DNA of 55,700 nt, taken from contig CADCBO010000025.1 in NCBI GenBank assembly GCA_902799685.1, positions 1 through 55,700 of the forward strand, given 5' to 3'. Within the stretch, counting starts at the first letter, position 1. Each line of letters opens with the position of its first letter. Positions 1-55,700 of this stretch are shown here, piece after piece. Origin of the DNA: an uncultured Bacteroidales bacterium. GTDB taxonomy: Bacteria > Bacteroidota > Bacteroidia > Bacteroidales > Bacteroidaceae. Below the pieces are notes generated by a model, which did not search any database, was not told the DNA's origin, and saw only the letters and a program-made list of their open reading frames with translations. A program made the translations under genes and the position numbers.

Positions 1-81
1 TTTTGTAATGTGGCACATAAGCAAAAAATTAATTTGAAAAAAACTCCAAAATAGTTGGATTTCAACTGGAAAGGAGGAGTT

Positions 82-126
82 CGACGTTTAGGGTCCGGAA
101 AGCTCCGAAGTAGCCGCGGAACGTCG
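82..126. other. inverted repeat in non-coding leader region
   Basis: Bases 1-222 hold no gene that can be supported. Within them CGACGTT (82-88) is matched by its exact reverse complement AACGTCG (120-126), with a GC-rich interior, and a smaller hairpin TCCAA/TTGGA sits at 45-59. This could be the 3' part of an RNA gene or leader that begins outside the window. I do not recognise the family. The region differs from the AT-rich intergenic DNA elsewhere in the window. Confidence 0.3.
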
Positions 127-175
127 TCTCTCATTAACCCTTAGTCCCGCGTAAGCAACTCACAAAACTTTAATA

Positions 176-220
176 CTGCAGAATTATAACTTATTTTATA
201 ATAAGCTCTGCAGAGTTTTT
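176..220 (+). terminator. probable rho-independent terminator of upstream transcript
   Basis: CTGCAG at 176-181 pairs with CTGCAG at 208-213, and ATTATAA (183-189) with TTATAAT (196-202). A run of five T follows at 216-220. It separates whatever lies upstream from the lipid operon promoter. Confidence 0.45.
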
Positions 221-222
221 CG

Positions 223-230
223 TAATTTCG
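223..230 (+). promoter_or_regulatory. candidate -7 element for the lipid operon
   Basis: TAATTTCG resembles the Bacteroidota -7 consensus TAnnTTTG with one change. It lies about 75 bases before the ATG at 306 and directly after a terminator-like hairpin, a sensible place for an operon promoter. No clear -33 element is visible. Confidence 0.4.
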
Positions 231-305
231 CGGAGTTTAAGCGTACTAGTATTTTGCGGTGCGCCAAGAAATTGCATATAACAAACATAAATAAAGATTT
301 TCAGT

Positions 306-1580
306 ATGATTAAAGACATTTTTGAGAGAATCAAAGAGACTCCGGGCCCGCTCGGACAGTATCAGGGAATAGGCGACGGCTACTTTATGTTCCCCCGCCT
401 GGTGGGTGAAATAGGCCCTGAGATGGAGTTCAACGGCAAGCCCGTACTGAACTGGAGCCTTAACAACTACCTGGGTCTGGCTAACCACCCTGAGGTAAGA
501 AAGGCCGATGCCGAGGCAGCCGCCAAGTTTGGTCTTGGTGCTCCTATGGGTGCCCGCATGATGTCAGGTAATACTGATTATCACATCAAGTTTGAGAATG
601 ACTTCTCAGAGTTCGTAGGCAAGAAGGCAGGTCTGTGCCTCAACTTCGGCTATCAGGGCATGATCTCAATCATAGACGTCCTGACCAGCCGCAAGGACGT
701 TATCGTTTACGATTCAGAGAGCCACGCATGCATACTTGACGGTATGCGTCTTAGCCTGGCCAAGCGCTTTGCTTTCCAGCACAACAATATGCAGAGCCTT
801 GAGAAACAGCTTAACCACGCCTGCAAGCTGGCCGATGAGCAGGGCGGCGGCGTGCTGGTAATCACCGAGGGTGTATTCGGCATGGCCGGTGACCTGGGTC
901 ATCTTGCTGACATTGTAGAGTTCAAGAAGAAATATCCGTTCCGCATACTTATCGACGATGCACACGGTTTCGGTACCATGGGTGCCCACGGTCGTGGCAC
1001 CGCCGAGCATTACGGCGTTATCGACCAGATTGATGTTATCTTTGATGCATTCGCCAAGAGTATGGCATCAATCGGCGGAGTAGTAAGCTCAGAGCCCGAA
1101 ATCATTGACCACCTGAAGTGCAACATGCGCTCACAGATCTACGCCAAGTCACTGCCGCTGCCGCTGGTTATCGGTAACCAGAAGCGTCTTGACCTGATCA
1201 AGGCTCACCCAGAGTACCGCGAGCACCTGTGGGAGGTTGTTAACGCTCTGCAAGGCGGTCTCAAGGCTGAGGGCTTCAACATAGGCGTAACCGAGTCACC
1301 TGTAACACCCGTATTCTTTGAGGGTGGCGTGAACGAGGGCACCAACGTTGTAGTAGATCTGCGTGAGAACTATGGAATCTTCTGCTCAATCGTGACATAT
1401 CCCGTTATACCCAAGGGCCAGCTCATGCTGCGTATCATACCCACCGCTTCACATACTCTGGATCATGTTAAGCGTACCATTGAGGTCTTCAAGGATGTCC
1501 AGAAGAAGCTCAAGGCAGGTTACTATGAGGGCCCAATACAGGATATGAACGTATTCAAGCGTGCTCAAATAAAGAGATAA
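306..1580 (+). CDS. alpha-oxoamine synthase, probable cysteate fatty-acyltransferase (sulfonolipid synthesis)
   Basis: This is a PLP-dependent acyltransferase of the alpha-oxoamine synthase family (serine palmitoyltransferase, KBL, BioF) of 424 residues. Visible active-site features are the PLP-stacking His140 in SESHACILDG, Asp218 and His220 in IDDAHGFG, and Schiff-base Lys251 in DAFAKSMAS. By family it condenses an amino acid with a fatty acyl thioester, releasing CO2. The next gene, 1 bp downstream, looks like a cysteate synthase and the third is a short-chain reductase, so cysteate is the likeliest amino acid, giving 3-ketocapnine. This matches the cysteate acyltransferases described in Flavobacterium and Alistipes. 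The alternative is an ordinary serine palmitoyltransferase. The fold is certain; the substrate is inferred from context. Confidence 0.8.
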   Translation: MIKDIFERIKETPGPLGQYQGIGDGYFMFPRLVGEIGPEMEFNGKPVLNWSLNNYLGLANHPEVRKADAEAAAKFGLGAPMGARMMSGNTDYHIKFENDFSEFVGKKAGLCLNFGYQGMISIIDVLTSRKDVIVYDSESHACILDGMRLSLAKRFAFQHNNMQSLEKQLNHACKLADEQGGGVLVITEGVFGMAGDLGHLADIVEFKKKYPFRILIDDAHGFGTMGAHGRGTAEHYGVIDQIDVIFDAFAKSMASIGGVVSSEPEIIDHLKCNMRSQIYAKSLPLPLVIGNQKRLDLIKAHPEYREHLWEVVNALQGGLKAEGFNIGVTESPVTPVFFEGGVNEGTNVVVDLRENYGIFCSIVTYPVIPKGQLMLRIIPTASHTLDHVKRTIEVFKDVQKKLKAGYYEGPIQDMNVFKRAQIKR

Positions 1581-1581
1581 T

Positions 1582-2805
1582 ATGAAGTATCAGCTTGTCT
1601 GCAAGAAGTGCGGCAAGGTTATTGGAGATTTTGCCGCCTGGTTCAGCCAGGACCAGTTGTGTGAGTGTGGAAGCAATCACGCAGAGGTAACCTATACTTC
1701 CGATTACCGCTTCCTGGACGAACTCTGCAAGCCCGGTCAGAAGGTAGATAATCTCTACCACTACCTGCCCTTCCTGCCTCTTGATGAGGCTGATGAACAG
1801 GTAAGCATGGGTGAGGGCGCTGTACCAATTGAGGAGTGGGAATTCCTGAGCCGTTATGCAAAGGAAAACTACGGTATTGACTGCAAGGTTGTGGTGGCCC
1901 GCAATGACCTGAACGGCGGTTCCGGCACATTTAAGGACATAGCAGCATCACTGGCAGCCACGCTGTTCAAGAAACACGGAGTCAAGGAGTATTGCCTGGC
2001 ATCGACCGGCAACGCAGCTACCGCATACGCCACATATCTGGCAAAGGCTGGTGTCAAGTTTGATATTTTCGCCCCATGCGACATGTATCAGGAGTCACAG
2101 GACGCCATTCGTTCCGTAGGCCAGAACCTGGTAGTGTCAGAGGGCGGATACGGACAGGCTAAGACCGAGGCTGCCGATTTTCACAAGAATCAGAAGGTGA
2201 TGATATCGGCAGGCAACATAGACCCCATTCGTGTTGAAGCCAAGAAGACTTTGGTATTTGAATGCATGCGCCAGCTGGGCCGCATACCCGATGTCTATAT
2301 GCAGGCTGTAGCAGGAGGCACAAGTCCCATTGCATTCGAGAAAGGAATGCGTGAGATAGCCGATGCATATCCGCAGTACCGTATGCCCCGTATGCTGCTG
2401 GTTCAGCAGGATACCTGTGACCCTATGGTTCAGGCATGGGAATGGGCAATAGAGAACGGTTTTCCGCAGGGTTGGAACAAGCACTTCCCAACTGTAATCC
2501 CCAAAACGAGCATATCAATCCTTACAGCCGGAACCCCTGGCATGTATCCTCTTGTAGGTCCCATAGTCAAAAACAGCGGAGGCTCATTCCTACGCGTAAA
2601 GGAGGAGGGACTGGAGCGTTTCGGCCGTATGGTTAAGGATAACCAGGGTATCTATATGGGGCCGGCATCAGTGGTATGCATCGCCGGATTCTTCAAGGCA
2701 CTTGAGGAGAACAAGCTCAAGGACGGTGACCTGATCCTGCTCAACACCGGCGAGGGTTGCGAACGTGCCCGCTGGTTCAAACAGGCAATAGACAACTGCA
2801 AATGA
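1582..2805 (+). CDS. threonine-synthase-like PLP enzyme, probable cysteate synthase
   Basis: A fold-type II PLP enzyme of 407 residues related to threonine synthase. A four-cysteine zinc-ribbon-like start (C7, C10, C27, C29) precedes the catalytic domain; the PLP lysine is K118 in SGTFKDIAAS and a phosphate-binding-type STGNAATA follows. Cysteate synthases of this family replace the phosphate of O-phosphoserine with sulfite to make cysteate. That role is inferred because the gene is wedged between a fatty-acyl condensing enzyme and a ketoreductase, with no homoserine or threonine genes nearby. It starts 1 bp after the upstream stop and its TGA overlaps the next ATG. True threonine synthase remains possible but fits the context poorly. 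Confidence 0.75.
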   Translation: MKYQLVCKKCGKVIGDFAAWFSQDQLCECGSNHAEVTYTSDYRFLDELCKPGQKVDNLYHYLPFLPLDEADEQVSMGEGAVPIEEWEFLSRYAKENYGIDCKVVVARNDLNGGSGTFKDIAASLAATLFKKHGVKEYCLASTGNAATAYATYLAKAGVKFDIFAPCDMYQESQDAIRSVGQNLVVSEGGYGQAKTEAADFHKNQKVMISAGNIDPIRVEAKKTLVFECMRQLGRIPDVYMQAVAGGTSPIAFEKGMREIADAYPQYRMPRMLLVQQDTCDPMVQAWEWAIENGFPQGWNKHFPTVIPKTSISILTAGTPGMYPLVGPIVKNSGGSFLRVKEEGLERFGRMVKDNQGIYMGPASVVCIAGFFKALEENKLKDGDLILLNTGEGCERARWFKQAIDNCK

Positions 2806-3602
2806 ATAAGTTCAAGGATAAGGTAGTATGGATAACCGGTTCTTCATCGGGCATAGGTGAGGCTACCGCGTACGAGTTTGCCCGTGAGGGAGCCAACCTG
2901 ATTCTGACTGCACTTGAGGCCGACCTTTTGGAGAAGGTTGCAGCCCGCTGTGAAAAGTTAGGCTCACCCATAGCAATGACCCTACCCTTTGACCTTTCAC
3001 TTAAAGACCAGGTTGCCGAGCTTGCAGATAAGGCTTGGTCACTGTTCGGGCGCATTGATGTGTTCTACAACAACGCCGGCATCAGCCAGCGCGGCACCAC
3101 CTGTGAGACAGAAATGAAGGTAATCAACAAGGTCATGGACATCAACTGGTTCGCACCGGTTATAATGACCAAAGTGATACTGCCCAGGATGATAGAGCGC
3201 GGAGGAGGCCAGTTGGTTGTTACCACAAGCATCAACGGAAGGTTCGGATTCCCGCTGCGCTGTGCCTACAGTTCATCCAAGCACGCCTTATACGGATTCT
3301 TTGAGACCGTTCAGGCAGAGTACTACAAGGATAACATCCGCGTTACCATAGTATGCCCGGGCCGAGTACAGACCCGCATATCGTTCTACGCCCTGGAAAA
3401 GGACGGCAAACAGCACGCCAAGATGGATGCCGGACAAGCCGGAGGATGCACCCCCGAACAAGCCGGACGCAAGATAGTCAAGGCTGTTTACCGCCGCAAA
3501 CGTGAGGTTCTGGTAGGTCGTAAGGAGTTGCTTATGGTCTATATCAAGCGCTTCTTCCCGGGACTCTGCGCCAGGATAGCCCGCACAATCAATCCAATGT
3601 AA
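2802..3602 (+). CDS. short-chain dehydrogenase/reductase, probable 3-ketocapnine reductase
   Basis: A classical SDR of 266 residues. The nucleotide-binding motif TGSSSGIGE lies near the start, NNAG follows in the middle of the Rossmann fold, and the catalytic YSSSK is present; the C-terminal tail is basic and hydrophobic, as in membrane-associated lipid reductases. The start chosen is the ATG at 2802, which overlaps the previous stop (ATGA); an upstream in-frame ATG at 2757 lies deep in the preceding gene. In this operon the likely job is NAD(P)H reduction of the 3-keto group made by the acyltransferase, comparable to 3-ketosphinganine reductase. Confidence 0.75.
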   Translation: MNKFKDKVVWITGSSSGIGEATAYEFAREGANLILTALEADLLEKVAARCEKLGSPIAMTLPFDLSLKDQVAELADKAWSLFGRIDVFYNNAGISQRGTTCETEMKVINKVMDINWFAPVIMTKVILPRMIERGGGQLVVTTSINGRFGFPLRCAYSSSKHALYGFFETVQAEYYKDNIRVTIVCPGRVQTRISFYALEKDGKQHAKMDAGQAGGCTPEQAGRKIVKAVYRRKREVLVGRKELLMVYIKRFFPGLCARIARTINPM

Positions 3603-3624
3603 AAAACAAAAAACACATATAAGC

Positions 3625-5409
3625 ATGAAAAAAGAGATCCAGTTCAGCCTTGTCTATCGTGACATGTGGCAGTCATCGGGCAAATATGTGCCCCGTAAAG
3701 ACCAGCTAGCCAAGATAGCTCCCGTAATCATTGACATGGGATGCTTTGACCGTGTAGAGACCAACGGAGGTGCCATGGAGCAGGTTAACCTGCTTTACGG
3801 TGAGAACCCCAATCTGGCCGTCCGTACATTCACCAAGCCCTTTAACGAGGTAGGCATAAAGACCCATATGCTTGACCGCGGCCTGAACGCATTGCGCATG
3901 AACCCCGTTCCTGCCGATGTGCGTCAGCTCATGTATAAGGTAAAACATGCCCAGGGCGTTGACATAACACGTATATTCTGCGGTCTGAACGACCCGCGCA
4001 ACATCATCCCATCCATCAAGTGGGCCAAGGCAGCCGGCATGACCGCTCAGGCAACCATGTGCATCACCTACTCCAAGGTACACAATGCCGAGTACTACAT
4101 CAACCTGGCCGAGCAGCTCATAGAGGGCGGTGCACAGGAGATCTGCCTTAAGGATATGGCCGGCATAGGCCGTCCCGCCATGCTGGGCACAATAGTACGC
4201 GCCATCAAAGAGAAACATCCCGACATCATCATACAGTACCACGGCCACAACGGTCCCGGTTTTGCAGTAGCTTCAATGCTTGAGGTTGCAAAGGCCGGCG
4301 GTGACGTTCTGGATGTAGCCATGGAGCCGCTTTCATGGGGTAAGGTTCATCCCGATGTAATCACCATCCAGGCCATGCTCAAGGATGCCGGATTCCTGGT
4401 TAAGGACATCAACATGAAGGCTTACATGGAGGCACGTTCACTGACTCAGAGCTTCATGGACGATTTCCTGGGTTACTGGATAGACCCCAAGAACTCACTG
4501 ATGAGCTCACTGCTGGTAGGTTGCGGCCTGCCCGGCGGTATGATGGGATCACTTATGGCCGACCTTAAGGGTATGCACGCCGCCATTAACGCCAACCTCA
4601 AGAAAAAGGGTGAGAAGGAGCTGTCCGAGGACGAACTGTTGGTTGAGCTCTTTGACGAGGTACAGCGCATATGGCCCATGCTGGGTACTCCCTGTCTGGT
4701 TACACCTTTCAGCCAATATGTAAAGAACGCCGCCCTTATGAACCTCTACTCCAAGTCAATGGATGAGAAACCTTTCACCCGTATGGATCCTGCCATGTGG
4801 GGTATGGTACTTGGCAAGTCTGGCAAGCTGCCCGGCGAACTGGCTCCCGAGATTGTCCAAATTGCCAAGGAGAAAGGATTCGAGTTCTATACCGATGATC
4901 CTCAGGTGCTCTACCCCGACGAGCTCCCGCGCTTTGAGAAGGAGATGAAGGAGAACGGCTGGGACCGCGGCCAGGATGATGAGGAACTCTTTGAGTTTGC
5001 CATGCATGAGAAACAGTACCGCGAGTTCAAGAGCGGTCAGGCCAAGGACCAGTTCAACAAAGATCTTGTAGAACGCATGGAGAAGGCTATGAGCGGTGGA
5101 GGTTCCGGTGCAGATGTCAAGCACTTCACCGCTGCTGACAAACGTGCCATACTTCACCCGGATGCTGAGCCTATTGAGGCAGCTGCCAGCGGCCGCGTAT
5201 TCTGGGATCTGGATTACATGGACCAGTCATGCAATCCGCCTTATGGAAAATATTATAAGAAAGGAGACTGGATGTGCGGAATCCAGGCTATCGGCAACAC
5301 CTTCTTTGAGAACTCCACCGCCCCCTACGATTGCCATCTGGTAGCAGTAGACAAGGATCACGGCGCACTCGTGACCAAGGGCGAGGTCATCGGCTGGATT
5401 GAAAAATAA
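3625..5409 (+). CDS. OadA/pyruvate-carboxylase-B-like carboxyltransferase with lysine-less biotinyl domain
   Basis: The 594-residue product has a DRE-TIM barrel carboxyltransferase domain (YRDMWQS start, VETNGGA, LKDMAG with the catalytic-type lysine, HGHNGPG metal-binding histidines), then a conserved carboxylase domain and a C-terminal biotinyl-like fold at about 547-594. Where biotin carriers have (E/A)MKM this one reads IQAIGNTFFEN, so the lysine that carries biotin is absent. It may use carboxybiotin from a separate carrier such as the two-domain protein at 30843, or have a changed reaction. The gene begins 22 bases after the SDR and ends at a strong terminator, so it belongs to the sulfonolipid transcript. 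Oxaloacetate decarboxylase or pyruvate carboxylase activity is not established. Confidence 0.75.
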   Translation: MKKEIQFSLVYRDMWQSSGKYVPRKDQLAKIAPVIIDMGCFDRVETNGGAMEQVNLLYGENPNLAVRTFTKPFNEVGIKTHMLDRGLNALRMNPVPADVRQLMYKVKHAQGVDITRIFCGLNDPRNIIPSIKWAKAAGMTAQATMCITYSKVHNAEYYINLAEQLIEGGAQEICLKDMAGIGRPAMLGTIVRAIKEKHPDIIIQYHGHNGPGFAVASMLEVAKAGGDVLDVAMEPLSWGKVHPDVITIQAMLKDAGFLVKDINMKAYMEARSLTQSFMDDFLGYWIDPKNSLMSSLLVGCGLPGGMMGSLMADLKGMHAAINANLKKKGEKELSEDELLVELFDEVQRIWPMLGTPCLVTPFSQYVKNAALMNLYSKSMDEKPFTRMDPAMWGMVLGKSGKLPGELAPEIVQIAKEKGFEFYTDDPQVLYPDELPRFEKEMKENGWDRGQDDEELFEFAMHEKQYREFKSGQAKDQFNKDLVERMEKAMSGGGSGADVKHFTAADKRAILHPDAEPIEAAASGRVFWDLDYMDQSCNPPYGKYYKKGDWMCGIQAIGNTFFENSTAPYDCHLVAVDKDHGALVTKGEVIGWIEK

Positions 5410-5421
5410 CAATATTTCAGC

Positions 5422-5462
5422 AAAAAGAATTCGGTCGGAAAAAATCCGACCGAATTCTTTTT
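5422..5462 (+). terminator. rho-independent terminator
   Basis: A perfect 18-bp stem (AAAAAGAATTCGGTCGGA pairing with its reverse complement at 5445-5462) with an A-rich loop and a T-rich 3' arm follows the carboxyltransferase stop. It closes the 306-5409 operon. Confidence 0.85.
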
Positions 5463-5469
5463 ATCTTTG
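5462..5469 (+). promoter_or_regulatory. -7 element TATCTTTG for HerA-like gene
   Basis: TATCTTTG is an exact match to the Bacteroidota -7 consensus. It begins on the last T of the preceding terminator and lies 36 bases before the ATG at 5506. Confidence 0.7.
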
Positions 5470-5505
5470 TATTCACAAATCAAAACCATTTAATGCTATA
5501 ACAAT

Positions 5506-7116
5506 ATGTACAGTAATGATAATGGACTATATGTAGCCCATGGACCGGAGGGTCCCATTTCAATATGCGGCAAGATGGCCAACCGGCATGGTCTCATAGC
5601 AGGTGCCACCGGTACCGGTAAGACCGTAACCCTGCAGGTGCTGGCCGAGACATTCAGCCAGGCCGGCGTACCCTGTTTCATGGCCGATATGAAAGGTGAC
5701 CTGAGCGGCATAAGCCAGCCCGGTGTACTGAGCAGTTTTATTGAAAAGCGTATAGCCGAATTTGGAATTGATACGCCCAAGTTTGAAAGCTGCCCGGTTC
5801 GTTTCTTTGACGTTTTCGGAGAACAGGGACATCCCATGCGCACCACAATATCAAATATGGGACCACAGCTGCTGTCACGCCTGCTGGGCCTTTCGGATGT
5901 ACAGGAGGGTGTACTTAACATAGTGTTCCGCGTGGCCGATGAACGCGGTCTGCTGCTTATAGACCTTAAAGACCTGCGTTCCATGCTCAACTACGTGGCT
6001 CAGCACGCATCGGAGCTGACCACCACATACGGAAACGTGAGTTCGGCCAGCATAGGCTCCATACAGCGTGCTTTGCTTACACTGGAAAACCAAGGCGGTG
6101 AGATATTCTTTGCAGAACCTTCTTTCGATATATTTGACCTTATGCAGACCGAAGGTGGCCGAGGCGTAATGAACGTACTTGCAGCGGACCGCCTGATGCT
6201 TAATCCCAAGCTTTACTCCACATTCCTGCTCTGGCTGCTTTCAGACTTGTATGCACAGCTTCCGGAGGTGGGAGACCTGGAACTGCCACGCCTGGTATTC
6301 TTCTTTGATGAGGCACACACTCTGTTTGAGGATACATCAAAGGCTCTTGTCGATAAGATAGAGCAGGTTGTCCGCCTTATTCGCAGCAAGGGTGTTGGAG
6401 TCTATTTTGTTACACAGAGTCCTACCGATATTCCTGAGAACATACTTGGCCAGCTTGGCAATCGCGTGCAGCATGCCCTGCGTGCGTACACTCCCAAGGA
6501 CCAGAAAGCCGTGCGTACAGCGGCCCAGACATTCCGCGCCAATCCCGCATTCAAGACAGAGGATGCCATTATGGAGATGGGGACCGGCGAGGCACTTGTG
6601 TCATTCCTTGATGAGAAGGGTGTGCCCGGTATGGTGCAGCGCGCCAAGATTCTTTTCCCGTTAAGTCAGATAGGAGCCATAAGTGAATCACAGCGCAAGC
6701 AGTGCATCAACGCTTCAAGGCTGTTCGGTAAATATGACCGTGTCATAGACCGCGAGAGTGCATTCGAGGTTCTTCTGGCTCAATCAGAAAAGGAACAGGC
6801 AGAAATACAGGCTGCAGCCGAAGAGGAGGAACTTGAACAGCGCAAGGCCAAGGAAGCCAAGGCCGAAAAGCCAGCCAAGGAGAAAGACAAGAAGAAATCA
6901 AACGGACTGGGTTCCAAGATATTTGCCGCAGCAGTTGGTGCAGCCATTTCATCTGTAAGCCGAAGCGTAGGCACAACAGTAGCAAACAAAGTCACAGGCA
7001 AGAAAACCAAGACCAAGACCGACGGCAAGAGCATTGCCAACAAGGCAATAGGTAACGCTACCTCCACTGCTACCCGCACTCTTACCCGCTCAATCCTGGG
7101 CAACCTTCTAAAATGA
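5506..7116 (+). CDS. HerA-like ATPase (DUF853, YjgR family)
   Basis: A 536-residue P-loop ATPase of the HerA/FtsK type annotated as DUF853 or YjgR. Walker A GATGTGKT is at residues 33-40 and a Walker B-like VFFFDEAHTLF lies in the middle. The N-terminal DNA-translocase barrel of archaeal HerA is absent, as usual for YjgR. Residues from about 425 on are a charged, Lys/Glu/Ala-rich linker followed by a small hydrophobic tail (AAAVGAAISSVS). The true cellular function of the family is unknown; a DNA- or protein-remodelling motor is a guess. It is monocistronic, with its own promoter and a terminator in the repeat just after it. Confidence 0.85.
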   Translation: MYSNDNGLYVAHGPEGPISICGKMANRHGLIAGATGTGKTVTLQVLAETFSQAGVPCFMADMKGDLSGISQPGVLSSFIEKRIAEFGIDTPKFESCPVRFFDVFGEQGHPMRTTISNMGPQLLSRLLGLSDVQEGVLNIVFRVADERGLLLIDLKDLRSMLNYVAQHASELTTTYGNVSSASIGSIQRALLTLENQGGEIFFAEPSFDIFDLMQTEGGRGVMNVLAADRLMLNPKLYSTFLLWLLSDLYAQLPEVGDLELPRLVFFFDEAHTLFEDTSKALVDKIEQVVRLIRSKGVGVYFVTQSPTDIPENILGQLGNRVQHALRAYTPKDQKAVRTAAQTFRANPAFKTEDAIMEMGTGEALVSFLDEKGVPGMVQRAKILFPLSQIGAISESQRKQCINASRLFGKYDRVIDRESAFEVLLAQSEKEQAEIQAAAEEEELEQRKAKEAKAEKPAKEKDKKKSNGLGSKIFAAAVGAAISSVSRSVGTTVANKVTGKKTKTKTDGKSIANKAIGNATSTATRTLTRSILGNLLK

Positions 7117-7237
7117 AATTGAAAATTGAGAATTGAAAATTACACGCACCTGCGTTAATTCCCGCGACATTAAAAAGCGCTCGAAAAAAAATCGAGCGCT
7201 TTTTATAATTCTCAATTTTCAGTTCTCAGTTCTCAAT
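7117..7237. repeat. composite intergenic repeat element, copy 1
   Basis: The space between two convergent genes is filled by a short element. It begins with AATTGAAAATTGAGAATTG-type iterations (7117-7140), ends with their inverted counterparts (7208-7237) and holds a core with CCTGCGTTAATTCCCGCG followed by ACATTAAAAA. The reverse complement of that core recurs at 32900-32935 in the second copy, again framed by the same iterations and again between convergent genes. The left edge touches one stop codon and the right edge abuts the stop codon of the other gene. Confidence 0.65.
7172..7204. terminator. bidirectional terminator within repeat copy 1
   Basis: AAAAAGCGCTCGA (7172-7184) and TCGAGCGCTTTTT (7192-7204) form a perfect 13-bp stem with an A7 loop. 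The A/T arms give U tracts in both directions, so it can end both convergent transcripts. Confidence 0.8.
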
Positions 7238-8254
7238 TCAAATAGTGTCCAGGTAATCCTTGATTGCAAGGGCTGCGCTGCGGGCATCGTTGATAGAGTC
7301 CGATACACTCATGGGACGCTTGCAGGTACCGGCGGCAAAGAGCCCGGGCTTACCGGTTTCGTTGTCATACAGATGCGGATTGACTGTCCTGATGAAACCA
7401 TAGTCACCGCTTATGTCACAGGCCTTGCCCAATGACTTTGTTCCGCATGATGCCTCCATACCTACCATAAGTACCAGCAGGTCGGTAGTCATCTTGAGCG
7501 GCAGACCCATCAGGGTATCCTCACTCTTGAGCTGTACACGACCATCGAACGTACCGGCTGCTTCCGATATTCGGCCGCGCACAAAGCTTACGCCATATTT
7601 CTCCTGAGCTGTACGGTACATCTCCTCAAATCCCTGGCCCCACATGCGCAGGTCCATATAGAATACCGATGCCTCGCATTTGGGCAATTGCTTACGCACC
7701 TCTATTGCCTGCTTGACAGCTGTCACACAGCAAATCTTGGAGCAGTAGTGGTTACCGCTCTTTTCGTCACGCGAGCCCACGCACTGCAGGAAAGTCACGC
7801 GCTTGGGTTCGTCACCGTTTGCGTTCAGTATCTTGCCGTGCTTAATCATCTGCTCCATATCGAGCGATGTAATTACGCCCTTGTAAATGCCGTAACCCAG
7901 TTCTTCCTTACGGTGAGCATCAAAAACCTGATAACCGGTAGCGATGAGAACTGCATCAGTAACATATGTCTGAGCTTTGCTGTCGGTCAGTTTCCATTCG
8001 GTGCCTTGCCACTTAAGTTCAGAAATCTCAACACCGGAAACCAATGTTATGCCATCTACCAGCAACTTGCCGCTCAGGTCATCAATAATCTCCTGGGCCG
8101 CCTGGAAGTTGGGGAATAGGAACGCCTTGTCCTGCAGGTTCTTGAGCGGAGTCTCAGACTTCTCAAAAAGAGTAACCTCCACACCGCTTCTGGCCAGAAT
8201 TGATGCGGCTTCAATGCCGGCCGGGCCGGCTCCTATGATTGCAACTTTCTTCAT
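7238..8254 (-). CDS. HdrA-like FAD oxidoreductase subunit
   Basis: A short (338-residue) relative of heterodisulfide reductase subunit A or QmoA. The FAD-binding GAGPAG is at residues 8-13. The HdrA hallmark CVGSRDEKSG then YCSKICC follows near 175-195, and a second dinucleotide-binding ATGYQ segment lies at about 118. The C-terminal ferredoxin domains and N-terminal extension of methanogen HdrA are missing. It is the last gene of the five-gene Hdr operon, starting 1 bp after the HdrB-like gene. It probably takes or gives electrons from a soluble donor and passes them to the Fe-S subunits. Whether it bifurcates electrons cannot be told. Confidence 0.8.
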   Translation of the reverse strand: MKKVAIIGAGPAGIEAASILARSGVEVTLFEKSETPLKNLQDKAFLFPNFQAAQEIIDDLSGKLLVDGITLVSGVEISELKWQGTEWKLTDSKAQTYVTDAVLIATGYQVFDAHRKEELGYGIYKGVITSLDMEQMIKHGKILNANGDEPKRVTFLQCVGSRDEKSGNHYCSKICCVTAVKQAIEVRKQLPKCEASVFYMDLRMWGQGFEEMYRTAQEKYGVSFVRGRISEAAGTFDGRVQLKSEDTLMGLPLKMTTDLLVLMVGMEASCGTKSLGKACDISGDYGFIRTVNPHLYDNETGKPGLFAAGTCKRPMSVSDSINDARSAALAIKDYLDTI

Positions 8255-8255
8255 A

Positions 8256-9311
8256 TCAAACTAAAAGGTTTTCGGGTTTCTCCGGAGCACGCAGTATCTT
8301 GCCCGATGCGGAGTTGTATTTCTGTTTGGGATCATAAGGAATGCCTATCTTGTCAAGCAGGCGCTCGCACTGAACCTGATGTATCTGGAGGCCCAGAACC
8401 CACGGGTCATATCCAAGCAGCAGACCTGCCATCTCCTCATACGTGAGCACCGGAATGCCGTAGCCCTCACGGTCATATGTCTTGTGCTCCATCTCGGCAA
8501 TGGTATATTGCCAACGGTCCAGGAACATACTACAACCAGGACAATTGGACACAATGAAATCAGGCTCGTACGGCTCCATTGACTCCAGTTTCTTCTTGGT
8601 GTTGGAAACTGAGTAGCCACGGTTCTCCTGAACCAGATACTGGCGGAATCCGAATCCGCAGCAGTGACGACGCTCGGGATAATCCACCACATGGCCGCCC
8701 CATGCCTCTATCATACCGGCCAGCACATACGGGAACTCCGCCTTGCCCACGCCCTTGTCAGGGAACAGCTTGGCATAATGGCATCCTATATGCTCCACCA
8801 CATTCAGCGGTTTACCGGTAAAACGGTTCACCAGGCGGTATTTCATCTTCTCGGCCAGTTCAAAGCGGTACTTGAAAATCAGGTCCGACGGATGAGCCAC
8901 GTTCTTGGGCATTTCAAATTCCCGTTTGCAGGCCTTGTACAGATTCTCACGGGTCTGCTCCAGCAGTTCCGGATGCTCCTGCCACATGTGTATCATTTCG
9001 GTGAACACGCCGAATGATGTAATACATGACGGAACCAGATTTTCATATCCGCGCTCGGTCATAAGTGAGAATATGCGAGCTACAACTGTCATAGTGGTCT
9101 CAAGCGGAACCACATCGGTATGATAACCTATTCCGGTGCACGTATGCAGACGGAAATCATCAAAGATATCCTTACCTAGCTCATCCTTCATTATCTTAAG
9201 GAAAGCTGTCTCTGAACCCGGAAAGAAGGTCTGGCGTATGCAGCTGCGCTCGTAATAGTAGCGGTCATCTGCTATTGTCTTCTGATATTCGTTCCAATAA
9301 CGGTTTGCCAT
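8256..9311 (-). CDS. HdrB-like CCG-domain subunit
   Basis: A 351-residue subunit of the heterodisulfide reductase B type. The second CCG domain is complete: a Cys in HIGCHYAK, then HCCGFGF, then NCPGC, the ligands of the noncubane [4Fe-4S] cluster in HdrB. The first CCG domain is degenerate, with single cysteines in place of CCG (HTCTGIG) and CxxC (PSCITSF), so probably one catalytic cluster remains. The start taken is ATG at 9311; an in-frame TTG at 9317 is less likely. It sits between the HdrDE-like and HdrA-like genes. The natural substrate, a disulfide or another thiol compound, is unknown. Confidence 0.8.
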   Translation of the reverse strand: MANRYWNEYQKTIADDRYYYERSCIRQTFFPGSETAFLKIMKDELGKDIFDDFRLHTCTGIGYHTDVVPLETTMTVVARIFSLMTERGYENLVPSCITSFGVFTEMIHMWQEHPELLEQTRENLYKACKREFEMPKNVAHPSDLIFKYRFELAEKMKYRLVNRFTGKPLNVVEHIGCHYAKLFPDKGVGKAEFPYVLAGMIEAWGGHVVDYPERRHCCGFGFRQYLVQENRGYSVSNTKKKLESMEPYEPDFIVSNCPGCSMFLDRWQYTIAEMEHKTYDREGYGIPVLTYEEMAGLLLGYDPWVLGLQIHQVQCERLLDKIGIPYDPKQKYNSASGKILRAPEKPENLLV

Positions 9312-9318
9312 AATCAAT

Positions 9319-11274
9319 TCAGTTTATAAGATTCTCTGCCACCACCTCGGCAATATCTCTTACAGGATAGTCATTAGTGGCGTGCTGGAACGCTTTCTTG
9401 CACATGGGGCATGCCGTCACTATTGCATCTACCGGCTTGCTGGTCAGGTTCTCCAGCGACGCGTTCCTTATAGCAGTCTGCTCCTCTATGCCAAGCTTTG
9501 TATTACCCAGATTGAATCCGCAGCACACACTCTTCTCGCGCTGGAAACGGGTCTTCTGCAGGTTGGTCACAGCATTCAACACCTCGCGGGGTTCTTCATA
9601 TATTCCGCAGCCACGCCCCAGCTCACAGGGATCATGATATGAAACCTTGCGGTCATCATGACGCACCTTTATCCTACCCTGCTTTATCAGCATATCAATG
9701 TACTCTGTATGGTGTATGACAGGAATATTCAGATTATACTCTTTAGTGAATGACTGGTAGCATATAGGACACGATGTCACAAGCATAGTGGAACCTGACT
9801 TAAGAATCATGTCAGTGTTCTTCTGACGCAGTTCTGCCGCCTGGTTCAGGAATCCCTGCTGTTGCAGCGGACGTCCGCAGCAGATGGTGCTCTGCCTGTC
9901 CATATACCAGTACTTCTGGTCGGCAGCATTGAAAATCTTTTCCATAGACTCCGTGATACCCGGAGTAAGATGTGACATACAGCCTCCAAAGTATGCCACA
10001 CGTCCTATTGCATTGAACGGAGCCTGTTTTTTTGCCAGATACTTGTAATTACCCGTGGTATCCAGTTTACCCTTGTCACGAGTCATACGGCGCAGAGCAC
10101 TCAGGTCAATTCCGACAGGACAGTCAACAGTGCATCGGTCACACATCAGGCAGTTGTCGGCAATCATCTTTAGGCGGCTGCCACGCTCCTGGTTACGCAA
10201 GCTGCGTATCAGATATACAGACTGTATCTCATGATTCTCCAGCACTTTGTCCATCGGGCAGCCCGATATACAGACACCGCAACGGGAGCAGGCGTTCAGT
10301 TCAAAATATGTGTATCCGGTTTTCCTGGGGCCTTCAGTCACACCAATCTTACGGAACCAGATGAGGAGCAGTTCCGTAAAGATATGCATGTAACGGGTAA
10401 ACGGCATGGTCACAAAGAACACGCCCAGCATAAGCGAGTAGAACATCCAGAGTGATGTCTCCATACCGCGTACAATCATGGGATCAAACAGATTACCAAC
10501 CGCCTGCGTAAAGAAACCTCCGTTGCCGTACAGACAGGCAGTAACCGATTCGGCAAGCAGACGCAACGGGAATATCATCCACAATGAGAACTTGCAGAAC
10601 CTGTCAACCAGAGTATGCTTGGTAGTACGGCGCATTCCCAGTATCTTGGACCAGAATATCTTGATCATGGCCATGGTCAGCCCCAGGAACACATACAGCA
10701 GCAACGCATCCATCATGTCGGCGTACCCCTTGTGCTTACGGAACGATGCCGGAGCCTTATGTACAAAATAACGATAGAAAATACCTACATAGAAAGGACG
10801 ATCATAGTCTATTCTGGCTATTCCTTCCTCTGTCTCTACCCTGTAACGGCGTTGGTTAAGATATTCGGGGTTCTTGTCCTCTCCGGTTGTGCGGAAATGC
10901 CATCCGTTCTGCTGCTGCAGCTCACGCAGATACTCTATAGACTGCTCATGCTGCATCGTGTAGAACGCGTCACGGCTCTCAATGGCACCAACTACAATAA
11001 GCAGGAACCAACCCAGGGCAAATGCCTGATGCATAATACCCAACAGGATATTCTTCTTGAAGATACGCACATGGAGCAATCCCTCACGAATCATCTCCCA
11101 TACCGCGGGAATAATCTTCCATGAGTACCAGTTGTGTCTTATCACCTCACGCTGCTCATCGCTGAAACGCCTTATCCATTTGATATATTTGAATATAATG
11201 ATGGTGAACAGCAGCACTGTCCCTATCAGGAACGGGATGACAAAGTCATTGTACGGATAAGCATGTATCTTCAT
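9319..11274 (-). CDS. membrane-bound HdrDE/DsrMK-like iron-sulfur fusion subunit
   Basis: A 651-residue fusion. Residues 1-300 hold about five membrane segments of the HdrE/NarI-gamma type, the likely site of quinone exchange. These are followed by two [4Fe-4S] motifs (CSRCGVCISGCP; CLMCDRCTVDCP) and two complete CCG domains (GGCMSH, CCGRP, SCPICY; DPCELG, CCGFN, ACPMC), as in HdrD and DsrK. It anchors the complex in the cytoplasmic membrane and could link menaquinone to a thiol/disulfide couple. It overlaps the upstream HdrC-like gene by 4 bases. The donor and acceptor are not deducible from sequence. Confidence 0.8.
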   Translation of the reverse strand: MKIHAYPYNDFVIPFLIGTVLLFTIIIFKYIKWIRRFSDEQREVIRHNWYSWKIIPAVWEMIREGLLHVRIFKKNILLGIMHQAFALGWFLLIVVGAIESRDAFYTMQHEQSIEYLRELQQQNGWHFRTTGEDKNPEYLNQRRYRVETEEGIARIDYDRPFYVGIFYRYFVHKAPASFRKHKGYADMMDALLLYVFLGLTMAMIKIFWSKILGMRRTTKHTLVDRFCKFSLWMIFPLRLLAESVTACLYGNGGFFTQAVGNLFDPMIVRGMETSLWMFYSLMLGVFFVTMPFTRYMHIFTELLLIWFRKIGVTEGPRKTGYTYFELNACSRCGVCISGCPMDKVLENHEIQSVYLIRSLRNQERGSRLKMIADNCLMCDRCTVDCPVGIDLSALRRMTRDKGKLDTTGNYKYLAKKQAPFNAIGRVAYFGGCMSHLTPGITESMEKIFNAADQKYWYMDRQSTICCGRPLQQQGFLNQAAELRQKNTDMILKSGSTMLVTSCPICYQSFTKEYNLNIPVIHHTEYIDMLIKQGRIKVRHDDRKVSYHDPCELGRGCGIYEEPREVLNAVTNLQKTRFQREKSVCCGFNLGNTKLGIEEQTAIRNASLENLTSKPVDAIVTACPMCKKAFQHATNDYPVRDIAEVVAENLIN

Positions 11275-11618
11275 CTTCTTCCCGTTTTTTCAGGTTCATC
11301 AAGTATCTGGCGCATACTGATAATCAGTGAGCGCAGGTTCACTCCACGCGGGCAAACCAATGTGCATTTGCCGCAAAGCATGCATTTGCGCAGTTCATCG
11401 GCCAGACCGTCATACTCACCTCTGCGGAATGAGGTGTGTACGCGGCGTATGCTGAAATCGGTAAACTGGCGGGCCGAGCAAGTGGCGCTGCAGTTACCGC
11501 ACTGAAAGCAACGCTTGAATGAAGGTTCAAGGTCCAACAGACGGTTGTATTTATCAAGCGAGACCTTATCCATATTCTCCTGCCTGGTCTGCTTTAAGGC
11601 GAATCCGAACTCAATCAT
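11271..11618 (-). CDS. HdrC-like [4Fe-4S] ferredoxin subunit
   Basis: A small 115-residue iron-sulfur protein with two CxxCxxCxxxC motifs: C37, C40, C43, C47 and C79, C82, C85, C89, the second followed by PRG. This is the HdrC pattern. It overlaps both neighbours by a few bases, showing tight translational coupling. It should relay electrons between the HdrA-like flavoprotein and the CCG subunits. Confidence 0.8.
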   Translation of the reverse strand: MIEFGFALKQTRQENMDKVSLDKYNRLLDLEPSFKRCFQCGNCSATCSARQFTDFSIRRVHTSFRRGEYDGLADELRKCMLCGKCTLVCPRGVNLRSLIISMRQILDEPEKTGRR

Positions 11619-12228
11619 CCTGCTTTCCGTTTAATATGGCATCATGGAAATCCATTCCGCCTGTAACCTTGAAAATGTTGCGCAGGTCCTCCATCGTCTC
11701 AGGGCAAATCTCACGCAGCGCACCGGCACCCTGACCGTGATAGTTGGCACCCAGTTTGGGAGCCACCTCCTTTATGTTCTTGATGTACCACTCCCATGCG
11801 GGGCCCTGTTCCGGATGCATATGGGGAGGCACCTTATCCGGGTGTACACAGTAACCTATCTCAAGTATGTTATTGCCGATGACATTCATCAGAGTTGTCT
11901 GCTGGCGTCCCATACGGCTCTCCTTGTAGTAACCCATCTCCTGAGATACCTTGCGCAGAATGTTGATTACAGCACCGGGGACATTGCCACGCGGACAACG
12001 CGGCTTGCATGACATACACTGTCCGCAGTACCAGATTGTATCTTCACGCAGCAGTTTCTCTACCTGTTCCTCATCACCGCGCTGCACTGTGTCGCATATA
12101 CGGCGGGGGTCATAGTCATAAAACTCTGCAGCCGGGCATATAGCGGTACAGATACCGCAGTTCATACAGGCCTTGAGCGAGTCCTCATAGCGGACATCTG
12201 ACCTTATTAAATCTATGAGATTTCCCAT
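11611..12228 (-). CDS. HdrC-like [4Fe-4S] subunit, first gene of operon
   Basis: A 205-residue protein with an N-terminal ferredoxin module: C21, C24, C27, C31 (CMNCGICTAICP) and C68, C71, C74, C78 (CGQCMSCKPRCP). A C-terminal extension of about 110 residues lacks further cysteine clusters. It is a second HdrC paralogue in the same operon, longer than the first and leading the transcript. An operon with two HdrC-type proteins and one membrane HdrDE resembles Qmo or Hdr-like complexes of anaerobes rather than the methanogen set. Confidence 0.78.
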   Translation of the reverse strand: MGNLIDLIRSDVRYEDSLKACMNCGICTAICPAAEFYDYDPRRICDTVQRGDEEQVEKLLREDTIWYCGQCMSCKPRCPRGNVPGAVINILRKVSQEMGYYKESRMGRQQTTLMNVIGNNILEIGYCVHPDKVPPHMHPEQGPAWEWYIKNIKEVAPKLGANYHGQGAGALREICPETMEDLRNIFKVTGGMDFHDAILNGKQDD

Positions 12229-12248
12229 AAACTGTTGATTGTTGTTTT

Positions 12249-12256
12249 CAAAGTTA
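12249..12256 (-). promoter_or_regulatory. -7 element TAACTTTG for the Hdr operon
   Basis: On the minus strand the sequence reads TAACTTTG, an exact consensus match, about 20 bases before the start codon at 12228. T-rich sequence (TTTTGTTTTG) lies upstream where a -33 element could sit. Confidence 0.65.
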
Positions 12257-12338
12257 GGCTATTAGACAAAACAAAAATGACCTATTTTCAACTAATTGAC
12301 AAATTGTTACAAATCAGTTCACTTTATTTTACGTCTCC

Positions 12339-13418
12339 TTACCTGTCAAACTTCTTGCGGTTCATCTTCATGGCGCGGAACAGCAGTTTAGAGAGAGGTT
12401 TCTCACGGTTACGGTAAAGCAGATTGATGTACCAGCCCAGTTTCTTGGCCACCGATATGCGGTAAGTCTCCACAAACTCTATCAGCGTTCCGTCATTATC
12501 CTCTATATATGTAAAACGGCCCGATGCGTCACCCATTGCGAACTGCTTGCCGTCCGGGCAGCTGTCAACAGTGAACGGATATCCATGGTCTGCACACCAT
12601 TTGCCCAACTCATCCATGCCGGTCACGTCAAAGCATATCTGTATGAATCCGGGGTCGCCCCAATAGCGCCCTTCAAAGATCTTGCGGGGCTCACGGTCAC
12701 GGGCTTGTACCAGCTCTATGTATCCTGTGGGAAATATGGGAGCAAAAGCGCCTTTATTAGGCTTGGGACACTTGAGCAAAGTACGGCGGAACTCGCCGTC
12801 ACCGCCTGCCAATGGCTTAAGGTCATCAAAATGGCCGTATTCGTTGTAGATAACCTGATTGTACCCCAGAATATCGGAATAAACGGTACGGGCCTTGTCC
12901 ATATCGGTCACACCTATCATACAGCCCAGCATACCACCAAATTCCTTACCTTCATCCAGCAGCAGGTAATCATCCTGCACGGCCTGGAACCAGTTGCCCT
13001 CGGGATCGGTTATATAGAATGTGGTATTTCCGTCAGGAGCAGTTACTATGGGGCTTACCTTATCCCAACGTTCCGATGCATACTTGTGCGCACTCTCCAC
13101 ATTGCGGCATTTAACCTTGGCACAGAATATGCCCAGGTCACCCACCTGGATCTGGAAACCCACCGGCTTGGGCTTACGCTCCGAATACTGCCATATCTCG
13201 AATCCGCCACCACCTTGCAGGCTTACGGCTATCGCGGCATGACGCTTGCGCGGATGGCCGCCCGTATATGGAAGCATACGCTCTGCCACAGTGTCATCCT
13301 CAAGAACGCGTATGTCAACGCCAAACATCTTGATGAACCATTTCCATGAATCATATACTGATGTGGTGCCTACTCCTATCTGCTGAATACCGGTTATAAA
13401 GAAACTGTCTTTATCCAT
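12339..13418 (-). CDS. VOC (glyoxalase/bleomycin-resistance fold) protein, HPPD-like
   Basis: A 359-residue protein of two vicinal-oxygen-chelate modules, at roughly residues 8-135 and 165-310, with a basic C-terminal tail (about 315-359). The overall plan resembles 4-hydroxyphenylpyruvate dioxygenase and related enzymes, and the second module has the NDGTLIEFVE-type metal-ligand end. Oxygen-dependent catalysis would be surprising in an anaerobe, so an isomerase- or lyase-like VOC reaction is as likely. It has its own promoter and ends about 110 bases before the Hdr operon start. No substrate is assigned. Confidence 0.65.
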   Translation of the reverse strand: MDKDSFFITGIQQIGVGTTSVYDSWKWFIKMFGVDIRVLEDDTVAERMLPYTGGHPRKRHAAIAVSLQGGGGFEIWQYSERKPKPVGFQIQVGDLGIFCAKVKCRNVESAHKYASERWDKVSPIVTAPDGNTTFYITDPEGNWFQAVQDDYLLLDEGKEFGGMLGCMIGVTDMDKARTVYSDILGYNQVIYNEYGHFDDLKPLAGGDGEFRRTLLKCPKPNKGAFAPIFPTGYIELVQARDREPRKIFEGRYWGDPGFIQICFDVTGMDELGKWCADHGYPFTVDSCPDGKQFAMGDASGRFTYIEDNDGTLIEFVETYRISVAKKLGWYINLLYRNREKPLSKLLFRAMKMNRKKFDR

Positions 13419-13444
13419 AAACTTGGGTTTTGTCTATTAAATTG

Positions 13445-13452
13445 CAATATTA
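13445..13452 (-). promoter_or_regulatory. candidate -7 element for VOC gene
   Basis: TAATATTG on the minus strand differs from TAnnTTTG at one base and lies about 26 bases before the ATG at 13418. Confidence 0.4.
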
Positions 13453-13548
13453 GTCAATTTCAACGGCATGTGCAATCCGTAAAGGCCCAAAAAGCCTCCC
13501 CGCAACAAAAAAACACAATAACAATTCAGCATATTCCGCAAATATGAT

Positions 13549-13556
13549 TATTTTCG
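13549..13556 (+). promoter_or_regulatory. candidate -7 element for tatAC
   Basis: TATTTTCG is a common variant of the Bacteroidota -7 element and lies 33 bases before the tatA ATG. Confidence 0.5.
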
Positions 13557-13589
13557 CAAATTATAACTACACTATAAAGACCATACGCA

Positions 13590-13817
13590 ATGAAACTTAT
13601 TCCCCTTTTTGGTTTAGGAACTCCTGAAATAATAGGTATTGTTTTAGTCATTCTGCTCCTGTTCGGAGCCAAGCGCATACCGGACCTCATGAAAAGCATG
13701 GGTAAGGGCGTAAAGAGTTTCAAGGAGGGCATGAAGGAGGTTGAGAAAGAGATCAACACTCCCGATGAGCCTGCCGCCAAAGAGTCATCAAAGGAAACTG
13801 AAACAGGATCCAGATAA
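13590..13817 (+). CDS. tatA: Sec-independent protein translocase TatA
   Basis: A 75-residue protein with one N-terminal membrane helix (IIGIVLVILLLFGAKRIPDL), the FGAKRIPDL hinge typical of TatA/E, an amphipathic helix and a charged tail rich in Glu, Lys and Ser. It oligomerises to make the passage for folded proteins in the twin-arginine pathway. The tatC gene follows 15 bases later; no tatB is present, as usual in the phylum. Confidence 0.93.
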   Translation: MKLIPLFGLGTPEIIGIVLVILLLFGAKRIPDLMKSMGKGVKSFKEGMKEVEKEINTPDEPAAKESSKETETGSR

Positions 13818-13832
13818 CACCATTGACAGGTA

Positions 13833-14624
13833 GTGGCTGCTCCTGACGATAAGCCCATGACATTCTGGGACCATCTGGAAGCTCTCAGGAGTGTCATTCT
13901 GCGCATACTTGCCGTTGCATTGGCAGGGTTCATCATTGCATTCTGCCTTAAGGAGCCTCTGTTCAAGCTAATCCTTGCACCAAGCAGCCCCGATTTCATA
14001 CTATACCGCTGGATAACCGCCGTAGCCGGATCAATGGGCATAGATGCAACAGCCCTGCAGGATTTCAGCGTTGACCTGTTCAGCACCACCCTTACCGCCC
14101 AGTTCATGATACACATGAAAATGGCCTTCTACGTAAGCGTGGTGGTTATAATGCCCTACATACTCTATCTGCTTTTCGGATTTGTGAGTCCTGCACTTCA
14201 TGCTGACGAACGCCGCAGCTCCACAAAAGTCATAGTATGGTCATACATTCTTTTCATGGCGGGCATAATTCTTGATTATCTGATAATCTTCCCTCTGGCA
14301 TTCCGTTTCCTGGGAACATATCAGGTAAGTGCCAGCATACCGAATGTGATTACTCTTGAATCCTACACAGACCTGCTTATAACCCTGACACTGCTTATGG
14401 GAATACTTTTTGAGTTACCCATACTGGCATGGTTCCTGGGCAAACTGGGCCTGATAGATTCAACCTTCATGAAACGTTACCGCCGCCATGCAATAGTGGT
14501 AATTCTGATCATAGCGGCGGTTATTACCCCCACAACCGATGTCTTCACGCTGACTATCGTGACCCTGCCCATCTATCTGCTCTATGAGTTAAGCATAGCG
14601 ATAGTGCGCAAACCTGAGAAATAG
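13833..14624 (+). CDS. tatC: Sec-independent protein translocase TatC
   Basis: A polytopic membrane protein of 263 residues with about six hydrophobic helices, starting with the TatC hallmark MTFWDHLEALRS. It is the receptor for twin-arginine signal peptides in the cytoplasmic membrane. The start is a GTG at 13833, which gives VAAPDDKPMTFWDHLEAL; the ATG within PM at 13857 is an alternative. It is co-transcribed with tatA and ends at a terminator hairpin. Confidence 0.93.
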   Translation: MAAPDDKPMTFWDHLEALRSVILRILAVALAGFIIAFCLKEPLFKLILAPSSPDFILYRWITAVAGSMGIDATALQDFSVDLFSTTLTAQFMIHMKMAFYVSVVVIMPYILYLLFGFVSPALHADERRSSTKVIVWSYILFMAGIILDYLIIFPLAFRFLGTYQVSASIPNVITLESYTDLLITLTLLMGILFELPILAWFLGKLGLIDSTFMKRYRRHAIVVILIIAAVITPTTDVFTLTIVTLPIYLLYELSIAIVRKPEK

Positions 14625-14655
14625 AAAATGGCCTGCCGCTTGGCAAGCCATTTTC
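14624..14655. terminator. terminator hairpin between convergent genes
   Basis: GAAAATGGC (14624-14632) pairs with GCCATTTTC (14647-14655), and TGCC/GGCA extends the stem inward around a mismatch. It begins on the last base of the tatC stop codon and faces the convergent SusD-fusion gene. Confidence 0.65.
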
Positions 14656-14674
14656 ATTTATTACAGGGAGTGAA

Positions 14675-17600
14675 TCAATCCTGAGTAACCATTTTAAAAC
14701 TCTCTCCTTTACGGGATGAGACCTGTGCACCAGCCCGGTGTCCAACCTTTTCCCTGACAGCAGCACGACCAGGTGACCCTAGGCCATAAGGCACAAGTAA
14801 AACATCACCTACAGCCACATCAAAAAAACCAGCCATTTTGTCACCCTGCATCGCTATGAAACATAAGGGAATGTTATCTTCTGAATCAGAACCATATGCA
14901 ATGGCAGTACCGTTTAGTGAACAATGGAATGTTATTTCTTCAGTATCATTTGTGACCAAATAGATTTCGTATGATTCCTCACCCAAATTATATAAGCCCA
15001 TGTACTGTAGGTCATCAATTACAAGCTTGCCTGTCTTGTTATCAAACTTTCCCGTAATCACACTGCCGTCAAGCAGCAAATCTCTAATAATTAGCATAGA
15101 AGAGTCCCCCGCAACTATAGAACATGAAAGAGTATCCTTGCCACCCCAATAACTTTCATAGATAAAGTTATAACTTCCAACCATCATTTCTTTGGAGTAG
15201 AGATCATAATCTTCGACAGGCTCCGGAGCATCAGCCGCGGGATTGTTGTCTTCTTCCGAAATGAGAGGATTTGAATTAATCACAGACTCGGGAATTCTCC
15301 ACAAAAGGATGTCGCTTCCGGCAGGAATATTATACACATAATAACTATAATAACCTGCACCACGACGGTCAACATCCTTGCCAAGCCTCATTATGTCAAA
15401 CCATGAAAGGCCTTCGCCCCAAAGCTCAATCCTGCGCTGTCTCCAAATCTCATCCTGCAAAGCTGTGCCTGTTACATCTGGACATACGTATGCGGAATCC
15501 CTGTATACCCGGATGAAAGTCTCCAGGATAGACTTGGCTTCATCATTTGCACCACTCATGGCCTTACCTTCCGCCAGGATCAGATACATCTCCTCAATAC
15601 GCATCAAGGGGATATCATTGGCATTTATGTCCGTTCCAAGTACATTATTGTAAGGAGCGAACTTGACCTGTGTATATGGATTATAACCATATCTCCATAT
15701 ATAATCCAGTTCATCCTGTGTAAGATTAGGTGAGTAATATTGTTCATCAATCCACCAACCCTTACGGACATCGGTACTGTTTATTGAATTATAGAGAGAC
15801 ATGTTAATCTGACGACCGCCGTTATACAAGCAATAACCGTAATTGAATGAACCCATGTGAGACGGATAGTTCACAAGACCGGATTGAACCACATCATCCT
15901 CCTCATTTACTATGATTCCCCACATCCAGTCAGGCTCATCGGCTGTCCAGAAAGCAGGACGTGAAGCCTCTGCCTTGGTAGAAGGTCTTGCTCCTGATGC
16001 CTGTATAGCAGACTGGGCATCGTCAGCAGCAGCTCTCCATGCTCCCATTGTCAGGTTAACCCTTGCACGCAATCCATAAGCCACGGAAACATCAATGTAA
16101 CCCTTGTCCGGACGCGAAAGACCAAGTATCCGGGCCGAAGCCAATGAACCTATGGCATTATTAAGGTCATTCAGAATCTGCGAATAAACCTGGGCTACCG
16201 TTGCTCTTGGACAACCGTTGACAGCGGCTTCTTCAGCATTGAGCTCAGTAATGAGAGGAACACAGGGCTTGTTCTCGTTACCCACATAATTGAACTGGAA
16301 TAACTGTGCCAGATTCCAATAACTGAATGCCCTCAATGCAAGCATCTGTCCCAGAGCAAACATTTGGGCCGGATCATCAGAGTTGTAATCTATCTGTTTG
16401 ATGACGTTATTGCTGGCCGAAATCATGTTATACAGGTTATTCCACAATATCTTAGGCGCCACATACGTATAATCCCTGTCAGAGTAGTCAAGATCAGAGC
16501 CAGACCAGTTATACCCATTTTCCTGCTGAACCACGTCAAAACCGTTTGCATCAGTGAACATCATTACTGAAGGATAGCCAAAATCACTGTGTTTGTCTGT
16601 AGTAGCCATATAATCCTTCATTGAAGTCAGAGCGTCAGCTACCAGCATATCCACAGTCTTTTCAGTTACGACAACGTGACATTTTGTACTGAATGACCCT
16701 AATGTGGCAATGACATCACATTCTCCGACTGAAACGGTATGGTAATACCCATCCGATGCCAGGCCCAACACCTCATAACCCTCATCGTTGACGAATGTGA
16801 ACTTAGGCCGGATATTGAAACTGCTTGAATCACCCAGCACGTTGACAGTTAGCCAGCCAGTGGTTTCCACATAGGCAACAACAGTATCCGCAGTAAATTC
16901 AATGCCTTGCACCTTAAGCACGTTCTCCGGAACTGATGATGAATGGACAGGACGTATCAACTCACCAAAACATCTGGACTCCACTTCAATATAATGATAG
17001 CCTGACGTGAAGTCTAAGCCCATGGCACACCCATCGGTATAGTCTGACAATGTACTGGAATAGTAACTGGTCAATCCATCTGAAGAGCCGTTTGACGATT
17101 CATAACGGTAACCTCCAGCCGGAAGGAATATGCTGTTGCCGCTGGGTCCGGTCACACTGTAACCCTCAACGCCATTTATGGAAGTCCACTCCCAATCACA
17201 GTCATATGCAAGTTCCTCCAACTCTTCTCTGGTAGGCATACGCCATTCAGCACCCAACATGACACGGGCCACATCGTCCTGCATATCAAGTCTGTACTTG
17301 TAATCAACCGGACCGTATTCCTCAAAGAAATTGTATTTGGTGAAACCTGGATTAATTTCATGGTTATAGAACTTGTAATTGTCCCATGAATATTCGGACT
17401 TGATTTCTGCCTCACCCCATGCATAGTAGCGTCCGGACTCCTCGGGTTTCATGGCACCTATGTTGCAGGTTGCCCATTGAACGCTCAAGCCCAGGTCAAC
17501 ATAATCGTCAACAGGTACATAATCATTGACAATGACAGTGCATGTAGCGCTCACCCCTTTACAAGAAGCTTTAATCACAGCCCTTCCGGCAGAAACAGCT

Positions 17601-18580
17601 GTAACGACACCTTCGCTGGTCACTGTAGCCACGCCCGGATTGTCCGAACTCCATGTTACCGCCGACATGAAACTGTAATCTTCATTGCCACTTAAAAGAG
17701 TAACCTTCAATACTGACGATCCGCCTACAGTTAATTCCACATTATTATTGTCCAATGTAACGGACGTAATCCCTCTCCATGTATTGGAAGCACTCACAGG
17801 ACGCACGGAATAACCTCCATGCCGGTAGTAACCGCCCACATAGATATCATTCCCACTGTAAAAGCTTAAAGCGTATGCTCCGACAGGTTGATATGTGTAA
17901 AGTGAACTTGACCAATAAAGGCCGTATGAGTTTATTCCCAACTGTTCCTGTCTGAACATTCCTGCTGAAGGCAGGAAAATTGAACGGTCAGCAAATCCTT
18001 CTATATTACTTGTAATCTTATAACCTGTCACCCCGTTCTGCTCAACCCACTGCCAAGTACATTTGTTGACCAGCTCTTCAAATTCGACGCGAGTAGGAAT
18101 ACGCCATAATCCACTCCATTTAACGTGAGCCACATCATCATCTTCATCAAGGACAGTATTCCCGTCAATCCGTCCATAAGAACCGACGTTGCATTCCACA
18201 ACATATTTTGACATCTGTTCGTTGCCTAATGAATCATAACCTGTCCAATAACGATACTGCTCCATGGAATAATCCGTCTTGGTTTCAACCTCACCCCAGG
18301 CGTAGTAATCACCATAATCCTCAGGACTGGAAGCGCCTACGTTAAAAGTCGCCCACATTACGCTCAAGCCCAAATCCACATACTCAACGCCCTCAATCGG
18401 AGCATTCTCAAAAGAGAAAAAGATGCTATCAACATCCTCTACCAGATACTTTACCTTGCTGCCGTCTTTCTGATACACATTCATGTAATAAGCCTGTGCA
18501 GAGACAGACAGTGTTCCGGTCAACAACAACACAAGAGCAATTATGCCCTTCTGCAACGGCAATGTCAGAATCCTTTTCAT
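14675..18580 (-). CDS. multidomain SusD-like fusion protein with two FISUMP-like and Ig-like domains
   Basis: A 1301-residue secreted protein. In order: a signal peptide (about 1-29) without a lipobox cysteine; a short module with QKDGSKVKYLVEDVDS; a FISUMP/DUF1566-type domain (about 62-275, starting VDLGLSVMWATFNVG); a BIG2-like Ig domain (about 272-352); a second FISUMP-like domain (about 362-555, VDLGLSVQWATCNIG); another beta domain; a RagB/SusD domain (about 640-1110, with TPR-like helices and RIEEMYLILAEGKAMSG); and a lipocalin-like C-terminal part. SusD proteins are normally about 550-residue lipoproteins paired with SusC. Here there is no SusC nearby and no lipobox. It follows the small secreted gene upstream with an ATGA overlap. 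It is probably a surface glycan- or protein-binding component. Confidence 0.75.
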   Translation of the reverse strand: MKRILTLPLQKGIIALVLLLTGTLSVSAQAYYMNVYQKDGSKVKYLVEDVDSIFFSFENAPIEGVEYVDLGLSVMWATFNVGASSPEDYGDYYAWGEVETKTDYSMEQYRYWTGYDSLGNEQMSKYVVECNVGSYGRIDGNTVLDEDDDVAHVKWSGLWRIPTRVEFEELVNKCTWQWVEQNGVTGYKITSNIEGFADRSIFLPSAGMFRQEQLGINSYGLYWSSSLYTYQPVGAYALSFYSGNDIYVGGYYRHGGYSVRPVSASNTWRGITSVTLDNNNVELTVGGSSVLKVTLLSGNEDYSFMSAVTWSSDNPGVATVTSEGVVTAVSAGRAVIKASCKGVSATCTVIVNDYVPVDDYVDLGLSVQWATCNIGAMKPEESGRYYAWGEAEIKSEYSWDNYKFYNHEINPGFTKYNFFEEYGPVDYKYRLDMQDDVARVMLGAEWRMPTREELEELAYDCDWEWTSINGVEGYSVTGPSGNSIFLPAGGYRYESSNGSSDGLTSYYSSTLSDYTDGCAMGLDFTSGYHYIEVESRCFGELIRPVHSSSVPENVLKVQGIEFTADTVVAYVETTGWLTVNVLGDSSSFNIRPKFTFVNDEGYEVLGLASDGYYHTVSVGECDVIATLGSFSTKCHVVVTEKTVDMLVADALTSMKDYMATTDKHSDFGYPSVMMFTDANGFDVVQQENGYNWSGSDLDYSDRDYTYVAPKILWNNLYNMISASNNVIKQIDYNSDDPAQMFALGQMLALRAFSYWNLAQLFQFNYVGNENKPCVPLITELNAEEAAVNGCPRATVAQVYSQILNDLNNAIGSLASARILGLSRPDKGYIDVSVAYGLRARVNLTMGAWRAAADDAQSAIQASGARPSTKAEASRPAFWTADEPDWMWGIIVNEEDDVVQSGLVNYPSHMGSFNYGYCLYNGGRQINMSLYNSINSTDVRKGWWIDEQYYSPNLTQDELDYIWRYGYNPYTQVKFAPYNNVLGTDINANDIPLMRIEEMYLILAEGKAMSGANDEAKSILETFIRVYRDSAYVCPDVTGTALQDEIWRQRRIELWGEGLSWFDIMRLGKDVDRRGAGYYSYYVYNIPAGSDILLWRIPESVINSNPLISEEDNNPAADAPEPVEDYDLYSKEMMVGSYNFIYESYWGGKDTLSCSIVAGDSSMLIIRDLLLDGSVITGKFDNKTGKLVIDDLQYMGLYNLGEESYEIYLVTNDTEEITFHCSLNGTAIAYGSDSEDNIPLCFIAMQGDKMAGFFDVAVGDVLLVPYGLGSPGRAAVREKVGHRAGAQVSSRKGESFKMVTQD

Positions 18581-19044
18581 TTCTTCAATATTTTAACGTT
18601 CAGACTTTCAGAACTGATAATATAAGTACCTTCAGGAAGGTCGGCTATACTGAACTGGACATAACCGTTCCTGTCGGTCTTGTAAGACTGCAGAACCTTG
18701 CCGTCCGATGCTATCAGACGGACTGTTATTTCAGGCTTTGCTCCTGTCAGAGACACAACATACTCATCAAGTGAGATTGCAGCTATCCGTACATCGTCCT
18801 TTATGCCTTCCACTGCGGTTCCCTCAACATCAAAAGTAAACTTGGCAACAGTTGCCAACTGATACCTGGCTTCAGCTTTTGTGGATGTCACCACAAGCTC
18901 GTTGTCGGTAAATGTCACTACAGGTTTCTCCTCGAACCCGAAACTGATAATCTGTCCGTCCTTCTGATGGACATTCAACGTGTTCTGAGCCGCCATAGGC
19001 AAAATGGCAGAGAACAAAATCAATAAAAACAAGATCCTCTTCAT
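18577..19044 (-). CDS. small secreted protein with sorting-domain-like C-terminus
   Basis: A 155-residue exported protein: signal peptide (about 1-19, ending MAAQ), then NVHQKDGQIISFGFEEKPVVTF, which resembles the N-terminal module of the fusion protein translated after it. The final 75 residues resemble the Por secretion/T9SS-type C-terminal beta domain (LIASDGKVLQSYKT, then LPEGTYIISSES and a Lys-rich end). No T9SS genes are in the window, so true type IX export is uncertain; many gut Bacteroidales keep such ends without the system. It is the first gene of the two-gene transcript. Confidence 0.65.
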   Translation of the reverse strand: MKRILFLLILFSAILPMAAQNTLNVHQKDGQIISFGFEEKPVVTFTDNELVVTSTKAEARYQLATVAKFTFDVEGTAVEGIKDDVRIAAISLDEYVVSLTGAKPEITVRLIASDGKVLQSYKTDRNGYVQFSIADLPEGTYIISSESLNVKILKK

Positions 19045-19081
19045 ATCATTTTTATTTGGTAAGCCATTAGGAAATTATCGT

Positions 19082-19089
19082 CAAAAATA
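19082..19089 (-). promoter_or_regulatory. -7 element TATTTTTG for the SusD-fusion operon
   Basis: The minus strand reads TATTTTTG, an exact match to TAnnTTTG, about 38 bases before the ATG at 19044. Confidence 0.6.
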
Positions 19090-19122
19090 TATCTTTTTTA
19101 CTCTATTTCAAAATATTACAGG

Positions 19123-21828
19123 TCATTTCATTCTCCACCAGTCAAATGTGAACATATCCTTCTCGGCTCCGGTGAACACAAAATAGAGGTCGTGTATGCC
19201 GCGGATGCGTTTCTTGAATTTCCTTGTGAATCTCTTGAATTCCAGCTTTCCGCCTGTGGGAGTTACCGATATGATTCCCGCCATAGGCCCGTCGGGACTG
19301 TCCAGATGAATCTCCATGCAGCCTATTCCGTCCGAACCAAAAGACGCTATGATCTTTTTGGCGCCCTTCCTGCCAAAATCAACCCCGCGCACAAGAATGT
19401 ACTCTCCGTTGTCAATATCATGCACATACATGTTCCTGGGCAGGTATCCCAGCTTGTCATCAAACTCAAAACCGGAATCTTCGTATGAAGTCTTGAGTCC
19501 GTAGCCCCAGGCCATAGTCTCGGCCTCCACACGATGAAGCAGGTTGTCGTTACCGCGGCAATACGGGTCAAAAGGCTTGACCTGCTCCACCACATTATCC
19601 AGGAAATAGGGAACCTCCTGTATGGTACCGTCCGGATTGTAGTGCATCTCGGCCATAGAGACGGAACGCTGCTCGGCATGAGCGAATGTCTTAAGGTGCA
19701 TGATGTCATAGTTCAGTCCAAACACATAGCTCTTGCCTTTGTACTCTATTATACCGGGATGATTGCCGCGGGTACGCACTGTATGGTCCATTATGTGACC
19801 CTTGTACTCCCAGGGACCTTCCGGACCGTCACTCATGGCATAACCGATACCCTCAGGGCAGCAGGTGGATGCAAACGCCATGTAGTAATGGCCGTCATGT
19901 TTCCAGAACCAGGGACCCTCCTGATAATCCTCAATCTTGGGATGCTTCACAATAGGTCCGGCCAATGAAATCATATCCTTGCCCAACTTAACGGAATAGA
20001 GTTCCGGGTTACCCCAATACATATAAGCCTGACCGTCATCGTCTATCCATACGGTGGGGTCAATATCATTCCAATGCTCTTTCTGCCATACCAGCGGTTC
20101 ACCCAGCGGGTCGTGGAACGGGCCGTAAGGATGGTCGGCGGTAAGCACACCTATGCCGTGACCGTGAATGGGACAGTACATGTAATATGAACCGTTGGCC
20201 TCAACCACCTGTTCCGCCCATGCTCCGTTGTTGCCGTCATAGTACTTGAAGTCATCAAGCGAAGCTACAGGACCGTAATCCTGCCAGTTCACCAAATCGT
20301 CCGATACGTAAAGCAGCCAGTCAAACATCTGGAATCCGCGGGCGCCGTCATTATCATGAGTGGTATAAAGATACACCTTGCCGTCTATGACCACCGGAGC
20401 CGGATCGGCAGTGAAACGGGTCTGTACCAACGGCATGTTGGCGTGGGCATTGAACTGCCACCAGTCAAGGGTGAACGGCTTCTCTGTCTCACACCTGAAC
20501 TTGAGATACACATCATGAACTCCTGTCACATTGGTATCTATAAGGTATGTGAATGCTGCGGTGCGGAACCCCGCATTATCGGTGTTAACCGGAACCTTGC
20601 AGAACGGCTCACCATCCATATTGTCGGTATAGAACTCAATGGTTCCCTTGCCTTTCTGCTCGCCCACTACTACTACCACGGCTTTCTGGCCGCAATCCCT
20701 GAAATCAACTGAGCGTACGCGTATCCAGTCGCCGTCATCTATGTCAGTTACAAAGTGATCCTTGCCTGCACGGCGATCCACCTTGAGTCCGCGGGACTCG
20801 GCCTGGGTCTCGGCCTCCACACGCTTATAGGGGTCCAGGTTCTTTACGGGAGTCTTAACGCCCTCCTTTGTGAACGGTATGAACGGGAAAGAGCCGTCGG
20901 CATTCCACTTGAACTCCTCCACGCAGGCCGAACGGTTGTAACCGCCGCCACCCGGCAATCCGCCGTTGTGGTAGAACATAAAGTCACGGCCCTTGAAAGT
21001 GATATTGCCGCCGTGTATGGTAAAGCTGTTCTCAGCTTCATTCATTATACGGCCGCGATATGTCCAGGGGCCGTTTATGGTGGGAGCGGTGGAGTAAGCC
21101 ATGTGCTCGGGTACACCGCCGGCCGGATATGATATGTAATAGGTGCCGTTACGCTTCATCACCCACGGACCCTCCTCATACTGGGTCATCATCTCGTTCT
21201 GGCCCTTGGCCCAGTTCATCTTGCTCTGCAGCTCGCCAAAACATTTGGGGTCATGATATCCCGGAACCTCCTGCCAGCCGTTCTTGAACGAAACCATATC
21301 ATCGTTCAACTCGCCGTACCAGAGTCCCTTGTTGCCCCAGAACAGATATGCACGTCCGTCATCATCAACAAACACGGTGGGGTCTATGAATCCGAACCCC
21401 TCGGCCAGCGGGCCGCCTATGGCATCGGTCCACGGACCCTGCGGATCATCGGCTACGGCTACGGCCAGAGCATCACCGCCGTTAGCCTTGTTGCAGCATA
21501 CATACCAGTACCACTTGCCGTTGCGCTCCACACCCTGACAGGCCCACGCACGCTGTCCCTGACGGGCCCACTTGAATGTTGCGGTGGTAACCTGGGTGCC
21601 CAGATAGGTCCAGTTAACCATATCCTCGGTGCTGAACAGCATCCAGTCCTTCATGTTGAAGTCACGGTTGCGGCCGTCCTCATCATGGTCGGTAAAGAGA
21701 TACACCTTATCACCATACACAAACGGTGCGGGATCTGGTGTAAAAACAGTGCTGATGATAGGGTTCTGAGCCCATGCCAGAACCGGCAGCAAAGCCATAA
21801 TGGCCGGTAATTGTCTTAAGGTTTTCAT
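19123..21828 (-). CDS. tandem GH43-CBM6 / GH43-CBM6 secreted glycosidase
   Basis: A 901-residue exported protein containing two complete copies of a glycoside hydrolase family 43 five-blade propeller followed by a CBM6-like beta-sandwich. Module 1 (about 22-335) has PDPAPF (D32), FIDPTV and YEEGPW, the Asp/Asp/Glu triad. Its CBM (about 337-465) begins RVEAETQAES and ends TLDWWQF. Module 2 (about 475-755) has ADPAPV, DIDPTV and YQEGPW; its CBM (about 770-901) begins RVEAETMAWG and ends TFDWWRM. GH43 enzymes remove arabinose or xylose from arabinoxylan. Both active sites look intact. The gene starts 15 bases after maf with no clear promoter of its own, so it may be read through from the housekeeping genes. 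Confidence 0.85.
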   Translation of the reverse strand: MKTLRQLPAIMALLPVLAWAQNPIISTVFTPDPAPFVYGDKVYLFTDHDEDGRNRDFNMKDWMLFSTEDMVNWTYLGTQVTTATFKWARQGQRAWACQGVERNGKWYWYVCCNKANGGDALAVAVADDPQGPWTDAIGGPLAEGFGFIDPTVFVDDDGRAYLFWGNKGLWYGELNDDMVSFKNGWQEVPGYHDPKCFGELQSKMNWAKGQNEMMTQYEEGPWVMKRNGTYYISYPAGGVPEHMAYSTAPTINGPWTYRGRIMNEAENSFTIHGGNITFKGRDFMFYHNGGLPGGGGYNRSACVEEFKWNADGSFPFIPFTKEGVKTPVKNLDPYKRVEAETQAESRGLKVDRRAGKDHFVTDIDDGDWIRVRSVDFRDCGQKAVVVVVGEQKGKGTIEFYTDNMDGEPFCKVPVNTDNAGFRTAAFTYLIDTNVTGVHDVYLKFRCETEKPFTLDWWQFNAHANMPLVQTRFTADPAPVVIDGKVYLYTTHDNDGARGFQMFDWLLYVSDDLVNWQDYGPVASLDDFKYYDGNNGAWAEQVVEANGSYYMYCPIHGHGIGVLTADHPYGPFHDPLGEPLVWQKEHWNDIDPTVWIDDDGQAYMYWGNPELYSVKLGKDMISLAGPIVKHPKIEDYQEGPWFWKHDGHYYMAFASTCCPEGIGYAMSDGPEGPWEYKGHIMDHTVRTRGNHPGIIEYKGKSYVFGLNYDIMHLKTFAHAEQRSVSMAEMHYNPDGTIQEVPYFLDNVVEQVKPFDPYCRGNDNLLHRVEAETMAWGYGLKTSYEDSGFEFDDKLGYLPRNMYVHDIDNGEYILVRGVDFGRKGAKKIIASFGSDGIGCMEIHLDSPDGPMAGIISVTPTGGKLEFKRFTRKFKKRIRGIHDLYFVFTGAEKDMFTFDWWRMK

Positions 21829-21843
21829 ACGTTTGGGTTTATT

Positions 21844-22431
21844 TTATTGTTTGTCTAGGCAAAAGCTTATCAGTTCCTTGTAAAGGCGCTGCACAGGCAG
21901 CCCCACCACATTGAAATAACTGCCCTCAATGGCCTCCACACCCACATAGCCTATCCACTCCTGGATTCCGTAGGCACCGGCCTTGTCCATAGGCAGACCG
22001 CTGTTGACATAGCGGTTTATATCATCGTCGCTCAGATGGCCGAACTTAACCCTGGTAGTCACTGCAAAACTGCGTTCACGCCCGGATGTCATAAGAGTCA
22101 CGCCGGTTATCACCTCATGCCACCTGCCCGATAACAGATGCAGCATACGCACGGCATCGGCCTTGTCACGCGGCTTGCCAAGCACCTCACCATCTACACA
22201 CACTATGGTATCGGCTGTAATGACCAGTTCATCGGGAGCCATAGAAGGCCTGTAAGCGGCAGCTTTCTCACGTGATATGTAAAGCGGAATATCCTCACCC
22301 TTAAGGTCTTGAGGCCATGATTCGTCAATGCCGCCTTTAACATGAACGGTAAACTCTATACTCAATCCCGACATCAGTTCACGGCGGCGGGGAGAATTGG
22401 ATGCAAGTATTATCTTGTATGGAAGTTTCAT
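21844..22431 (-). CDS. maf: Maf-like nucleotide pyrophosphatase
   Basis: A Maf/HAM1-fold protein of 195 residues starting KLPYKIILASNSPRRREL, with the conserved SNSPRRREL substrate loop and ITADTIVCVDGEVLGKP. Maf proteins hydrolyse non-canonical or pyrimidine nucleoside triphosphates. I take the ATG at 22431, which leaves 1 bp after the HAD gene stop; a longer form from 22455 would add eight residues and overlap that gene. The order DUF2520, KdsC-like HAD, Maf is familiar from many Bacteroidales. Confidence 0.9.
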   Translation of the reverse strand: MKLPYKIILASNSPRRRELMSGLSIEFTVHVKGGIDESWPQDLKGEDIPLYISREKAAAYRPSMAPDELVITADTIVCVDGEVLGKPRDKADAVRMLHLLSGRWHEVITGVTLMTSGRERSFAVTTRVKFGHLSDDDINRYVNSGLPMDKAGAYGIQEWIGYVGVEAIEGSYFNVVGLPVQRLYKELISFCLDKQ

Positions 22432-22432
22432 A

Positions 22433-22951
22433 TTACCAGCCGAATGCGTGTTCATCCTTCATCCATTCGCCCTGCACCTTGAGCACCTGCTCCAGCACAT
22501 CACGCACGCAGCCTTCACCGCCATTATAGGGTGAAATGTACTTGCATACCGACTGTATCTCTTGACACGCATCGGCAGGACAGCAAGGCAGTCCGCACAG
22601 TTTCATCACCTGCCAGTCAGGTATGTCGTCGCCCATATAGAGAATCTCTTCCGGCTTGAGGCTATATTTCTGGACAAACCGGTTGAAATCATTAAGCTTT
22701 ATGTTTGAACAGATATAGACATCCTTAATGCCAAGCCCCTCATAACGTTTGCGGATTTCCTCCACGCGGGCCCCGGTAATGATGCACAGATGAAGCCCCA
22801 TCTTCACGGCCAGCTGCATGGCGTATCCGTCCTTTACGTTTACGGTACGCACGGGGTCGCCATCGGGCGAAAGGTTCATAACGGGCTTGCTCAGCACTCC
22901 ATCCACATCAAAAATCAGGGCACGGATAGAATTAAGGTCGTAGTTTATCAT
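22433..22951 (-). CDS. KdsC-like HAD phosphatase
   Basis: A 172-residue HAD-superfamily phosphatase of the KdsC/YrbI type. Motif I is [11 protein letters not shown] near residue 14, motif II is ITGAR, and motif IV is [11 protein letters not shown]. The short, cap-less form acts on 3-deoxy-D-manno-octulosonate 8-phosphate in KdsC. The stop is one base before maf and the start overlaps DUF2520 by 4 bases (ATGA). Its true substrate is not certain, since no other KDO genes lie nearby. Confidence 0.82.
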
Positions 22952-23718
22952 TTCAGGTCCTTGTTTATGTCAATCGAAATAAGTCTATATAGTTCAGCGT
23001 ACTCCGGATACTCCTTGAGCAACGCCAGATGCCCGTCCACCACCTTGCGGTCACCGCGAACGGCGGGGCCGGTCTGGGCATCATGAGGTGCAATGCTCTC
23101 CACCTTGCGTGCGGTCTCTCGCACCAGCGGCAGCATCACACGGAACGGCACTCCCTCTGTGGCCAACAAATGCTCTGCAATGGCATACATGTGGTTACTG
23201 AAATTGCAAGTAAAAACCGCCGCCAAGTGCAGCTTCTTTCTTCCCTCCGAACTTAAAGAAGTTACGTCGGGCGAAATGCTCAACGCCAATTGCCTTATAT
23301 TGTCCAATGTCCAATCCGATGAGCCTTCAATGAACAGCGGCACCTGGCTCCAGTCTATACTGCTGGTCTTGGAAAAAGTCTGCATGGGATAAAGCACCCC
23401 ATACTCTAATGCGCCAGCCTCACGCCAGATATCCATAGGCACGCTACCGGCTGTATGCAGAAGCAATGTACCCTTAAGGCTCTTTACAATTGCAGGAGCC
23501 AATAGCTTGAGGGCATCATCCCTAAGCATCACTATTGCGGCATCAGATACAGGAACAGCCTTGAGATCTGTGATATATGGAACGCCCAAACGGTCAGCCA
23601 GGATATGCGCAGACTCCACGGTACGGCTATAGACCACCGTAATCTCATGCCCGGCCTCCAACAATCTTGGACCAAGGCATGTAGCCACGTTACCTGCTCC
23701 TATCAGCGCTATCCTCAT
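22948..23718 (-). CDS. DUF2520 / ProC-like Rossmann protein
   Basis: A 256-residue protein with an N-terminal NAD(P)-binding Rossmann fold ([14 protein letters not shown]) and a C-terminal helical DUF2520 domain ([20 protein letters not shown], then LVRETARKV). It resembles pyrroline-5-carboxylate or 6-phosphogluconate type reductases, but the family's substrate is unknown. It begins 6 bases after the nitroreductase gene. Confidence 0.85.
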
Positions 23719-23724
23719 ACAGAT

Positions 23725-24252
23725 TCAGAACTTGTCCCAATGAACCTTGCCCCACTCTATCTTATCATCCTCATAGGGCTTGCGTTCCATATTCTTGTAA
23801 CCGAATCCCACTATACACAGTGGTTCATATTGCTCCGGAACACCCAGCAACTCTGCCACGTACTGCTTGGTAGATCTGCCGTCGGCACCAAAGCGGCCAC
23901 GCTGATGGCACCAGCAGCTGCCCAAACCCAGATCCTCGGCCTGCATCTGCATATCAATCGCAGCGATTGAGCAATCCTCAACCCAACAGTCACTCTTGGT
24001 GGGATCACCCAGCACCACTACCGCAAACACTGCCTCGGCCAGAAAGCCCGATCCCATCTCACGGCTCTTGGACAAAGCCTCAAGTATGGCAGGGTCATCG
24101 ACTGCAATGAACTCCCATCCGCGGTTGTTCTTGGCGGTAGGTGAAATCAGGGCTGCACGCAGAATTATTTTCTTCTGCTCCTCAGTAAGTTTCTGTGTGG
24201 TAAACTTGCGCATGCTGCGGCGCGTTGCTATAAGGTCGCTGAATTTTTCCAT
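23725..24252 (-). CDS. nitroreductase-family FMN protein
   Basis: A 175-residue flavoprotein of the nitroreductase superfamily: FSDLIATRRSMRKFT at the N-terminus is the FMN phosphate-binding ATRRSxRxF motif, and the middle has SPTAKNNRGWEF and GLGSCWCH. Such proteins reduce nitro groups, quinones or other small electrophiles with NAD(P)H. It is the first gene of the run to maf and has its own promoter. Confidence 0.88.
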   Translation of the reverse strand: MEKFSDLIATRRSMRKFTTQKLTEEQKKIILRAALISPTAKNNRGWEFIAVDDPAILEALSKSREMGSGFLAEAVFAVVVLGDPTKSDCWVEDCSIAAIDMQMQAEDLGLGSCWCHQRGRFGADGRSTKQYVAELLGVPEQYEPLCIVGFGYKNMERKPYEDDKIEWGKVHWDKF

Positions 24253-24275
24253 ATCCCTCTATTATAATATTGTTG

Positions 24276-24283
24276 CGAATATA
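24276..24283 (-). promoter_or_regulatory. candidate -7 element for the nitroreductase-maf run
   Basis: TATATTCG on the minus strand is a common variant of the phylum's -7 element, about 24 bases before the ATG at 24252. A weaker TTATTTTG on the plus strand near 24320-24327 may serve the divergent receptor gene. Confidence 0.5.
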
Positions 24284-24341
24284 GCAATAAAACAGCGTCC
24301 CGCATATACTTTCAAGACTTATTTTGCGTTTAGACTGATGA

Positions 24342-26762
24342 ATGAAACACTTTATGCCATCATTCCCCAAGGTGCGCTTGGCTGCGTTCCTGATTCTTAT
24401 TGTCTGCATGGCTCTACCCCTGCAGGCACGCCGTGTGCATATCCGCGGGCGTGTCTATGACGAATCGGGGCAGCCGGTGGAACTGGCCACCGTGAACGAG
24501 GAGCACACCCTGCATTCGGCAATGACCAACCTGAAGGGCGAGTACTCATTCAACGTCAGCACCCAGTCCGATACCCTGAACCTGGTTTTCCGCATGATAG
24601 GCCATGAGACCCGCCGCCGCACTCTCATCAGCCCACAGGACACGGTTCAGCTGGACGTGATGCTCCCCACATCAAACTACGCCCTTGAGAATGTGGATAT
24701 AAACGCCACCCGCCGCCGCAGCGACGGAATGCAGGACATCAACCCTGAGGGAATCCGTTTCACAGCCGATGCCAACGGAGGTTCCGTGGAATCCATAATC
24801 TCCACCCAGGCCGGCGTAAGCAGCCACAACGAACTGAGCAGCCAGTATAATGTGCGAGGCGGTAACTTTGACGAGAACAGCGTCTATGTGAACGGCACAG
24901 AGATACTGCGTCCGCTGCTGGTGCGTGCCGGACAGCAGGAGGGTCTGAGTTTCATCAACCCGGATATGGTGGAGTCCATAAGCTTCTCCACAGGCGGGTT
25001 CAGTGTGGCATACGGCGACAAGATGTCATCGGTACTGGACATAACCTACCGCAAGCCGCAGGGATTCGAGTCAGTACTGACAGCCAGCCTGCTTGGAGCC
25101 AGCGCATTCGTAGGTGCAGGCAATGACAAGATAAGTTTCTCAGGAAGCGTACGTTACAAGACCACCAGGCAACTGCTTGGCACCCTTGACACCAAGGGCG
25201 AATACAACCCCTCATTCACAGATTACCAGACCTACATCTGCTGGACACCGGATACCAGATGGGAGATTGGCCTGATTGGCAATGCCGCCGTGAACGACTA
25301 CAACTTTACCCCCACAGACCGCAACACCAGTTTCGGCACTGCCAAGAATCCCAAGAGCTTCAAGGTCTATTATGAAGGCTGGGAGAAAGACCGGTTCAAC
25401 ACACTGTTCGGTGCGCTTGACATAAAACGCATAGAGGAGCGTTCTCAATATCGTTTCAACCTGTCTGCATTCAGCAGCCATGAGAGCGAATCGTTCGACA
25501 TACTGAGCCAGTACTGGCTGGACGAAGGCAGTTCCAGTGAAAGCCTGGCCGTAGGATCGTTCCTGCAGCACGCCCGCAACCGCCTTAAATCCACAGTCCT
25601 TACCGCATCGTTCAAAGGCAGTCACACCACAGACCGCATTGGCAGCATAAACTTGGGCGTGGAATACCGCCATGAGGCTGTCGATGACCACATGCGCGAA
25701 TGGGAGATGCGTGACTCCGCCGGCTACACCCTGCCCTACACCCAGACCGGCCCCATGCAGATGATTTACTCACTAAAGTCTGATCACGGCATATCAAACA
25801 ATAAGGCAGCCGCCTACATCCAGGACACCTACAGGTTTGTGACATCGGCAGGCCTTTTCACCCTGAACGCCGGAGTAAGGGCGGCATGGTGTAGCTGGAA
25901 CAAAGAGATTACCGTAAGCCCCAGGCTGATGATAGGGTTCACCCCTGCCTTCAACGAGGATTTCACCTTCCGGTTCTCTACCGGAGTCTATTACCAGACC
26001 CCGTTCTACAAGGAGATGAAGGACACCGTGAACACCGGCGGCATCTACAGCGTCAACTTGAACAAAGACATCCGATCACAACGCTCCATACAATTCGTGC
26101 TGGGAGGCGACTATGATTTCCGCGTGTTCAACCGCCCGTTCAAATTCACTACCGAAATCTATTACAAGAAGCTGGACCGCCTCATCCCCTACAACCTGGA
26201 TAATGTAAGGATTGTTTACTATGGAGAAAACTGCGCTTACGGTTATGCGGCAGGCATTGACATGAAACTGTACGGAGAGTTTGTGCCCGGCACCGCATCG
26301 TGGCTCACCTTCTCGCTCATGAGCACAAAAGAGAACATAGGCGGCAAGTGGCTTCCCCGCCCCACCGACCAGATGTACAACCTGTCACTTTACTTTACCG
26401 ATTATTTCCCACACCGCGAAAACTGGAAAATGTCACTCCGATGCACAATGGCCGACGGTCTGCCATTCGGGCCCACCCACAGCGGACGTGAGAAACAGAC
26501 CTTCCGTGCCCCCGCCTACAGGCGTGTAGATATAGGCCTGTCCTATAAAGTGTTTGACTATGACAAACATCCCCACATATACGGAAAGTCAGGATTTTTC
26601 AAGGATATCTGGGCCGGAGTGGATGCCCTGAACCTGCTGGGCATAAACAACGTCAACTCCTACTACTGGATTACCGACATATCAAACACCCAGTATGCCG
26701 TCCCCAACTATCTGACCGGCCGCCAGCTCAACCTGCGAATCATCGCCAACATCAGCAAATAA
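24342..26762 (+). CDS. TonB-dependent outer membrane receptor with CarboxypepD_reg-like domain
   Basis: An 806-residue receptor. After a signal peptide (about 1-29) comes a carboxypeptidase-regulatory-like domain (RRVHIRGRVYDESGQPVELATVN, about 30-110), a plug domain (about 125-240, with SQYNVRGGNFDENSVYVNG) and a 22-strand-type barrel ending in an aromatic-rich region. It is shorter than SusC proteins (about 1000 residues), lacks the SusC-type signature and has no SusD partner beside it. The class imports siderophores, vitamins, peptides or other small ligands using TonB energy. The ligand is unknown. Confidence 0.88.
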   Translation: MKHFMPSFPKVRLAAFLILIVCMALPLQARRVHIRGRVYDESGQPVELATVNEEHTLHSAMTNLKGEYSFNVSTQSDTLNLVFRMIGHETRRRTLISPQDTVQLDVMLPTSNYALENVDINATRRRSDGMQDINPEGIRFTADANGGSVESIISTQAGVSSHNELSSQYNVRGGNFDENSVYVNGTEILRPLLVRAGQQEGLSFINPDMVESISFSTGGFSVAYGDKMSSVLDITYRKPQGFESVLTASLLGASAFVGAGNDKISFSGSVRYKTTRQLLGTLDTKGEYNPSFTDYQTYICWTPDTRWEIGLIGNAAVNDYNFTPTDRNTSFGTAKNPKSFKVYYEGWEKDRFNTLFGALDIKRIEERSQYRFNLSAFSSHESESFDILSQYWLDEGSSSESLAVGSFLQHARNRLKSTVLTASFKGSHTTDRIGSINLGVEYRHEAVDDHMREWEMRDSAGYTLPYTQTGPMQMIYSLKSDHGISNNKAAAYIQDTYRFVTSAGLFTLNAGVRAAWCSWNKEITVSPRLMIGFTPAFNEDFTFRFSTGVYYQTPFYKEMKDTVNTGGIYSVNLNKDIRSQRSIQFVLGGDYDFRVFNRPFKFTTEIYYKKLDRLIPYNLDNVRIVYYGENCAYGYAAGIDMKLYGEFVPGTASWLTFSLMSTKENIGGKWLPRPTDQMYNLSLYFTDYFPHRENWKMSLRCTMADGLPFGPTHSGREKQTFRAPAYRRVDIGLSYKVFDYDKHPHIYGKSGFFKDIWAGVDALNLLGINNVNSYYWITDISNTQYAVPNYLTGRQLNLRIIANISK

Positions 26763-26769
26763 GTATTGC

Positions 26770-28287
26770 TCACGGACGGTAAACCTTTCTGACTGAGCCG
26801 TCAGAGCCTTGCTCTATGTACAGGCCTCCTGGAGCTGTCAGAGTGCGCCCCTGCAGGTCGTAGTATCTGCCTTGCCGGCCATTGCTGTCTTCTTTTGGAG
26901 ATTCTACGACTGTTCCTTCATTGTCTATCATGAAAACAAAGGTGGTAAGGCTTCGGCCGGGAATGCTTATAGTCAGTTCCTGCACGGGCTCATCTATTGC
27001 AATGGGAGTTTCCACGCAGAGCGATTCATTTGATGTGGATTGCACCTGGACACCGCTTTTTACCTTGTATGGGAACTTGAACTTAAGGTCAAAGCCGGTC
27101 TTCATGGTGTCTATGGCCATTACTATGATGGAGTCACCGTTTATATAGGCTGTTGTCTCAAAATAGTTGTTGGTCTTGGGTGATACGGCAGATGTTACTC
27201 CCAGACGCGTAGAGCCGGTAACATACTTTGAAAAGTGTGACATTACGTATGCGCGGGGCAGCAGCTTGTTCTTGGTGTTACCGGGATTGTACTTTGCCTC
27301 ACCCGTGCCTACAAATGCCCAGTGTGCACGCATGTACCAGTAGATATAGGCTGTACAGCCAGCCTGCATACACTCATTCACTTCCTCGGCAAACAGCAGC
27401 TGCTCGTGCCAGTTTGGCAGGCGGTCTATGTTATCAGTTACTGAATGCTCCGTCATCCATACCTCCTTGCCGTACTTGGCGGCCAGGACAGCAGCATCTT
27501 TCATGTTGCCGTTCTCCAATGGCGGATGACCATACAGATGGCCTGCAATGATGTCTATCTGCTCACGGGCCACCGGATCATTAAGCAGTTTGTCTGAATA
27601 TTTGGGGTCAAAGCCCAGAGGCTCGGCGCTGATCAGACGCACACCATTGTAAGTGTCACGGTCCAGCATGTGGGCATAGTTCTTGACCAGATTGAGCTGT
27701 TGTTCCGGTGTATAGAGGCATCCCGAATAATCCACCCACCAGTCGGGTTCATTCTGTATGGACACGGCATCCATAACAACGCCCTTAGACTTCATGTACT
27801 TGAGGAAAGTGTTGAGCCATGGGAAGAACTTTTCATAGCAGTCCTCGCGCAACTGGCCGCGCTGGTTACCCTGACTGTCGCTTTTACCGCCTTGAGCCGT
27901 CCCGTTGGTCTTGTATTCTCCAGGAGGTGACCACGGAGTGCCGAACACAATGCCGCCGCGGTCCTTGACAATCTTGGCCGACGGCACCGAACCCTGCCAA
28001 TCGTATGGTGTGTCCCAGTTGCCCCACTCCGGAACCTTGACATCGCCTTCAAAATTTGGAGAAATCTCCATGCGCATGATGTTCAACCCTATCTTTGAAG
28101 TAGGTCCGTATAGCAATCTTACAGGTTGGGTATCGGTACCGAACGGACACATGGCACCATCGCAGGCGGCAGCTCCGAATCCTGTGATTGTCTGATAGCG
28201 GACATCCTTGACAGTCACCTTAATGGTTAGGGCGTTCAAAGCCGCAGTTACAGCCAGCGCAACTATGGAAAGCAGAATACGTCTCAT
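26770..28287 (-). CDS. GH30 endo-xylanase (GH30_8-like), secreted
   Basis: A 505-residue exported glycoside hydrolase. After a signal peptide (about 1-20) comes a (beta/alpha)8 barrel with acid/base Glu180 in SIQNEPDWW and nucleophile Glu280 in WMTEHSVTD. The PWSPPGEYKTNGT loop and the TEHSVTD ending resemble glucuronoxylanases of subfamily 8. A beta-sandwich side domain follows (about 350-455). The last 35 residues (RYYDLQGRTLTAPGGLYIEQ) form a sorting-tail-like end shared with the LRR protein at 49.1 kb. It would cut xylan chains, complementing the GH43 enzyme at 19.1 kb. The gene converges on the receptor with only 7 bases between. Confidence 0.85.
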   Translation of the reverse strand: MRRILLSIVALAVTAALNALTIKVTVKDVRYQTITGFGAAACDGAMCPFGTDTQPVRLLYGPTSKIGLNIMRMEISPNFEGDVKVPEWGNWDTPYDWQGSVPSAKIVKDRGGIVFGTPWSPPGEYKTNGTAQGGKSDSQGNQRGQLREDCYEKFFPWLNTFLKYMKSKGVVMDAVSIQNEPDWWVDYSGCLYTPEQQLNLVKNYAHMLDRDTYNGVRLISAEPLGFDPKYSDKLLNDPVAREQIDIIAGHLYGHPPLENGNMKDAAVLAAKYGKEVWMTEHSVTDNIDRLPNWHEQLLFAEEVNECMQAGCTAYIYWYMRAHWAFVGTGEAKYNPGNTKNKLLPRAYVMSHFSKYVTGSTRLGVTSAVSPKTNNYFETTAYINGDSIIVMAIDTMKTGFDLKFKFPYKVKSGVQVQSTSNESLCVETPIAIDEPVQELTISIPGRSLTTFVFMIDNEGTVVESPKEDSNGRQGRYYDLQGRTLTAPGGLYIEQGSDGSVRKVYRP

Positions 28288-28312
28288 TGCCGGATAATGT
28301 TTTGATTCTTGG

Positions 28313-28320
28313 CAAAGATA
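28313..28320 (-). promoter_or_regulatory. -7 element TATCTTTG for GH30 gene
   Basis: An exact consensus match on the minus strand, about 26 bases upstream of the ATG at 28287. Confidence 0.65.
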
Positions 28321-28388
28321 GTTTTTTATTGTGTCAATTATGTTGGCATTTTAAGATTCTTTTCCTTTTTATTGTAAGGTAAAATAAG

Positions 28389-28396
28389 TAACTTTG
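28389..28396 (+). promoter_or_regulatory. -7 element TAACTTTG for the methylmalonyl-CoA decarboxylase operon
   Basis: An exact consensus match about 79 bases before the ATG at 28475. The long leader between (28397-28474) contains the short imperfect GGCTGCGCCTAG region but no recognised riboswitch. Confidence 0.65.
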
Positions 28397-28474
28397 TGCT
28401 CCGCAGTCAGGATAGGCTGCGCCTAGTATACTGGTATAATCAAACAAGTAACTAACAATAATTACAAAACAATT

Positions 28475-28888
28475 ATGAAACCATCACACATTGAGCATCT
28501 CGGCATAGCCGTTACCTCACTGGAGGAGACAATGCCGTTCTTTGAGTTTTTGACAGGCAGCAAGTGCTACAACATTGAAGAGGTTGCAGACCAGAAGGTA
28601 AAGACCGCTTTCTTCAAGGTAGGCCAGACCAAGATTGAGCTTCTGGAGCCCACATGCCCCGAATCAACAATAGCCAAGTTCATTGAGAAGAACGGCGGCA
28701 AGGGTGGTATCCATCACGTTGCATTCAATGTCGAGAACGTAGCTGAGGCCCTTAAGGAGGCTGAGGCAGCCGGCCTGCGTCTTATTGACCTGCAGCCGCG
28801 CAAGGGCGCCGAGAACCTGATGATTGCTTTCCTGCACCCCAAATCAACATGCGGCGTGCTGACAGAGATTTGTGAACAACCCAAATAA
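28475..28888 (+). CDS. mce: methylmalonyl-CoA epimerase
   Basis: A 137-residue VOC-fold enzyme with metal-ligand histidines in HIEHLGIAV and GGIHHVAF and the final acidic ligand in GVLTEICE. It interconverts (R)- and (S)-methylmalonyl-CoA. In this operon it links succinyl-CoA-derived (R)-methylmalonyl-CoA to the decarboxylase downstream, the last carbon step of propionate formation. It leads a five-gene operon with gaps of only 10 to 24 bases. Confidence 0.92.
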   Translation: MKPSHIEHLGIAVTSLEETMPFFEFLTGSKCYNIEEVADQKVKTAFFKVGQTKIELLEPTCPESTIAKFIEKNGGKGGIHHVAFNVENVAEALKEAEAAGLRLIDLQPRKGAENLMIAFLHPKSTCGVLTEICEQPK

Positions 28889-28900
28889 GTGATATAGAAA

Positions 28901-30457
28901 ATGGATAACAGCAAGCTTCAGAAGCTGGTAGACAAGCGCGCCCAGGCAATGGCCGGCGGCGGCGAAAAAGCTGTTGAGAAGCATCACGCAAAAGGCAGCT
29001 ATACTGCCCGTGAGCGCATAAACATGCTTCTTGACGAGGGATCATTTGAGGAGGTCGATATGTTCCTGACCCACCGTTGTACAGACTTCGGTATGGACAA
29101 GAAGGTATTCCTGGGTGACGGCGTAGCCGTAGGTTCAGGTACCATTGACGGCCGTCTGGTATATGTATTTGCACAGGATGCCACAGTCATAGGCGGTTCT
29201 CTGTCAGAGACCATGGCACAAAAGATATGCAAGGTCATGGATATGGCCATGAAGATGGGTGCTCCCATCATCGGTCTGAACGATTCAGGCGGTGCACGTA
29301 TCCAGGAGGGCGCATGCGCTCTGGCCGGTTACGCCGAGATATTTGAGCGTAACATCCTGGCATCGGGCGTTGTACCCCAGATTTCAGTCATTTTCGGCCC
29401 CTGCGCCGGTGGTGCTGTTTACAGCCCTGCCCTGACTGACTTCATAATGATGACCGAGCAGAACTCATACATGTTCATTACCGGACCTAAGGTTGTAAAG
29501 AGCGTTACCGGTGAGGATGTTACTGTTGAGCAGCTGGGCGGTGCCCGCGTTCACGCCACCAAGTCCGGTGTGACTCATTTTGTGGCTGCCACAGAAGATG
29601 AGGCCATGCAGGAGATCCGCCGTCTCATCAGCTTCATCCCGCAGAACAACATGGAAGAGCCTCCCGTAAAGGAGTGCAAGGATGACCCCGCACGCTTGGA
29701 GGATGCCCTGAACTCTATGGTTCCTGATGATCCCAACAAGCCTTATGATATGAAGAACATCATCTACTCTATAGTTGATGACGGTGACTTCATGGAGGTA
29801 CACAAGGATTATGCCAAGAATGTTATCTGCGGTTTTGCACGTTTCAACGGCCGCTCAACCGGTATCATAGCAAACCAGCCCAACTGGCTGGCAGGCGTGC
29901 TTGACTGCGACGCTTCACGCAAGGCTGCCCGCTTTGTACGTTTCTGCGACGCATTCAATATCCAGATCCTCACTCTGGTCGATGTACCCGGATTCCTTTG
30001 CGGTACAGGTCAGGAGTATGCCGGTATCATCGATCACGGTGCAAAGCTGATGTTCGCTTACGGCGAGGCTACAGTTCCAAAGGTAACCGTTACAGTACGT
30101 AAGTCATATGGCGGCTCACACATCGTTATGAGCTGCAAGCAGCTGCGCGGTGACCTGTGCTACGCATGGCCAAATGCCGAGATAGCAGTAATGGGTGCCA
30201 GCGGTGCCGTAGGTGTACTGGAAGCCAAGGCTCTCAAGGCCATCGAGGATCCTGAGGAGAAGAAGAAATTCATTGCCGAGAAGGAGGCCGAGTACAAGGA
30301 CAAGTTCGCTTCTCCCTACCAGGCAGCCAACCGTGGTTATATTGACGATGTTATTGAGCCGCGTTACACACGCGCCCGCATCATTCGCGGCTTTGAGCAG
30401 TTGCAGACCAAGCGCCTGACCAACCCGCTCAAGAAGCACAGCAACATTCCACTCTAA
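28901..30457 (+). CDS. mmdA: methylmalonyl-CoA decarboxylase alpha subunit (carboxyltransferase)
   Basis: A 518-residue acyl-CoA carboxyltransferase. The N- and C-terminal crotonase-like halves show GLNDSGGARIQEG, the oxyanion-hole VIFGPCAGGAVYSPAL, LVDVPGFLCG and MGASGAVGVL. It moves CO2 from methylmalonyl-CoA to biotin on the carrier protein, yielding propionyl-CoA. It could also serve in propionyl-CoA carboxylase complexes, which use the same subunit; the oadG and oadB genes downstream favour the decarboxylase. Confidence 0.92.
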   Translation: MDNSKLQKLVDKRAQAMAGGGEKAVEKHHAKGSYTARERINMLLDEGSFEEVDMFLTHRCTDFGMDKKVFLGDGVAVGSGTIDGRLVYVFAQDATVIGGSLSETMAQKICKVMDMAMKMGAPIIGLNDSGGARIQEGACALAGYAEIFERNILASGVVPQISVIFGPCAGGAVYSPALTDFIMMTEQNSYMFITGPKVVKSVTGEDVTVEQLGGARVHATKSGVTHFVAATEDEAMQEIRRLISFIPQNNMEEPPVKECKDDPARLEDALNSMVPDDPNKPYDMKNIIYSIVDDGDFMEVHKDYAKNVICGFARFNGRSTGIIANQPNWLAGVLDCDASRKAARFVRFCDAFNIQILTLVDVPGFLCGTGQEYAGIIDHGAKLMFAYGEATVPKVTVTVRKSYGGSHIVMSCKQLRGDLCYAWPNAEIAVMGASGAVGVLEAKALKAIEDPEEKKKFIAEKEAEYKDKFASPYQAANRGYIDDVIEPRYTRARIIRGFEQLQTKRLTNPLKKHSNIPL

Positions 30458-30469
30458 AAGCCAGAGTCT

Positions 30470-30832
30470 ATGATGACACCATTAGTAATAAACTGGTCAC
30501 ACGTCTGGATGGTAACCGGACTGGGATTCTGCATGGTAATCCTGCTTCTGGTCGTGCTCATCTTCATTCTGAAACTGCTGGGCGCAGTTGTCAGCAATGC
30601 AGTGAAGGCACCCAAGGCTGCAGAGCCAAAAGCAATCTCCGCTCCCGCCGCCCAGACAGCTCCGGCAAGCGTTAAGGCTTCGGCCGATGACGACCTTGCC
30701 GCCATAGCAATGGCTCTGCACCTGTACTTCAACGGGGTACATGACGTGGAACCCACCGAGATTCATATCAAGAGAGTAGAGCGCTCAGGCTGGAATTCCA
30801 AGCTCTACGGAATGAACAACTTGCATCGTTAA
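30470..30832 (+). CDS. OadG-type small membrane subunit
   Basis: A 120-residue subunit with one N-terminal membrane helix (LGFCMVILLLVVLIFILKLLG), an Ala/Pro-rich linker (about 45-72) and a short C-terminal soluble part (ADDDLAAIAMALHLYF). OadG/MmdD subunits tether the carboxyltransferase and biotin carrier to the membrane pump. It is one of the five co-transcribed genes. Confidence 0.85.
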   Translation: MMTPLVINWSHVWMVTGLGFCMVILLLVVLIFILKLLGAVVSNAVKAPKAAEPKAISAPAAQTAPASVKASADDDLAAIAMALHLYFNGVHDVEPTEIHIKRVERSGWNSKLYGMNNLHR

Positions 30833-30842
30833 TAGAAATTTT

Positions 30843-31574
30843 ATGAAAGAGTTTAAGTTTACAATAGACGGCAAGCAGTACAATGCAGCTGTCAACGAAC
30901 TTGAGGACAACTTTGCCGAGGTTACAATCAACGGCAAGACCTACAAGGTAGAGTTAGAGAAGGAGGAGGCCCCTGCAGCCGCAGCTGTACGCCGTCCCGC
31001 CGCTGCCGCAGCTCCTGCAGCAGCGGCTCCTGCCGGCCTGATGACCGTAAAGTCACCGCTGCCCGGCTCAATCGTGAAAGTACTCGTCAAGGCCGGTCAG
31101 GCTGTAAAGAAGGGCGATGTACTGCTCACCATGGAATCAATGAAGATGGAGAACAACGTCTGTGCCGATGCCGACGGTACTGTAAAGGCCGTTTACGTAG
31201 AGCCCGGCAAGACCGTCATGCAAGATGACAAGCTGCTTGACATTGAAACTGTAGCCGTCGCTGCAGCTCCCGCACCTGCACCCGCACCCAAGGCAGAGGC
31301 TCCAAAAGCCGCTCCTGCTCCCAAGGCAGAGGCACCAAAGGCTGCCGATGTTCCCGCAGGCGGTTACAAGGTAACCAGCCCCCTGCCCGGTTCAGTAATC
31401 AAGGTTCTGGTTCAGGAGGGTCAGGATGTCAAGAAAGGTGACACACTGCTCACTCTTGAGAGTATGAAGATGGAGAACGCCATTATGGCCGACCGCGACG
31501 GCAAAGTGACCAAGATTGCCGTAACCGCCGGTCAGAACGTCATGCAGGAGGACCTGCTCCTGGTTCTTGGATAA
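30843..31574 (+). CDS. biotin carrier protein with two biotinyl domains
   Basis: A 243-residue biotin carboxyl carrier. After an N-terminal module (1-45) and an Ala/Pro linker come two complete biotinyl domains: the first at about 65-137 with ESMKMENN (biotin Lys101), the second at about 175-243 with ESMKMENA (Lys209). The linker between them carries repeats of PAPKAEAPKAA. Most decarboxylase carriers (MmdC type) have one such domain of about 120-150 residues in total. Both lysines and the flanking glycines are intact, so both could carry carboxybiotin between MmdA and the OadB-type pump, and possibly to the lysine-less OadA-like protein at 3.6 kb. Confidence 0.9.
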   Translation: MKEFKFTIDGKQYNAAVNELEDNFAEVTINGKTYKVELEKEEAPAAAAVRRPAAAAAPAAAAPAGLMTVKSPLPGSIVKVLVKAGQAVKKGDVLLTMESMKMENNVCADADGTVKAVYVEPGKTVMQDDKLLDIETVAVAAAPAPAPAPKAEAPKAAPAPKAEAPKAADVPAGGYKVTSPLPGSVIKVLVQEGQDVKKGDTLLTLESMKMENAIMADRDGKVTKIAVTAGQNVMQEDLLLVLG

Positions 31575-31598
31575 TCAACATTTCCAAACTGAAAGAAA

Positions 31599-32777
31599 AT
31601 GGGTGATATTCTGGAATTCTTTGAGCAGATGGGCTTCATGAACATGACCCTGCAGCAAGGAATCATGCTCCTTCTGAGCTTCTTCCTGCTGTTCCTGGCC
31701 ATCAAGAAGCAATACGAGCCGCTCCTGCTGCTCCCCATCGCATTCGGTATGCTGCTTACAAACCTGCCCGGTGCAGGAATGTATCATTCAGAACTCTGGA
31801 CAGCATTCCTTGACGCTAACAGCCCCGCCTATCACAGCTATGGTACTATCATGCGTGAGGGTGGTCTGCTGGACATTCTTTATATAGGTGTAAAAGCCGG
31901 TGTCTATCCCTGCCTCATCTTTATGGGCGTAGGCGCCATGACCGATTTCGGTCCGCTGATTGCCAACCCCAAGAGCCTGCTCCTGGGTGCTGCCGCTCAG
32001 CTGGGTATCTTCCTGACATTCCTTGCAGCCAACTCAATGGGCTTCACCGAGGCTCAGGCCGGCTCAATAGGTATCATAGGTGGTGCCGACGGTCCTACAT
32101 CTATCTTCCTGACATCTAAACTGGCCCCTGAGCTGTTAGGCCCCATCGCCATCGCAGCCTACTCTTACATGGCCCTTGTTCCCGTGATCCAGCCGCCTAT
32201 CATGCGTGCGCTGACCACCAAGAAGGAGCGTGCCATCAAGATGAGTCAGTTACGTCCCGTAAGCAAGACCGAGAAGATCATATTCCCTATTGCCATCACA
32301 ACCATCGTGGCTCTAATACTGCCCGATGCCGCTCCTCTTATAGGCTGCCTAATGCTGGGTAACCTGGCTAAGGAGTGCGGTGTTGTGGACCGTCTGAGCA
32401 AGACCATGCAGAACGAGCTGATGAACATCGTGGTCATCTTCCTGGGTCTCACCGTAGGTGCAACCGCCACAGCCAGTTCATTTCTTGACTGGAGCACAAT
32501 CAAGATCATGGTAATGGGCGTAGTAGCATTCGGTTGCGGTACCGCCGGCGGTATCCTGCTTGCCAAGCTGATGAACCTCTTCTCAAAGGAGAAGATCAAT
32601 CCGCTTATCGGTTCTGCAGGTGTATCGGCCGTTCCTATGGCTGCCCGCGTATCACAGCAGGTTGGTCAGGAGGAGAACCCCAGCAACTTCCTGCTCATGC
32701 ATGCCATGGGCCCGAACGTTGCAGGCGTTATCGGCTCCGCAGTAGCTGCCGGAATTCTCCTCACTATGCTCGGATAA
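31599..32777 (+). CDS. sodium-translocating decarboxylase beta subunit (OadB/MmdB)
   Basis: A membrane protein of 392 residues with about ten hydrophobic helices. Signatures are the [16 protein letters not shown] loop, the [16 protein letters not shown] segment and the C-terminal [15 protein letters not shown]. It decarboxylates carboxybiotin and couples this to export of Na+, giving the sodium gradient that conserves energy in propionate fermentation. It closes the operon; repeat copy 2 follows. Confidence 0.93.
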
Positions 32778-32988
32778 TTCCAATTGAAAATTGAGAATTC
32801 TTGGAGCAGCGAGAGGAGAGAAAGTTTACTTTCTATCCCGAGTCGCGACAAGAATCATGGAACGAAGTGACATAATTGAGGAAATTTTTCCGAACCCTTT
32901 TTAATGTCGCGGGCTTTACGCAGGTATATTACGCAGGTTCTGCGTATTAATTCTCAATTTTCAATTCTCAATTCTCAATTTTCAATTG
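32778..32988. repeat. composite intergenic repeat element, copy 2
   Basis: The second copy of the element seen at 7117-7237, in the opposite orientation and longer. It starts with AATTGAAAATTGAGAATT (32782-32799) and ends with TTCTCAATTTTCAATTCTCAATT-type iterations (32949-32987). The shared core TTTTTAATGTCGCGGG, followed by TTACGCAGG twice, lies at about 32898-32937. An extra GAGAGGAG- and AGTCGCGAC-containing part (32800-32895) is not in copy 1. It again fills the gap between convergent genes exactly. No ORF is supported. Confidence 0.65.
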
Positions 32989-33315
32989 TTACGGTATAAC
33001 TACCGTAGGTTTGAAGGTTTTGGCTTCTTTTGGAGTTACCTGGGCGTAGGCGATAATGATGACGGTATCGCCAATTGAGACCAGTCGGGCGGCAGCTCCG
33101 TTCAGGCAGATGCACTTGGAACCGCGCTCTCCACGTATAACATATGTAACCAGGCGGGCACCGTTGGTGACATCCACCACATGAACCTGCTCGCCGTCAA
33201 TAATGCCTGCGGCATCCATCCAGTTACCATCTATAGTTATGCTGCCAATGTAGTTGATATTGGCATCGGTCACCTTAACACGGTGAAGCTTTGATTTAAG
33301 TACGGTAAGCAGCAT
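32989..33315 (-). CDS. panD: aspartate 1-decarboxylase
   Basis: A 108-residue pyruvoyl enzyme. Self-cleavage should occur at Gly24-Ser25 in NYIGSITID, with Lys9 in [13 protein letters not shown] typical of the family. It makes beta-alanine for pantothenate and CoA. Its ATG shares one base with the stop codon of panC, so the two are translationally coupled. Confidence 0.95.
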
Positions 33316-34163
33316 TATTCCTTATATTTGATGTTATCAATAAGTCTTACCTTTCCGCAGTGAACGGTAACGCAACCTATAATATAGTCTGTAGCATCCC
33401 AGTTATCCACCGGCTGGAGAGTACGTCCGTCTACAATCTCATAATACTCAACCTCCAGGCCATTATATGAGTTGATAGTGTCAATCACATGCTTGCGTGT
33501 TGACTTAAGCGTGTGATGCCTGGCATAGTAGCGGCTCTCAAACAGTGTACGGGAAATATTGGCGGCAAGCTTGCGCTCGGCCTTACTCAGGAGCATATTG
33601 CGTGAACTCAGGGCCATACCGTCCTCCTCGCGGACAATGGGGCAACCCACAATCTCAATCTTAAGGTCAAGCTGACGGACCATCTCACGTATTATGGCCA
33701 GCTGCTGGAAATCCTTCTCGCCAAAATATGCACGGTCCGGCTCAACGGCATAAAAAAGCTTGCTCACAATCTGAGCCACGCCGTTAAAGTGTCCGGGGCG
33801 GTTGGGACCCTCCATGACCTTGTCAAGAGGTGTGAAATCAAACGTGCGGGTATCGGGTTCCGGATACATCTCCTGGACCGACGGGGCAAAAACGAACTGC
33901 GCACCTACCTTATCAAGCAGTTGGCAATCTGCCTCCATAGTACGCGGATAGTTCTTGAGATCGTTCTTATCGTTGAACTGGGTGGGATTCACAAAATCAC
34001 TCACCACGGTGATGTCATTCTCTGCTACCGAGCGGCGCACCAATGAAGCATGCCCCTCATGAAGAGCCCCCATGGTAGGCACCAGACCTACAGTCTTTCC
34101 TGATTCGCGACCAGTCTTAAGAGCCTCCTTCAGTTCCTTAACCGTTGTTATTACCTGAATCAT
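33315..34163 (-). CDS. panC: pantothenate synthetase
   Basis: A 282-residue ATP-dependent ligase of the nucleotidylyl-transferase fold. [15 protein letters not shown] (HEGH at 35-38) is the HIGH-like ATP motif, [15 protein letters not shown] and [10 protein letters not shown] are the other family landmarks. It joins pantoate and beta-alanine; panD downstream supplies the second substrate. Confidence 0.95.
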
Positions 34164-34256
34164 AATACAATTGAAAAAGTCCGCAAAATAAGTGAATATT
34201 TATGGGATTTCAAAAGTTTACGCCAATCTGCTTGCCAAATTGCGCATTTTTTTCTA

Positions 34257-34264
34257 TATCTTTG
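34257..34264 (+). promoter_or_regulatory. -7 element TATCTTTG for GT5/DUF4270 pair
   Basis: An exact match 25 bases before the ATG at 34289. The plus-strand A/T-rich region just upstream also serves the divergent panC gene. Confidence 0.65.
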
Positions 34265-34288
34265 CATAATAATTGAAATCGACACTCT

Positions 34289-35086
34289 ATGAGCGAAAAG
34301 AAAATCCTGATCATTGCCGATCAGATCTCGCCATTCGTGGCGCAGTCTCCAATGGCGGATTACTGCAGGCAGCTGCCTCAGAGCATCCAGGAATTGGGTA
34401 ACGACATCCGCACCTTCATGCCCAAATGGGGTAACATAAACGAGCGCCGCAACCAGCTGCACGAGGTCATACGCCTGTCAGGAATGAATCTGATTATAGA
34501 CGATACGGACCATCCGCTCATAATAAAGGTGGCTTCACTTCAATCGGCCCGCATTCAGGTCTATTTCATAGACAATGAGGATTATTTCCAGAACCGCCTG
34601 CAGGTAACTGATAAAGAAGGCATTGAGTACCAGGACAATGACGAGCGTACCATCTTCTTTGCCCGTGGCGTGCTGGAGACAGTCAAGAAACTGCGCTGGA
34701 ACCCGGACATCATCCACTGCCATGGATGGTTGTCGGCACTTATTCCGCTCTATGTAAAGACAGCCTATCGCGAGGAGCCGGCATTCCGCGAATCCAAGAT
34801 AGTATATTCGCTGTACGACCAGGCCTTCAAGCAGGATTTCCATGACAAATATCCGGAGATACTGCTCACCAAGGACATGACAGCCACTGACGCAGGCTCT
34901 TTCCAGACACCAATTGATTACAATTCGGTCATGAAAAAGGCCATTGAGTTCTCGGACGGCATTATTTGCAACTCACCTTCAGTAGATCCTTCTCTCCCGG
35001 CATTTGCCAAGGAAAAAGGAATCAAGGTCCTGGATGGCGACGCCAGCAGTGCCCAAACAATAAACGATTTCTATAGCACAATCTGA
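34289..35086 (+). CDS. glycogen/starch synthase N-terminal (GT5) domain protein
   Basis: A 265-residue protein matching only the first Rossmann half of GT5 glycogen synthases: ILIIADQISPFVAQSPMADYCRQLP replaces the usual AxExxPxxKxGGLGD start, and DIIHCHGWLSALIPL and a Phe/Tyr-rich middle match the family. The nucleotide-sugar-binding C-terminal half is missing and the ORF stops cleanly. On its own it is unlikely to transfer glucose; a separate full-length synthase is encoded at 37940. Similar short proteins next to DUF4270 genes occur in Bacteroidales, so it is probably a regulator or binding protein rather than a broken gene. The function is not known. Confidence 0.75.
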   Translation: MSEKKILIIADQISPFVAQSPMADYCRQLPQSIQELGNDIRTFMPKWGNINERRNQLHEVIRLSGMNLIIDDTDHPLIIKVASLQSARIQVYFIDNEDYFQNRLQVTDKEGIEYQDNDERTIFFARGVLETVKKLRWNPDIIHCHGWLSALIPLYVKTAYREEPAFRESKIVYSLYDQAFKQDFHDKYPEILLTKDMTATDAGSFQTPIDYNSVMKKAIEFSDGIICNSPSVDPSLPAFAKEKGIKVLDGDASSAQTINDFYSTI

Positions 35087-35093
35087 TTATTCT

Positions 35094-36548
35094 ATGAATA
35101 TCAAGAATACAGTTTGCAGTCTTCTTGCAATCCTGTTCCTCATATCATGTGACGACAACACATCCAAGCTAGGTACATCACTGACTCCGGATGATGATGC
35201 CATAACGGTCATCAAAGACTCCTGTTATGCAACATCCCGTACCATTCCGGCATCGGATTCACTTATTATCATGACATCACAGTGTAACCTGGGCCAGTTC
35301 ACCGAACAGGCCAGCGGATCTACACTTAAGGCCGGATATCTGACACAGTTGGGTTGCATGGAGAACTTCAGTCTACCGGATTCCGTCTATGGTATAGGCA
35401 ATCATTTCTTTCCGCAATGGTTCATTGATACAATAGGTGACCAGAAACCGTATTACGCCGAACTGAAGCTATATTACAAAAGCTATTTCGGTGATTCAAC
35501 CAATACCATTAAGATAGAGGTTTTCCCATTGGACAAAATGCTTGACGGGAACACCGTATATTACCCGGATACAGACCCGTCACTGTTTTGTGACCTTCAG
35601 CAAAGACCATTGGCCAGCGTAACAGTTTCAGGTTGGAACCTGCAGGAATATGATTCCATCCGCTCATCTTCAAATCATTATCCTACCATTACAATCCCGC
35701 TGCCGGATTCCATTGCAAGAAATATCCTGGAATCATATTATAACCCTGAAACCAGGCACTATTTTTCGGATGCCACATCGTTTATGGAGAATATAATCAA
35801 AGGTCTCTATATAAGATGCACACAGGGTGACGGCACCATCTTCTATATAGACAGGACCATTCTTGACGTTAATTTCAAATACATCAACTACGATGATGAT
35901 GAACCCAAGATGGAATCGCTCATGGCCGAATTCTACGGAAACAAGGAGGTCATACAGTTCAACTGTTTCAAATGGACCGGTCTGGAAGCTCAGTTGGCCG
36001 ACAATGACTTTACCTGGATAAGGACTCCGTTCGGACTTTTGACCGAAATCACGCTCCCTATAGATGATATGCGTGACGATCAGTATGTCCTGAATGCGGC
36101 ACAACTGTGCCTGTCAACCGCAAACACCCCATCCAGCAGGTTCAAGCCGTCATATCCGTCCATACTGATGCTTATCCGCAAGGACATAATGCAGTCTTTC
36201 TTTGGAAAGAACAGCAACATTGACAATTCCCAGTCTTACGCAGCAAGCTACTCATCCAAGTACGGCACATATACATTTGACAATATTGCCGCTTTGGTTG
36301 AGAAAGCCTACAACGACAGGTTGAATTGGCTTGAGGACAACAACATGAAACTTGACGACCAGGGAAAACAGGCCTACCAGGTGGCATACCCCGATTGGAA
36401 CAAGGTAATCCTGATTCCCGTAACGGCCAAAACCAGTTCCACCAGCACAGTAATAAGCTACAGCCTGGACATAAGGATGCATCAGGTCAAGCTGTTGGGC
36501 GGTCCCAACAACAAGATCAAGATCAAGACCATACGCTCAAGATTTTGA
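35094..36548 (+). CDS. DUF4270 surface lipoprotein
   Basis: A 484-residue lipoprotein with a signal peptide ending LFLISCDDN (lipobox Cys about 19) and the DUF4270 body, rich in beta strands and Asp/Ser. The family is widespread in Bacteroidota and unassigned. It follows the GT5-domain gene by 7 bases, so the two are co-expressed. It likely sits on the outer membrane. Confidence 0.8.
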   Translation: MNIKNTVCSLLAILFLISCDDNTSKLGTSLTPDDDAITVIKDSCYATSRTIPASDSLIIMTSQCNLGQFTEQASGSTLKAGYLTQLGCMENFSLPDSVYGIGNHFFPQWFIDTIGDQKPYYAELKLYYKSYFGDSTNTIKIEVFPLDKMLDGNTVYYPDTDPSLFCDLQQRPLASVTVSGWNLQEYDSIRSSSNHYPTITIPLPDSIARNILESYYNPETRHYFSDATSFMENIIKGLYIRCTQGDGTIFYIDRTILDVNFKYINYDDDEPKMESLMAEFYGNKEVIQFNCFKWTGLEAQLADNDFTWIRTPFGLLTEITLPIDDMRDDQYVLNAAQLCLSTANTPSSRFKPSYPSILMLIRKDIMQSFFGKNSNIDNSQSYAASYSSKYGTYTFDNIAALVEKAYNDRLNWLEDNNMKLDDQGKQAYQVAYPDWNKVILIPVTAKTSSTSTVISYSLDIRMHQVKLLGGPNNKIKIKTIRSRF

Positions 36549-36551
36549 ATA

Positions 36552-36603
36552 TTTGAGAATAAAAAAAGGGGTTCAAATTTGAACCCCTTTTTTTATTCTC
36601 AAA
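36552..36603. terminator. 52-base perfect palindrome, bidirectional terminator
   Basis: Bases 36552-36577 are the exact reverse complement of 36578-36603, with GGGGTTC/GAACCCC in the core and A7/T7 tracts in each arm. It fills almost the whole 55-base gap between two convergent stop codons. It can end both transcripts. Confidence 0.85.
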
Positions 36604-37914
36604 TTACTTGTTCTTGGGCTTCTCGGCCGCAGCCTTGAGTCGAGCCACCTTCTTTTCAAGTGCCTGGATCTTCTTGTCCTGGTTGCTGATGGTGGTCTGG
36701 AAGGCGTTGAGTTCCTCAGTGTCAATATCCTGAGGCAGAGCCCAGTTCACTCTCTGCAGGAAATCGCCCAGAATGTTCATGTAGTTGGTGAAAGCATCGT
36801 AAGGTGATTCATAAATTCCACGGTCCATTGACACCGCGTTGTTCTTGGTTGTCATGAAGCGGAAATTGTTGCTGGCCTGCAGATAGTCCCAGTCCTGACG
36901 GATATGCCTGTCATTTGTCAGAATAACACGCTCGCCAATAGAATAGAGCTTATTGAATGCCTCACGCTGCATCACGTTACCGAGCCAGCAGCTTATGTCG
37001 CGCTCCTCATCGTTCCATGACATTGGGTAAGGAACCTCAATAGATGAAACAGACTTGTGTGTCTTTATTACCTCCGACGGAGTCTGGAATCCAATGCCAC
37101 GCTCCTTTGCTGCAGCAGGCAGATTGCCCAGGAATTCAAGAATATTTGAACTGAGCGGCTGATAAATACCAAGCGCGCAAAGTTCCATGAATATATTGAA
37201 CACGCCGTCCTCCTCGGGACTCTGTGCTATCCAGTCCATGTACTTGTCGGCCATAAGGGGATATGCCTCCCATGACGGATTGGAGAACCTGAGGCTTATG
37301 TCATCCGACAGCTTATAGTCACGGGTAAACACCTTAAGGTTGGGGTTCAGGGCACAGTGATACAGGTAGTGCGGACTCTTCCAGCCCAGAATGTGCTTGG
37401 CACCCTCGGTAAGCATTCCCTTGAATCCCATATCGGCCACAAGACCGCCTATCTCATCGTCATAGATAAGGCTGGAGTTGCGGAAAATCCTGGGTTTCTG
37501 GCCGAACAGCTGGTTAATCTTATCCACCTGACGCTTCACCTCCTCACGGAACGACTGCTCACCATTGGGGGCAAGCGAAGCCAGACCATGGGAATAAGGC
37601 TCTGCAATAAACTCCACACATCCTGTCTCATTCAGTTCCTGCAGCAGGTCAATAACCTGAGGAGCATATCGCTCCAACTGCTCCAGGCCCACGCCGGACA
37701 GCGAAAGGGCAACCTTGAACGCACCATCGCTCTTACGGGCCATGTCAATCAGGGTCTTGAGAGCAGGTATGTATGAGTTCTCGGCTATGTTCGATATACT
37801 CGTCTCATTGGCATAGTCATCGTAATAATAGTGGTCTGTGCCTATGTCAAAGAAACGGTAACGCTTGAGATGGATTATCTGATGAATCTCAAAATACAGA
37901 CAGATTGTTTTCAT
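36604..37914 (-). CDS. GH57 alpha-glucan hydrolase/transferase
   Basis: A 436-residue protein of the GH57 type found in Bacteroidales glycogen operons. It begins CLYFEIHQIIHLKRYRF and carries FIAEPYSHGLASL and GMLTEGAKHILGW, the segment that holds the family's Glu nucleophile. I do not see a typical YETFGE-type motif in the fourth region. The C-terminal 40 residues are a charged coiled coil. It would act on intracellular glycogen or maltodextrin. It lies downstream of the GT4 gene and is co-transcribed with it. Confidence 0.8.
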   Translation of the reverse strand: MKTICLYFEIHQIIHLKRYRFFDIGTDHYYYDDYANETSISNIAENSYIPALKTLIDMARKSDGAFKVALSLSGVGLEQLERYAPQVIDLLQELNETGCVEFIAEPYSHGLASLAPNGEQSFREEVKRQVDKINQLFGQKPRIFRNSSLIYDDEIGGLVADMGFKGMLTEGAKHILGWKSPHYLYHCALNPNLKVFTRDYKLSDDISLRFSNPSWEAYPLMADKYMDWIAQSPEEDGVFNIFMELCALGIYQPLSSNILEFLGNLPAAAKERGIGFQTPSEVIKTHKSVSSIEVPYPMSWNDEERDISCWLGNVMQREAFNKLYSIGERVILTNDRHIRQDWDYLQASNNFRFMTTKNNAVSMDRGIYESPYDAFTNYMNILGDFLQRVNWALPQDIDTEELNAFQTTISNQDKKIQALEKKVARLKAAAEKPKNK

Positions 37915-37939
37915 ATCGTGATTCTTTTTTTATTCCACA

Positions 37940-39202
37940 TTATTTGATTCCCAGCAGTTTCTTGTAACGTGCCAGAATACGCTCGCCCACCTTGTCCCAG
38001 GTAATGGCATCGACCTCCCTCTTGCCCTCCACCTTGAGGTACTCATAGAGTGCCGGATAGTTGCAGATGGAGTAGATGGCATCGGCCATGGCGTGTATGT
38101 CCCAGTAATCCACCTTAATGCACTTGTCCAGGATCTCGGCACAGCCGGACTGCTTGGAGATGATGGTGGGAACCTCGCACTGCATGGCCTCCAGAGGTGA
38201 AATTCCGAAGGGTTCCGATACAGAAGGCATGATATAGACATCGCTGGCCTTGAGGCACTCATACACCTGCTTGCCTTTCATGAATCCCGGGAAATGGAAA
38301 CGGTCGGCAATGCCGCGGTCAGCAGCCATCGTTATCATGGCGTTCATCATATCGCCGCTTCCTGCCATGCAGAACCTGATGTCATGGGTGCGCTTAAGCA
38401 CCAATGCAGCGGCCTCGACAAAATACTCCGGACCTTTCTGCATGGTGATACGACCCAGGAAAGTGACCACCTTCTCATGCGGTTTCTTTTGCGGGACAAT
38501 ATCCTGAATCTCCTGCGGCAGCGGTTCAACGGCATTATGCATGGTCGATACCTTGCGCGGGTCCTGATGATATTTGTTGATGACAGTCTGGCGGGTAAGC
38601 TCACTCACGCACATGATGTGGTCGGCATAATCCATACCGTTCTTCTCTATGGCATATACGGTGGGATTCACGTTGCCGCGGCTACGGTCAAAGTCCGTTG
38701 CATGAACATGAATCACCAAAGGCTTGCCGCTCACCTGCTTGGCATGAATGCCGGCAGGATAAGTGAGCCAGTCATGCGAGTGGATAATGTCAAACTCCTT
38801 GGTCCGCGCCACCACGCCGGCCACTATGGAGTAGTTGTTTATCTCCTCGTGGAGGTTATCGGGATAACGTCCCGAAAACTCTATGCAACCCAGGTCATTC
38901 GTGTAGAGATTGCTGAAATCGGAGTATATATGGTCACGGAAACGGTAATAGTCCTCACTGTCCATCCACGGATAACGCTCCTTAAGCACACTGTTGTCAG
39001 GGTTGCGCCATACCACGGGAACCGTATTCATACCCACAATCTTCATGAAGCTCTGATCCTCATCGCCCCATGGCTTGGGCAGGCAGAAAGTTATATCCAC
39101 ATTCCCCTGGTTGGCCAGTCCTCTTGTCAATCCGAAGCTGGCTGTTCCCAATCCGCCCAGGATATGGGGCGGGAACTCCCAGCCGAACATCAGTACTCGC
39201 AT
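37940..39202 (-). CDS. GT4/GT3-like glycogen synthase-type glycosyltransferase
   Basis: A 420-residue GT-B glycosyltransferase. MRVLMFGWEFPPHILGGLG is the acceptor-binding N-terminal motif, FDIIHSHDWLTYPAG follows, and the C-terminal half has TFLGRITMQKGPEYFVEAA and the nucleotide-sugar EPFGISPLEAM signature. It is the likely glycogen chain-elongating enzyme in this operon with debranching enzyme and GH57. It overlaps no gene; gaps are 6 and 25 bases. Confidence 0.85.
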   Translation of the reverse strand: MRVLMFGWEFPPHILGGLGTASFGLTRGLANQGNVDITFCLPKPWGDEDQSFMKIVGMNTVPVVWRNPDNSVLKERYPWMDSEDYYRFRDHIYSDFSNLYTNDLGCIEFSGRYPDNLHEEINNYSIVAGVVARTKEFDIIHSHDWLTYPAGIHAKQVSGKPLVIHVHATDFDRSRGNVNPTVYAIEKNGMDYADHIMCVSELTRQTVINKYHQDPRKVSTMHNAVEPLPQEIQDIVPQKKPHEKVVTFLGRITMQKGPEYFVEAAALVLKRTHDIRFCMAGSGDMMNAMITMAADRGIADRFHFPGFMKGKQVYECLKASDVYIMPSVSEPFGISPLEAMQCEVPTIISKQSGCAEILDKCIKVDYWDIHAMADAIYSICNYPALYEYLKVEGKREVDAITWDKVGERILARYKKLLGIK

Positions 39203-39208
39203 ATCTAT

Positions 39209-41146
39209 TTATTGAAATTCATTAATCATCTTGATGGTTCTCAGTATCTCCGCAACATTCATTGCGAATGATACGGCTCCACGCCCCTTGAACGGAGGAT
39301 TGCCGTCAAACAGTTCAGGAAGCGAGCCGATGCAGTGCGATGTCATCTCATCCTCATATCCTATCATCTGACGCTCCACGAATGAAAGGCCACTCATCTT
39401 GAACACCTTAAGGTAAGCCTCAAAGTAGAATCCAGCCAGCCAAGGCCATGCTGTACCCTGATGATAGGCATAGTCACGCTCACGCTGCGGACCCACGTAG
39501 TTGGGGTTGTAGCCCATGCTCTTGGGACTGAGTGAACGCAAACCCTTGGGTGTAAGCAGCTCCTTGGTCACTATATCCACAACTGCTTTCTGCTGCTTAA
39601 GGTCCAGCGGAGAATAATCCAGCGCCACGGCGAATATCTGGTTGGGACGCACGCTCCAGTCAGGTGCATCCTTATCCACAAAGTCAAACAGGTAGCCGTA
39701 CTGGTTCAGGAATGTCTTGACGAAAGCCTTGCCGGTATTTGCAGCCAATGTCTCCAGACGTTTTGAATAATCAGGCTTGCCGAATTCCTTTGTCAGATCA
39801 GCCACAAACATAAGGGCGTTGTACCACAATGCGTTTATCTCAACCACATATCCCGTACGCGGAATAACTGGCATACCGTTGGCGGTGGAGTTCATCCAGG
39901 TGGAAGCCTTCTCCTTACCGTTTATGTGCACCAGTCCGTTGCTGTGCAGGAAGAAATTATAGTGACGGTTATGACGCAGAAAATCCATTATCTCCGTAAG
40001 CAGCTTTCCGTACCTGTTCCATGCCTGCTCCCTGGAAGTGTATTTGGCATACTGCTGTATGGCCCACACAGCCCAAAGCAGCACATCGGGATGTTCTATC
40101 TCATAGATTTGGAGATTGCTTGGCACACCTTTGATAAAGTCGCGAATAGCCTCCTGAGCCGTATTCATCACGCTCTCAAACTCATTCACCTCCTTAAGGG
40201 AGAGAGTAAGACCGGGCAACGAAATGAACATGTCGCGCGCACGGCACTTGAACCACGGATAGCCGGCCAGGACGTAATGGTGACCGCCCACCTTGTTGTG
40301 GAACTGGTGCGCAGCATTCTTAAGGCAGTGGTAGAAATTATCGCGTGGAGTACGTTCGTTTGCCTCGACCGTGAAAGTACGCTTAAGGCCCTTGGTCTTT
40401 ACTTCCGACAGACCGGCCGAGAACACTATGCTCTCACCCTTCTTTATGGGCATCTCAAAGTAACCGGGCACATAAAGGTCTTCATTGAACTCATATCCGC
40501 GCTCCAGTTCCTTGGAGTACTCGAACTTGCGGTACCAGTCCGGACGGAACACAAACTCATTCTCCTTGCTGAACTGCATATAGAGTTCCGGATATCCCGG
40601 ATACATGGAGGTCTTAATTCCGTTCTCCACCATTTCATAGTCCCGGCGGGCGTTGCTGTTCTCATGCGTGAACTGGCGTACGCTGCGGAATGCCAGGAAC
40701 GGCTGGAAACGCAGAGTGGTCTCCGAATGGCAGTCCATAAGTGTATATCGTATAAGTATGCGGTTTTCATTATGCTCAAACAACTTCTCTTTCTTGAGCA
40801 GCACACCACCTACGCGATATATGGTAGTAGGTACCTTGTCGCAGTTGAACTCACGTATGTACTTATGGCCCTTGGGGCTGAAATTATACCCCCAGTACTG
40901 GTGCAGGCCCAGGTTGAACTCTGCCCCGTGCTGTATGACCGTTTCGTCCAGAGAAGACAGCAGGACATGGTTTTCATCGTCCAGCTCAGGCAGCGGCACC
41001 ACAAGCAGGCCGTGGTACTTACGGGTGTTGCAATCCACAATGGTAGTGCAGTGATATGCCCCTGAACGGTTAGTACGCAGAATCTCTCTGGGAAGCGTCT
41101 CTTCCAGATTGGTCATCAGGGTCTTTTCAAAACGCAGATAGCTCAT
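39209..41146 (-). CDS. glycogen debranching enzyme (GDE, GH133-like)
   Basis: A 645-residue amylo-alpha-1,6-glucosidase-type enzyme. The N-terminal beta-sandwich (TNRSGAYHCTTIVDCNTRKYHGLL) is followed by an (alpha/alpha)6 barrel with YPWFKCRARDMFISLPGL, WMNSTANG and YHQGTAWPWLAGFY. It removes branch residues from glycogen. The start chosen is ATG 41146 (SYLRFEKTLM); an upstream in-frame start at 41230 would run through the promoter. It is the first gene of the glycogen operon. Confidence 0.87.
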   Translation of the reverse strand: MSYLRFEKTLMTNLEETLPREILRTNRSGAYHCTTIVDCNTRKYHGLLVVPLPELDDENHVLLSSLDETVIQHGAEFNLGLHQYWGYNFSPKGHKYIREFNCDKVPTTIYRVGGVLLKKEKLFEHNENRILIRYTLMDCHSETTLRFQPFLAFRSVRQFTHENSNARRDYEMVENGIKTSMYPGYPELYMQFSKENEFVFRPDWYRKFEYSKELERGYEFNEDLYVPGYFEMPIKKGESIVFSAGLSEVKTKGLKRTFTVEANERTPRDNFYHCLKNAAHQFHNKVGGHHYVLAGYPWFKCRARDMFISLPGLTLSLKEVNEFESVMNTAQEAIRDFIKGVPSNLQIYEIEHPDVLLWAVWAIQQYAKYTSREQAWNRYGKLLTEIMDFLRHNRHYNFFLHSNGLVHINGKEKASTWMNSTANGMPVIPRTGYVVEINALWYNALMFVADLTKEFGKPDYSKRLETLAANTGKAFVKTFLNQYGYLFDFVDKDAPDWSVRPNQIFAVALDYSPLDLKQQKAVVDIVTKELLTPKGLRSLSPKSMGYNPNYVGPQRERDYAYHQGTAWPWLAGFYFEAYLKVFKMSGLSFVERQMIGYEDEMTSHCIGSLPELFDGNPPFKGRGAVSFAMNVAEILRTIKMINEFQ

Positions 41147-41229
41147 TATTATGTATAAATACTTATTTGTTATCCGATATTTCTGCAAATAAATGCAAAA
41201 TCTCAGTCCTTTATTAAAATTAGTAAACA

Positions 41230-41237
41230 CAAATATA
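41230..41237 (-). promoter_or_regulatory. -7 element TATATTTG for glycogen operon
   Basis: An exact match on the minus strand about 85 bases before the ATG at 41146. It also shows that the longer 41230 start of the debranching gene is not used. Confidence 0.6.
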
Positions 41238-41258
41238 AAGACAAAAAACTTTAATTGG

Positions 41259-41266
41259 TAACTTTG
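41259..41266 (+). promoter_or_regulatory. -7 element TAACTTTG for NfnAB-like gene
   Basis: An exact match on the plus strand 40 bases before ATG 41306. It lies inside the longer possible reading frame from TTG 41255, so the internal ATG is the start. It is divergent from the glycogen promoter, with 21 bases between the two -7 boxes. Confidence 0.65.
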
Positions 41267-41305
41267 CCCGACAAAAAACAGGATTGTACAGAAAAATACT
41301 TAAAT

Positions 41306-43651
41306 ATGAACAGGATTGTATCCAAACAACAGTTTTCAGAGAATGTATTCAAGTTCGAGGTCGAGGCTCCGCTCATAGCAAAATCACGCAGGGCAGGCCA
41401 CTTCGTAATCATCAGGATTGGAGAGAAAGGCGAGCGTATTCCGCTTACAATTGCTGACTCCGACGTAAAGCGCGGCACCATCACATTGGTAGTACAGCGC
41501 ATAGGCCTGTCAACCAACCGTCTCTGCAAACTTGAAGTTGGTGATATGATCACTGATGTGGTAGGTCCTCTGGGCCAGGCCACACATATTGAAAACTTCG
41601 GTACAGTTCTTTGCGCCGGCGGCGGTGTGGGTACAGCCCCCATGCTCCCCATCATAAAGGCCCTTAAAGAGGCAGGCAACAAGGTCATTGCAGTTCTTGC
41701 AGGCCGCACCAAGGAACTCATAATACTTGAGGATGAGGTACGCAAGTATGCCGATGAGACCATCATCATGACCGATGACGGTTCATACGGCAACAAGGGT
41801 GTTGTAACCGTAGGTATGGAAGAGGTAATCAACCGCGAGAAGGTTGACAAGTGCTTTGCCATAGGCCCCGCCATCATGATGAAGTTCTGCTGCCTGCTCA
41901 CTCAAAAATACAATATCTCTACCGATGTATCACTTAACACCATAATGGTGGACGGTACCGGCATGTGCGGTGCCTGCCGTGTAAGCGTAGGCGGCAAGAC
42001 CAAGTTCGTATGCGTGGACGGTCCGGAATTTGACGGTCACGAAGTTGACTGGGACGGCATGATGAAGCGTATGGGCGCATTCAGGGATATTGAGCGTGAG
42101 GAGATGAAGAAACTTGAGGAATCAGTTGCTGCTGCCGCTCCTGCTGATGAAAAAGCTGCTTGCGGCTGTGGCAGCAAGGCTAAGGCAGAGGTAGAGCCCA
42201 TTGAGGTTCTGACTGACCGCAACGCCCAGTGGAGAGTTGACCTGCGCGGCACAATGAAACCCAAGGACCGCACAGCAATAGAGCGCTGCGTAATGAACGA
42301 GCTGGCACCTGACTACCGTCGTCACAGCCGCCGCGAGGAGGTTAACCAGGGGCTCACTGAAGAGCAGGCCCTGCTGGAGGCCAAGCGCTGCCTTGACTGC
42401 GCAAACCCGTCCTGCATGGAAGGCTGCCCCGTAAACATCGAGATTCCTTCTTTCATCAAGAATATTGAACGCGGCAACTATCTGGCTGCTGCCAAGGTGC
42501 TCAAGCACACCAGCGCCCTGCCCGCTGTCTGCGGCCGTGTCTGCCCGCAGGAGAAGCAGTGCGAGAGCAAGTGCATCCACCTCAAGATGGGCAAGAAGCC
42601 GGTAGCCATAGGTTATCTGGAGCGTTTCGCTGCCGATTACGAGCGTGAGAGCGGCAACATATCGGTTCCTGAGGTTGCAGCACCTAACGGCAAGAAGATT
42701 GCCGTAATCGGCTCAGGTCCTTCAGGTCTGTCATTTGCAGGCGATATGGCCAAGCTTGGTTATGATGTTACAGTATTTGAGGCTCTGCATGAGATTGGCG
42801 GTGTGCTCAAATACGGTATTCCTGAGTTCCGTCTGCCCAACAAGATAGTTGACGTTGAGATTGAGAACCTTGAAAAGATGGGTGTAAAGTTCGTAAAGGA
42901 CTGCATCATAGGCAAGACCGTAAAGGTAAGCGAGCTTGAGGCCGAAGGTTACAAGGGCATATTCGTAGGCTCAGGTGCCGGTCTTCCCAACTTCATGAAC
43001 ATTGAGGGTGAGAACCTTATAAATATAATGTCATCAAACGAGTATCTGACCCGTGTAAACCTGATGGATGCCGCAAGCCAGGAGTCCGATACCCCCGTAA
43101 CATTCGGTAAGAAGATGATGATAGTGGGTGGCGGTAACACCGCTATGGACTCTGTCCGTACTGCCCTGCGCCTGGGTGCCGATCGCGCCATGATTGTTTA
43201 TCGCCGCAGTGAGGAGGAGATGCCCGCCCGTCTGGAGGAGGTAAAGCACGCCAAGGAGGAGGGTGTAGAGTTCATGACCCTGCACAACCCCATCCGCTAT
43301 ATCGGCGATGAGAACGGTCGCGTAAAGCAGGCTGTCCTGGAAAAGATGGAGCTTGGTGAGCCCGATGCAAGCGGCCGCCGCAGCCCGGTTCCCACCGGCC
43401 AGACCATCACCATCGATGTGGATATGGTAATCGTAGCCGTAGGCGTATCCCCCAACCCAATAGTTCCAAAGTCAATAGAAGGTCTGGAGCTGGGCCGAAA
43501 GAACACCATCGCCGTAAACGAGAGCATGCAGTCATCAATACCCACAATCTTTGCAGGTGGTGATATTGTTCGCGGTGGTGCAACCGTAATCCTGGCTATG
43601 GGTGACGGCCGCCGCGCCGCCGCTTCCATGCACTCAGAGCTCTCAAAGTGA
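41306..43651 (+). CDS. fused NfnAB-like ferredoxin-NADP+ oxidoreductase (FNR-like plus GltD-like)
   Basis: A 781-residue fusion. Residues 1-~215 are a ferredoxin-NADP reductase-like FAD/NAD domain (HFVIIRIGEKGERIPLT; CAGGGVGTAPMLP), followed by a [2Fe-2S]-type GTGMCGACRVSV segment, a Glu/Ala linker with CGCGSKAK, and a GltD-like half with two Fe-S motifs (CLDCANPSCMEGCP; CGRVCPQEKQCESKC), FAD GSGPSGLSFAG and NADPH-binding VGGGNTAMDSVRTALR. The two halves correspond to NfnA and NfnB or to sulfide dehydrogenase. By family it links NADH, NADPH and ferredoxin, perhaps by electron bifurcation. Fused versions are common in Bacteroides. Confidence 0.87.
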   Translation: MNRIVSKQQFSENVFKFEVEAPLIAKSRRAGHFVIIRIGEKGERIPLTIADSDVKRGTITLVVQRIGLSTNRLCKLEVGDMITDVVGPLGQATHIENFGTVLCAGGGVGTAPMLPIIKALKEAGNKVIAVLAGRTKELIILEDEVRKYADETIIMTDDGSYGNKGVVTVGMEEVINREKVDKCFAIGPAIMMKFCCLLTQKYNISTDVSLNTIMVDGTGMCGACRVSVGGKTKFVCVDGPEFDGHEVDWDGMMKRMGAFRDIEREEMKKLEESVAAAAPADEKAACGCGSKAKAEVEPIEVLTDRNAQWRVDLRGTMKPKDRTAIERCVMNELAPDYRRHSRREEVNQGLTEEQALLEAKRCLDCANPSCMEGCPVNIEIPSFIKNIERGNYLAAAKVLKHTSALPAVCGRVCPQEKQCESKCIHLKMGKKPVAIGYLERFAADYERESGNISVPEVAAPNGKKIAVIGSGPSGLSFAGDMAKLGYDVTVFEALHEIGGVLKYGIPEFRLPNKIVDVEIENLEKMGVKFVKDCIIGKTVKVSELEAEGYKGIFVGSGAGLPNFMNIEGENLINIMSSNEYLTRVNLMDAASQESDTPVTFGKKMMIVGGGNTAMDSVRTALRLGADRAMIVYRRSEEEMPARLEEVKHAKEEGVEFMTLHNPIRYIGDENGRVKQAVLEKMELGEPDASGRRSPVPTGQTITIDVDMVIVAVGVSPNPIVPKSIEGLELGRKNTIAVNESMQSSIPTIFAGGDIVRGGATVILAMGDGRRAAASMHSELSK

Positions 43652-43679
43652 GAATTGAAAATTGAGAATTGAGAATTGT
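43652..43679. repeat. short AATTGAGAATTG iteration
   Basis: GAATTGAAAATTGAGAATTG-type iterations directly follow the stop codon, the same words that frame the two composite repeat elements. No core and no inverted partner are present, so this is a solitary end or a relic. Confidence 0.5.
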
Positions 43680-43719
43680 AAGAAGAGGCCGACTAAAAAA
43701 ATTTAGTCGGCCTCTTCTT
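43680..43719. terminator. strong bidirectional terminator
   Basis: An 18-bp perfect stem (43680-43697 with 43702-43719; core GGCCGAC/GTCGGCC) around an A4 loop. It separates the NfnAB-like gene from the convergent lipoprotein gene. Confidence 0.85.
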
Positions 43720-43736
43720 ATCTTAAAGCCCAATAT

Positions 43737-44279
43737 TTAATACCAACCAAACTTGGTGTTTTCAAATGAGTTAGGATAGAAATAACTGATTTCTTCATCA
43801 CTTTTGAATATCACTTCGGTCCAGGCCCAGGGAATCATGCCCTCAGTCTGATAGAAGTCTATGTGCAGTTTACCGTTACAGCCTACTATTCCCGGATCTA
43901 TAGTAAAGATGTGAGCCGTGATATTATCCGCAAAACGGTAACCATCAGAAACGACAGTCATTACGCTGTCAATCATAACTACAGTGGTAGTGATATTGAC
44001 AGAATCACTGCCGTCAATCATACCGGTAAAGACTGATTCTACCGCCAATGTATCATTGATGGTTACCGTTATGCGTTTATTGTCTGCGCTGTCAAAAGCT
44101 GCAACATAATAGTCGTTATATCTGTTGATAACTGTTCCTACATAACTGTATGCCCATGAATGGGACATTCCTATCAATGACTCCTCTGTATCCCATTGAA
44201 CACCTTTACAGGAGAAGAACCCCGTAGAGATTGCTGTAACACAGCAGATTATTGCGAGTATATAAGTGACTTTCTTCAT
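43737..44279 (-). CDS. repeat-locus lipoprotein 1
   Basis: A 180-residue lipoprotein (lipobox at STGFFSC) with no recognised domain. It shares with the other two copies the N-terminal WDTEE...SWAYSYV segment, VVSDGYRF, the middle IDPGI...KLHIDFYQT, PWAWTE and the final GWY. The last member of a B-L-B-L-B-L array (B barrel, L lipoprotein), it lies 5 bases after its barrel gene. Probably displayed on the outer membrane; the family's function is unknown. Confidence 0.75.
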   Translation of the reverse strand: MKKVTYILAIICCVTAISTGFFSCKGVQWDTEESLIGMSHSWAYSYVGTVINRYNDYYVAAFDSADNKRITVTINDTLAVESVFTGMIDGSDSVNITTTVVMIDSVMTVVSDGYRFADNITAHIFTIDPGIVGCNGKLHIDFYQTEGMIPWAWTEVIFKSDEEISYFYPNSFENTKFGWY

Positions 44280-44284
44280 ATCAA

Positions 44285-44953
44285 TCAGAATGTATAACCC
44301 AAACCTAAACGTACACCGGGAATTATAATCAGATTCTCTAATCCATATTCGGACCCTGTTCCCAGTTCAGTCAGGAAACAGAACCTGCCCTGAGCGGATT
44401 GGAATCTGAGACCAAGAAATGTAACCTGGACAGTGACGGGGTCTTTTTTCAAAAAACTGTTGTAATCCCAATAGCGTGACCCATTGTCAAAATGACCTCC
44501 CAACAGAGTCTGTGTGTACATCATAAAGCGCTTTTTACTGACCATATGATACCGGACGCCTACCAAAACATCAAACTTCAGGGCTGTTTCACTGTACAAC
44601 ACCTTGTTTGACAGATAATCTATTTTTTCAAAATCCACCATATTAAGTCCGGCATACCCTACCACCGACAGTCTTTTTGTGAATCCCTGTTCCGGTAACT
44701 TATAGGCCGCCTGAATAGAAAAACCAGGATAATAACTTGACTTATAGGCATCCTTTTCCATATTGCCCAATGTCTTGTCCGAATAATCATCCCGGATACC
44801 GACTCGTTCACCAAAGGTAACCCCCTTCTCCCAAACATGATAACCGGGTGTAGATATTCCTGCACTAATCTCAAACCTTTGCTGTGCATTAAGCCACATA
44901 GGGATAAAGGAGACTAATGCCAATGCAATTATTATTCTGTATAGTTTCATCAT
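44285..44953 (-). CDS. repeat-locus outer membrane beta-barrel 1
   Basis: A protein of about 222 residues with a signal peptide (to LNAQ), alternating amphipathic strands and a terminal aromatic residue (GLGYTF) as used for BAM-dependent insertion. It shares RFEISAGISTPG, YPGFSIQAAYKL, RLSVVGYAGL, LVGVRYH and TELGTGSEYGL with the other two barrels. I take the ATG at 44953; an in-frame TTG at 44959 would overlap the previous stop. Small (about 8-10 strand) barrel. Confidence 0.75.
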   Translation of the reverse strand: MMKLYRIIIALALVSFIPMWLNAQQRFEISAGISTPGYHVWEKGVTFGERVGIRDDYSDKTLGNMEKDAYKSSYYPGFSIQAAYKLPEQGFTKRLSVVGYAGLNMVDFEKIDYLSNKVLYSETALKFDVLVGVRYHMVSKKRFMMYTQTLLGGHFDNGSRYWDYNSFLKKDPVTVQVTFLGLRFQSAQGRFCFLTELGTGSEYGLENLIIIPGVRLGLGYTF

Positions 44954-44955
44954 AA

Positions 44956-45492
44956 TCAATACCAGCCTGTTTTTGTTTCACTTTTACTGTATGGCGTGCT
45001 ATATCTGTAGTTTTCGGAGGTTTTTGTGTAAATGATCTCGGACCAAGCCCAAGGTGTAGTCTTGCCCGTCTCATAGAAATCAACACGGAACTTGCCTTCA
45101 TAATTGACTATTCCCGGATATACAGTATATAGATGCACCCAGAACTTGTCAGAGTACCTGTAGCCATCGGTAGTAACAATTATGGAATCCTTTATCTGCA
45201 ACAGACTGGATAATACATTTACCGAATCTCCATCATCGTCATTATATCTGTATGTAAAATCTATGGACAATGTATCCTTAAGGTTTGATGTTATAGCAGT
45301 TATCCTGTCAGAGTAATAACCAATTGTGTCATAATTGTCAACAACATAATCCAGGACATCATCAACATACCAGTAGGACCAATTTCGGGCCAAGCCGCTA
45401 ATATCCTCCACAGGGTCAAATTCCCTGCCTTCACAGCTTGTCAAGATGACCATTGCAATTATTGCAAGCTTATAGAAAATAATCTTTTTCAT
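44956..45492 (-). CDS. repeat-locus lipoprotein 2
   Basis: A 178-residue lipoprotein (lipobox VILTSCEG). Shared positions with copies 1 and 3 are DGYRYSDKFWVHLYTVYPGI, YEGKFRVDFYETGKTTPWAW, EIIY and a terminal GWY. It lies 2 bases after the second barrel gene. No enzyme motif is visible; a small beta-rich surface protein is likely. Confidence 0.75.
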   Translation of the reverse strand: MKKIIFYKLAIIAMVILTSCEGREFDPVEDISGLARNWSYWYVDDVLDYVVDNYDTIGYYSDRITAITSNLKDTLSIDFTYRYNDDDGDSVNVLSSLLQIKDSIIVTTDGYRYSDKFWVHLYTVYPGIVNYEGKFRVDFYETGKTTPWAWSEIIYTKTSENYRYSTPYSKSETKTGWY

Positions 45493-45494
45493 AA

Positions 45495-46175
45495 TCAGAA
45501 CCTGTAACTGATGCCTGCCCTCATTCCGGGCATTATGAATATTTTACTCAGAGCATATTCAGAACCATACCCTAATTCCGTCATTATTCCAAGATGGCTG
45601 CTCCGGCGTCCCAGCTTCACCCTGAATCCTAAATACGTTATCTGATACACGAACTGATTACGTCCCTCGTCATGAGTATTGCCGGTTACAGTCCAATAAC
45701 CACTGCCGTTCCTGAAATCCGTACCCGCCAGCGCCTGCGAATACATAGTTAGATATGATGTCTCCAATATGCAGAACCTTACACCCATCAGGACATCGGC
45801 TTTCACGGCCGTATGCTTATCGGAATAGGAATCAACAATATTCCTGTGCTCATAATCGGCAATATGGAGGCCTGCCATACCAACCAATGACAGCCGTCCC
45901 GTCAAACCGGAACCAGAAAGCCGGTATGCTATCTCTACTGACGTGCTGGGGTACACCTTGGAATTGTATGATTCTTTCTGGAGGTTACTAAGTATACCAT
46001 CACTCATTTTATTCCGTTTGGAGGATTCATCAAAACCTCCTCCATCTGCCAGCATATAAGTACCGCCGGTGGATATGGCGGCATTTATCTCAAGCCTGCC
46101 ATCCTGTGCCTGCACACAGTACGGGATACCAAACGCAAGCACCACAAGCATCAACAGTTTTCTGTGAAGTATCAT
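45495..46175 (-). CDS. repeat-locus outer membrane beta-barrel 2
   Basis: A 226-residue barrel with signal peptide (to VQAQ) and C-terminal GISYRF. The N-terminus HRKLLMLVVLAFGIPY is nearly the same as that of barrel 3, showing recent duplication. Other shared words are EINAAIST, YPSTSVEIAYRL, RLSLVGMAGLH, DVLMGVRF and TELGYGSEYAL. Confidence 0.75.
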   Translation of the reverse strand: MILHRKLLMLVVLAFGIPYCVQAQDGRLEINAAISTGGTYMLADGGGFDESSKRNKMSDGILSNLQKESYNSKVYPSTSVEIAYRLSGSGLTGRLSLVGMAGLHIADYEHRNIVDSYSDKHTAVKADVLMGVRFCILETSYLTMYSQALAGTDFRNGSGYWTVTGNTHDEGRNQFVYQITYLGFRVKLGRRSSHLGIMTELGYGSEYALSKIFIMPGMRAGISYRF

Positions 46176-46193
46176 AATCGTGTTTTATATCAA

Positions 46194-46715
46194 TCAGTAC
46201 CAGTGAACGACAGGGGCAACTCTCCTATATAAATAATTACTGTCATTATACTTACGGTAGGTAATCTCAGTCCAAGCCCAAGGGGTAGTTTTACCTATCT
46301 CATAGAAATCAACATGGAACTTGCCCTCGTAGTTGATTATACCCGGGTCAACCGTAAACAGGTGCGCCCAGTATTTCTGTGAATACCTGTATCCGTCAAC
46401 CTTGACAATAATGGAATCGCGAATCTGGGTTAATGTTGAAGTCACATCCACGGAATCTTTATCGGGTTGCTTGTTATACGCATTATGCACCACAATAAAC
46501 AGGGAATCCTTCAAAGATGCACTCTCTGTTTTATTCTTGGAAACTAAAACAGTATCTACATTCTTAATGCTCTTGTTTAGAACAACGTTAACATATGCTT
46601 CCGACCAAGACATTGCCATTTCACACAATTCTTCTCCAGTATCCCATTTTACTTCTCTACAGGACACAAAACATGCTGAAACCAGCATTAAGGAATATAA
46701 AAACGTTTTTTTCAT
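46194..46715 (-). CDS. repeat-locus lipoprotein 3
   Basis: A 173-residue lipoprotein (lipobox SACFVSCRE). It carries the same WDTGEELCEMAMSWSEAYV, DGYRYSQKYWAHLFTVDPGI, YEGKFHVDFYEIGKTTPWAW and terminal HWY. Five bases separate it from its barrel gene. Copy 3 is the first lipoprotein in the transcript. Confidence 0.75.
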   Translation of the reverse strand: MKKTFLYSLMLVSACFVSCREVKWDTGEELCEMAMSWSEAYVNVVLNKSIKNVDTVLVSKNKTESASLKDSLFIVVHNAYNKQPDKDSVDVTSTLTQIRDSIIVKVDGYRYSQKYWAHLFTVDPGIINYEGKFHVDFYEIGKTTPWAWTEITYRKYNDSNYLYRRVAPVVHWY

Positions 46716-46720
46716 AACAA

Positions 46721-47416
46721 TCAGAATCTATAACTAAAACCAGCCCTGACGCCAGGAACAAGGGGGAATATGATACCACCTGCATACTCTGATCCAAATC
46801 CAAGCTCTAACATAGTGCCGAATCCGCTGTCTCCACCCCCAAGATTATAATTGAAGCCAAGGAATGTGAATTGCATTGTAGGAGCACCACTTTCAGACCA
46901 TCTCTCTGACATATCGTCCCAAAAACGGGATTTGTCACGTATATCGCCTCCTGCAATAAACTGAGTATACATATTAAAATTGTCTTTCTTTAGAATATTA
47001 TATCTGATACCTATCAGGATACCTAGCTTTCTAGCTGTTTCCTGTTCACTTGTGGTCCTGTTAACTTTATCCAGTTTTTCATAAAGGGACGAATGCAAAC
47101 TTAACAATCCTACCAAGTCTAACCGTTTAAAGAAACCGGACTCGGCCAGTTTATAAGCCATCTCCACCGAAAAACAAGGGTATGCAGCATGAGTATAAAC
47201 ATCTTTGTCCAAACCGCTCAACGGTTTATCGTAATAATAGGAATCAAAACTCTCAATTCCGATGTTAAACAACTTTGTGTCTTGCAACTCAATCATTCCA
47301 GGTGTGGAGATTCCAACATTGATTTCAAACTTGCGTTGCTTCTCCTGTGCCTGTACCGCGTATGGAATAACGGCAGCAAGTATTGCAAGCATAAGCAGTT
47401 TTCTGTGAAGTGGCAT
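46721..47416 (-). CDS. repeat-locus outer membrane beta-barrel 3
   Basis: A 231-residue barrel with signal peptide (to VQAQ) and C-terminal GFSYRF. It is the promoter-proximal member of the three barrel/lipoprotein pairs. Shared features are KFEINVGISTPG, YPCFSVEMAYKL, RLDLVGLLSLH, LIGIRYN and LELGFGSEYA. The pairs presumably form complexes in the outer membrane; no homologue with known function is recognised. Confidence 0.75.
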   Translation of the reverse strand: MPLHRKLLMLAILAAVIPYAVQAQEKQRKFEINVGISTPGMIELQDTKLFNIGIESFDSYYYDKPLSGLDKDVYTHAAYPCFSVEMAYKLAESGFFKRLDLVGLLSLHSSLYEKLDKVNRTTSEQETARKLGILIGIRYNILKKDNFNMYTQFIAGGDIRDKSRFWDDMSERWSESGAPTMQFTFLGFNYNLGGGDSGFGTMLELGFGSEYAGGIIFPLVPGVRAGFSYRF

Positions 47417-47439
47417 ATCAGTATTGTTTTTATTTAGTT

Positions 47440-47447
47440 CAAATATA
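47440..47447 (-). promoter_or_regulatory. -7 element TATATTTG for barrel/lipoprotein array
   Basis: An exact match about 24 bases before the ATG at 47416. The tandem GTGCTATTTT operator seen at the two upstream promoters is not present here. Confidence 0.6.
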
Positions 47448-47486
47448 CGTAGAAAACTTTATCGGATCCTGATCAGACAGCAACTT

Positions 47487-49040
47487 TTAGTTCTGGAACA
47501 GCAGTTTGCTCCAATCCTGGGGTATCTTTTTAAGGATATACTGTTTCAGACGTCCGGAGTAGCTTGGCGACCTGTTTACAAGCTCCATACACAGACGCCA
47601 GTTCACTCCCAGATAGCGGAATATGCAGTACATGACCTCGGTTTGGGATAATGAAGGGACTACGGCCTTCATAATGGACATAGGCTTTTCAAAATAGAGC
47701 TCTGTGTTGTGCCTTATAACCGACAGCTCTGATGGTTCGGGCACACGATCAACGACGGACAGTTCCTGTAGCATGGTATATCCTATGCTGCCCATAAAGA
47801 GTTGATGCGATGATGCCAGCGTATCCTCAAGTGAGTCTTCCGGAATCTTATTAGCTATCTGCCTGCGTATCAGCGAATCACACAGCTGTTCATAACGCCT
47901 GCGCCTACGGTTTTCCTGATATTGGAAAAGCAAAGAGAGTACCAACAACGCTACCGCTATTATTGAAACTGTAAGAATGAGATAGCGTTTCTTTTCCTCC
48001 CTGCGAATCATCTCGGTCTTTTCAAGATTATGCCTGAGTTGTAGTGCGGTTATGGTATTCTGGTTATAACGTTCATGCTGCCGCTCAAGACATTCTTTAT
48101 ATTTGTCCATGTAATAGATAGTGCTGTCCTCATGGCCTAACATGAGTGACAGTTCCGGCAGACGACTGTAATTGTTGCTTTCCGTGCTCAACTCAGTATC
48201 ACATTCAAGTGATTTCAAGTAATAATGGTAAGCCGAATCATAAGCGCCGGCCGCATAGAATGCATCGGCCTTGATGCTGTAACCGGCCCCCGATGGGAAC
48301 CCCACCCCGTTTATATAGCGGTTTACATACTGTAGCGCCTTTTCTGTGTCTTTATGCTGGTGCAGCTGTATCTTGGAGAGCTGCAGATTAGTCTCGGTAC
48401 GCAACAGTTCAGGCAGGTAAGGATTGGACGCCAGTTTAAGGAAAGCCGATTCGGCCTTCTGGAAGCGTTTCTCATACAGGTCTATCAGCGCAATATTGTA
48501 TCTGGAGTAAGCCGCAGTAACATCATCGCCTATGGTCTGCGCATTCTTAAGGCTCAGCTCAAGCATATCCATAGCCTCGGCATAAAGATGCCTGGCCAGA
48601 TACTGCTTGCCCAGATTGTGCTCACATATCACGTAATAGCGGCTAAGCGTATCAGGAAAAAGGTCGCGGGCAGTAAGATATGATTTTATGGCCCCCAGGT
48701 CATCGTCGGTAAGTGAAAGCACGCATCCGCGACTGTACCATGCCATAGCTGCATGATAGCTTTTCTTGCGCGTACCGTAATAGTTGCAGGCATCAGTTAT
48801 CAAGGCGTCATCAGTTATGTCCTTGTAATTCTTGTAGTCAGCTTGTGTGCGCAGGACAGCATACAAGGCCTGCATACGCTTTCCATCGGGCACACCTATG
48901 GTGCCGAGCAGCGAATCGGCCTGTGCAGGATTGGTCTCAAGCAGCCTTTCCACCTGTGCAAGCTCACGCTTATGCCCGTTGCAAGACAAGGCCACCAAAA
49001 CTGTCAGCCACAACATTACAAAGTGTAACCTTTTACGCAT
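47487..49040 (-). CDS. TPR membrane protein with HTH-like C-terminus (regulator-like)
   Basis: A 517-residue lipoprotein-type precursor (VALSCNG near residue 20). An array of about seven TPR-like helical hairpins (about 25-310) is followed by one membrane helix (YLILTVSIIAVALLVLSLLF), a coiled-coil Arg-rich segment (about 375-390) and a C-terminal domain with LSQTEVMYCIFRYLGVNWRLCMELV, resembling the degenerate LuxR-type HTH of Bacteroidota TPR regulators. It may sense a periplasmic signal and control nearby genes. Start taken is ATG 49040 (RKRLHF); an in-frame TTG at 49046 is less likely. Confidence 0.7.
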   Translation of the reverse strand: MRKRLHFVMLWLTVLVALSCNGHKRELAQVERLLETNPAQADSLLGTIGVPDGKRMQALYAVLRTQADYKNYKDITDDALITDACNYYGTRKKSYHAAMAWYSRGCVLSLTDDDLGAIKSYLTARDLFPDTLSRYYVICEHNLGKQYLARHLYAEAMDMLELSLKNAQTIGDDVTAAYSRYNIALIDLYEKRFQKAESAFLKLASNPYLPELLRTETNLQLSKIQLHQHKDTEKALQYVNRYINGVGFPSGAGYSIKADAFYAAGAYDSAYHYYLKSLECDTELSTESNNYSRLPELSLMLGHEDSTIYYMDKYKECLERQHERYNQNTITALQLRHNLEKTEMIRREEKKRYLILTVSIIAVALLVLSLLFQYQENRRRRRYEQLCDSLIRRQIANKIPEDSLEDTLASSHQLFMGSIGYTMLQELSVVDRVPEPSELSVIRHNTELYFEKPMSIMKAVVPSLSQTEVMYCIFRYLGVNWRLCMELVNRSPSYSGRLKQYILKKIPQDWSKLLFQN

Positions 49041-49071
49041 TATCAATATAAACTTGGCACAGAAACCATTG

Positions 49072-49079
49072 CAAATTTA
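49072..49079 (-). promoter_or_regulatory. -7 element TAAATTTG for TPR gene
   Basis: An exact consensus match about 32 bases before the TPR start codon at 49040. Twenty-two bases separate it from the tandem GTGCTATTTT repeat. Confidence 0.6.
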
Positions 49080-49101
49080 TCATAATCGCCAACGCTACTG
49101 T

Positions 49102-49121
49102 GTGCTATTTTATGCTATTTA
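49102..49121 (-). promoter_or_regulatory. tandem 10-bp operator upstream of TPR gene
   Basis: Plus-strand GTGCTATTTT (49102-49111) then ATGCTATTTA (49112-49121): two direct repeats spaced one helical turn. The same tandem repeat occurs at 50949-50968 at the identical distance from the other gene's -7 box. It overlaps the stop codon of the LRR gene. Confidence 0.55.
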
Positions 49122-50911
49122 TCCCAGCGAACCAACGCCTTGACCACAGTACCGTCCCTGCGCTTTATCAGATGCATGCCCGGAGTGTCCGGCTGAATCA
49201 TTCGTCCATCTATTCCGTAGTGGATGGCTCCGTCTTCAGCTGAATCAGGATCCACCGCTTTATGGGTTTCCACCACAGTATATATAACCTCAAGTTCTGT
49301 ATCGCAACCAATGAAAGCAGACTCATCTATTACTGGATTGCCCTCAATAATCACCCGCTTAAGGCTAGTGCAATAGGCAAACGCATACTGGTCTATCAGT
49401 TCCACTCCTGCGGGAATCGTAATCTCGGTAAGGCCCGTACATTCAGCAAAACCGGCATAGCCTATTTGTTTGACACTCTGCGGTATGGTTACAGACTCAA
49501 GCTCATTACAACCTTGGAAAGCAAGATAGTTGATACCAGTAACTGTATAGACTGTGTCATAAACCGAAACTGATTCCGGAATCACTATATTGCCGCAATA
49601 AGATGTATAATCCAGAGTATTTGTAGCTGTTTCTTGTGCCCTACTCCTGATTGGAATACGCGGTTGCTGCCCGCCTGATTGTGGGTCACGCGGGGTGAGA
49701 GGACCGTCGCCATTATAATTATTTTGTCGTTTAGCCCTTCTTGCTGCCACATAAACCCCATCTTCCTGGAAAGTGTAATATATGGAATCATTCTCAAAAT
49801 CTGATTCATATTCATTGTCAGAGAATGTGCAAATATTTTTGAATCTAGACCAGGTACCCGAAGCCGCATACACATCATAAGAGCCCTCAGGTATGAACAA
49901 CACAGCATTCTCAAAAGCATATTCAGTAAAAGGATACCCGTTGGACAAAACATAATAATCTGGATTAAAGATCATTTTGGGTGGTGTCTGACTTTTTAGA
50001 AATATTGTATCTAAGTTTCCAAATCCATCGTAATAGAAAGCATCTTCTTTAATTATAGGGTTACCCTCTATCACAACTTTTTTAAGATTATTACACCTGT
50101 TGAACGCTTCTCTTCCTATTTCTTTAACACTTTTGGGTATTGTCACATCCGTTAAATTCATACAAGATTCAAAAGCTCTATCGCCAATACTGGTTACAGA
50201 AGCTGGTATAATAATGTTTTTAAGACTATAAGACCTAAAGAAAGCTAATTTGCCTATGGTTTTAACCTTATTACCTATTATCACTTCTTGAATTGGCAAA
50301 CTTGCAAACCAACTACCTATTTCTTTGCAGTAAATTTTGACACTTGTCAAGTTGTGATCATCCTGAAAAGCGTACTGACCTACAAAAGACACGGATTCAG
50401 GAATGGTCATACTCGTCAACTTGTAGCATTGTGCAAAAGCCCATTGGCCTATAGAAGAAACACATTCGGACATAGTTACGCTTGTCAGGTTTTCGCAATA
50501 ATTAAACGCATTATCTCCTATAGCAGTCACAGAATTGGGTATTATCACATCCGTCAATTCAACACATTTAAAAAATGCGTCATTGCCAATTGTATTTATA
50601 GAATTTGGAATTACAATACTCTTCATATTACAATATGCTAACGCACAGCTTCCTATCGATGTGACCGGATACACCTTTCCTTGATAAGAAACATTAGCAG
50701 GAATAATTAACCTTCCGGATTCCACTTCTGAGCAATCATCTTTTACTCTATTGACTGCGAGTCCGGTTTTATTGTCGCTAGTCCATGAATAGTATATGGG
50801 TATTCCATCTTCATTTGGCACTACAATATCATAAGCAAATGATGTGGTGGAGGTCATTCCCGCAAGAAATATCAGGAACGCTATTAGAGTTTTGCTTCTT
50901 TTCATTGTCAT
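49115..50911 (-). CDS. BspA-like leucine-rich repeat (LRR_5) surface protein
   Basis: A 598-residue exported protein with a signal peptide (about 1-27). Two blocks of BspA-type LRRs (units like IPNSVTAIGDNAFNYCENLTS) are present. Block 1 (about 60-300, ten or so units) is separated from block 2 (about 455-545) by a non-repeat part with an Arg/Gln/Pro/Gly-rich linker (RRAKRQNNYNGDGPLTPRDP). The end reads YGIDGRMIQPDTPGMHLIK, a sorting-tail-like motif. BspA-like LRRs bind host matrix or other bacteria. Regulated by a promoter with the tandem operator. Confidence 0.8.
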   Translation of the reverse strand: MTMKRSKTLIAFLIFLAGMTSTTSFAYDIVVPNEDGIPIYYSWTSDNKTGLAVNRVKDDCSEVESGRLIIPANVSYQGKVYPVTSIGSCALAYCNMKSIVIPNSINTIGNDAFFKCVELTDVIIPNSVTAIGDNAFNYCENLTSVTMSECVSSIGQWAFAQCYKLTSMTIPESVSFVGQYAFQDDHNLTSVKIYCKEIGSWFASLPIQEVIIGNKVKTIGKLAFFRSYSLKNIIIPASVTSIGDRAFESCMNLTDVTIPKSVKEIGREAFNRCNNLKKVVIEGNPIIKEDAFYYDGFGNLDTIFLKSQTPPKMIFNPDYYVLSNGYPFTEYAFENAVLFIPEGSYDVYAASGTWSRFKNICTFSDNEYESDFENDSIYYTFQEDGVYVAARRAKRQNNYNGDGPLTPRDPQSGGQQPRIPIRSRAQETATNTLDYTSYCGNIVIPESVSVYDTVYTVTGINYLAFQGCNELESVTIPQSVKQIGYAGFAECTGLTEITIPAGVELIDQYAFAYCTSLKRVIIEGNPVIDESAFIGCDTELEVIYTVVETHKAVDPDSAEDGAIHYGIDGRMIQPDTPGMHLIKRRDGTVVKALVRWDK

Positions 50912-50918
50912 ATAATTG

Positions 50919-50926
50919 CAAATCTA
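50919..50926 (-). promoter_or_regulatory. -7 element TAGATTTG for LRR gene, possibly leaderless
   Basis: An exact match ending 8 bases before the ATG at 50911. If transcription starts the usual 5-8 bases downstream, the mRNA would have almost no leader. Confidence 0.55.
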
Positions 50927-50948
50927 TTGTTTTCTCTCACTTTTCCGT

Positions 50949-50968
50949 GTGCTATTTTGTGCTATTTC
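50949..50968 (-). promoter_or_regulatory. tandem 10-bp operator upstream of LRR gene
   Basis: Plus-strand GTGCTATTTT (50949-50958) then GTGCTATTTC (50959-50968). It starts 22 bases beyond the -7 box, exactly as in the TPR promoter. Confidence 0.55.
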
Positions 50969-51019
50969 ATGTCAAAACATCATTTTTTTGATAAATCAGG
51001 ACGAAGAATCTGTTTAGCT

Positions 51020-51155
51020 TTTAGCCATAGTCTAGGCTCCTCTTAACCATACTCTAGCCATAGTCTAGCCATAGTCCAAGCTCGGTCATGAGTATGGCTA
51101 GAGCGAGGCTAGAGCGTGCCAAAAGCGAGGCTAAACTATGGGTAAGCTATGGCAA
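51020..51155. repeat. cluster of TAGCCATAGTCTA-type repeats forming an imperfect inverted repeat
   Basis: The left half (51020-51085) holds four copies of (A/T)GCCATAGTCTAG-like words; the right half (51086-51155) holds the inverse words, such as GAGTATGGCTAGAG, GAGGCTAGAG, CTAAACTATGG and AAGCTATGG. The two halves can fold into a long imperfect hairpin. The stretch lies between two same-strand genes, upstream of the LRR promoter and after the DUF486 stop. No ORF is supported in 50969-51184. Confidence 0.6.
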
Positions 51156-51184
51156 GGGGTTGCTAACGGGACGGTTTGGACATC

Positions 51185-51553
51185 CTATTTCAAAAAAGCA
51201 AAGAAAACAGCAATAACCAGTAACACGAATGAGACCAGATGGTTCCAGTGCAGCGACTGGGTTTTGAAACAGAAGGCCAGGATAAGCGAGAATACTATAA
51301 GCGAAATGCACTCCTGGATGACCTTGAGCTGGACCAGGTTAAAGGGGCCACCGTTGATATCGGATCCTATGCGGTTAGCCGGAATCATGACGCAGTACTC
51401 AAAGAACGCCACGCCCCAGGAAGCCAAGATGATTACTATAAGCGGCCAGTCCGTGCTTACCTTCATTTCCTGAAGCTTAAGGTTACCGTACCATGCAAAC
51501 GTCATAAGAATATTGGAAACAACCAGAAGAATTATTGTCCAGAGACCTTTCAT
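51185..51553 (-). CDS. DMT-type small membrane protein (DUF486)
   Basis: A 122-residue protein with four hydrophobic helices, starting with LWTIILLVVSNILMTFAWYGNLK and carrying FFEYCVMIPANRIGSD, which is typical of DUF486. The family resembles half of a drug/metabolite transporter; its substrate is unknown. Expressed from its own promoter. Confidence 0.82.
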   Translation of the reverse strand: MKGLWTIILLVVSNILMTFAWYGNLKLQEMKVSTDWPLIVIILASWGVAFFEYCVMIPANRIGSDINGGPFNLVQLKVIQECISLIVFSLILAFCFKTQSLHWNHLVSFVLLVIAVFFAFLK

Positions 51554-51579
51554 AAATACTGTATTTTCTAATTCGGCGG

Positions 51580-51587
51580 CAAAAGTA
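51580..51587 (-). promoter_or_regulatory. -7 element TACTTTTG for DUF486 gene
   Basis: An exact match to TAnnTTTG on the minus strand about 27 bases before the ATG at 51553, divergent from the promoter at 51631. Confidence 0.5.
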
Positions 51588-51630
51588 ATAAATTGAGCCG
51601 CCTGATGATAATGTGGAGGGCAAAAATTCT

Positions 51631-51638
51631 TAACTTTG
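51631..51638 (+). promoter_or_regulatory. -7 element TAACTTTG, very close to its start codon
   Basis: An exact match ending 6 bases before the ATG at 51644. The spacing suggests a leaderless or nearly leaderless transcript. It also argues against an upstream start at 51593 for the gene. Confidence 0.55.
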
Positions 51639-51643
51639 GCGGT

Positions 51644-53080
51644 ATGAAACGATTAGCATTCACACTATTGGCGCTGCTGGCCTGCATGGGATTGTACTCA
51701 CAGACACTCCAGCAGGGCCGCACATACTTCTCGCAAGGCAATTATGAGAAGGCCAAGCCCATAATGCTGAAATACCTTAAGCAGAAACCCGATGACGCCA
51801 GCCGCAACTACTGGTACGGGGTATGCTGCATGGAGACAGGAGAGCGTGAGAAGGGCGTTCCGTATCTGGAGAAAGCGGCTGCCAAAAAGATATACAAGGC
51901 ATACCGCGTGCTGGGCGAATACTATATGGACAAGGAGGATTATCAGCCCGCCATAACCAATTTTGAAAAGTTTGTAAGCGGCATATCCACCGACAAGGAA
52001 CTGCACGACCCGGCACTGGAGGAGCGTTTTACCATTATGGCCGACAGTCTGAAGGCCCTGTTCCGCATGATACGCAACACCAGCCGCGTATGTTTCATAG
52101 ACAGTTTCAGGGTAAGCAAGGACGATCTGTTCAGCACATATATAATAGGGGAATCCACAGGCTCGCTGTTCCCCAGCGACGCGTTCTTTGATGACGGTAG
52201 CCAGGGCGAGGTTTTCCTGCCCGAGATGGAACAGAGCGTGCTTTACAGCCGTAAGGACACCGACGGACGGTTCCGCCTGTTCACCAAGTTCAAGAGTTTT
52301 GACCATTGGGCCGATGAGACTCCGGTAAGCGGACTGGACACCGACGGCGACCAGCGCTACCCGTTCCTGATGAACGACGGCGTGACCTTATACTATGCAG
52401 CCACTGGAAGCGAATCGCTGGGAGGTCTGGACATTTTTGTGACACGCTACAACTCAGCTACGGGGCGCTACCTTAAGCCGGAGAACATAGGGATGCCTTT
52501 CAACTCCGAGGCCAATGACTATCTGTATGTGGTGGACGAGACCAACAACCTGGGTTGGTTTGCCACTGACCGCCGCCAGCCGGAGGACACCGTATGCATT
52601 TACGTGTTCATACCCACCGAGCGTAACCAGAAATACAACTATGAAAACGGCGACACGCTGGCCATACATCGCGCCGCACGCATAACCTCCATCTCCGATA
52701 CCCAGTCTGACCTGAATGCGGTGCGCAATGCCCGCCAGCACCTGACTCTGCTGCGCTATGAACTGGCCGAGAAAAATGAAAACGGATCATTCTCATTCTT
52801 AATTGATGATTTCACCGTCTATCATGAACTGGCTGATTTTGAAAGCTCCGATGCAGCCAGCCTGTTCCAGCGCTGGAACGAGCTGAAGCACCAGTATGAG
52901 ACAGACCTGGCCAAACTGGACAAACAACGTGACGACTACCACAACGCCTCCCGACAGGAGAAGGAGAATATGGCCGCACAGCTGCTGGAGTTTGAGGAGA
53001 AGGTGCTCAAAACCGAGCAGCAGGTAACCAAAATGGAGAATGACATACGTACAACCGAAATCAACTACCTAAACCGATAA
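51644..53080 (+). CDS. TPR-PD40 exported protein
   Basis: A 478-residue protein with a signal peptide (LLALLACMGLYSQ), TPR repeats (about 20-130), a PD40/WD40-like beta-propeller segment (about 140-340, with GLDTDGDQRYPFLMNDGVTLYYAA and GGLDIFVTRY), and a long C-terminal coiled coil (about 385-478). The plan resembles PorE/PorW-like envelope proteins but lacks an OmpA domain. The start at 51644 follows the signal-peptide criterion and the promoter position; the upstream 51593 start would run through the promoter. Likely a periplasmic or outer membrane scaffold. Confidence 0.75.
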   Translation: MKRLAFTLLALLACMGLYSQTLQQGRTYFSQGNYEKAKPIMLKYLKQKPDDASRNYWYGVCCMETGEREKGVPYLEKAAAKKIYKAYRVLGEYYMDKEDYQPAITNFEKFVSGISTDKELHDPALEERFTIMADSLKALFRMIRNTSRVCFIDSFRVSKDDLFSTYIIGESTGSLFPSDAFFDDGSQGEVFLPEMEQSVLYSRKDTDGRFRLFTKFKSFDHWADETPVSGLDTDGDQRYPFLMNDGVTLYYAATGSESLGGLDIFVTRYNSATGRYLKPENIGMPFNSEANDYLYVVDETNNLGWFATDRRQPEDTVCIYVFIPTERNQKYNYENGDTLAIHRAARITSISDTQSDLNAVRNARQHLTLLRYELAEKNENGSFSFLIDDFTVYHELADFESSDAASLFQRWNELKHQYETDLAKLDKQRDDYHNASRQEKENMAAQLLEFEEKVLKTEQQVTKMENDIRTTEINYLNR

Positions 53081-53085
53081 TCCCT

Positions 53086-53964
53086 ATGAGTACCTATTTT
53101 GCGCCATCCGAGCTGATTATAAATGATGACGGTTCATGTTTTCACCTGCACCTAAAGCCGGAACAGCTGGCCGACAAGGTCATCCTGGTAGGTGACCCCG
53201 GCCGCGTGGATCTGATTGCCTCCCTGCTGGACAGCGTGGAGTGCACCGTGAGCAACCGTGAGTTCCGCACCGCAACCGGACTGTACAAGGGAAAACGCGT
53301 CACTATCCAATCCACCGGAATAGGATGCGACAACATAGACATAGTAATGAATGAGCTGGACACTCTGGCCAACATAGACTATGCCACCCGCACAGAGAAA
53401 CCCGTGCACCGCACACTTGATATAGTACGCATAGGCACATGCGGCGGTCTGCAGCCCTTCACTCCGCTGGGCACTTACCTTTGCTCTGTCAAGAGCATAG
53501 GGTTTGACGGCCTGCTCAATTTCTATGCCGGACGTGATGAGGTATGTGACCTTGAGTTTGAGCGTGCGTTCGTAGCCCACATGGAGTGGTCCACCAAGAA
53601 AGGCGCTCCTTACGTGGCCAATGCCAATCCCGACCTGCTTAAGCGCATCATGGCCGATGATGAAAGGATGGTGCCCGGAGTGACCATTGCCTGCAACGGA
53701 TTCTACGGACCACAGGGACGCGTGCTGCGCGCACCCCTGGCCGACCCCAACCAGAATGCCAAGGTGGAGAGTTTTGAGTACAAGGGCATGAAGATTACCA
53801 ACTTTGAGATGGAGAGTTCGGCTGTAGCGGGACTGTCCGCTTTGTTGGGACACCGCGCCATGACAGTCTGCATGGTAATAGCCAACCGCTACGCCAAGGA
53901 GATGAACACTGACTACAAGCCCCTGATGAAGGAACTGATAATTCGTATCCTGGACCGCATCTGA
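53086..53964 (+). CDS. nucleoside phosphorylase (uridine phosphorylase-like)
   Basis: A 292-residue enzyme of the PNP/UDP phosphorylase family. VILVGDPGRVDLIASLL holds the phosphate-binding GDPGR, IRIGTCGG-type VRIGTCGGLQ is the central beta strand, and NFEMESSAVAGL gives the ribose-binding Glu-Met-Glu. It splits pyrimidine or purine nucleosides with phosphate. It is five bases after the TPR-PD40 gene and 7 bases before mnmE. Confidence 0.87.
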   Translation: MSTYFAPSELIINDDGSCFHLHLKPEQLADKVILVGDPGRVDLIASLLDSVECTVSNREFRTATGLYKGKRVTIQSTGIGCDNIDIVMNELDTLANIDYATRTEKPVHRTLDIVRIGTCGGLQPFTPLGTYLCSVKSIGFDGLLNFYAGRDEVCDLEFERAFVAHMEWSTKKGAPYVANANPDLLKRIMADDERMVPGVTIACNGFYGPQGRVLRAPLADPNQNAKVESFEYKGMKITNFEMESSAVAGLSALLGHRAMTVCMVIANRYAKEMNTDYKPLMKELIIRILDRI

Positions 53965-53971
53965 TTATACA

Positions 53972-55333
53972 GTGACAGAGATTGACGATACCATCTGTGC
54001 AGTAGCCACCCGCCCTGGCGGTGCGCTGGGAGTGGTCCGCGTATCAGGTCCCGATGCAATACGCCTGACCGACAGCATATTCCGCTCTGCATCAAAACAT
54101 CCGCTTGCAAGCGCCCGGCCCTATTCTCTCTGCTACGGACAGATAGTTGACGGCACCGGTGCTGTAATCGATGATGTTCTGGTGAGCGTGTTCCGTGCCC
54201 CCCACTCCTTTACCGGACAGGACAGCACCGAGATATCATGTCACGGATCCCAGTACATACTGCAAAGAATCTGCCAGCTGCTCATAAACGCCGGTTGCCG
54301 TCAGGCCGAGCCGGGCGAATATACCCAGCGCGCCTTCCTTAACGGCAAGATGGATCTTAGCCAGGCCGAGGCTGTGGCCGATCTTATAGCATCCACATCG
54401 GCCGCATCACACCGTCTGGCCATGAACCAGATGAAGGGCGGATTCAGCCGTAAGCTGCGCTCCCTGCGTGACCAGCTGCTGCAATTCACATCACTCATAG
54501 AGCTGGAACTTGATTTCAGTGAGGAAGATGTGGAGTTTGCTGATCGCTCCCAACTGGAACAGCTTGCCGCTCAGATAGATGATATCATAACCCGTCTGGC
54601 CCAATCGTTCAGCACAGGCGATGCCATAAGAAACGGAGTGCCCGTAGCAATCATCGGCCAGACCAACACCGGCAAGAGCACCCTCCTGAACCAGCTGCTG
54701 CACGATGACCGTGCTCTGGTAAGCGACATCCAGGGCACCACACGCGACAGCATCGAGGACACCACCACCATAGGTGGAGTACTGTTCCGCTTTATAGATA
54801 CCGCCGGCATCCGCCAGACCACCGATACCGTAGAGTCCATGGGTATAGAGCGCTCCTACCGCAAGGCCCGTGAGGCAAGCATCATTCTCTGGATGACCGA
54901 TGAGGCCCACCCAGCGGATGCAGAGACAGAGAAAACCATAGGCGAGCTTTCAGAAAGAAAGCATCTGATAAAGGTCCACAACAAATGCGATGATGCCTAT
55001 GCCCTGCCCAAGCCCACAGATACGGACGTGTGGATATCGGCCAAATACGGATATGGACTTGAGCAGTTGAATAACCTTCTGGTCAAGGCCGCCGCTATCC
55101 CGGAAATCAGTGAGCAGGATGTGATTGTAACCAACATGCGTCACTACGAATCCTTAATCAAAGCCCAAGAGTGCATCCGCCGCGTCCGCCAAGGCCTCAA
55201 GGACCGCATATCGGGCGATTTCCTGAGTCAGGACATCCGCCAGTGCATCCACCACCTCTCCACCATCACCGGCGACATCACCACCGACCAGATCCTTGGC
55301 AACATCTTCCGGCACTTCTGCATCGGAAAGTAG
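53972..55333 (+). CDS. mnmE: tRNA modification GTPase MnmE
   Basis: A 453-residue protein with an N-terminal formyl-THF-binding domain (DDTICAVATRPGGALGVVRVSG), a helical domain, a G domain with P-loop GQTNTGKS (229-236), GTTRD, DTAGIR and NKCD, and the C-terminal CIGK that carries the reactive Cys. It works with MnmG on U34 of tRNAs. The start is GTG 53972. The 3' end of mnmE is a known attachment site for integrating elements in other bacteria. Confidence 0.93.
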   Translation: MTEIDDTICAVATRPGGALGVVRVSGPDAIRLTDSIFRSASKHPLASARPYSLCYGQIVDGTGAVIDDVLVSVFRAPHSFTGQDSTEISCHGSQYILQRICQLLINAGCRQAEPGEYTQRAFLNGKMDLSQAEAVADLIASTSAASHRLAMNQMKGGFSRKLRSLRDQLLQFTSLIELELDFSEEDVEFADRSQLEQLAAQIDDIITRLAQSFSTGDAIRNGVPVAIIGQTNTGKSTLLNQLLHDDRALVSDIQGTTRDSIEDTTTIGGVLFRFIDTAGIRQTTDTVESMGIERSYRKAREASIILWMTDEAHPADAETEKTIGELSERKHLIKVHNKCDDAYALPKPTDTDVWISAKYGYGLEQLNNLLVKAAAIPEISEQDVIVTNMRHYESLIKAQECIRRVRQGLKDRISGDFLSQDIRQCIHHLSTITGDITTDQILGNIFRHFCIGK

Positions 55334-55394
55334 ATTCTGCGTGGGCAAATAGCTGATTATCAGCAACTTATAACAATTTGAATAAACTATTACT

Positions 55395-55418
55395 AAAGCT
55401 CTCATTTTGAGGGCTTTT
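55395..55418 (+). terminator. terminator after mnmE
   Basis: AAAGCTCTC (55395-55403) pairs with GAGGGCTTT (55409-55417), with one G-U pair, followed by a T-rich TTGTTGTG stretch. Confidence 0.5.
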
Positions 55419-55468
55419 GTTGTGTTAAGCGTTCTTAATTGCTCTTTGTTATTCCGAGTTATTTTAGT

Positions 55469-55476
55469 TATATTTG
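55469..55476 (+). promoter_or_regulatory. orphan -7 element TATATTTG
   Basis: An exact match on the plus strand with no downstream plus-strand gene in the window. The only gene beyond runs the other way. Confidence 0.35.
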
Positions 55477-55596
55477 TACCCTATTTCTACCCCGGAGCAA
55501 ATTTTGGGGTAAATTTTAGGGGTCTTGACCGTCGTCTTTGGTGCTAGCGTGAGACAGGAAGAACGTGAAAAGAATAATACGTTTCATGATGATGTT

Positions 55597-55700
55597 TTAT
55601 GGAATGATGATTGCATCGATGGCAACCATTCCGTTTTTGTTCTTCAGTTGTATTTCGTGTTTGCCTTTGCGCAGCTTTTTCGAGGTGAAGACGACGGACT
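55597..55700 (-). CDS. 3' end of an unidentified gene, cut by the window edge
   Basis: On the minus strand an open frame enters from the right edge and ends at TAA (55597-55599), giving 33 residues, which include LRKGKHEIQLKNKNGMVAID and end DAIIIP. The pattern of a beta strand, KGKHE and a final hydrophobic strand is like the C-terminal beta-sandwich of surface glycosidases or binding proteins. The start and identity lie outside the window. Confidence 0.55.
   Translation of the reverse strand, partial: SVVFTSKKLRKGKHEIQLKNKNGMVAIDAIIIP

Follow-up and report, generated by a model that had tools for sequence, protein, structure and literature searches.

The window analysed here, a 55,700-nucleotide stretch of a Bacteroidales contig, carries four forward-strand genes at positions 306-5409 followed by a strong terminator, as an earlier note on this DNA had observed. 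Gene 1 (306..1580; 424 aa) encodes a cysteate fatty acyltransferase of the CFAT/SulA type, a member of the alpha-oxoamine synthases; gene 2 (1582..2805; 407 aa) encodes a PLP enzyme, the putative cysteate synthase (CS) of a clade, CS1, lying outside TIGR03844; gene 3 (2802..3602; 266 aa) encodes a short-chain dehydrogenase (SDR), the candidate 3-ketocapnine reductase; and gene 4 (3625..5409; 594 aa) encodes an OadA/5S-like carboxyltransferase (OAD) whose C-terminal biotinyl-like domain is missing the biotin lysine. Family scans returned the same families (alpha-oxoamine synthase, PALP/threonine-synthase-like, SDR and OadA-like) as had been read from the sequence earlier. Of the gaps of 0-4 and 22 bases given at that time, the second holds, and the measured junctions are +1, -4 and +22 bases, with the ATG of gene 3 overlapping the gene 2 stop. 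The unit is closed by an intrinsic terminator on the same strand (5422..5462), an 18-pair hairpin with a T run after it (-26.7 kcal/mol, z -7.1) that was equalled by none of 200 shuffles, and a hairpin with a T run upstream of the operon (165..216, forward strand; -13.2 kcal/mol, z -3.5) may terminate the unit before it. The four genes are presumably co-transcribed. An Rfam scan of the window at the gathering threshold gave no match.

Of the 35 named loci retrieved with gene 1, 21 present CFAT, CS, SDR and OAD in the same order, a recurrence indicating that the arrangement is not due to chance. The remaining 14 comprise six loci that run off their contig, four variants within the genus (L052 and L056 with OAD and no SDR, L054 and L055 without OAD), three more distant loci without OAD, whose CFAT is 66-74% identical, and one lone distant CFAT. 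The CFAT-CS-SDR linkage is also present in loci L060-L062. All four genes show dN/dS values of 0.01-0.09 against five relatives, with the exception of one comparison in which dS was saturated. Genus counts given below refer to 37 genomes, many of them incomplete, and take no account of kinship.

The best solved relatives of gene 1 are SulA (PDB 7u7h, 4.2e-181) and PDB 28eh, entitled 'Cysteate-C-fatty acyltransferase'. On a midpoint-rooted tree of 40 CFAT rows, three serine palmitoyltransferase (SPT) rows and one other, some of them on long branches, gene 1 branches with SulA apart from SPT with a support of 100/99. Lys251 and Lys281 are kept in all 40 CFAT rows (motifs FAKSMA and SQIYAKSLP), and Lys281 is described in PMC9304779 as the cysteate-specific lysine. 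Judged by its sequence, gene 1 is thus a SulA-type cysteate fatty acyltransferase, which bears out the identity first proposed for it. It resembles SulA of Alistipes finegoldii (alfi_1224) and the CapB/CFAT proteins of Flavobacterium, Capnocytophaga and Chryseobacterium over nearly its full length, as aligned with 7u7h and 28eh, and keeps both the PLP lysine and Lys281, but differs from them in sharing an operon with the synthase and the reductase; PMC11211663 reports that the kcr genes of C. gleum and A. finegoldii are not clustered with cfat and Cys. That gene 1 is instead a serine palmitoyltransferase and the operon one for ordinary sphingolipids is highly improbable, since, although both enzymes belong to one superfamily and the SPT model NF047600 is the top NCBIfam model for gene 1, that model scores it at 310 bits, half the cut-off of 640, a separate true SPT on contig 13 of the same genome exceeds that cut-off (674 bits), and gene 1, besides grouping with SulA, has Lys281 where all three SPT rows have alanine.

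Gene 2 scores 110.5 bits with the cysteate synthase model TIGR03844 (cut-off 324.9), 145.5 bits with PRK08197 (cut-off 303) and 54.3 bits with the threonine synthase model TIGR00260. It carries an N-terminal CxxC...CxC cysteine set, zinc-ribbon-like and with small variations across the aligned CS1 rows, and its PLP lysine presumably lies in the GTFKD motif. A tree with archaeal cysteate synthase and threonine synthases had long branches and gave no placement, and it was not used for membership. Across the 37 genomes of the genus, 30 harbor CS1 only, five harbor only CS2, the bona fide TIGR03844 cysteate synthase, none harbors both and two harbor neither, a mutual exclusion (p 4.8e-5) computed with kinship ignored. 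Four CS2 proteins (three of the genus, one of another family) scored 409-443 bits against the TIGR03844 cut-off. Among CS1 relatives, one lies beside CysH-CysD-CysN (L146) and one near CysD (L255). From this pattern we infer that gene 2 is a cysteate synthase. It shares the PLP superfamily of the archaeal-type TIGR03844 enzyme (PDB 9k3c), which substitutes for it in sister species, and differs from it in falling under the model's cut-off and in its N-terminal cysteine cluster, absent from the single TIGR03844-type row aligned. CapA (NF053679) presumably yields the same product, but its model scores CysK-like proteins: no protein exceeded its cut-off of 600 among 101 genomes, gene 2 was not among its listed matches, and the best score in the window genome (229 bits) belongs to that genome's CysK. 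A CapA-type cysteate synthase elsewhere in the genome was therefore rejected.

The top NCBIfam and PDB scores of gene 2 are nevertheless to threonine synthases, and it could be a specialised threonine synthase or another PLP beta-replacement enzyme. We regard this as unlikely, given that every NCBIfam score lies under its cut-off, that a TIGR03844 cysteate synthase takes its place in sister species and that one of its relatives adjoins CysHDN. A canonical ThrC elsewhere in the genome (305.6 bits, cut-off 167.1) rules gene 2 out as the threonine synthase of the cell.

Gene 3 scores 235.5 bits with PRK06181, over the cut-off of 215, and matches PF00106. Although its assignment as an SDR is generic, it follows CS1 both in the genus and in L060-L062, and it is plausibly the 3-ketocapnine reductase (KCR/CapC). 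By analogy with known cysteate synthases, the product of gene 2 would convert phosphoserine and sulfite into cysteate, from which, together with acyl-ACP, that of gene 1 would form 3-ketocapnine, to be reduced to capnine by that of gene 3. The sequences support the three-enzyme sulfonolipid set that had been proposed for this locus, and it is probable that genes 1-3 specify the three initial steps of a capnine-type sulfonolipid pathway, with gene 4 a co-transcribed OadA/5S-like carboxyltransferase outside that pathway and MmdC its likely carrier. The organism would then be a producer of sulfonolipids.

Gene 4 contains PF02436 and PF00682 domains (PYC_OADA and an HMGL-like barrel), and its best PDB relative is the transcarboxylase 5S subunit (1rqb). 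It keeps the RD..Q motif and residues D13, K176, H206 and H208, which we take to be the Asp-Lys-His-His metal site. The biotin site of its tail has no lysine, nor do the rows of the lysine-less type that were compared, and a working biotin domain was rejected for this reason; frameshifted or cut copies (L047, L138) were excluded from genus averages. Gene 4 scores 187 bits with the OadA model TIGR01108 (cut-off 756.5) and misses all curated NCBIfam cut-offs. Its neighbors are the SDR gene and HerA-like genes, with no adjacent OadB. The barrel, the PYC_OADA domain and the metal-site residues thus link it to transcarboxylase 5S, OadA and PycB, whereas the sub-threshold scores, the lysine-less tail and the missing OadB set it apart. 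An AlphaFold model (mean pLDDT 46.9) is usable mainly in the tail, which it builds as beta (pLDDT 48-74 over residues 501-540 and 71-83 from 541 on), and a Foldseek search with it returned pyruvate carboxylase and 5S, which agrees with the sequence and adds little.

Loss of the biotin lysine implies that a biotin carrier would be needed in trans. We suggest that gene 4 moves CO2 between oxaloacetate/pyruvate and biotin, the carrier most likely being the double-domain MmdC of methylmalonyl-CoA decarboxylase. The window contains a forward-strand operon for methylmalonyl-CoA epimerase and an MmdA-OadG/MmdD-MmdC-MmdB decarboxylase (28475..32777), in which MmdC (30843-31574) has two biotinyl domains and could be the partner of the OadA-like protein; the only OadB-like gene of the window also lies in this operon, at 31599. 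Called by length and match, MmdC is double-domain in 29 of the 31 genomes of the genus that carry the lysine-less type and in none of the four that carry the other type. Relative to the transcarboxylase 5S system, in which 5S works with 12S and 1.3S subunits, MmdA and a double-domain MmdC are present, and the correlation with gene 4 type holds within the genus only: outside it, many genomes with full-length-type OadA-like matches have a single-domain MmdC, and G037 combines a seemingly double MmdC with the other OadA type. PMC11575231 states that a related rumen bacterium forms propionyl-CoA through a sodium-pumping decarboxylase and not a transcarboxylase, which counts against the reading proposed here.

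Comparison of neighborhoods confirmed that the OadA-like gene is a conserved member of the operon across the genus. It follows the trio or CFAT-CS at 23 of the 25 named genus loci that reach far enough, and in the rearranged locus of G030 it sits between CS1 and a different CFAT, a linkage and a position that may reflect selection for co-expression. Elsewhere in the Bacteroidaceae, 20 of 24 genera, all of them without CFAT, also have OadA-like matches; in 15 of the 20 the alignment spans the whole length, as for the lysine-less type, in five it does not, and none of six lysine-less loci read there lies beside CFAT, CS or SDR. In G016, G028 and G034 gene 4 still lies between EamA and TatC genes (labels confirmed by Pfam), although the trio is not there. 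Conversely, the CFAT loci of G001, G018, G027 and G035 lack gene 4, and these genomes carry an OadA of 614-616 aa with a biotinyl match, the biotin lysine being present in both such sequences read. These loci show that gene 4 is inherited separately from the trio.

These observations bear on the claim of the earlier note that the OadA-like protein has a part in the pathway or feeds it. It might do so by acting on a C3 sulfonate, for instance sulfopyruvate (an oxaloacetate analogue), or by supplying pyruvate/serine carbon to cysteate. Its conservation in the operon across the genus and its position next to CS1 in G030 speak for such a role, and loss of the biotin lysine makes a biotin-free reaction conceivable. 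Still, relatives of gene 4 reside in Bacteroidaceae genomes that match neither CFAT nor CS1, the gene is retained without the trio and absent from the CFAT loci of four sister genomes that carry another OadA type, and no OAD adjoins CFAT in the loci read outside the genus (CFAT was not called in L157). The claim is not upheld by this distribution, and a pathway enzyme, now with little probability in its favor, was dropped as the likeliest reading. The relatives in pathway-free Bacteroidaceae, the retention without the trio and the covariation of its type with MmdC within the genus argue that gene 4 most likely encodes a 5S-like carboxyltransferase, devoid of the biotin lysine, that belongs to dicarboxylate metabolism, and not a sulfonolipid enzyme.

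A cluster of heterodisulfide reductase (Hdr)-like genes on the reverse strand (7238-12228), together with a neighboring VOC gene, is a better lead than the OadA-like gene and may be an overlooked partner of the trio. It encodes an HdrA-like FAD protein (7238..8254; NF040770, 225.5 bits) that covers only the C-terminal part of HdrA2 (profile positions 317-555 of 777); an HdrB-like CCG protein (8256..9311; NF041780, 137 bits; PF02754); a membrane protein, HdrDE (9319..11274; PF02754, Fer4), that combines an HdrD/DsrK-like 4Fe-4S domain with two CCG domains (at 465 and 584) and has three strongly hydrophobic segments ahead of residue 211; and two HdrC-like 4Fe-4S proteins, HdrC1 (11271..11618, from profile scans) and HdrC2 (11611..12228; NF041779, 89 bits). 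In its subunit types (HdrA-like, HdrB-like, HdrC-like twice, and a membrane subunit of the CCG/4Fe-4S kind) the cluster resembles sHdr, QmoABC and DsrMK, but differs in its gene order, its short HdrA, the fusion of the HdrD-type subunit to hydrophobic segments and its linkage to lipid genes. The sulfite-forming sHdr gene set includes a lipoate-binding protein.

In four sister genomes (G016, G024, G028, G034) a single strand carries CFAT-SDR-HdrC2-HdrB-HdrA-HdrC1-HdrDE-CS2, preceded in G024 by VOC, with gaps of -8 to +9. HdrC2-HdrB-HdrA-HdrC1-HdrDE-CS2 occurs in G068, from another family, and an HdrDE fragment precedes CS2 at a contig end in G018; by tblastn, the Hdr-containing operon copies of G016, G034 and G068 are full copies. 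The union of Hdr genes with CFAT, SDR and CS2 in one operon suggests a source of sulfite. Such a complex, and not the OadA-like gene, could be the missing partner, oxidizing reduced sulfur to sulfite for cysteate synthase where sulfate assimilation is absent and passing electrons to menaquinone, a proposal we advance tentatively. HdrB is present in 36 of the 37 genus genomes and in none of the 24 Bacteroidaceae genera without CFAT, and the window genome, 86% complete, has no match to CysH/CysD (PF01507). Among 47 CS1/CS2 genomes, PF01507 occurs in 8 of 40 with HdrB versus 6 of 7 without (p 0.0016, kinship ignored), and among those outside the genus in 1 of 5 versus 6 of 7 (p 0.07). Against this, the contrast is weak over 26 CFAT-positive genomes of other families (5 of 9 with HdrB versus 14 of 17 without, p 0.19), the cluster was read away from CFAT and CS in 9 of 10 Hdr-positive genomes outside the genus (a second G086 copy excluded), the gene set departs from that of sHdr, and HdrA matches a portion of the HdrA2 profile.

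Should the operon function as proposed, a Bacteroidaceae genus from the gut of grazing herbivores would join the sulfonolipid producers, bringing with it a three-gene cassette ready for use and a cysteate synthase clade missed by the curated model. According to PMC9304779, sulfonolipids are known from gut Alistipes and Odoribacter and affect inflammation in mouse models. In the literature covered, with most subscription papers beyond the scope of the search, we found neither this operon nor an Hdr linkage described, and no mention of sulfonolipids from this genus. The analysis also corrects a tempting error, the assignment of the OadA-like gene to the pathway on the basis of a shared transcript alone. 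The Hdr linkage, in turn, makes testable an origin of sulfite for these lipids in anaerobes without sulfate assimilation. In sulfonolipid-making Bacteroidales of this kind, a complex of the HdrABC type that includes a DsrMK-like membrane subunit might conceivably act as a dedicated sulfite generator, taking sulfide-level sulfur to sulfite for cysteate synthase with menaquinone and fumarate as the sink, and the VOC protein might, equally tentatively, set the stereochemistry of 3-ketocapnine ahead of the SDR.

The VOC protein (12339..13418, reverse strand; PF00903) belongs to the glyoxalase/dioxygenase superfamily. A PDB sequence search with it at 0.01 gave no match, and its AlphaFold model (mean pLDDT 45.5) was too poor for a structure search. 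VOC genes often adjoin SDR genes in other families, forming SDR-VOC pairs, and in G061 HdrC2 adjoins both OAD and VOC. The VOC count came to 12 regions.

Positions 306-5409 of the window hold four same-strand genes, spaced at +1, -4 and +22 bases and closed by a strong terminator; ORF coordinates, junctions and hairpin thus bear out the compact operon described in the earlier note. Ahead of gene 1 the window has just 305 bases. In many loci of the genus (37 genomes; G000 is the window genome), an EamA-family permease gene (299 aa; for example L040:6550-7449, from a relative) lies 5' of the operon, a position that in the window would fall past the contig end. The G000 assembly (37 contigs, 2.8 Mb, 86% complete) has the window at the opening of contig 25. 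Among named genomes, the strongest matches come from gut metagenomes of hosts that include water buffalo, yak, deer, reindeer, sheep and horse; they are labeled Bacteroidaceae, Prevotellaceae or Bacteroidales, with one entered as Candidatus Colenecus caballi.

The top two solved relatives of the first gene product (CFAT; 306-1580, +) are 7u7h and 28eh, the latter given in the PDB as 'Cysteate-C-fatty acyltransferase', with serine palmitoyltransferases (SPT) scoring far lower. The PDB title of 7u7h is that of a synthetase-like enzyme; we take it to be SulA, in agreement with the SulA mutagenesis primer sequence given in PMC9304779. On a midpoint-rooted tree of 44 rows, with long branches flagged, the protein falls among 40 CFAT rows that a 100/99 branch parts from the three SPTs and a further synthase. 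According to PMC9304779, Lys281 tells SulA from Spt; both this residue and the PLP lysine are lysines in all 40 CFAT rows, and the Lys281 site is alanine in all three SPT rows. PDB matches, tree and Lys281 together place gene 1 with the cysteate acyltransferases, as anticipated, and not with SPT. A second, separate gene (G000:C13:10769-11944) encodes a canonical SPT above the curated cut-off, so the window genome is predicted to encode the initial steps toward sphingolipids as well as sulfonolipids, and the organism probably makes both. CFAT matches of at least 56% identity, whole or fragment, occur in 36/37 genus genomes and in none of 24 other Bacteroidaceae genera (one genome per genus), where the remaining matches are 33-37% identical and SPT exceeds its cut-off in 24/24. 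A second CFAT lineage, present in five genus genomes, clusters with that of G078, from another family, which suggests horizontal transfer (loci L131-L133, L140, L141, L162).

The second gene product (CS1; 1582-2805, +) lies under every curated cut-off, scoring 110.5 against the TIGR03844 cysteate synthase model (cut-off 324.9) and 145.5 against a threonine synthase model (cut-off 303). The window genome encodes its own ThrC and CysK, both above cut-off. CS1 is present in 30/37 genus genomes, and a second type (CS2), over the TIGR03844 cut-off in 4/4 proteins scanned and matching PDB 9k3c ('Cysteate synthase') at 3e-149, occurs in 5/7 genus genomes without CS1 and 0/30 with it (p 4.8e-5, kinship ignored); neither was found in G003 and G012, which are 77% and 81% complete. 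Among 40 genomes of other families, CS1-like genes occur in 6 and CS2 in 6, never together. Because CS1 and CS2 replace one another across genomes, we infer that CS1 is a cysteate synthase by function, in a clade outside the TIGR03844 model. The proposed cysteate synthase thus misses the profile cut-off and gains its support from replacement by the TIGR03844 type, which, with the separate ThrC, also speaks against a true threonine synthase. According to the review PMC10191378, the synthase of Alistipes and Odoribacter is homologous to the archaeal one; CS2 agrees with this type, whereas CS1 represents another branch. Members of the CS1 clade lying under the TIGR03844 cut-off, in place of the TIGR03844 type, are found in the window and at L145-L147, L035, L061 and L062. 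A CS1 relative in G082 has CysH-CysD-CysN next to it (L146), and another, in G070, is close to CysD (L255).

The third gene (2802-3602, +) encodes an SDR above the PRK06181 cut-off, located after CS1 in the majority of genus loci and also in three loci of more distant origin (L060-L062). PMC11211663 describes reduction of 3-ketocapnine by several distant SDRs, with kcr genes apart from cfat and Cys in both species studied; in the window genus, by contrast, the SDR clusters with CFAT and CS, and this clustering supports its putative, unproven assignment as 3-ketocapnine reductase. In two CFAT-CS-SDR operons (L061:11357-13258 and L062) the SDR is followed by a gene for a 633 aa protein, that of L061 weakly resembling PurF (123 bits, cut-off 350). 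The sulfonolipid pathway itself is already known; the literature searched, with subscription papers mostly outside its reach, gave no prior description of the compact operon, of its occurrence in a Bacteroidaceae genus, of the CS1 clade or of the Hdr/VOC linkage described below.

In our view, the neighboring cluster at 7238-13418 (-), in which a VOC gene accompanies HdrA-, HdrB-, HdrC- and HdrD-like genes, may matter more than the fourth gene of the operon. A HerA-like ATPase gene (PF05872; 5506-7116), variable in place and strand among relatives, separates the two units. HdrB and VOC are each present in 36/37 genus genomes and 0/24 other Bacteroidaceae genera, a family-level distribution matching that of CFAT, and in 10/40 and 15/40 other-family genomes, respectively. 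CFAT or CS1 accompanies HdrB in 46/46 genomes and VOC in 50/51 (exception G003). Over the 40 other-family genomes, Fisher tests give p 0.0011 (VOC) and 0.019 (HdrB) against CFAT or CS1, and 0.04 and 0.07 against CFAT alone. Four sister species (G016, G024, G028, G034) carry CFAT-SDR-HdrC2-HdrB-HdrA-HdrC1-HdrDE-CS2 on a single strand; in G024, VOC comes first and the gaps run from -8 to +9. The run without CFAT and SDR, HdrC2-HdrB-HdrA-HdrC1-HdrDE-CS2, occurs in G068, a genome from another family, and in G018 an HdrDE fragment stands ahead of CS2 at a contig end. Operon-like spacing of Hdr genes beside lipid genes or CS2 is seen at L234-L238 and L248. In the other nine Hdr-bearing genomes outside the genus, however, the Hdr cluster examined adjoins neither CFAT nor CS, which weakens a general link with sulfonolipids. 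In 12 regions, from 12 of the 15 other-family VOC genomes, an SDR adjoins VOC in 6, lies within ~3 kb in 3 (one only 33% identical) and does neither in 3; SDRs directly beside VOC and 42-48% identical to gene 3 come from six Bacteroidales families (L172, L177, L180, L182, L184, L188).

It is possible, if doubtful, that the Hdr-like complex is the sulfite source for cysteate synthase. It would oxidize sulfide to sulfite with fumarate as electron sink, a reaction feasible by textbook potentials, and VOC could be a putative epimerase. PF01507 (CysH/CysD) gave no match in the window genome, and strong matches (better than 1e-25, weaker ones scored absent) occur in 7/37 genus genomes, that of G005 lying in a frame of 901 aa that possibly encodes a different protein. 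Among 47 genomes with CS1 or CS2, PF01507 is found in 8/40 with HdrB versus 6/7 without (p 0.0016; for those from outside the genus, 1/5 versus 6/7, p 0.07), the pattern expected of two alternative sulfite sources, and the single run in the four sister species points the same way. Against it stand the nine detached clusters and the weak contrast over 26 CFAT-bearing other-family genomes (5/9 versus 14/17; p 0.19).

The fourth gene (3625-5409, +) encodes an OadA-like protein (OAD) under all NCBIfam cut-offs, its best solved relative being the transcarboxylase 5S subunit. It keeps the metal-site residues D13, K176, H206 and H208. Its C-terminal 74 residues are biotinyl-domain-like and align with true biotinyl domains of a longer OadA type, and the EAMK lysine is missing in the lysine-less-type rows shown. 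Participation in the sulfonolipid pathway, or feeding of it, as the earlier note inferred, is unlikely. Gene order does favor it: among named loci, some from genomes also counted under G-handles, CFAT-CS-SDR-OAD is complete in 21/35 and CFAT-CS-OAD occurs in 2 more, so that OAD follows in 23/25 genus loci reaching far enough, and in G030 it sits between CS1 and a CFAT of another lineage. This conservation within the operon stops at the genus, however. OadA-like matches occur in 20/24 other Bacteroidaceae genera, none with CFAT (15/20 aligning end to end), and, counting both types, in 13/40 other-family genomes; of the lysine-less loci from outside the genus, 13 were examined, 6 from the family and 7 from beyond it, and none adjoins CFAT, CS or SDR, nor was OAD seen in the CFAT loci examined outside the genus (the CFAT of L157 being uncalled by the ORF script). 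In G016, G028 and G034 the CFAT-CS-SDR trio is missing between the EamA gene and OAD, and the CFAT loci of G001, G018, G027 and G035 lack OAD, whereas an OadA of 614-616 aa, bearing a biotinyl match, lies elsewhere in the genome (biotin lysine present in G001 and G027, the two examined). In G061 a lysine-less OadA gene adjoins VOC and HdrC2.

Across the genus, OadA type instead tracks MmdC type. The window MmdC gene (30843-31574) encodes two biotinyl domains, each with an ESMKM site, and such double-domain MmdCs, called by length and match, occur in 29/31 genus genomes with lysine-less OadA (not found in G022 and G024) and 0/4 with the other type, excluding G003 and G009, where OadA type is indeterminable; the correlation fails outside the genus. 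Because of its distribution without CFAT, the trio-less loci and the MmdC link, we conclude that gene 4, predicted to be co-transcribed with the trio, most likely belongs to central metabolism, probably as a 5S-like partner of MmdC. This last reading calls for caution, since PMC11575231 gives a related rumen bacterium a sodium-pumping decarboxylase, not a transcarboxylase. The tail of gene 4, modeled as beta by AlphaFold (pLDDT 71-83 across the last 54 residues), is its least conserved part, with 74.6% mean identity versus 97.2% for the barrel over 27 genus rows.
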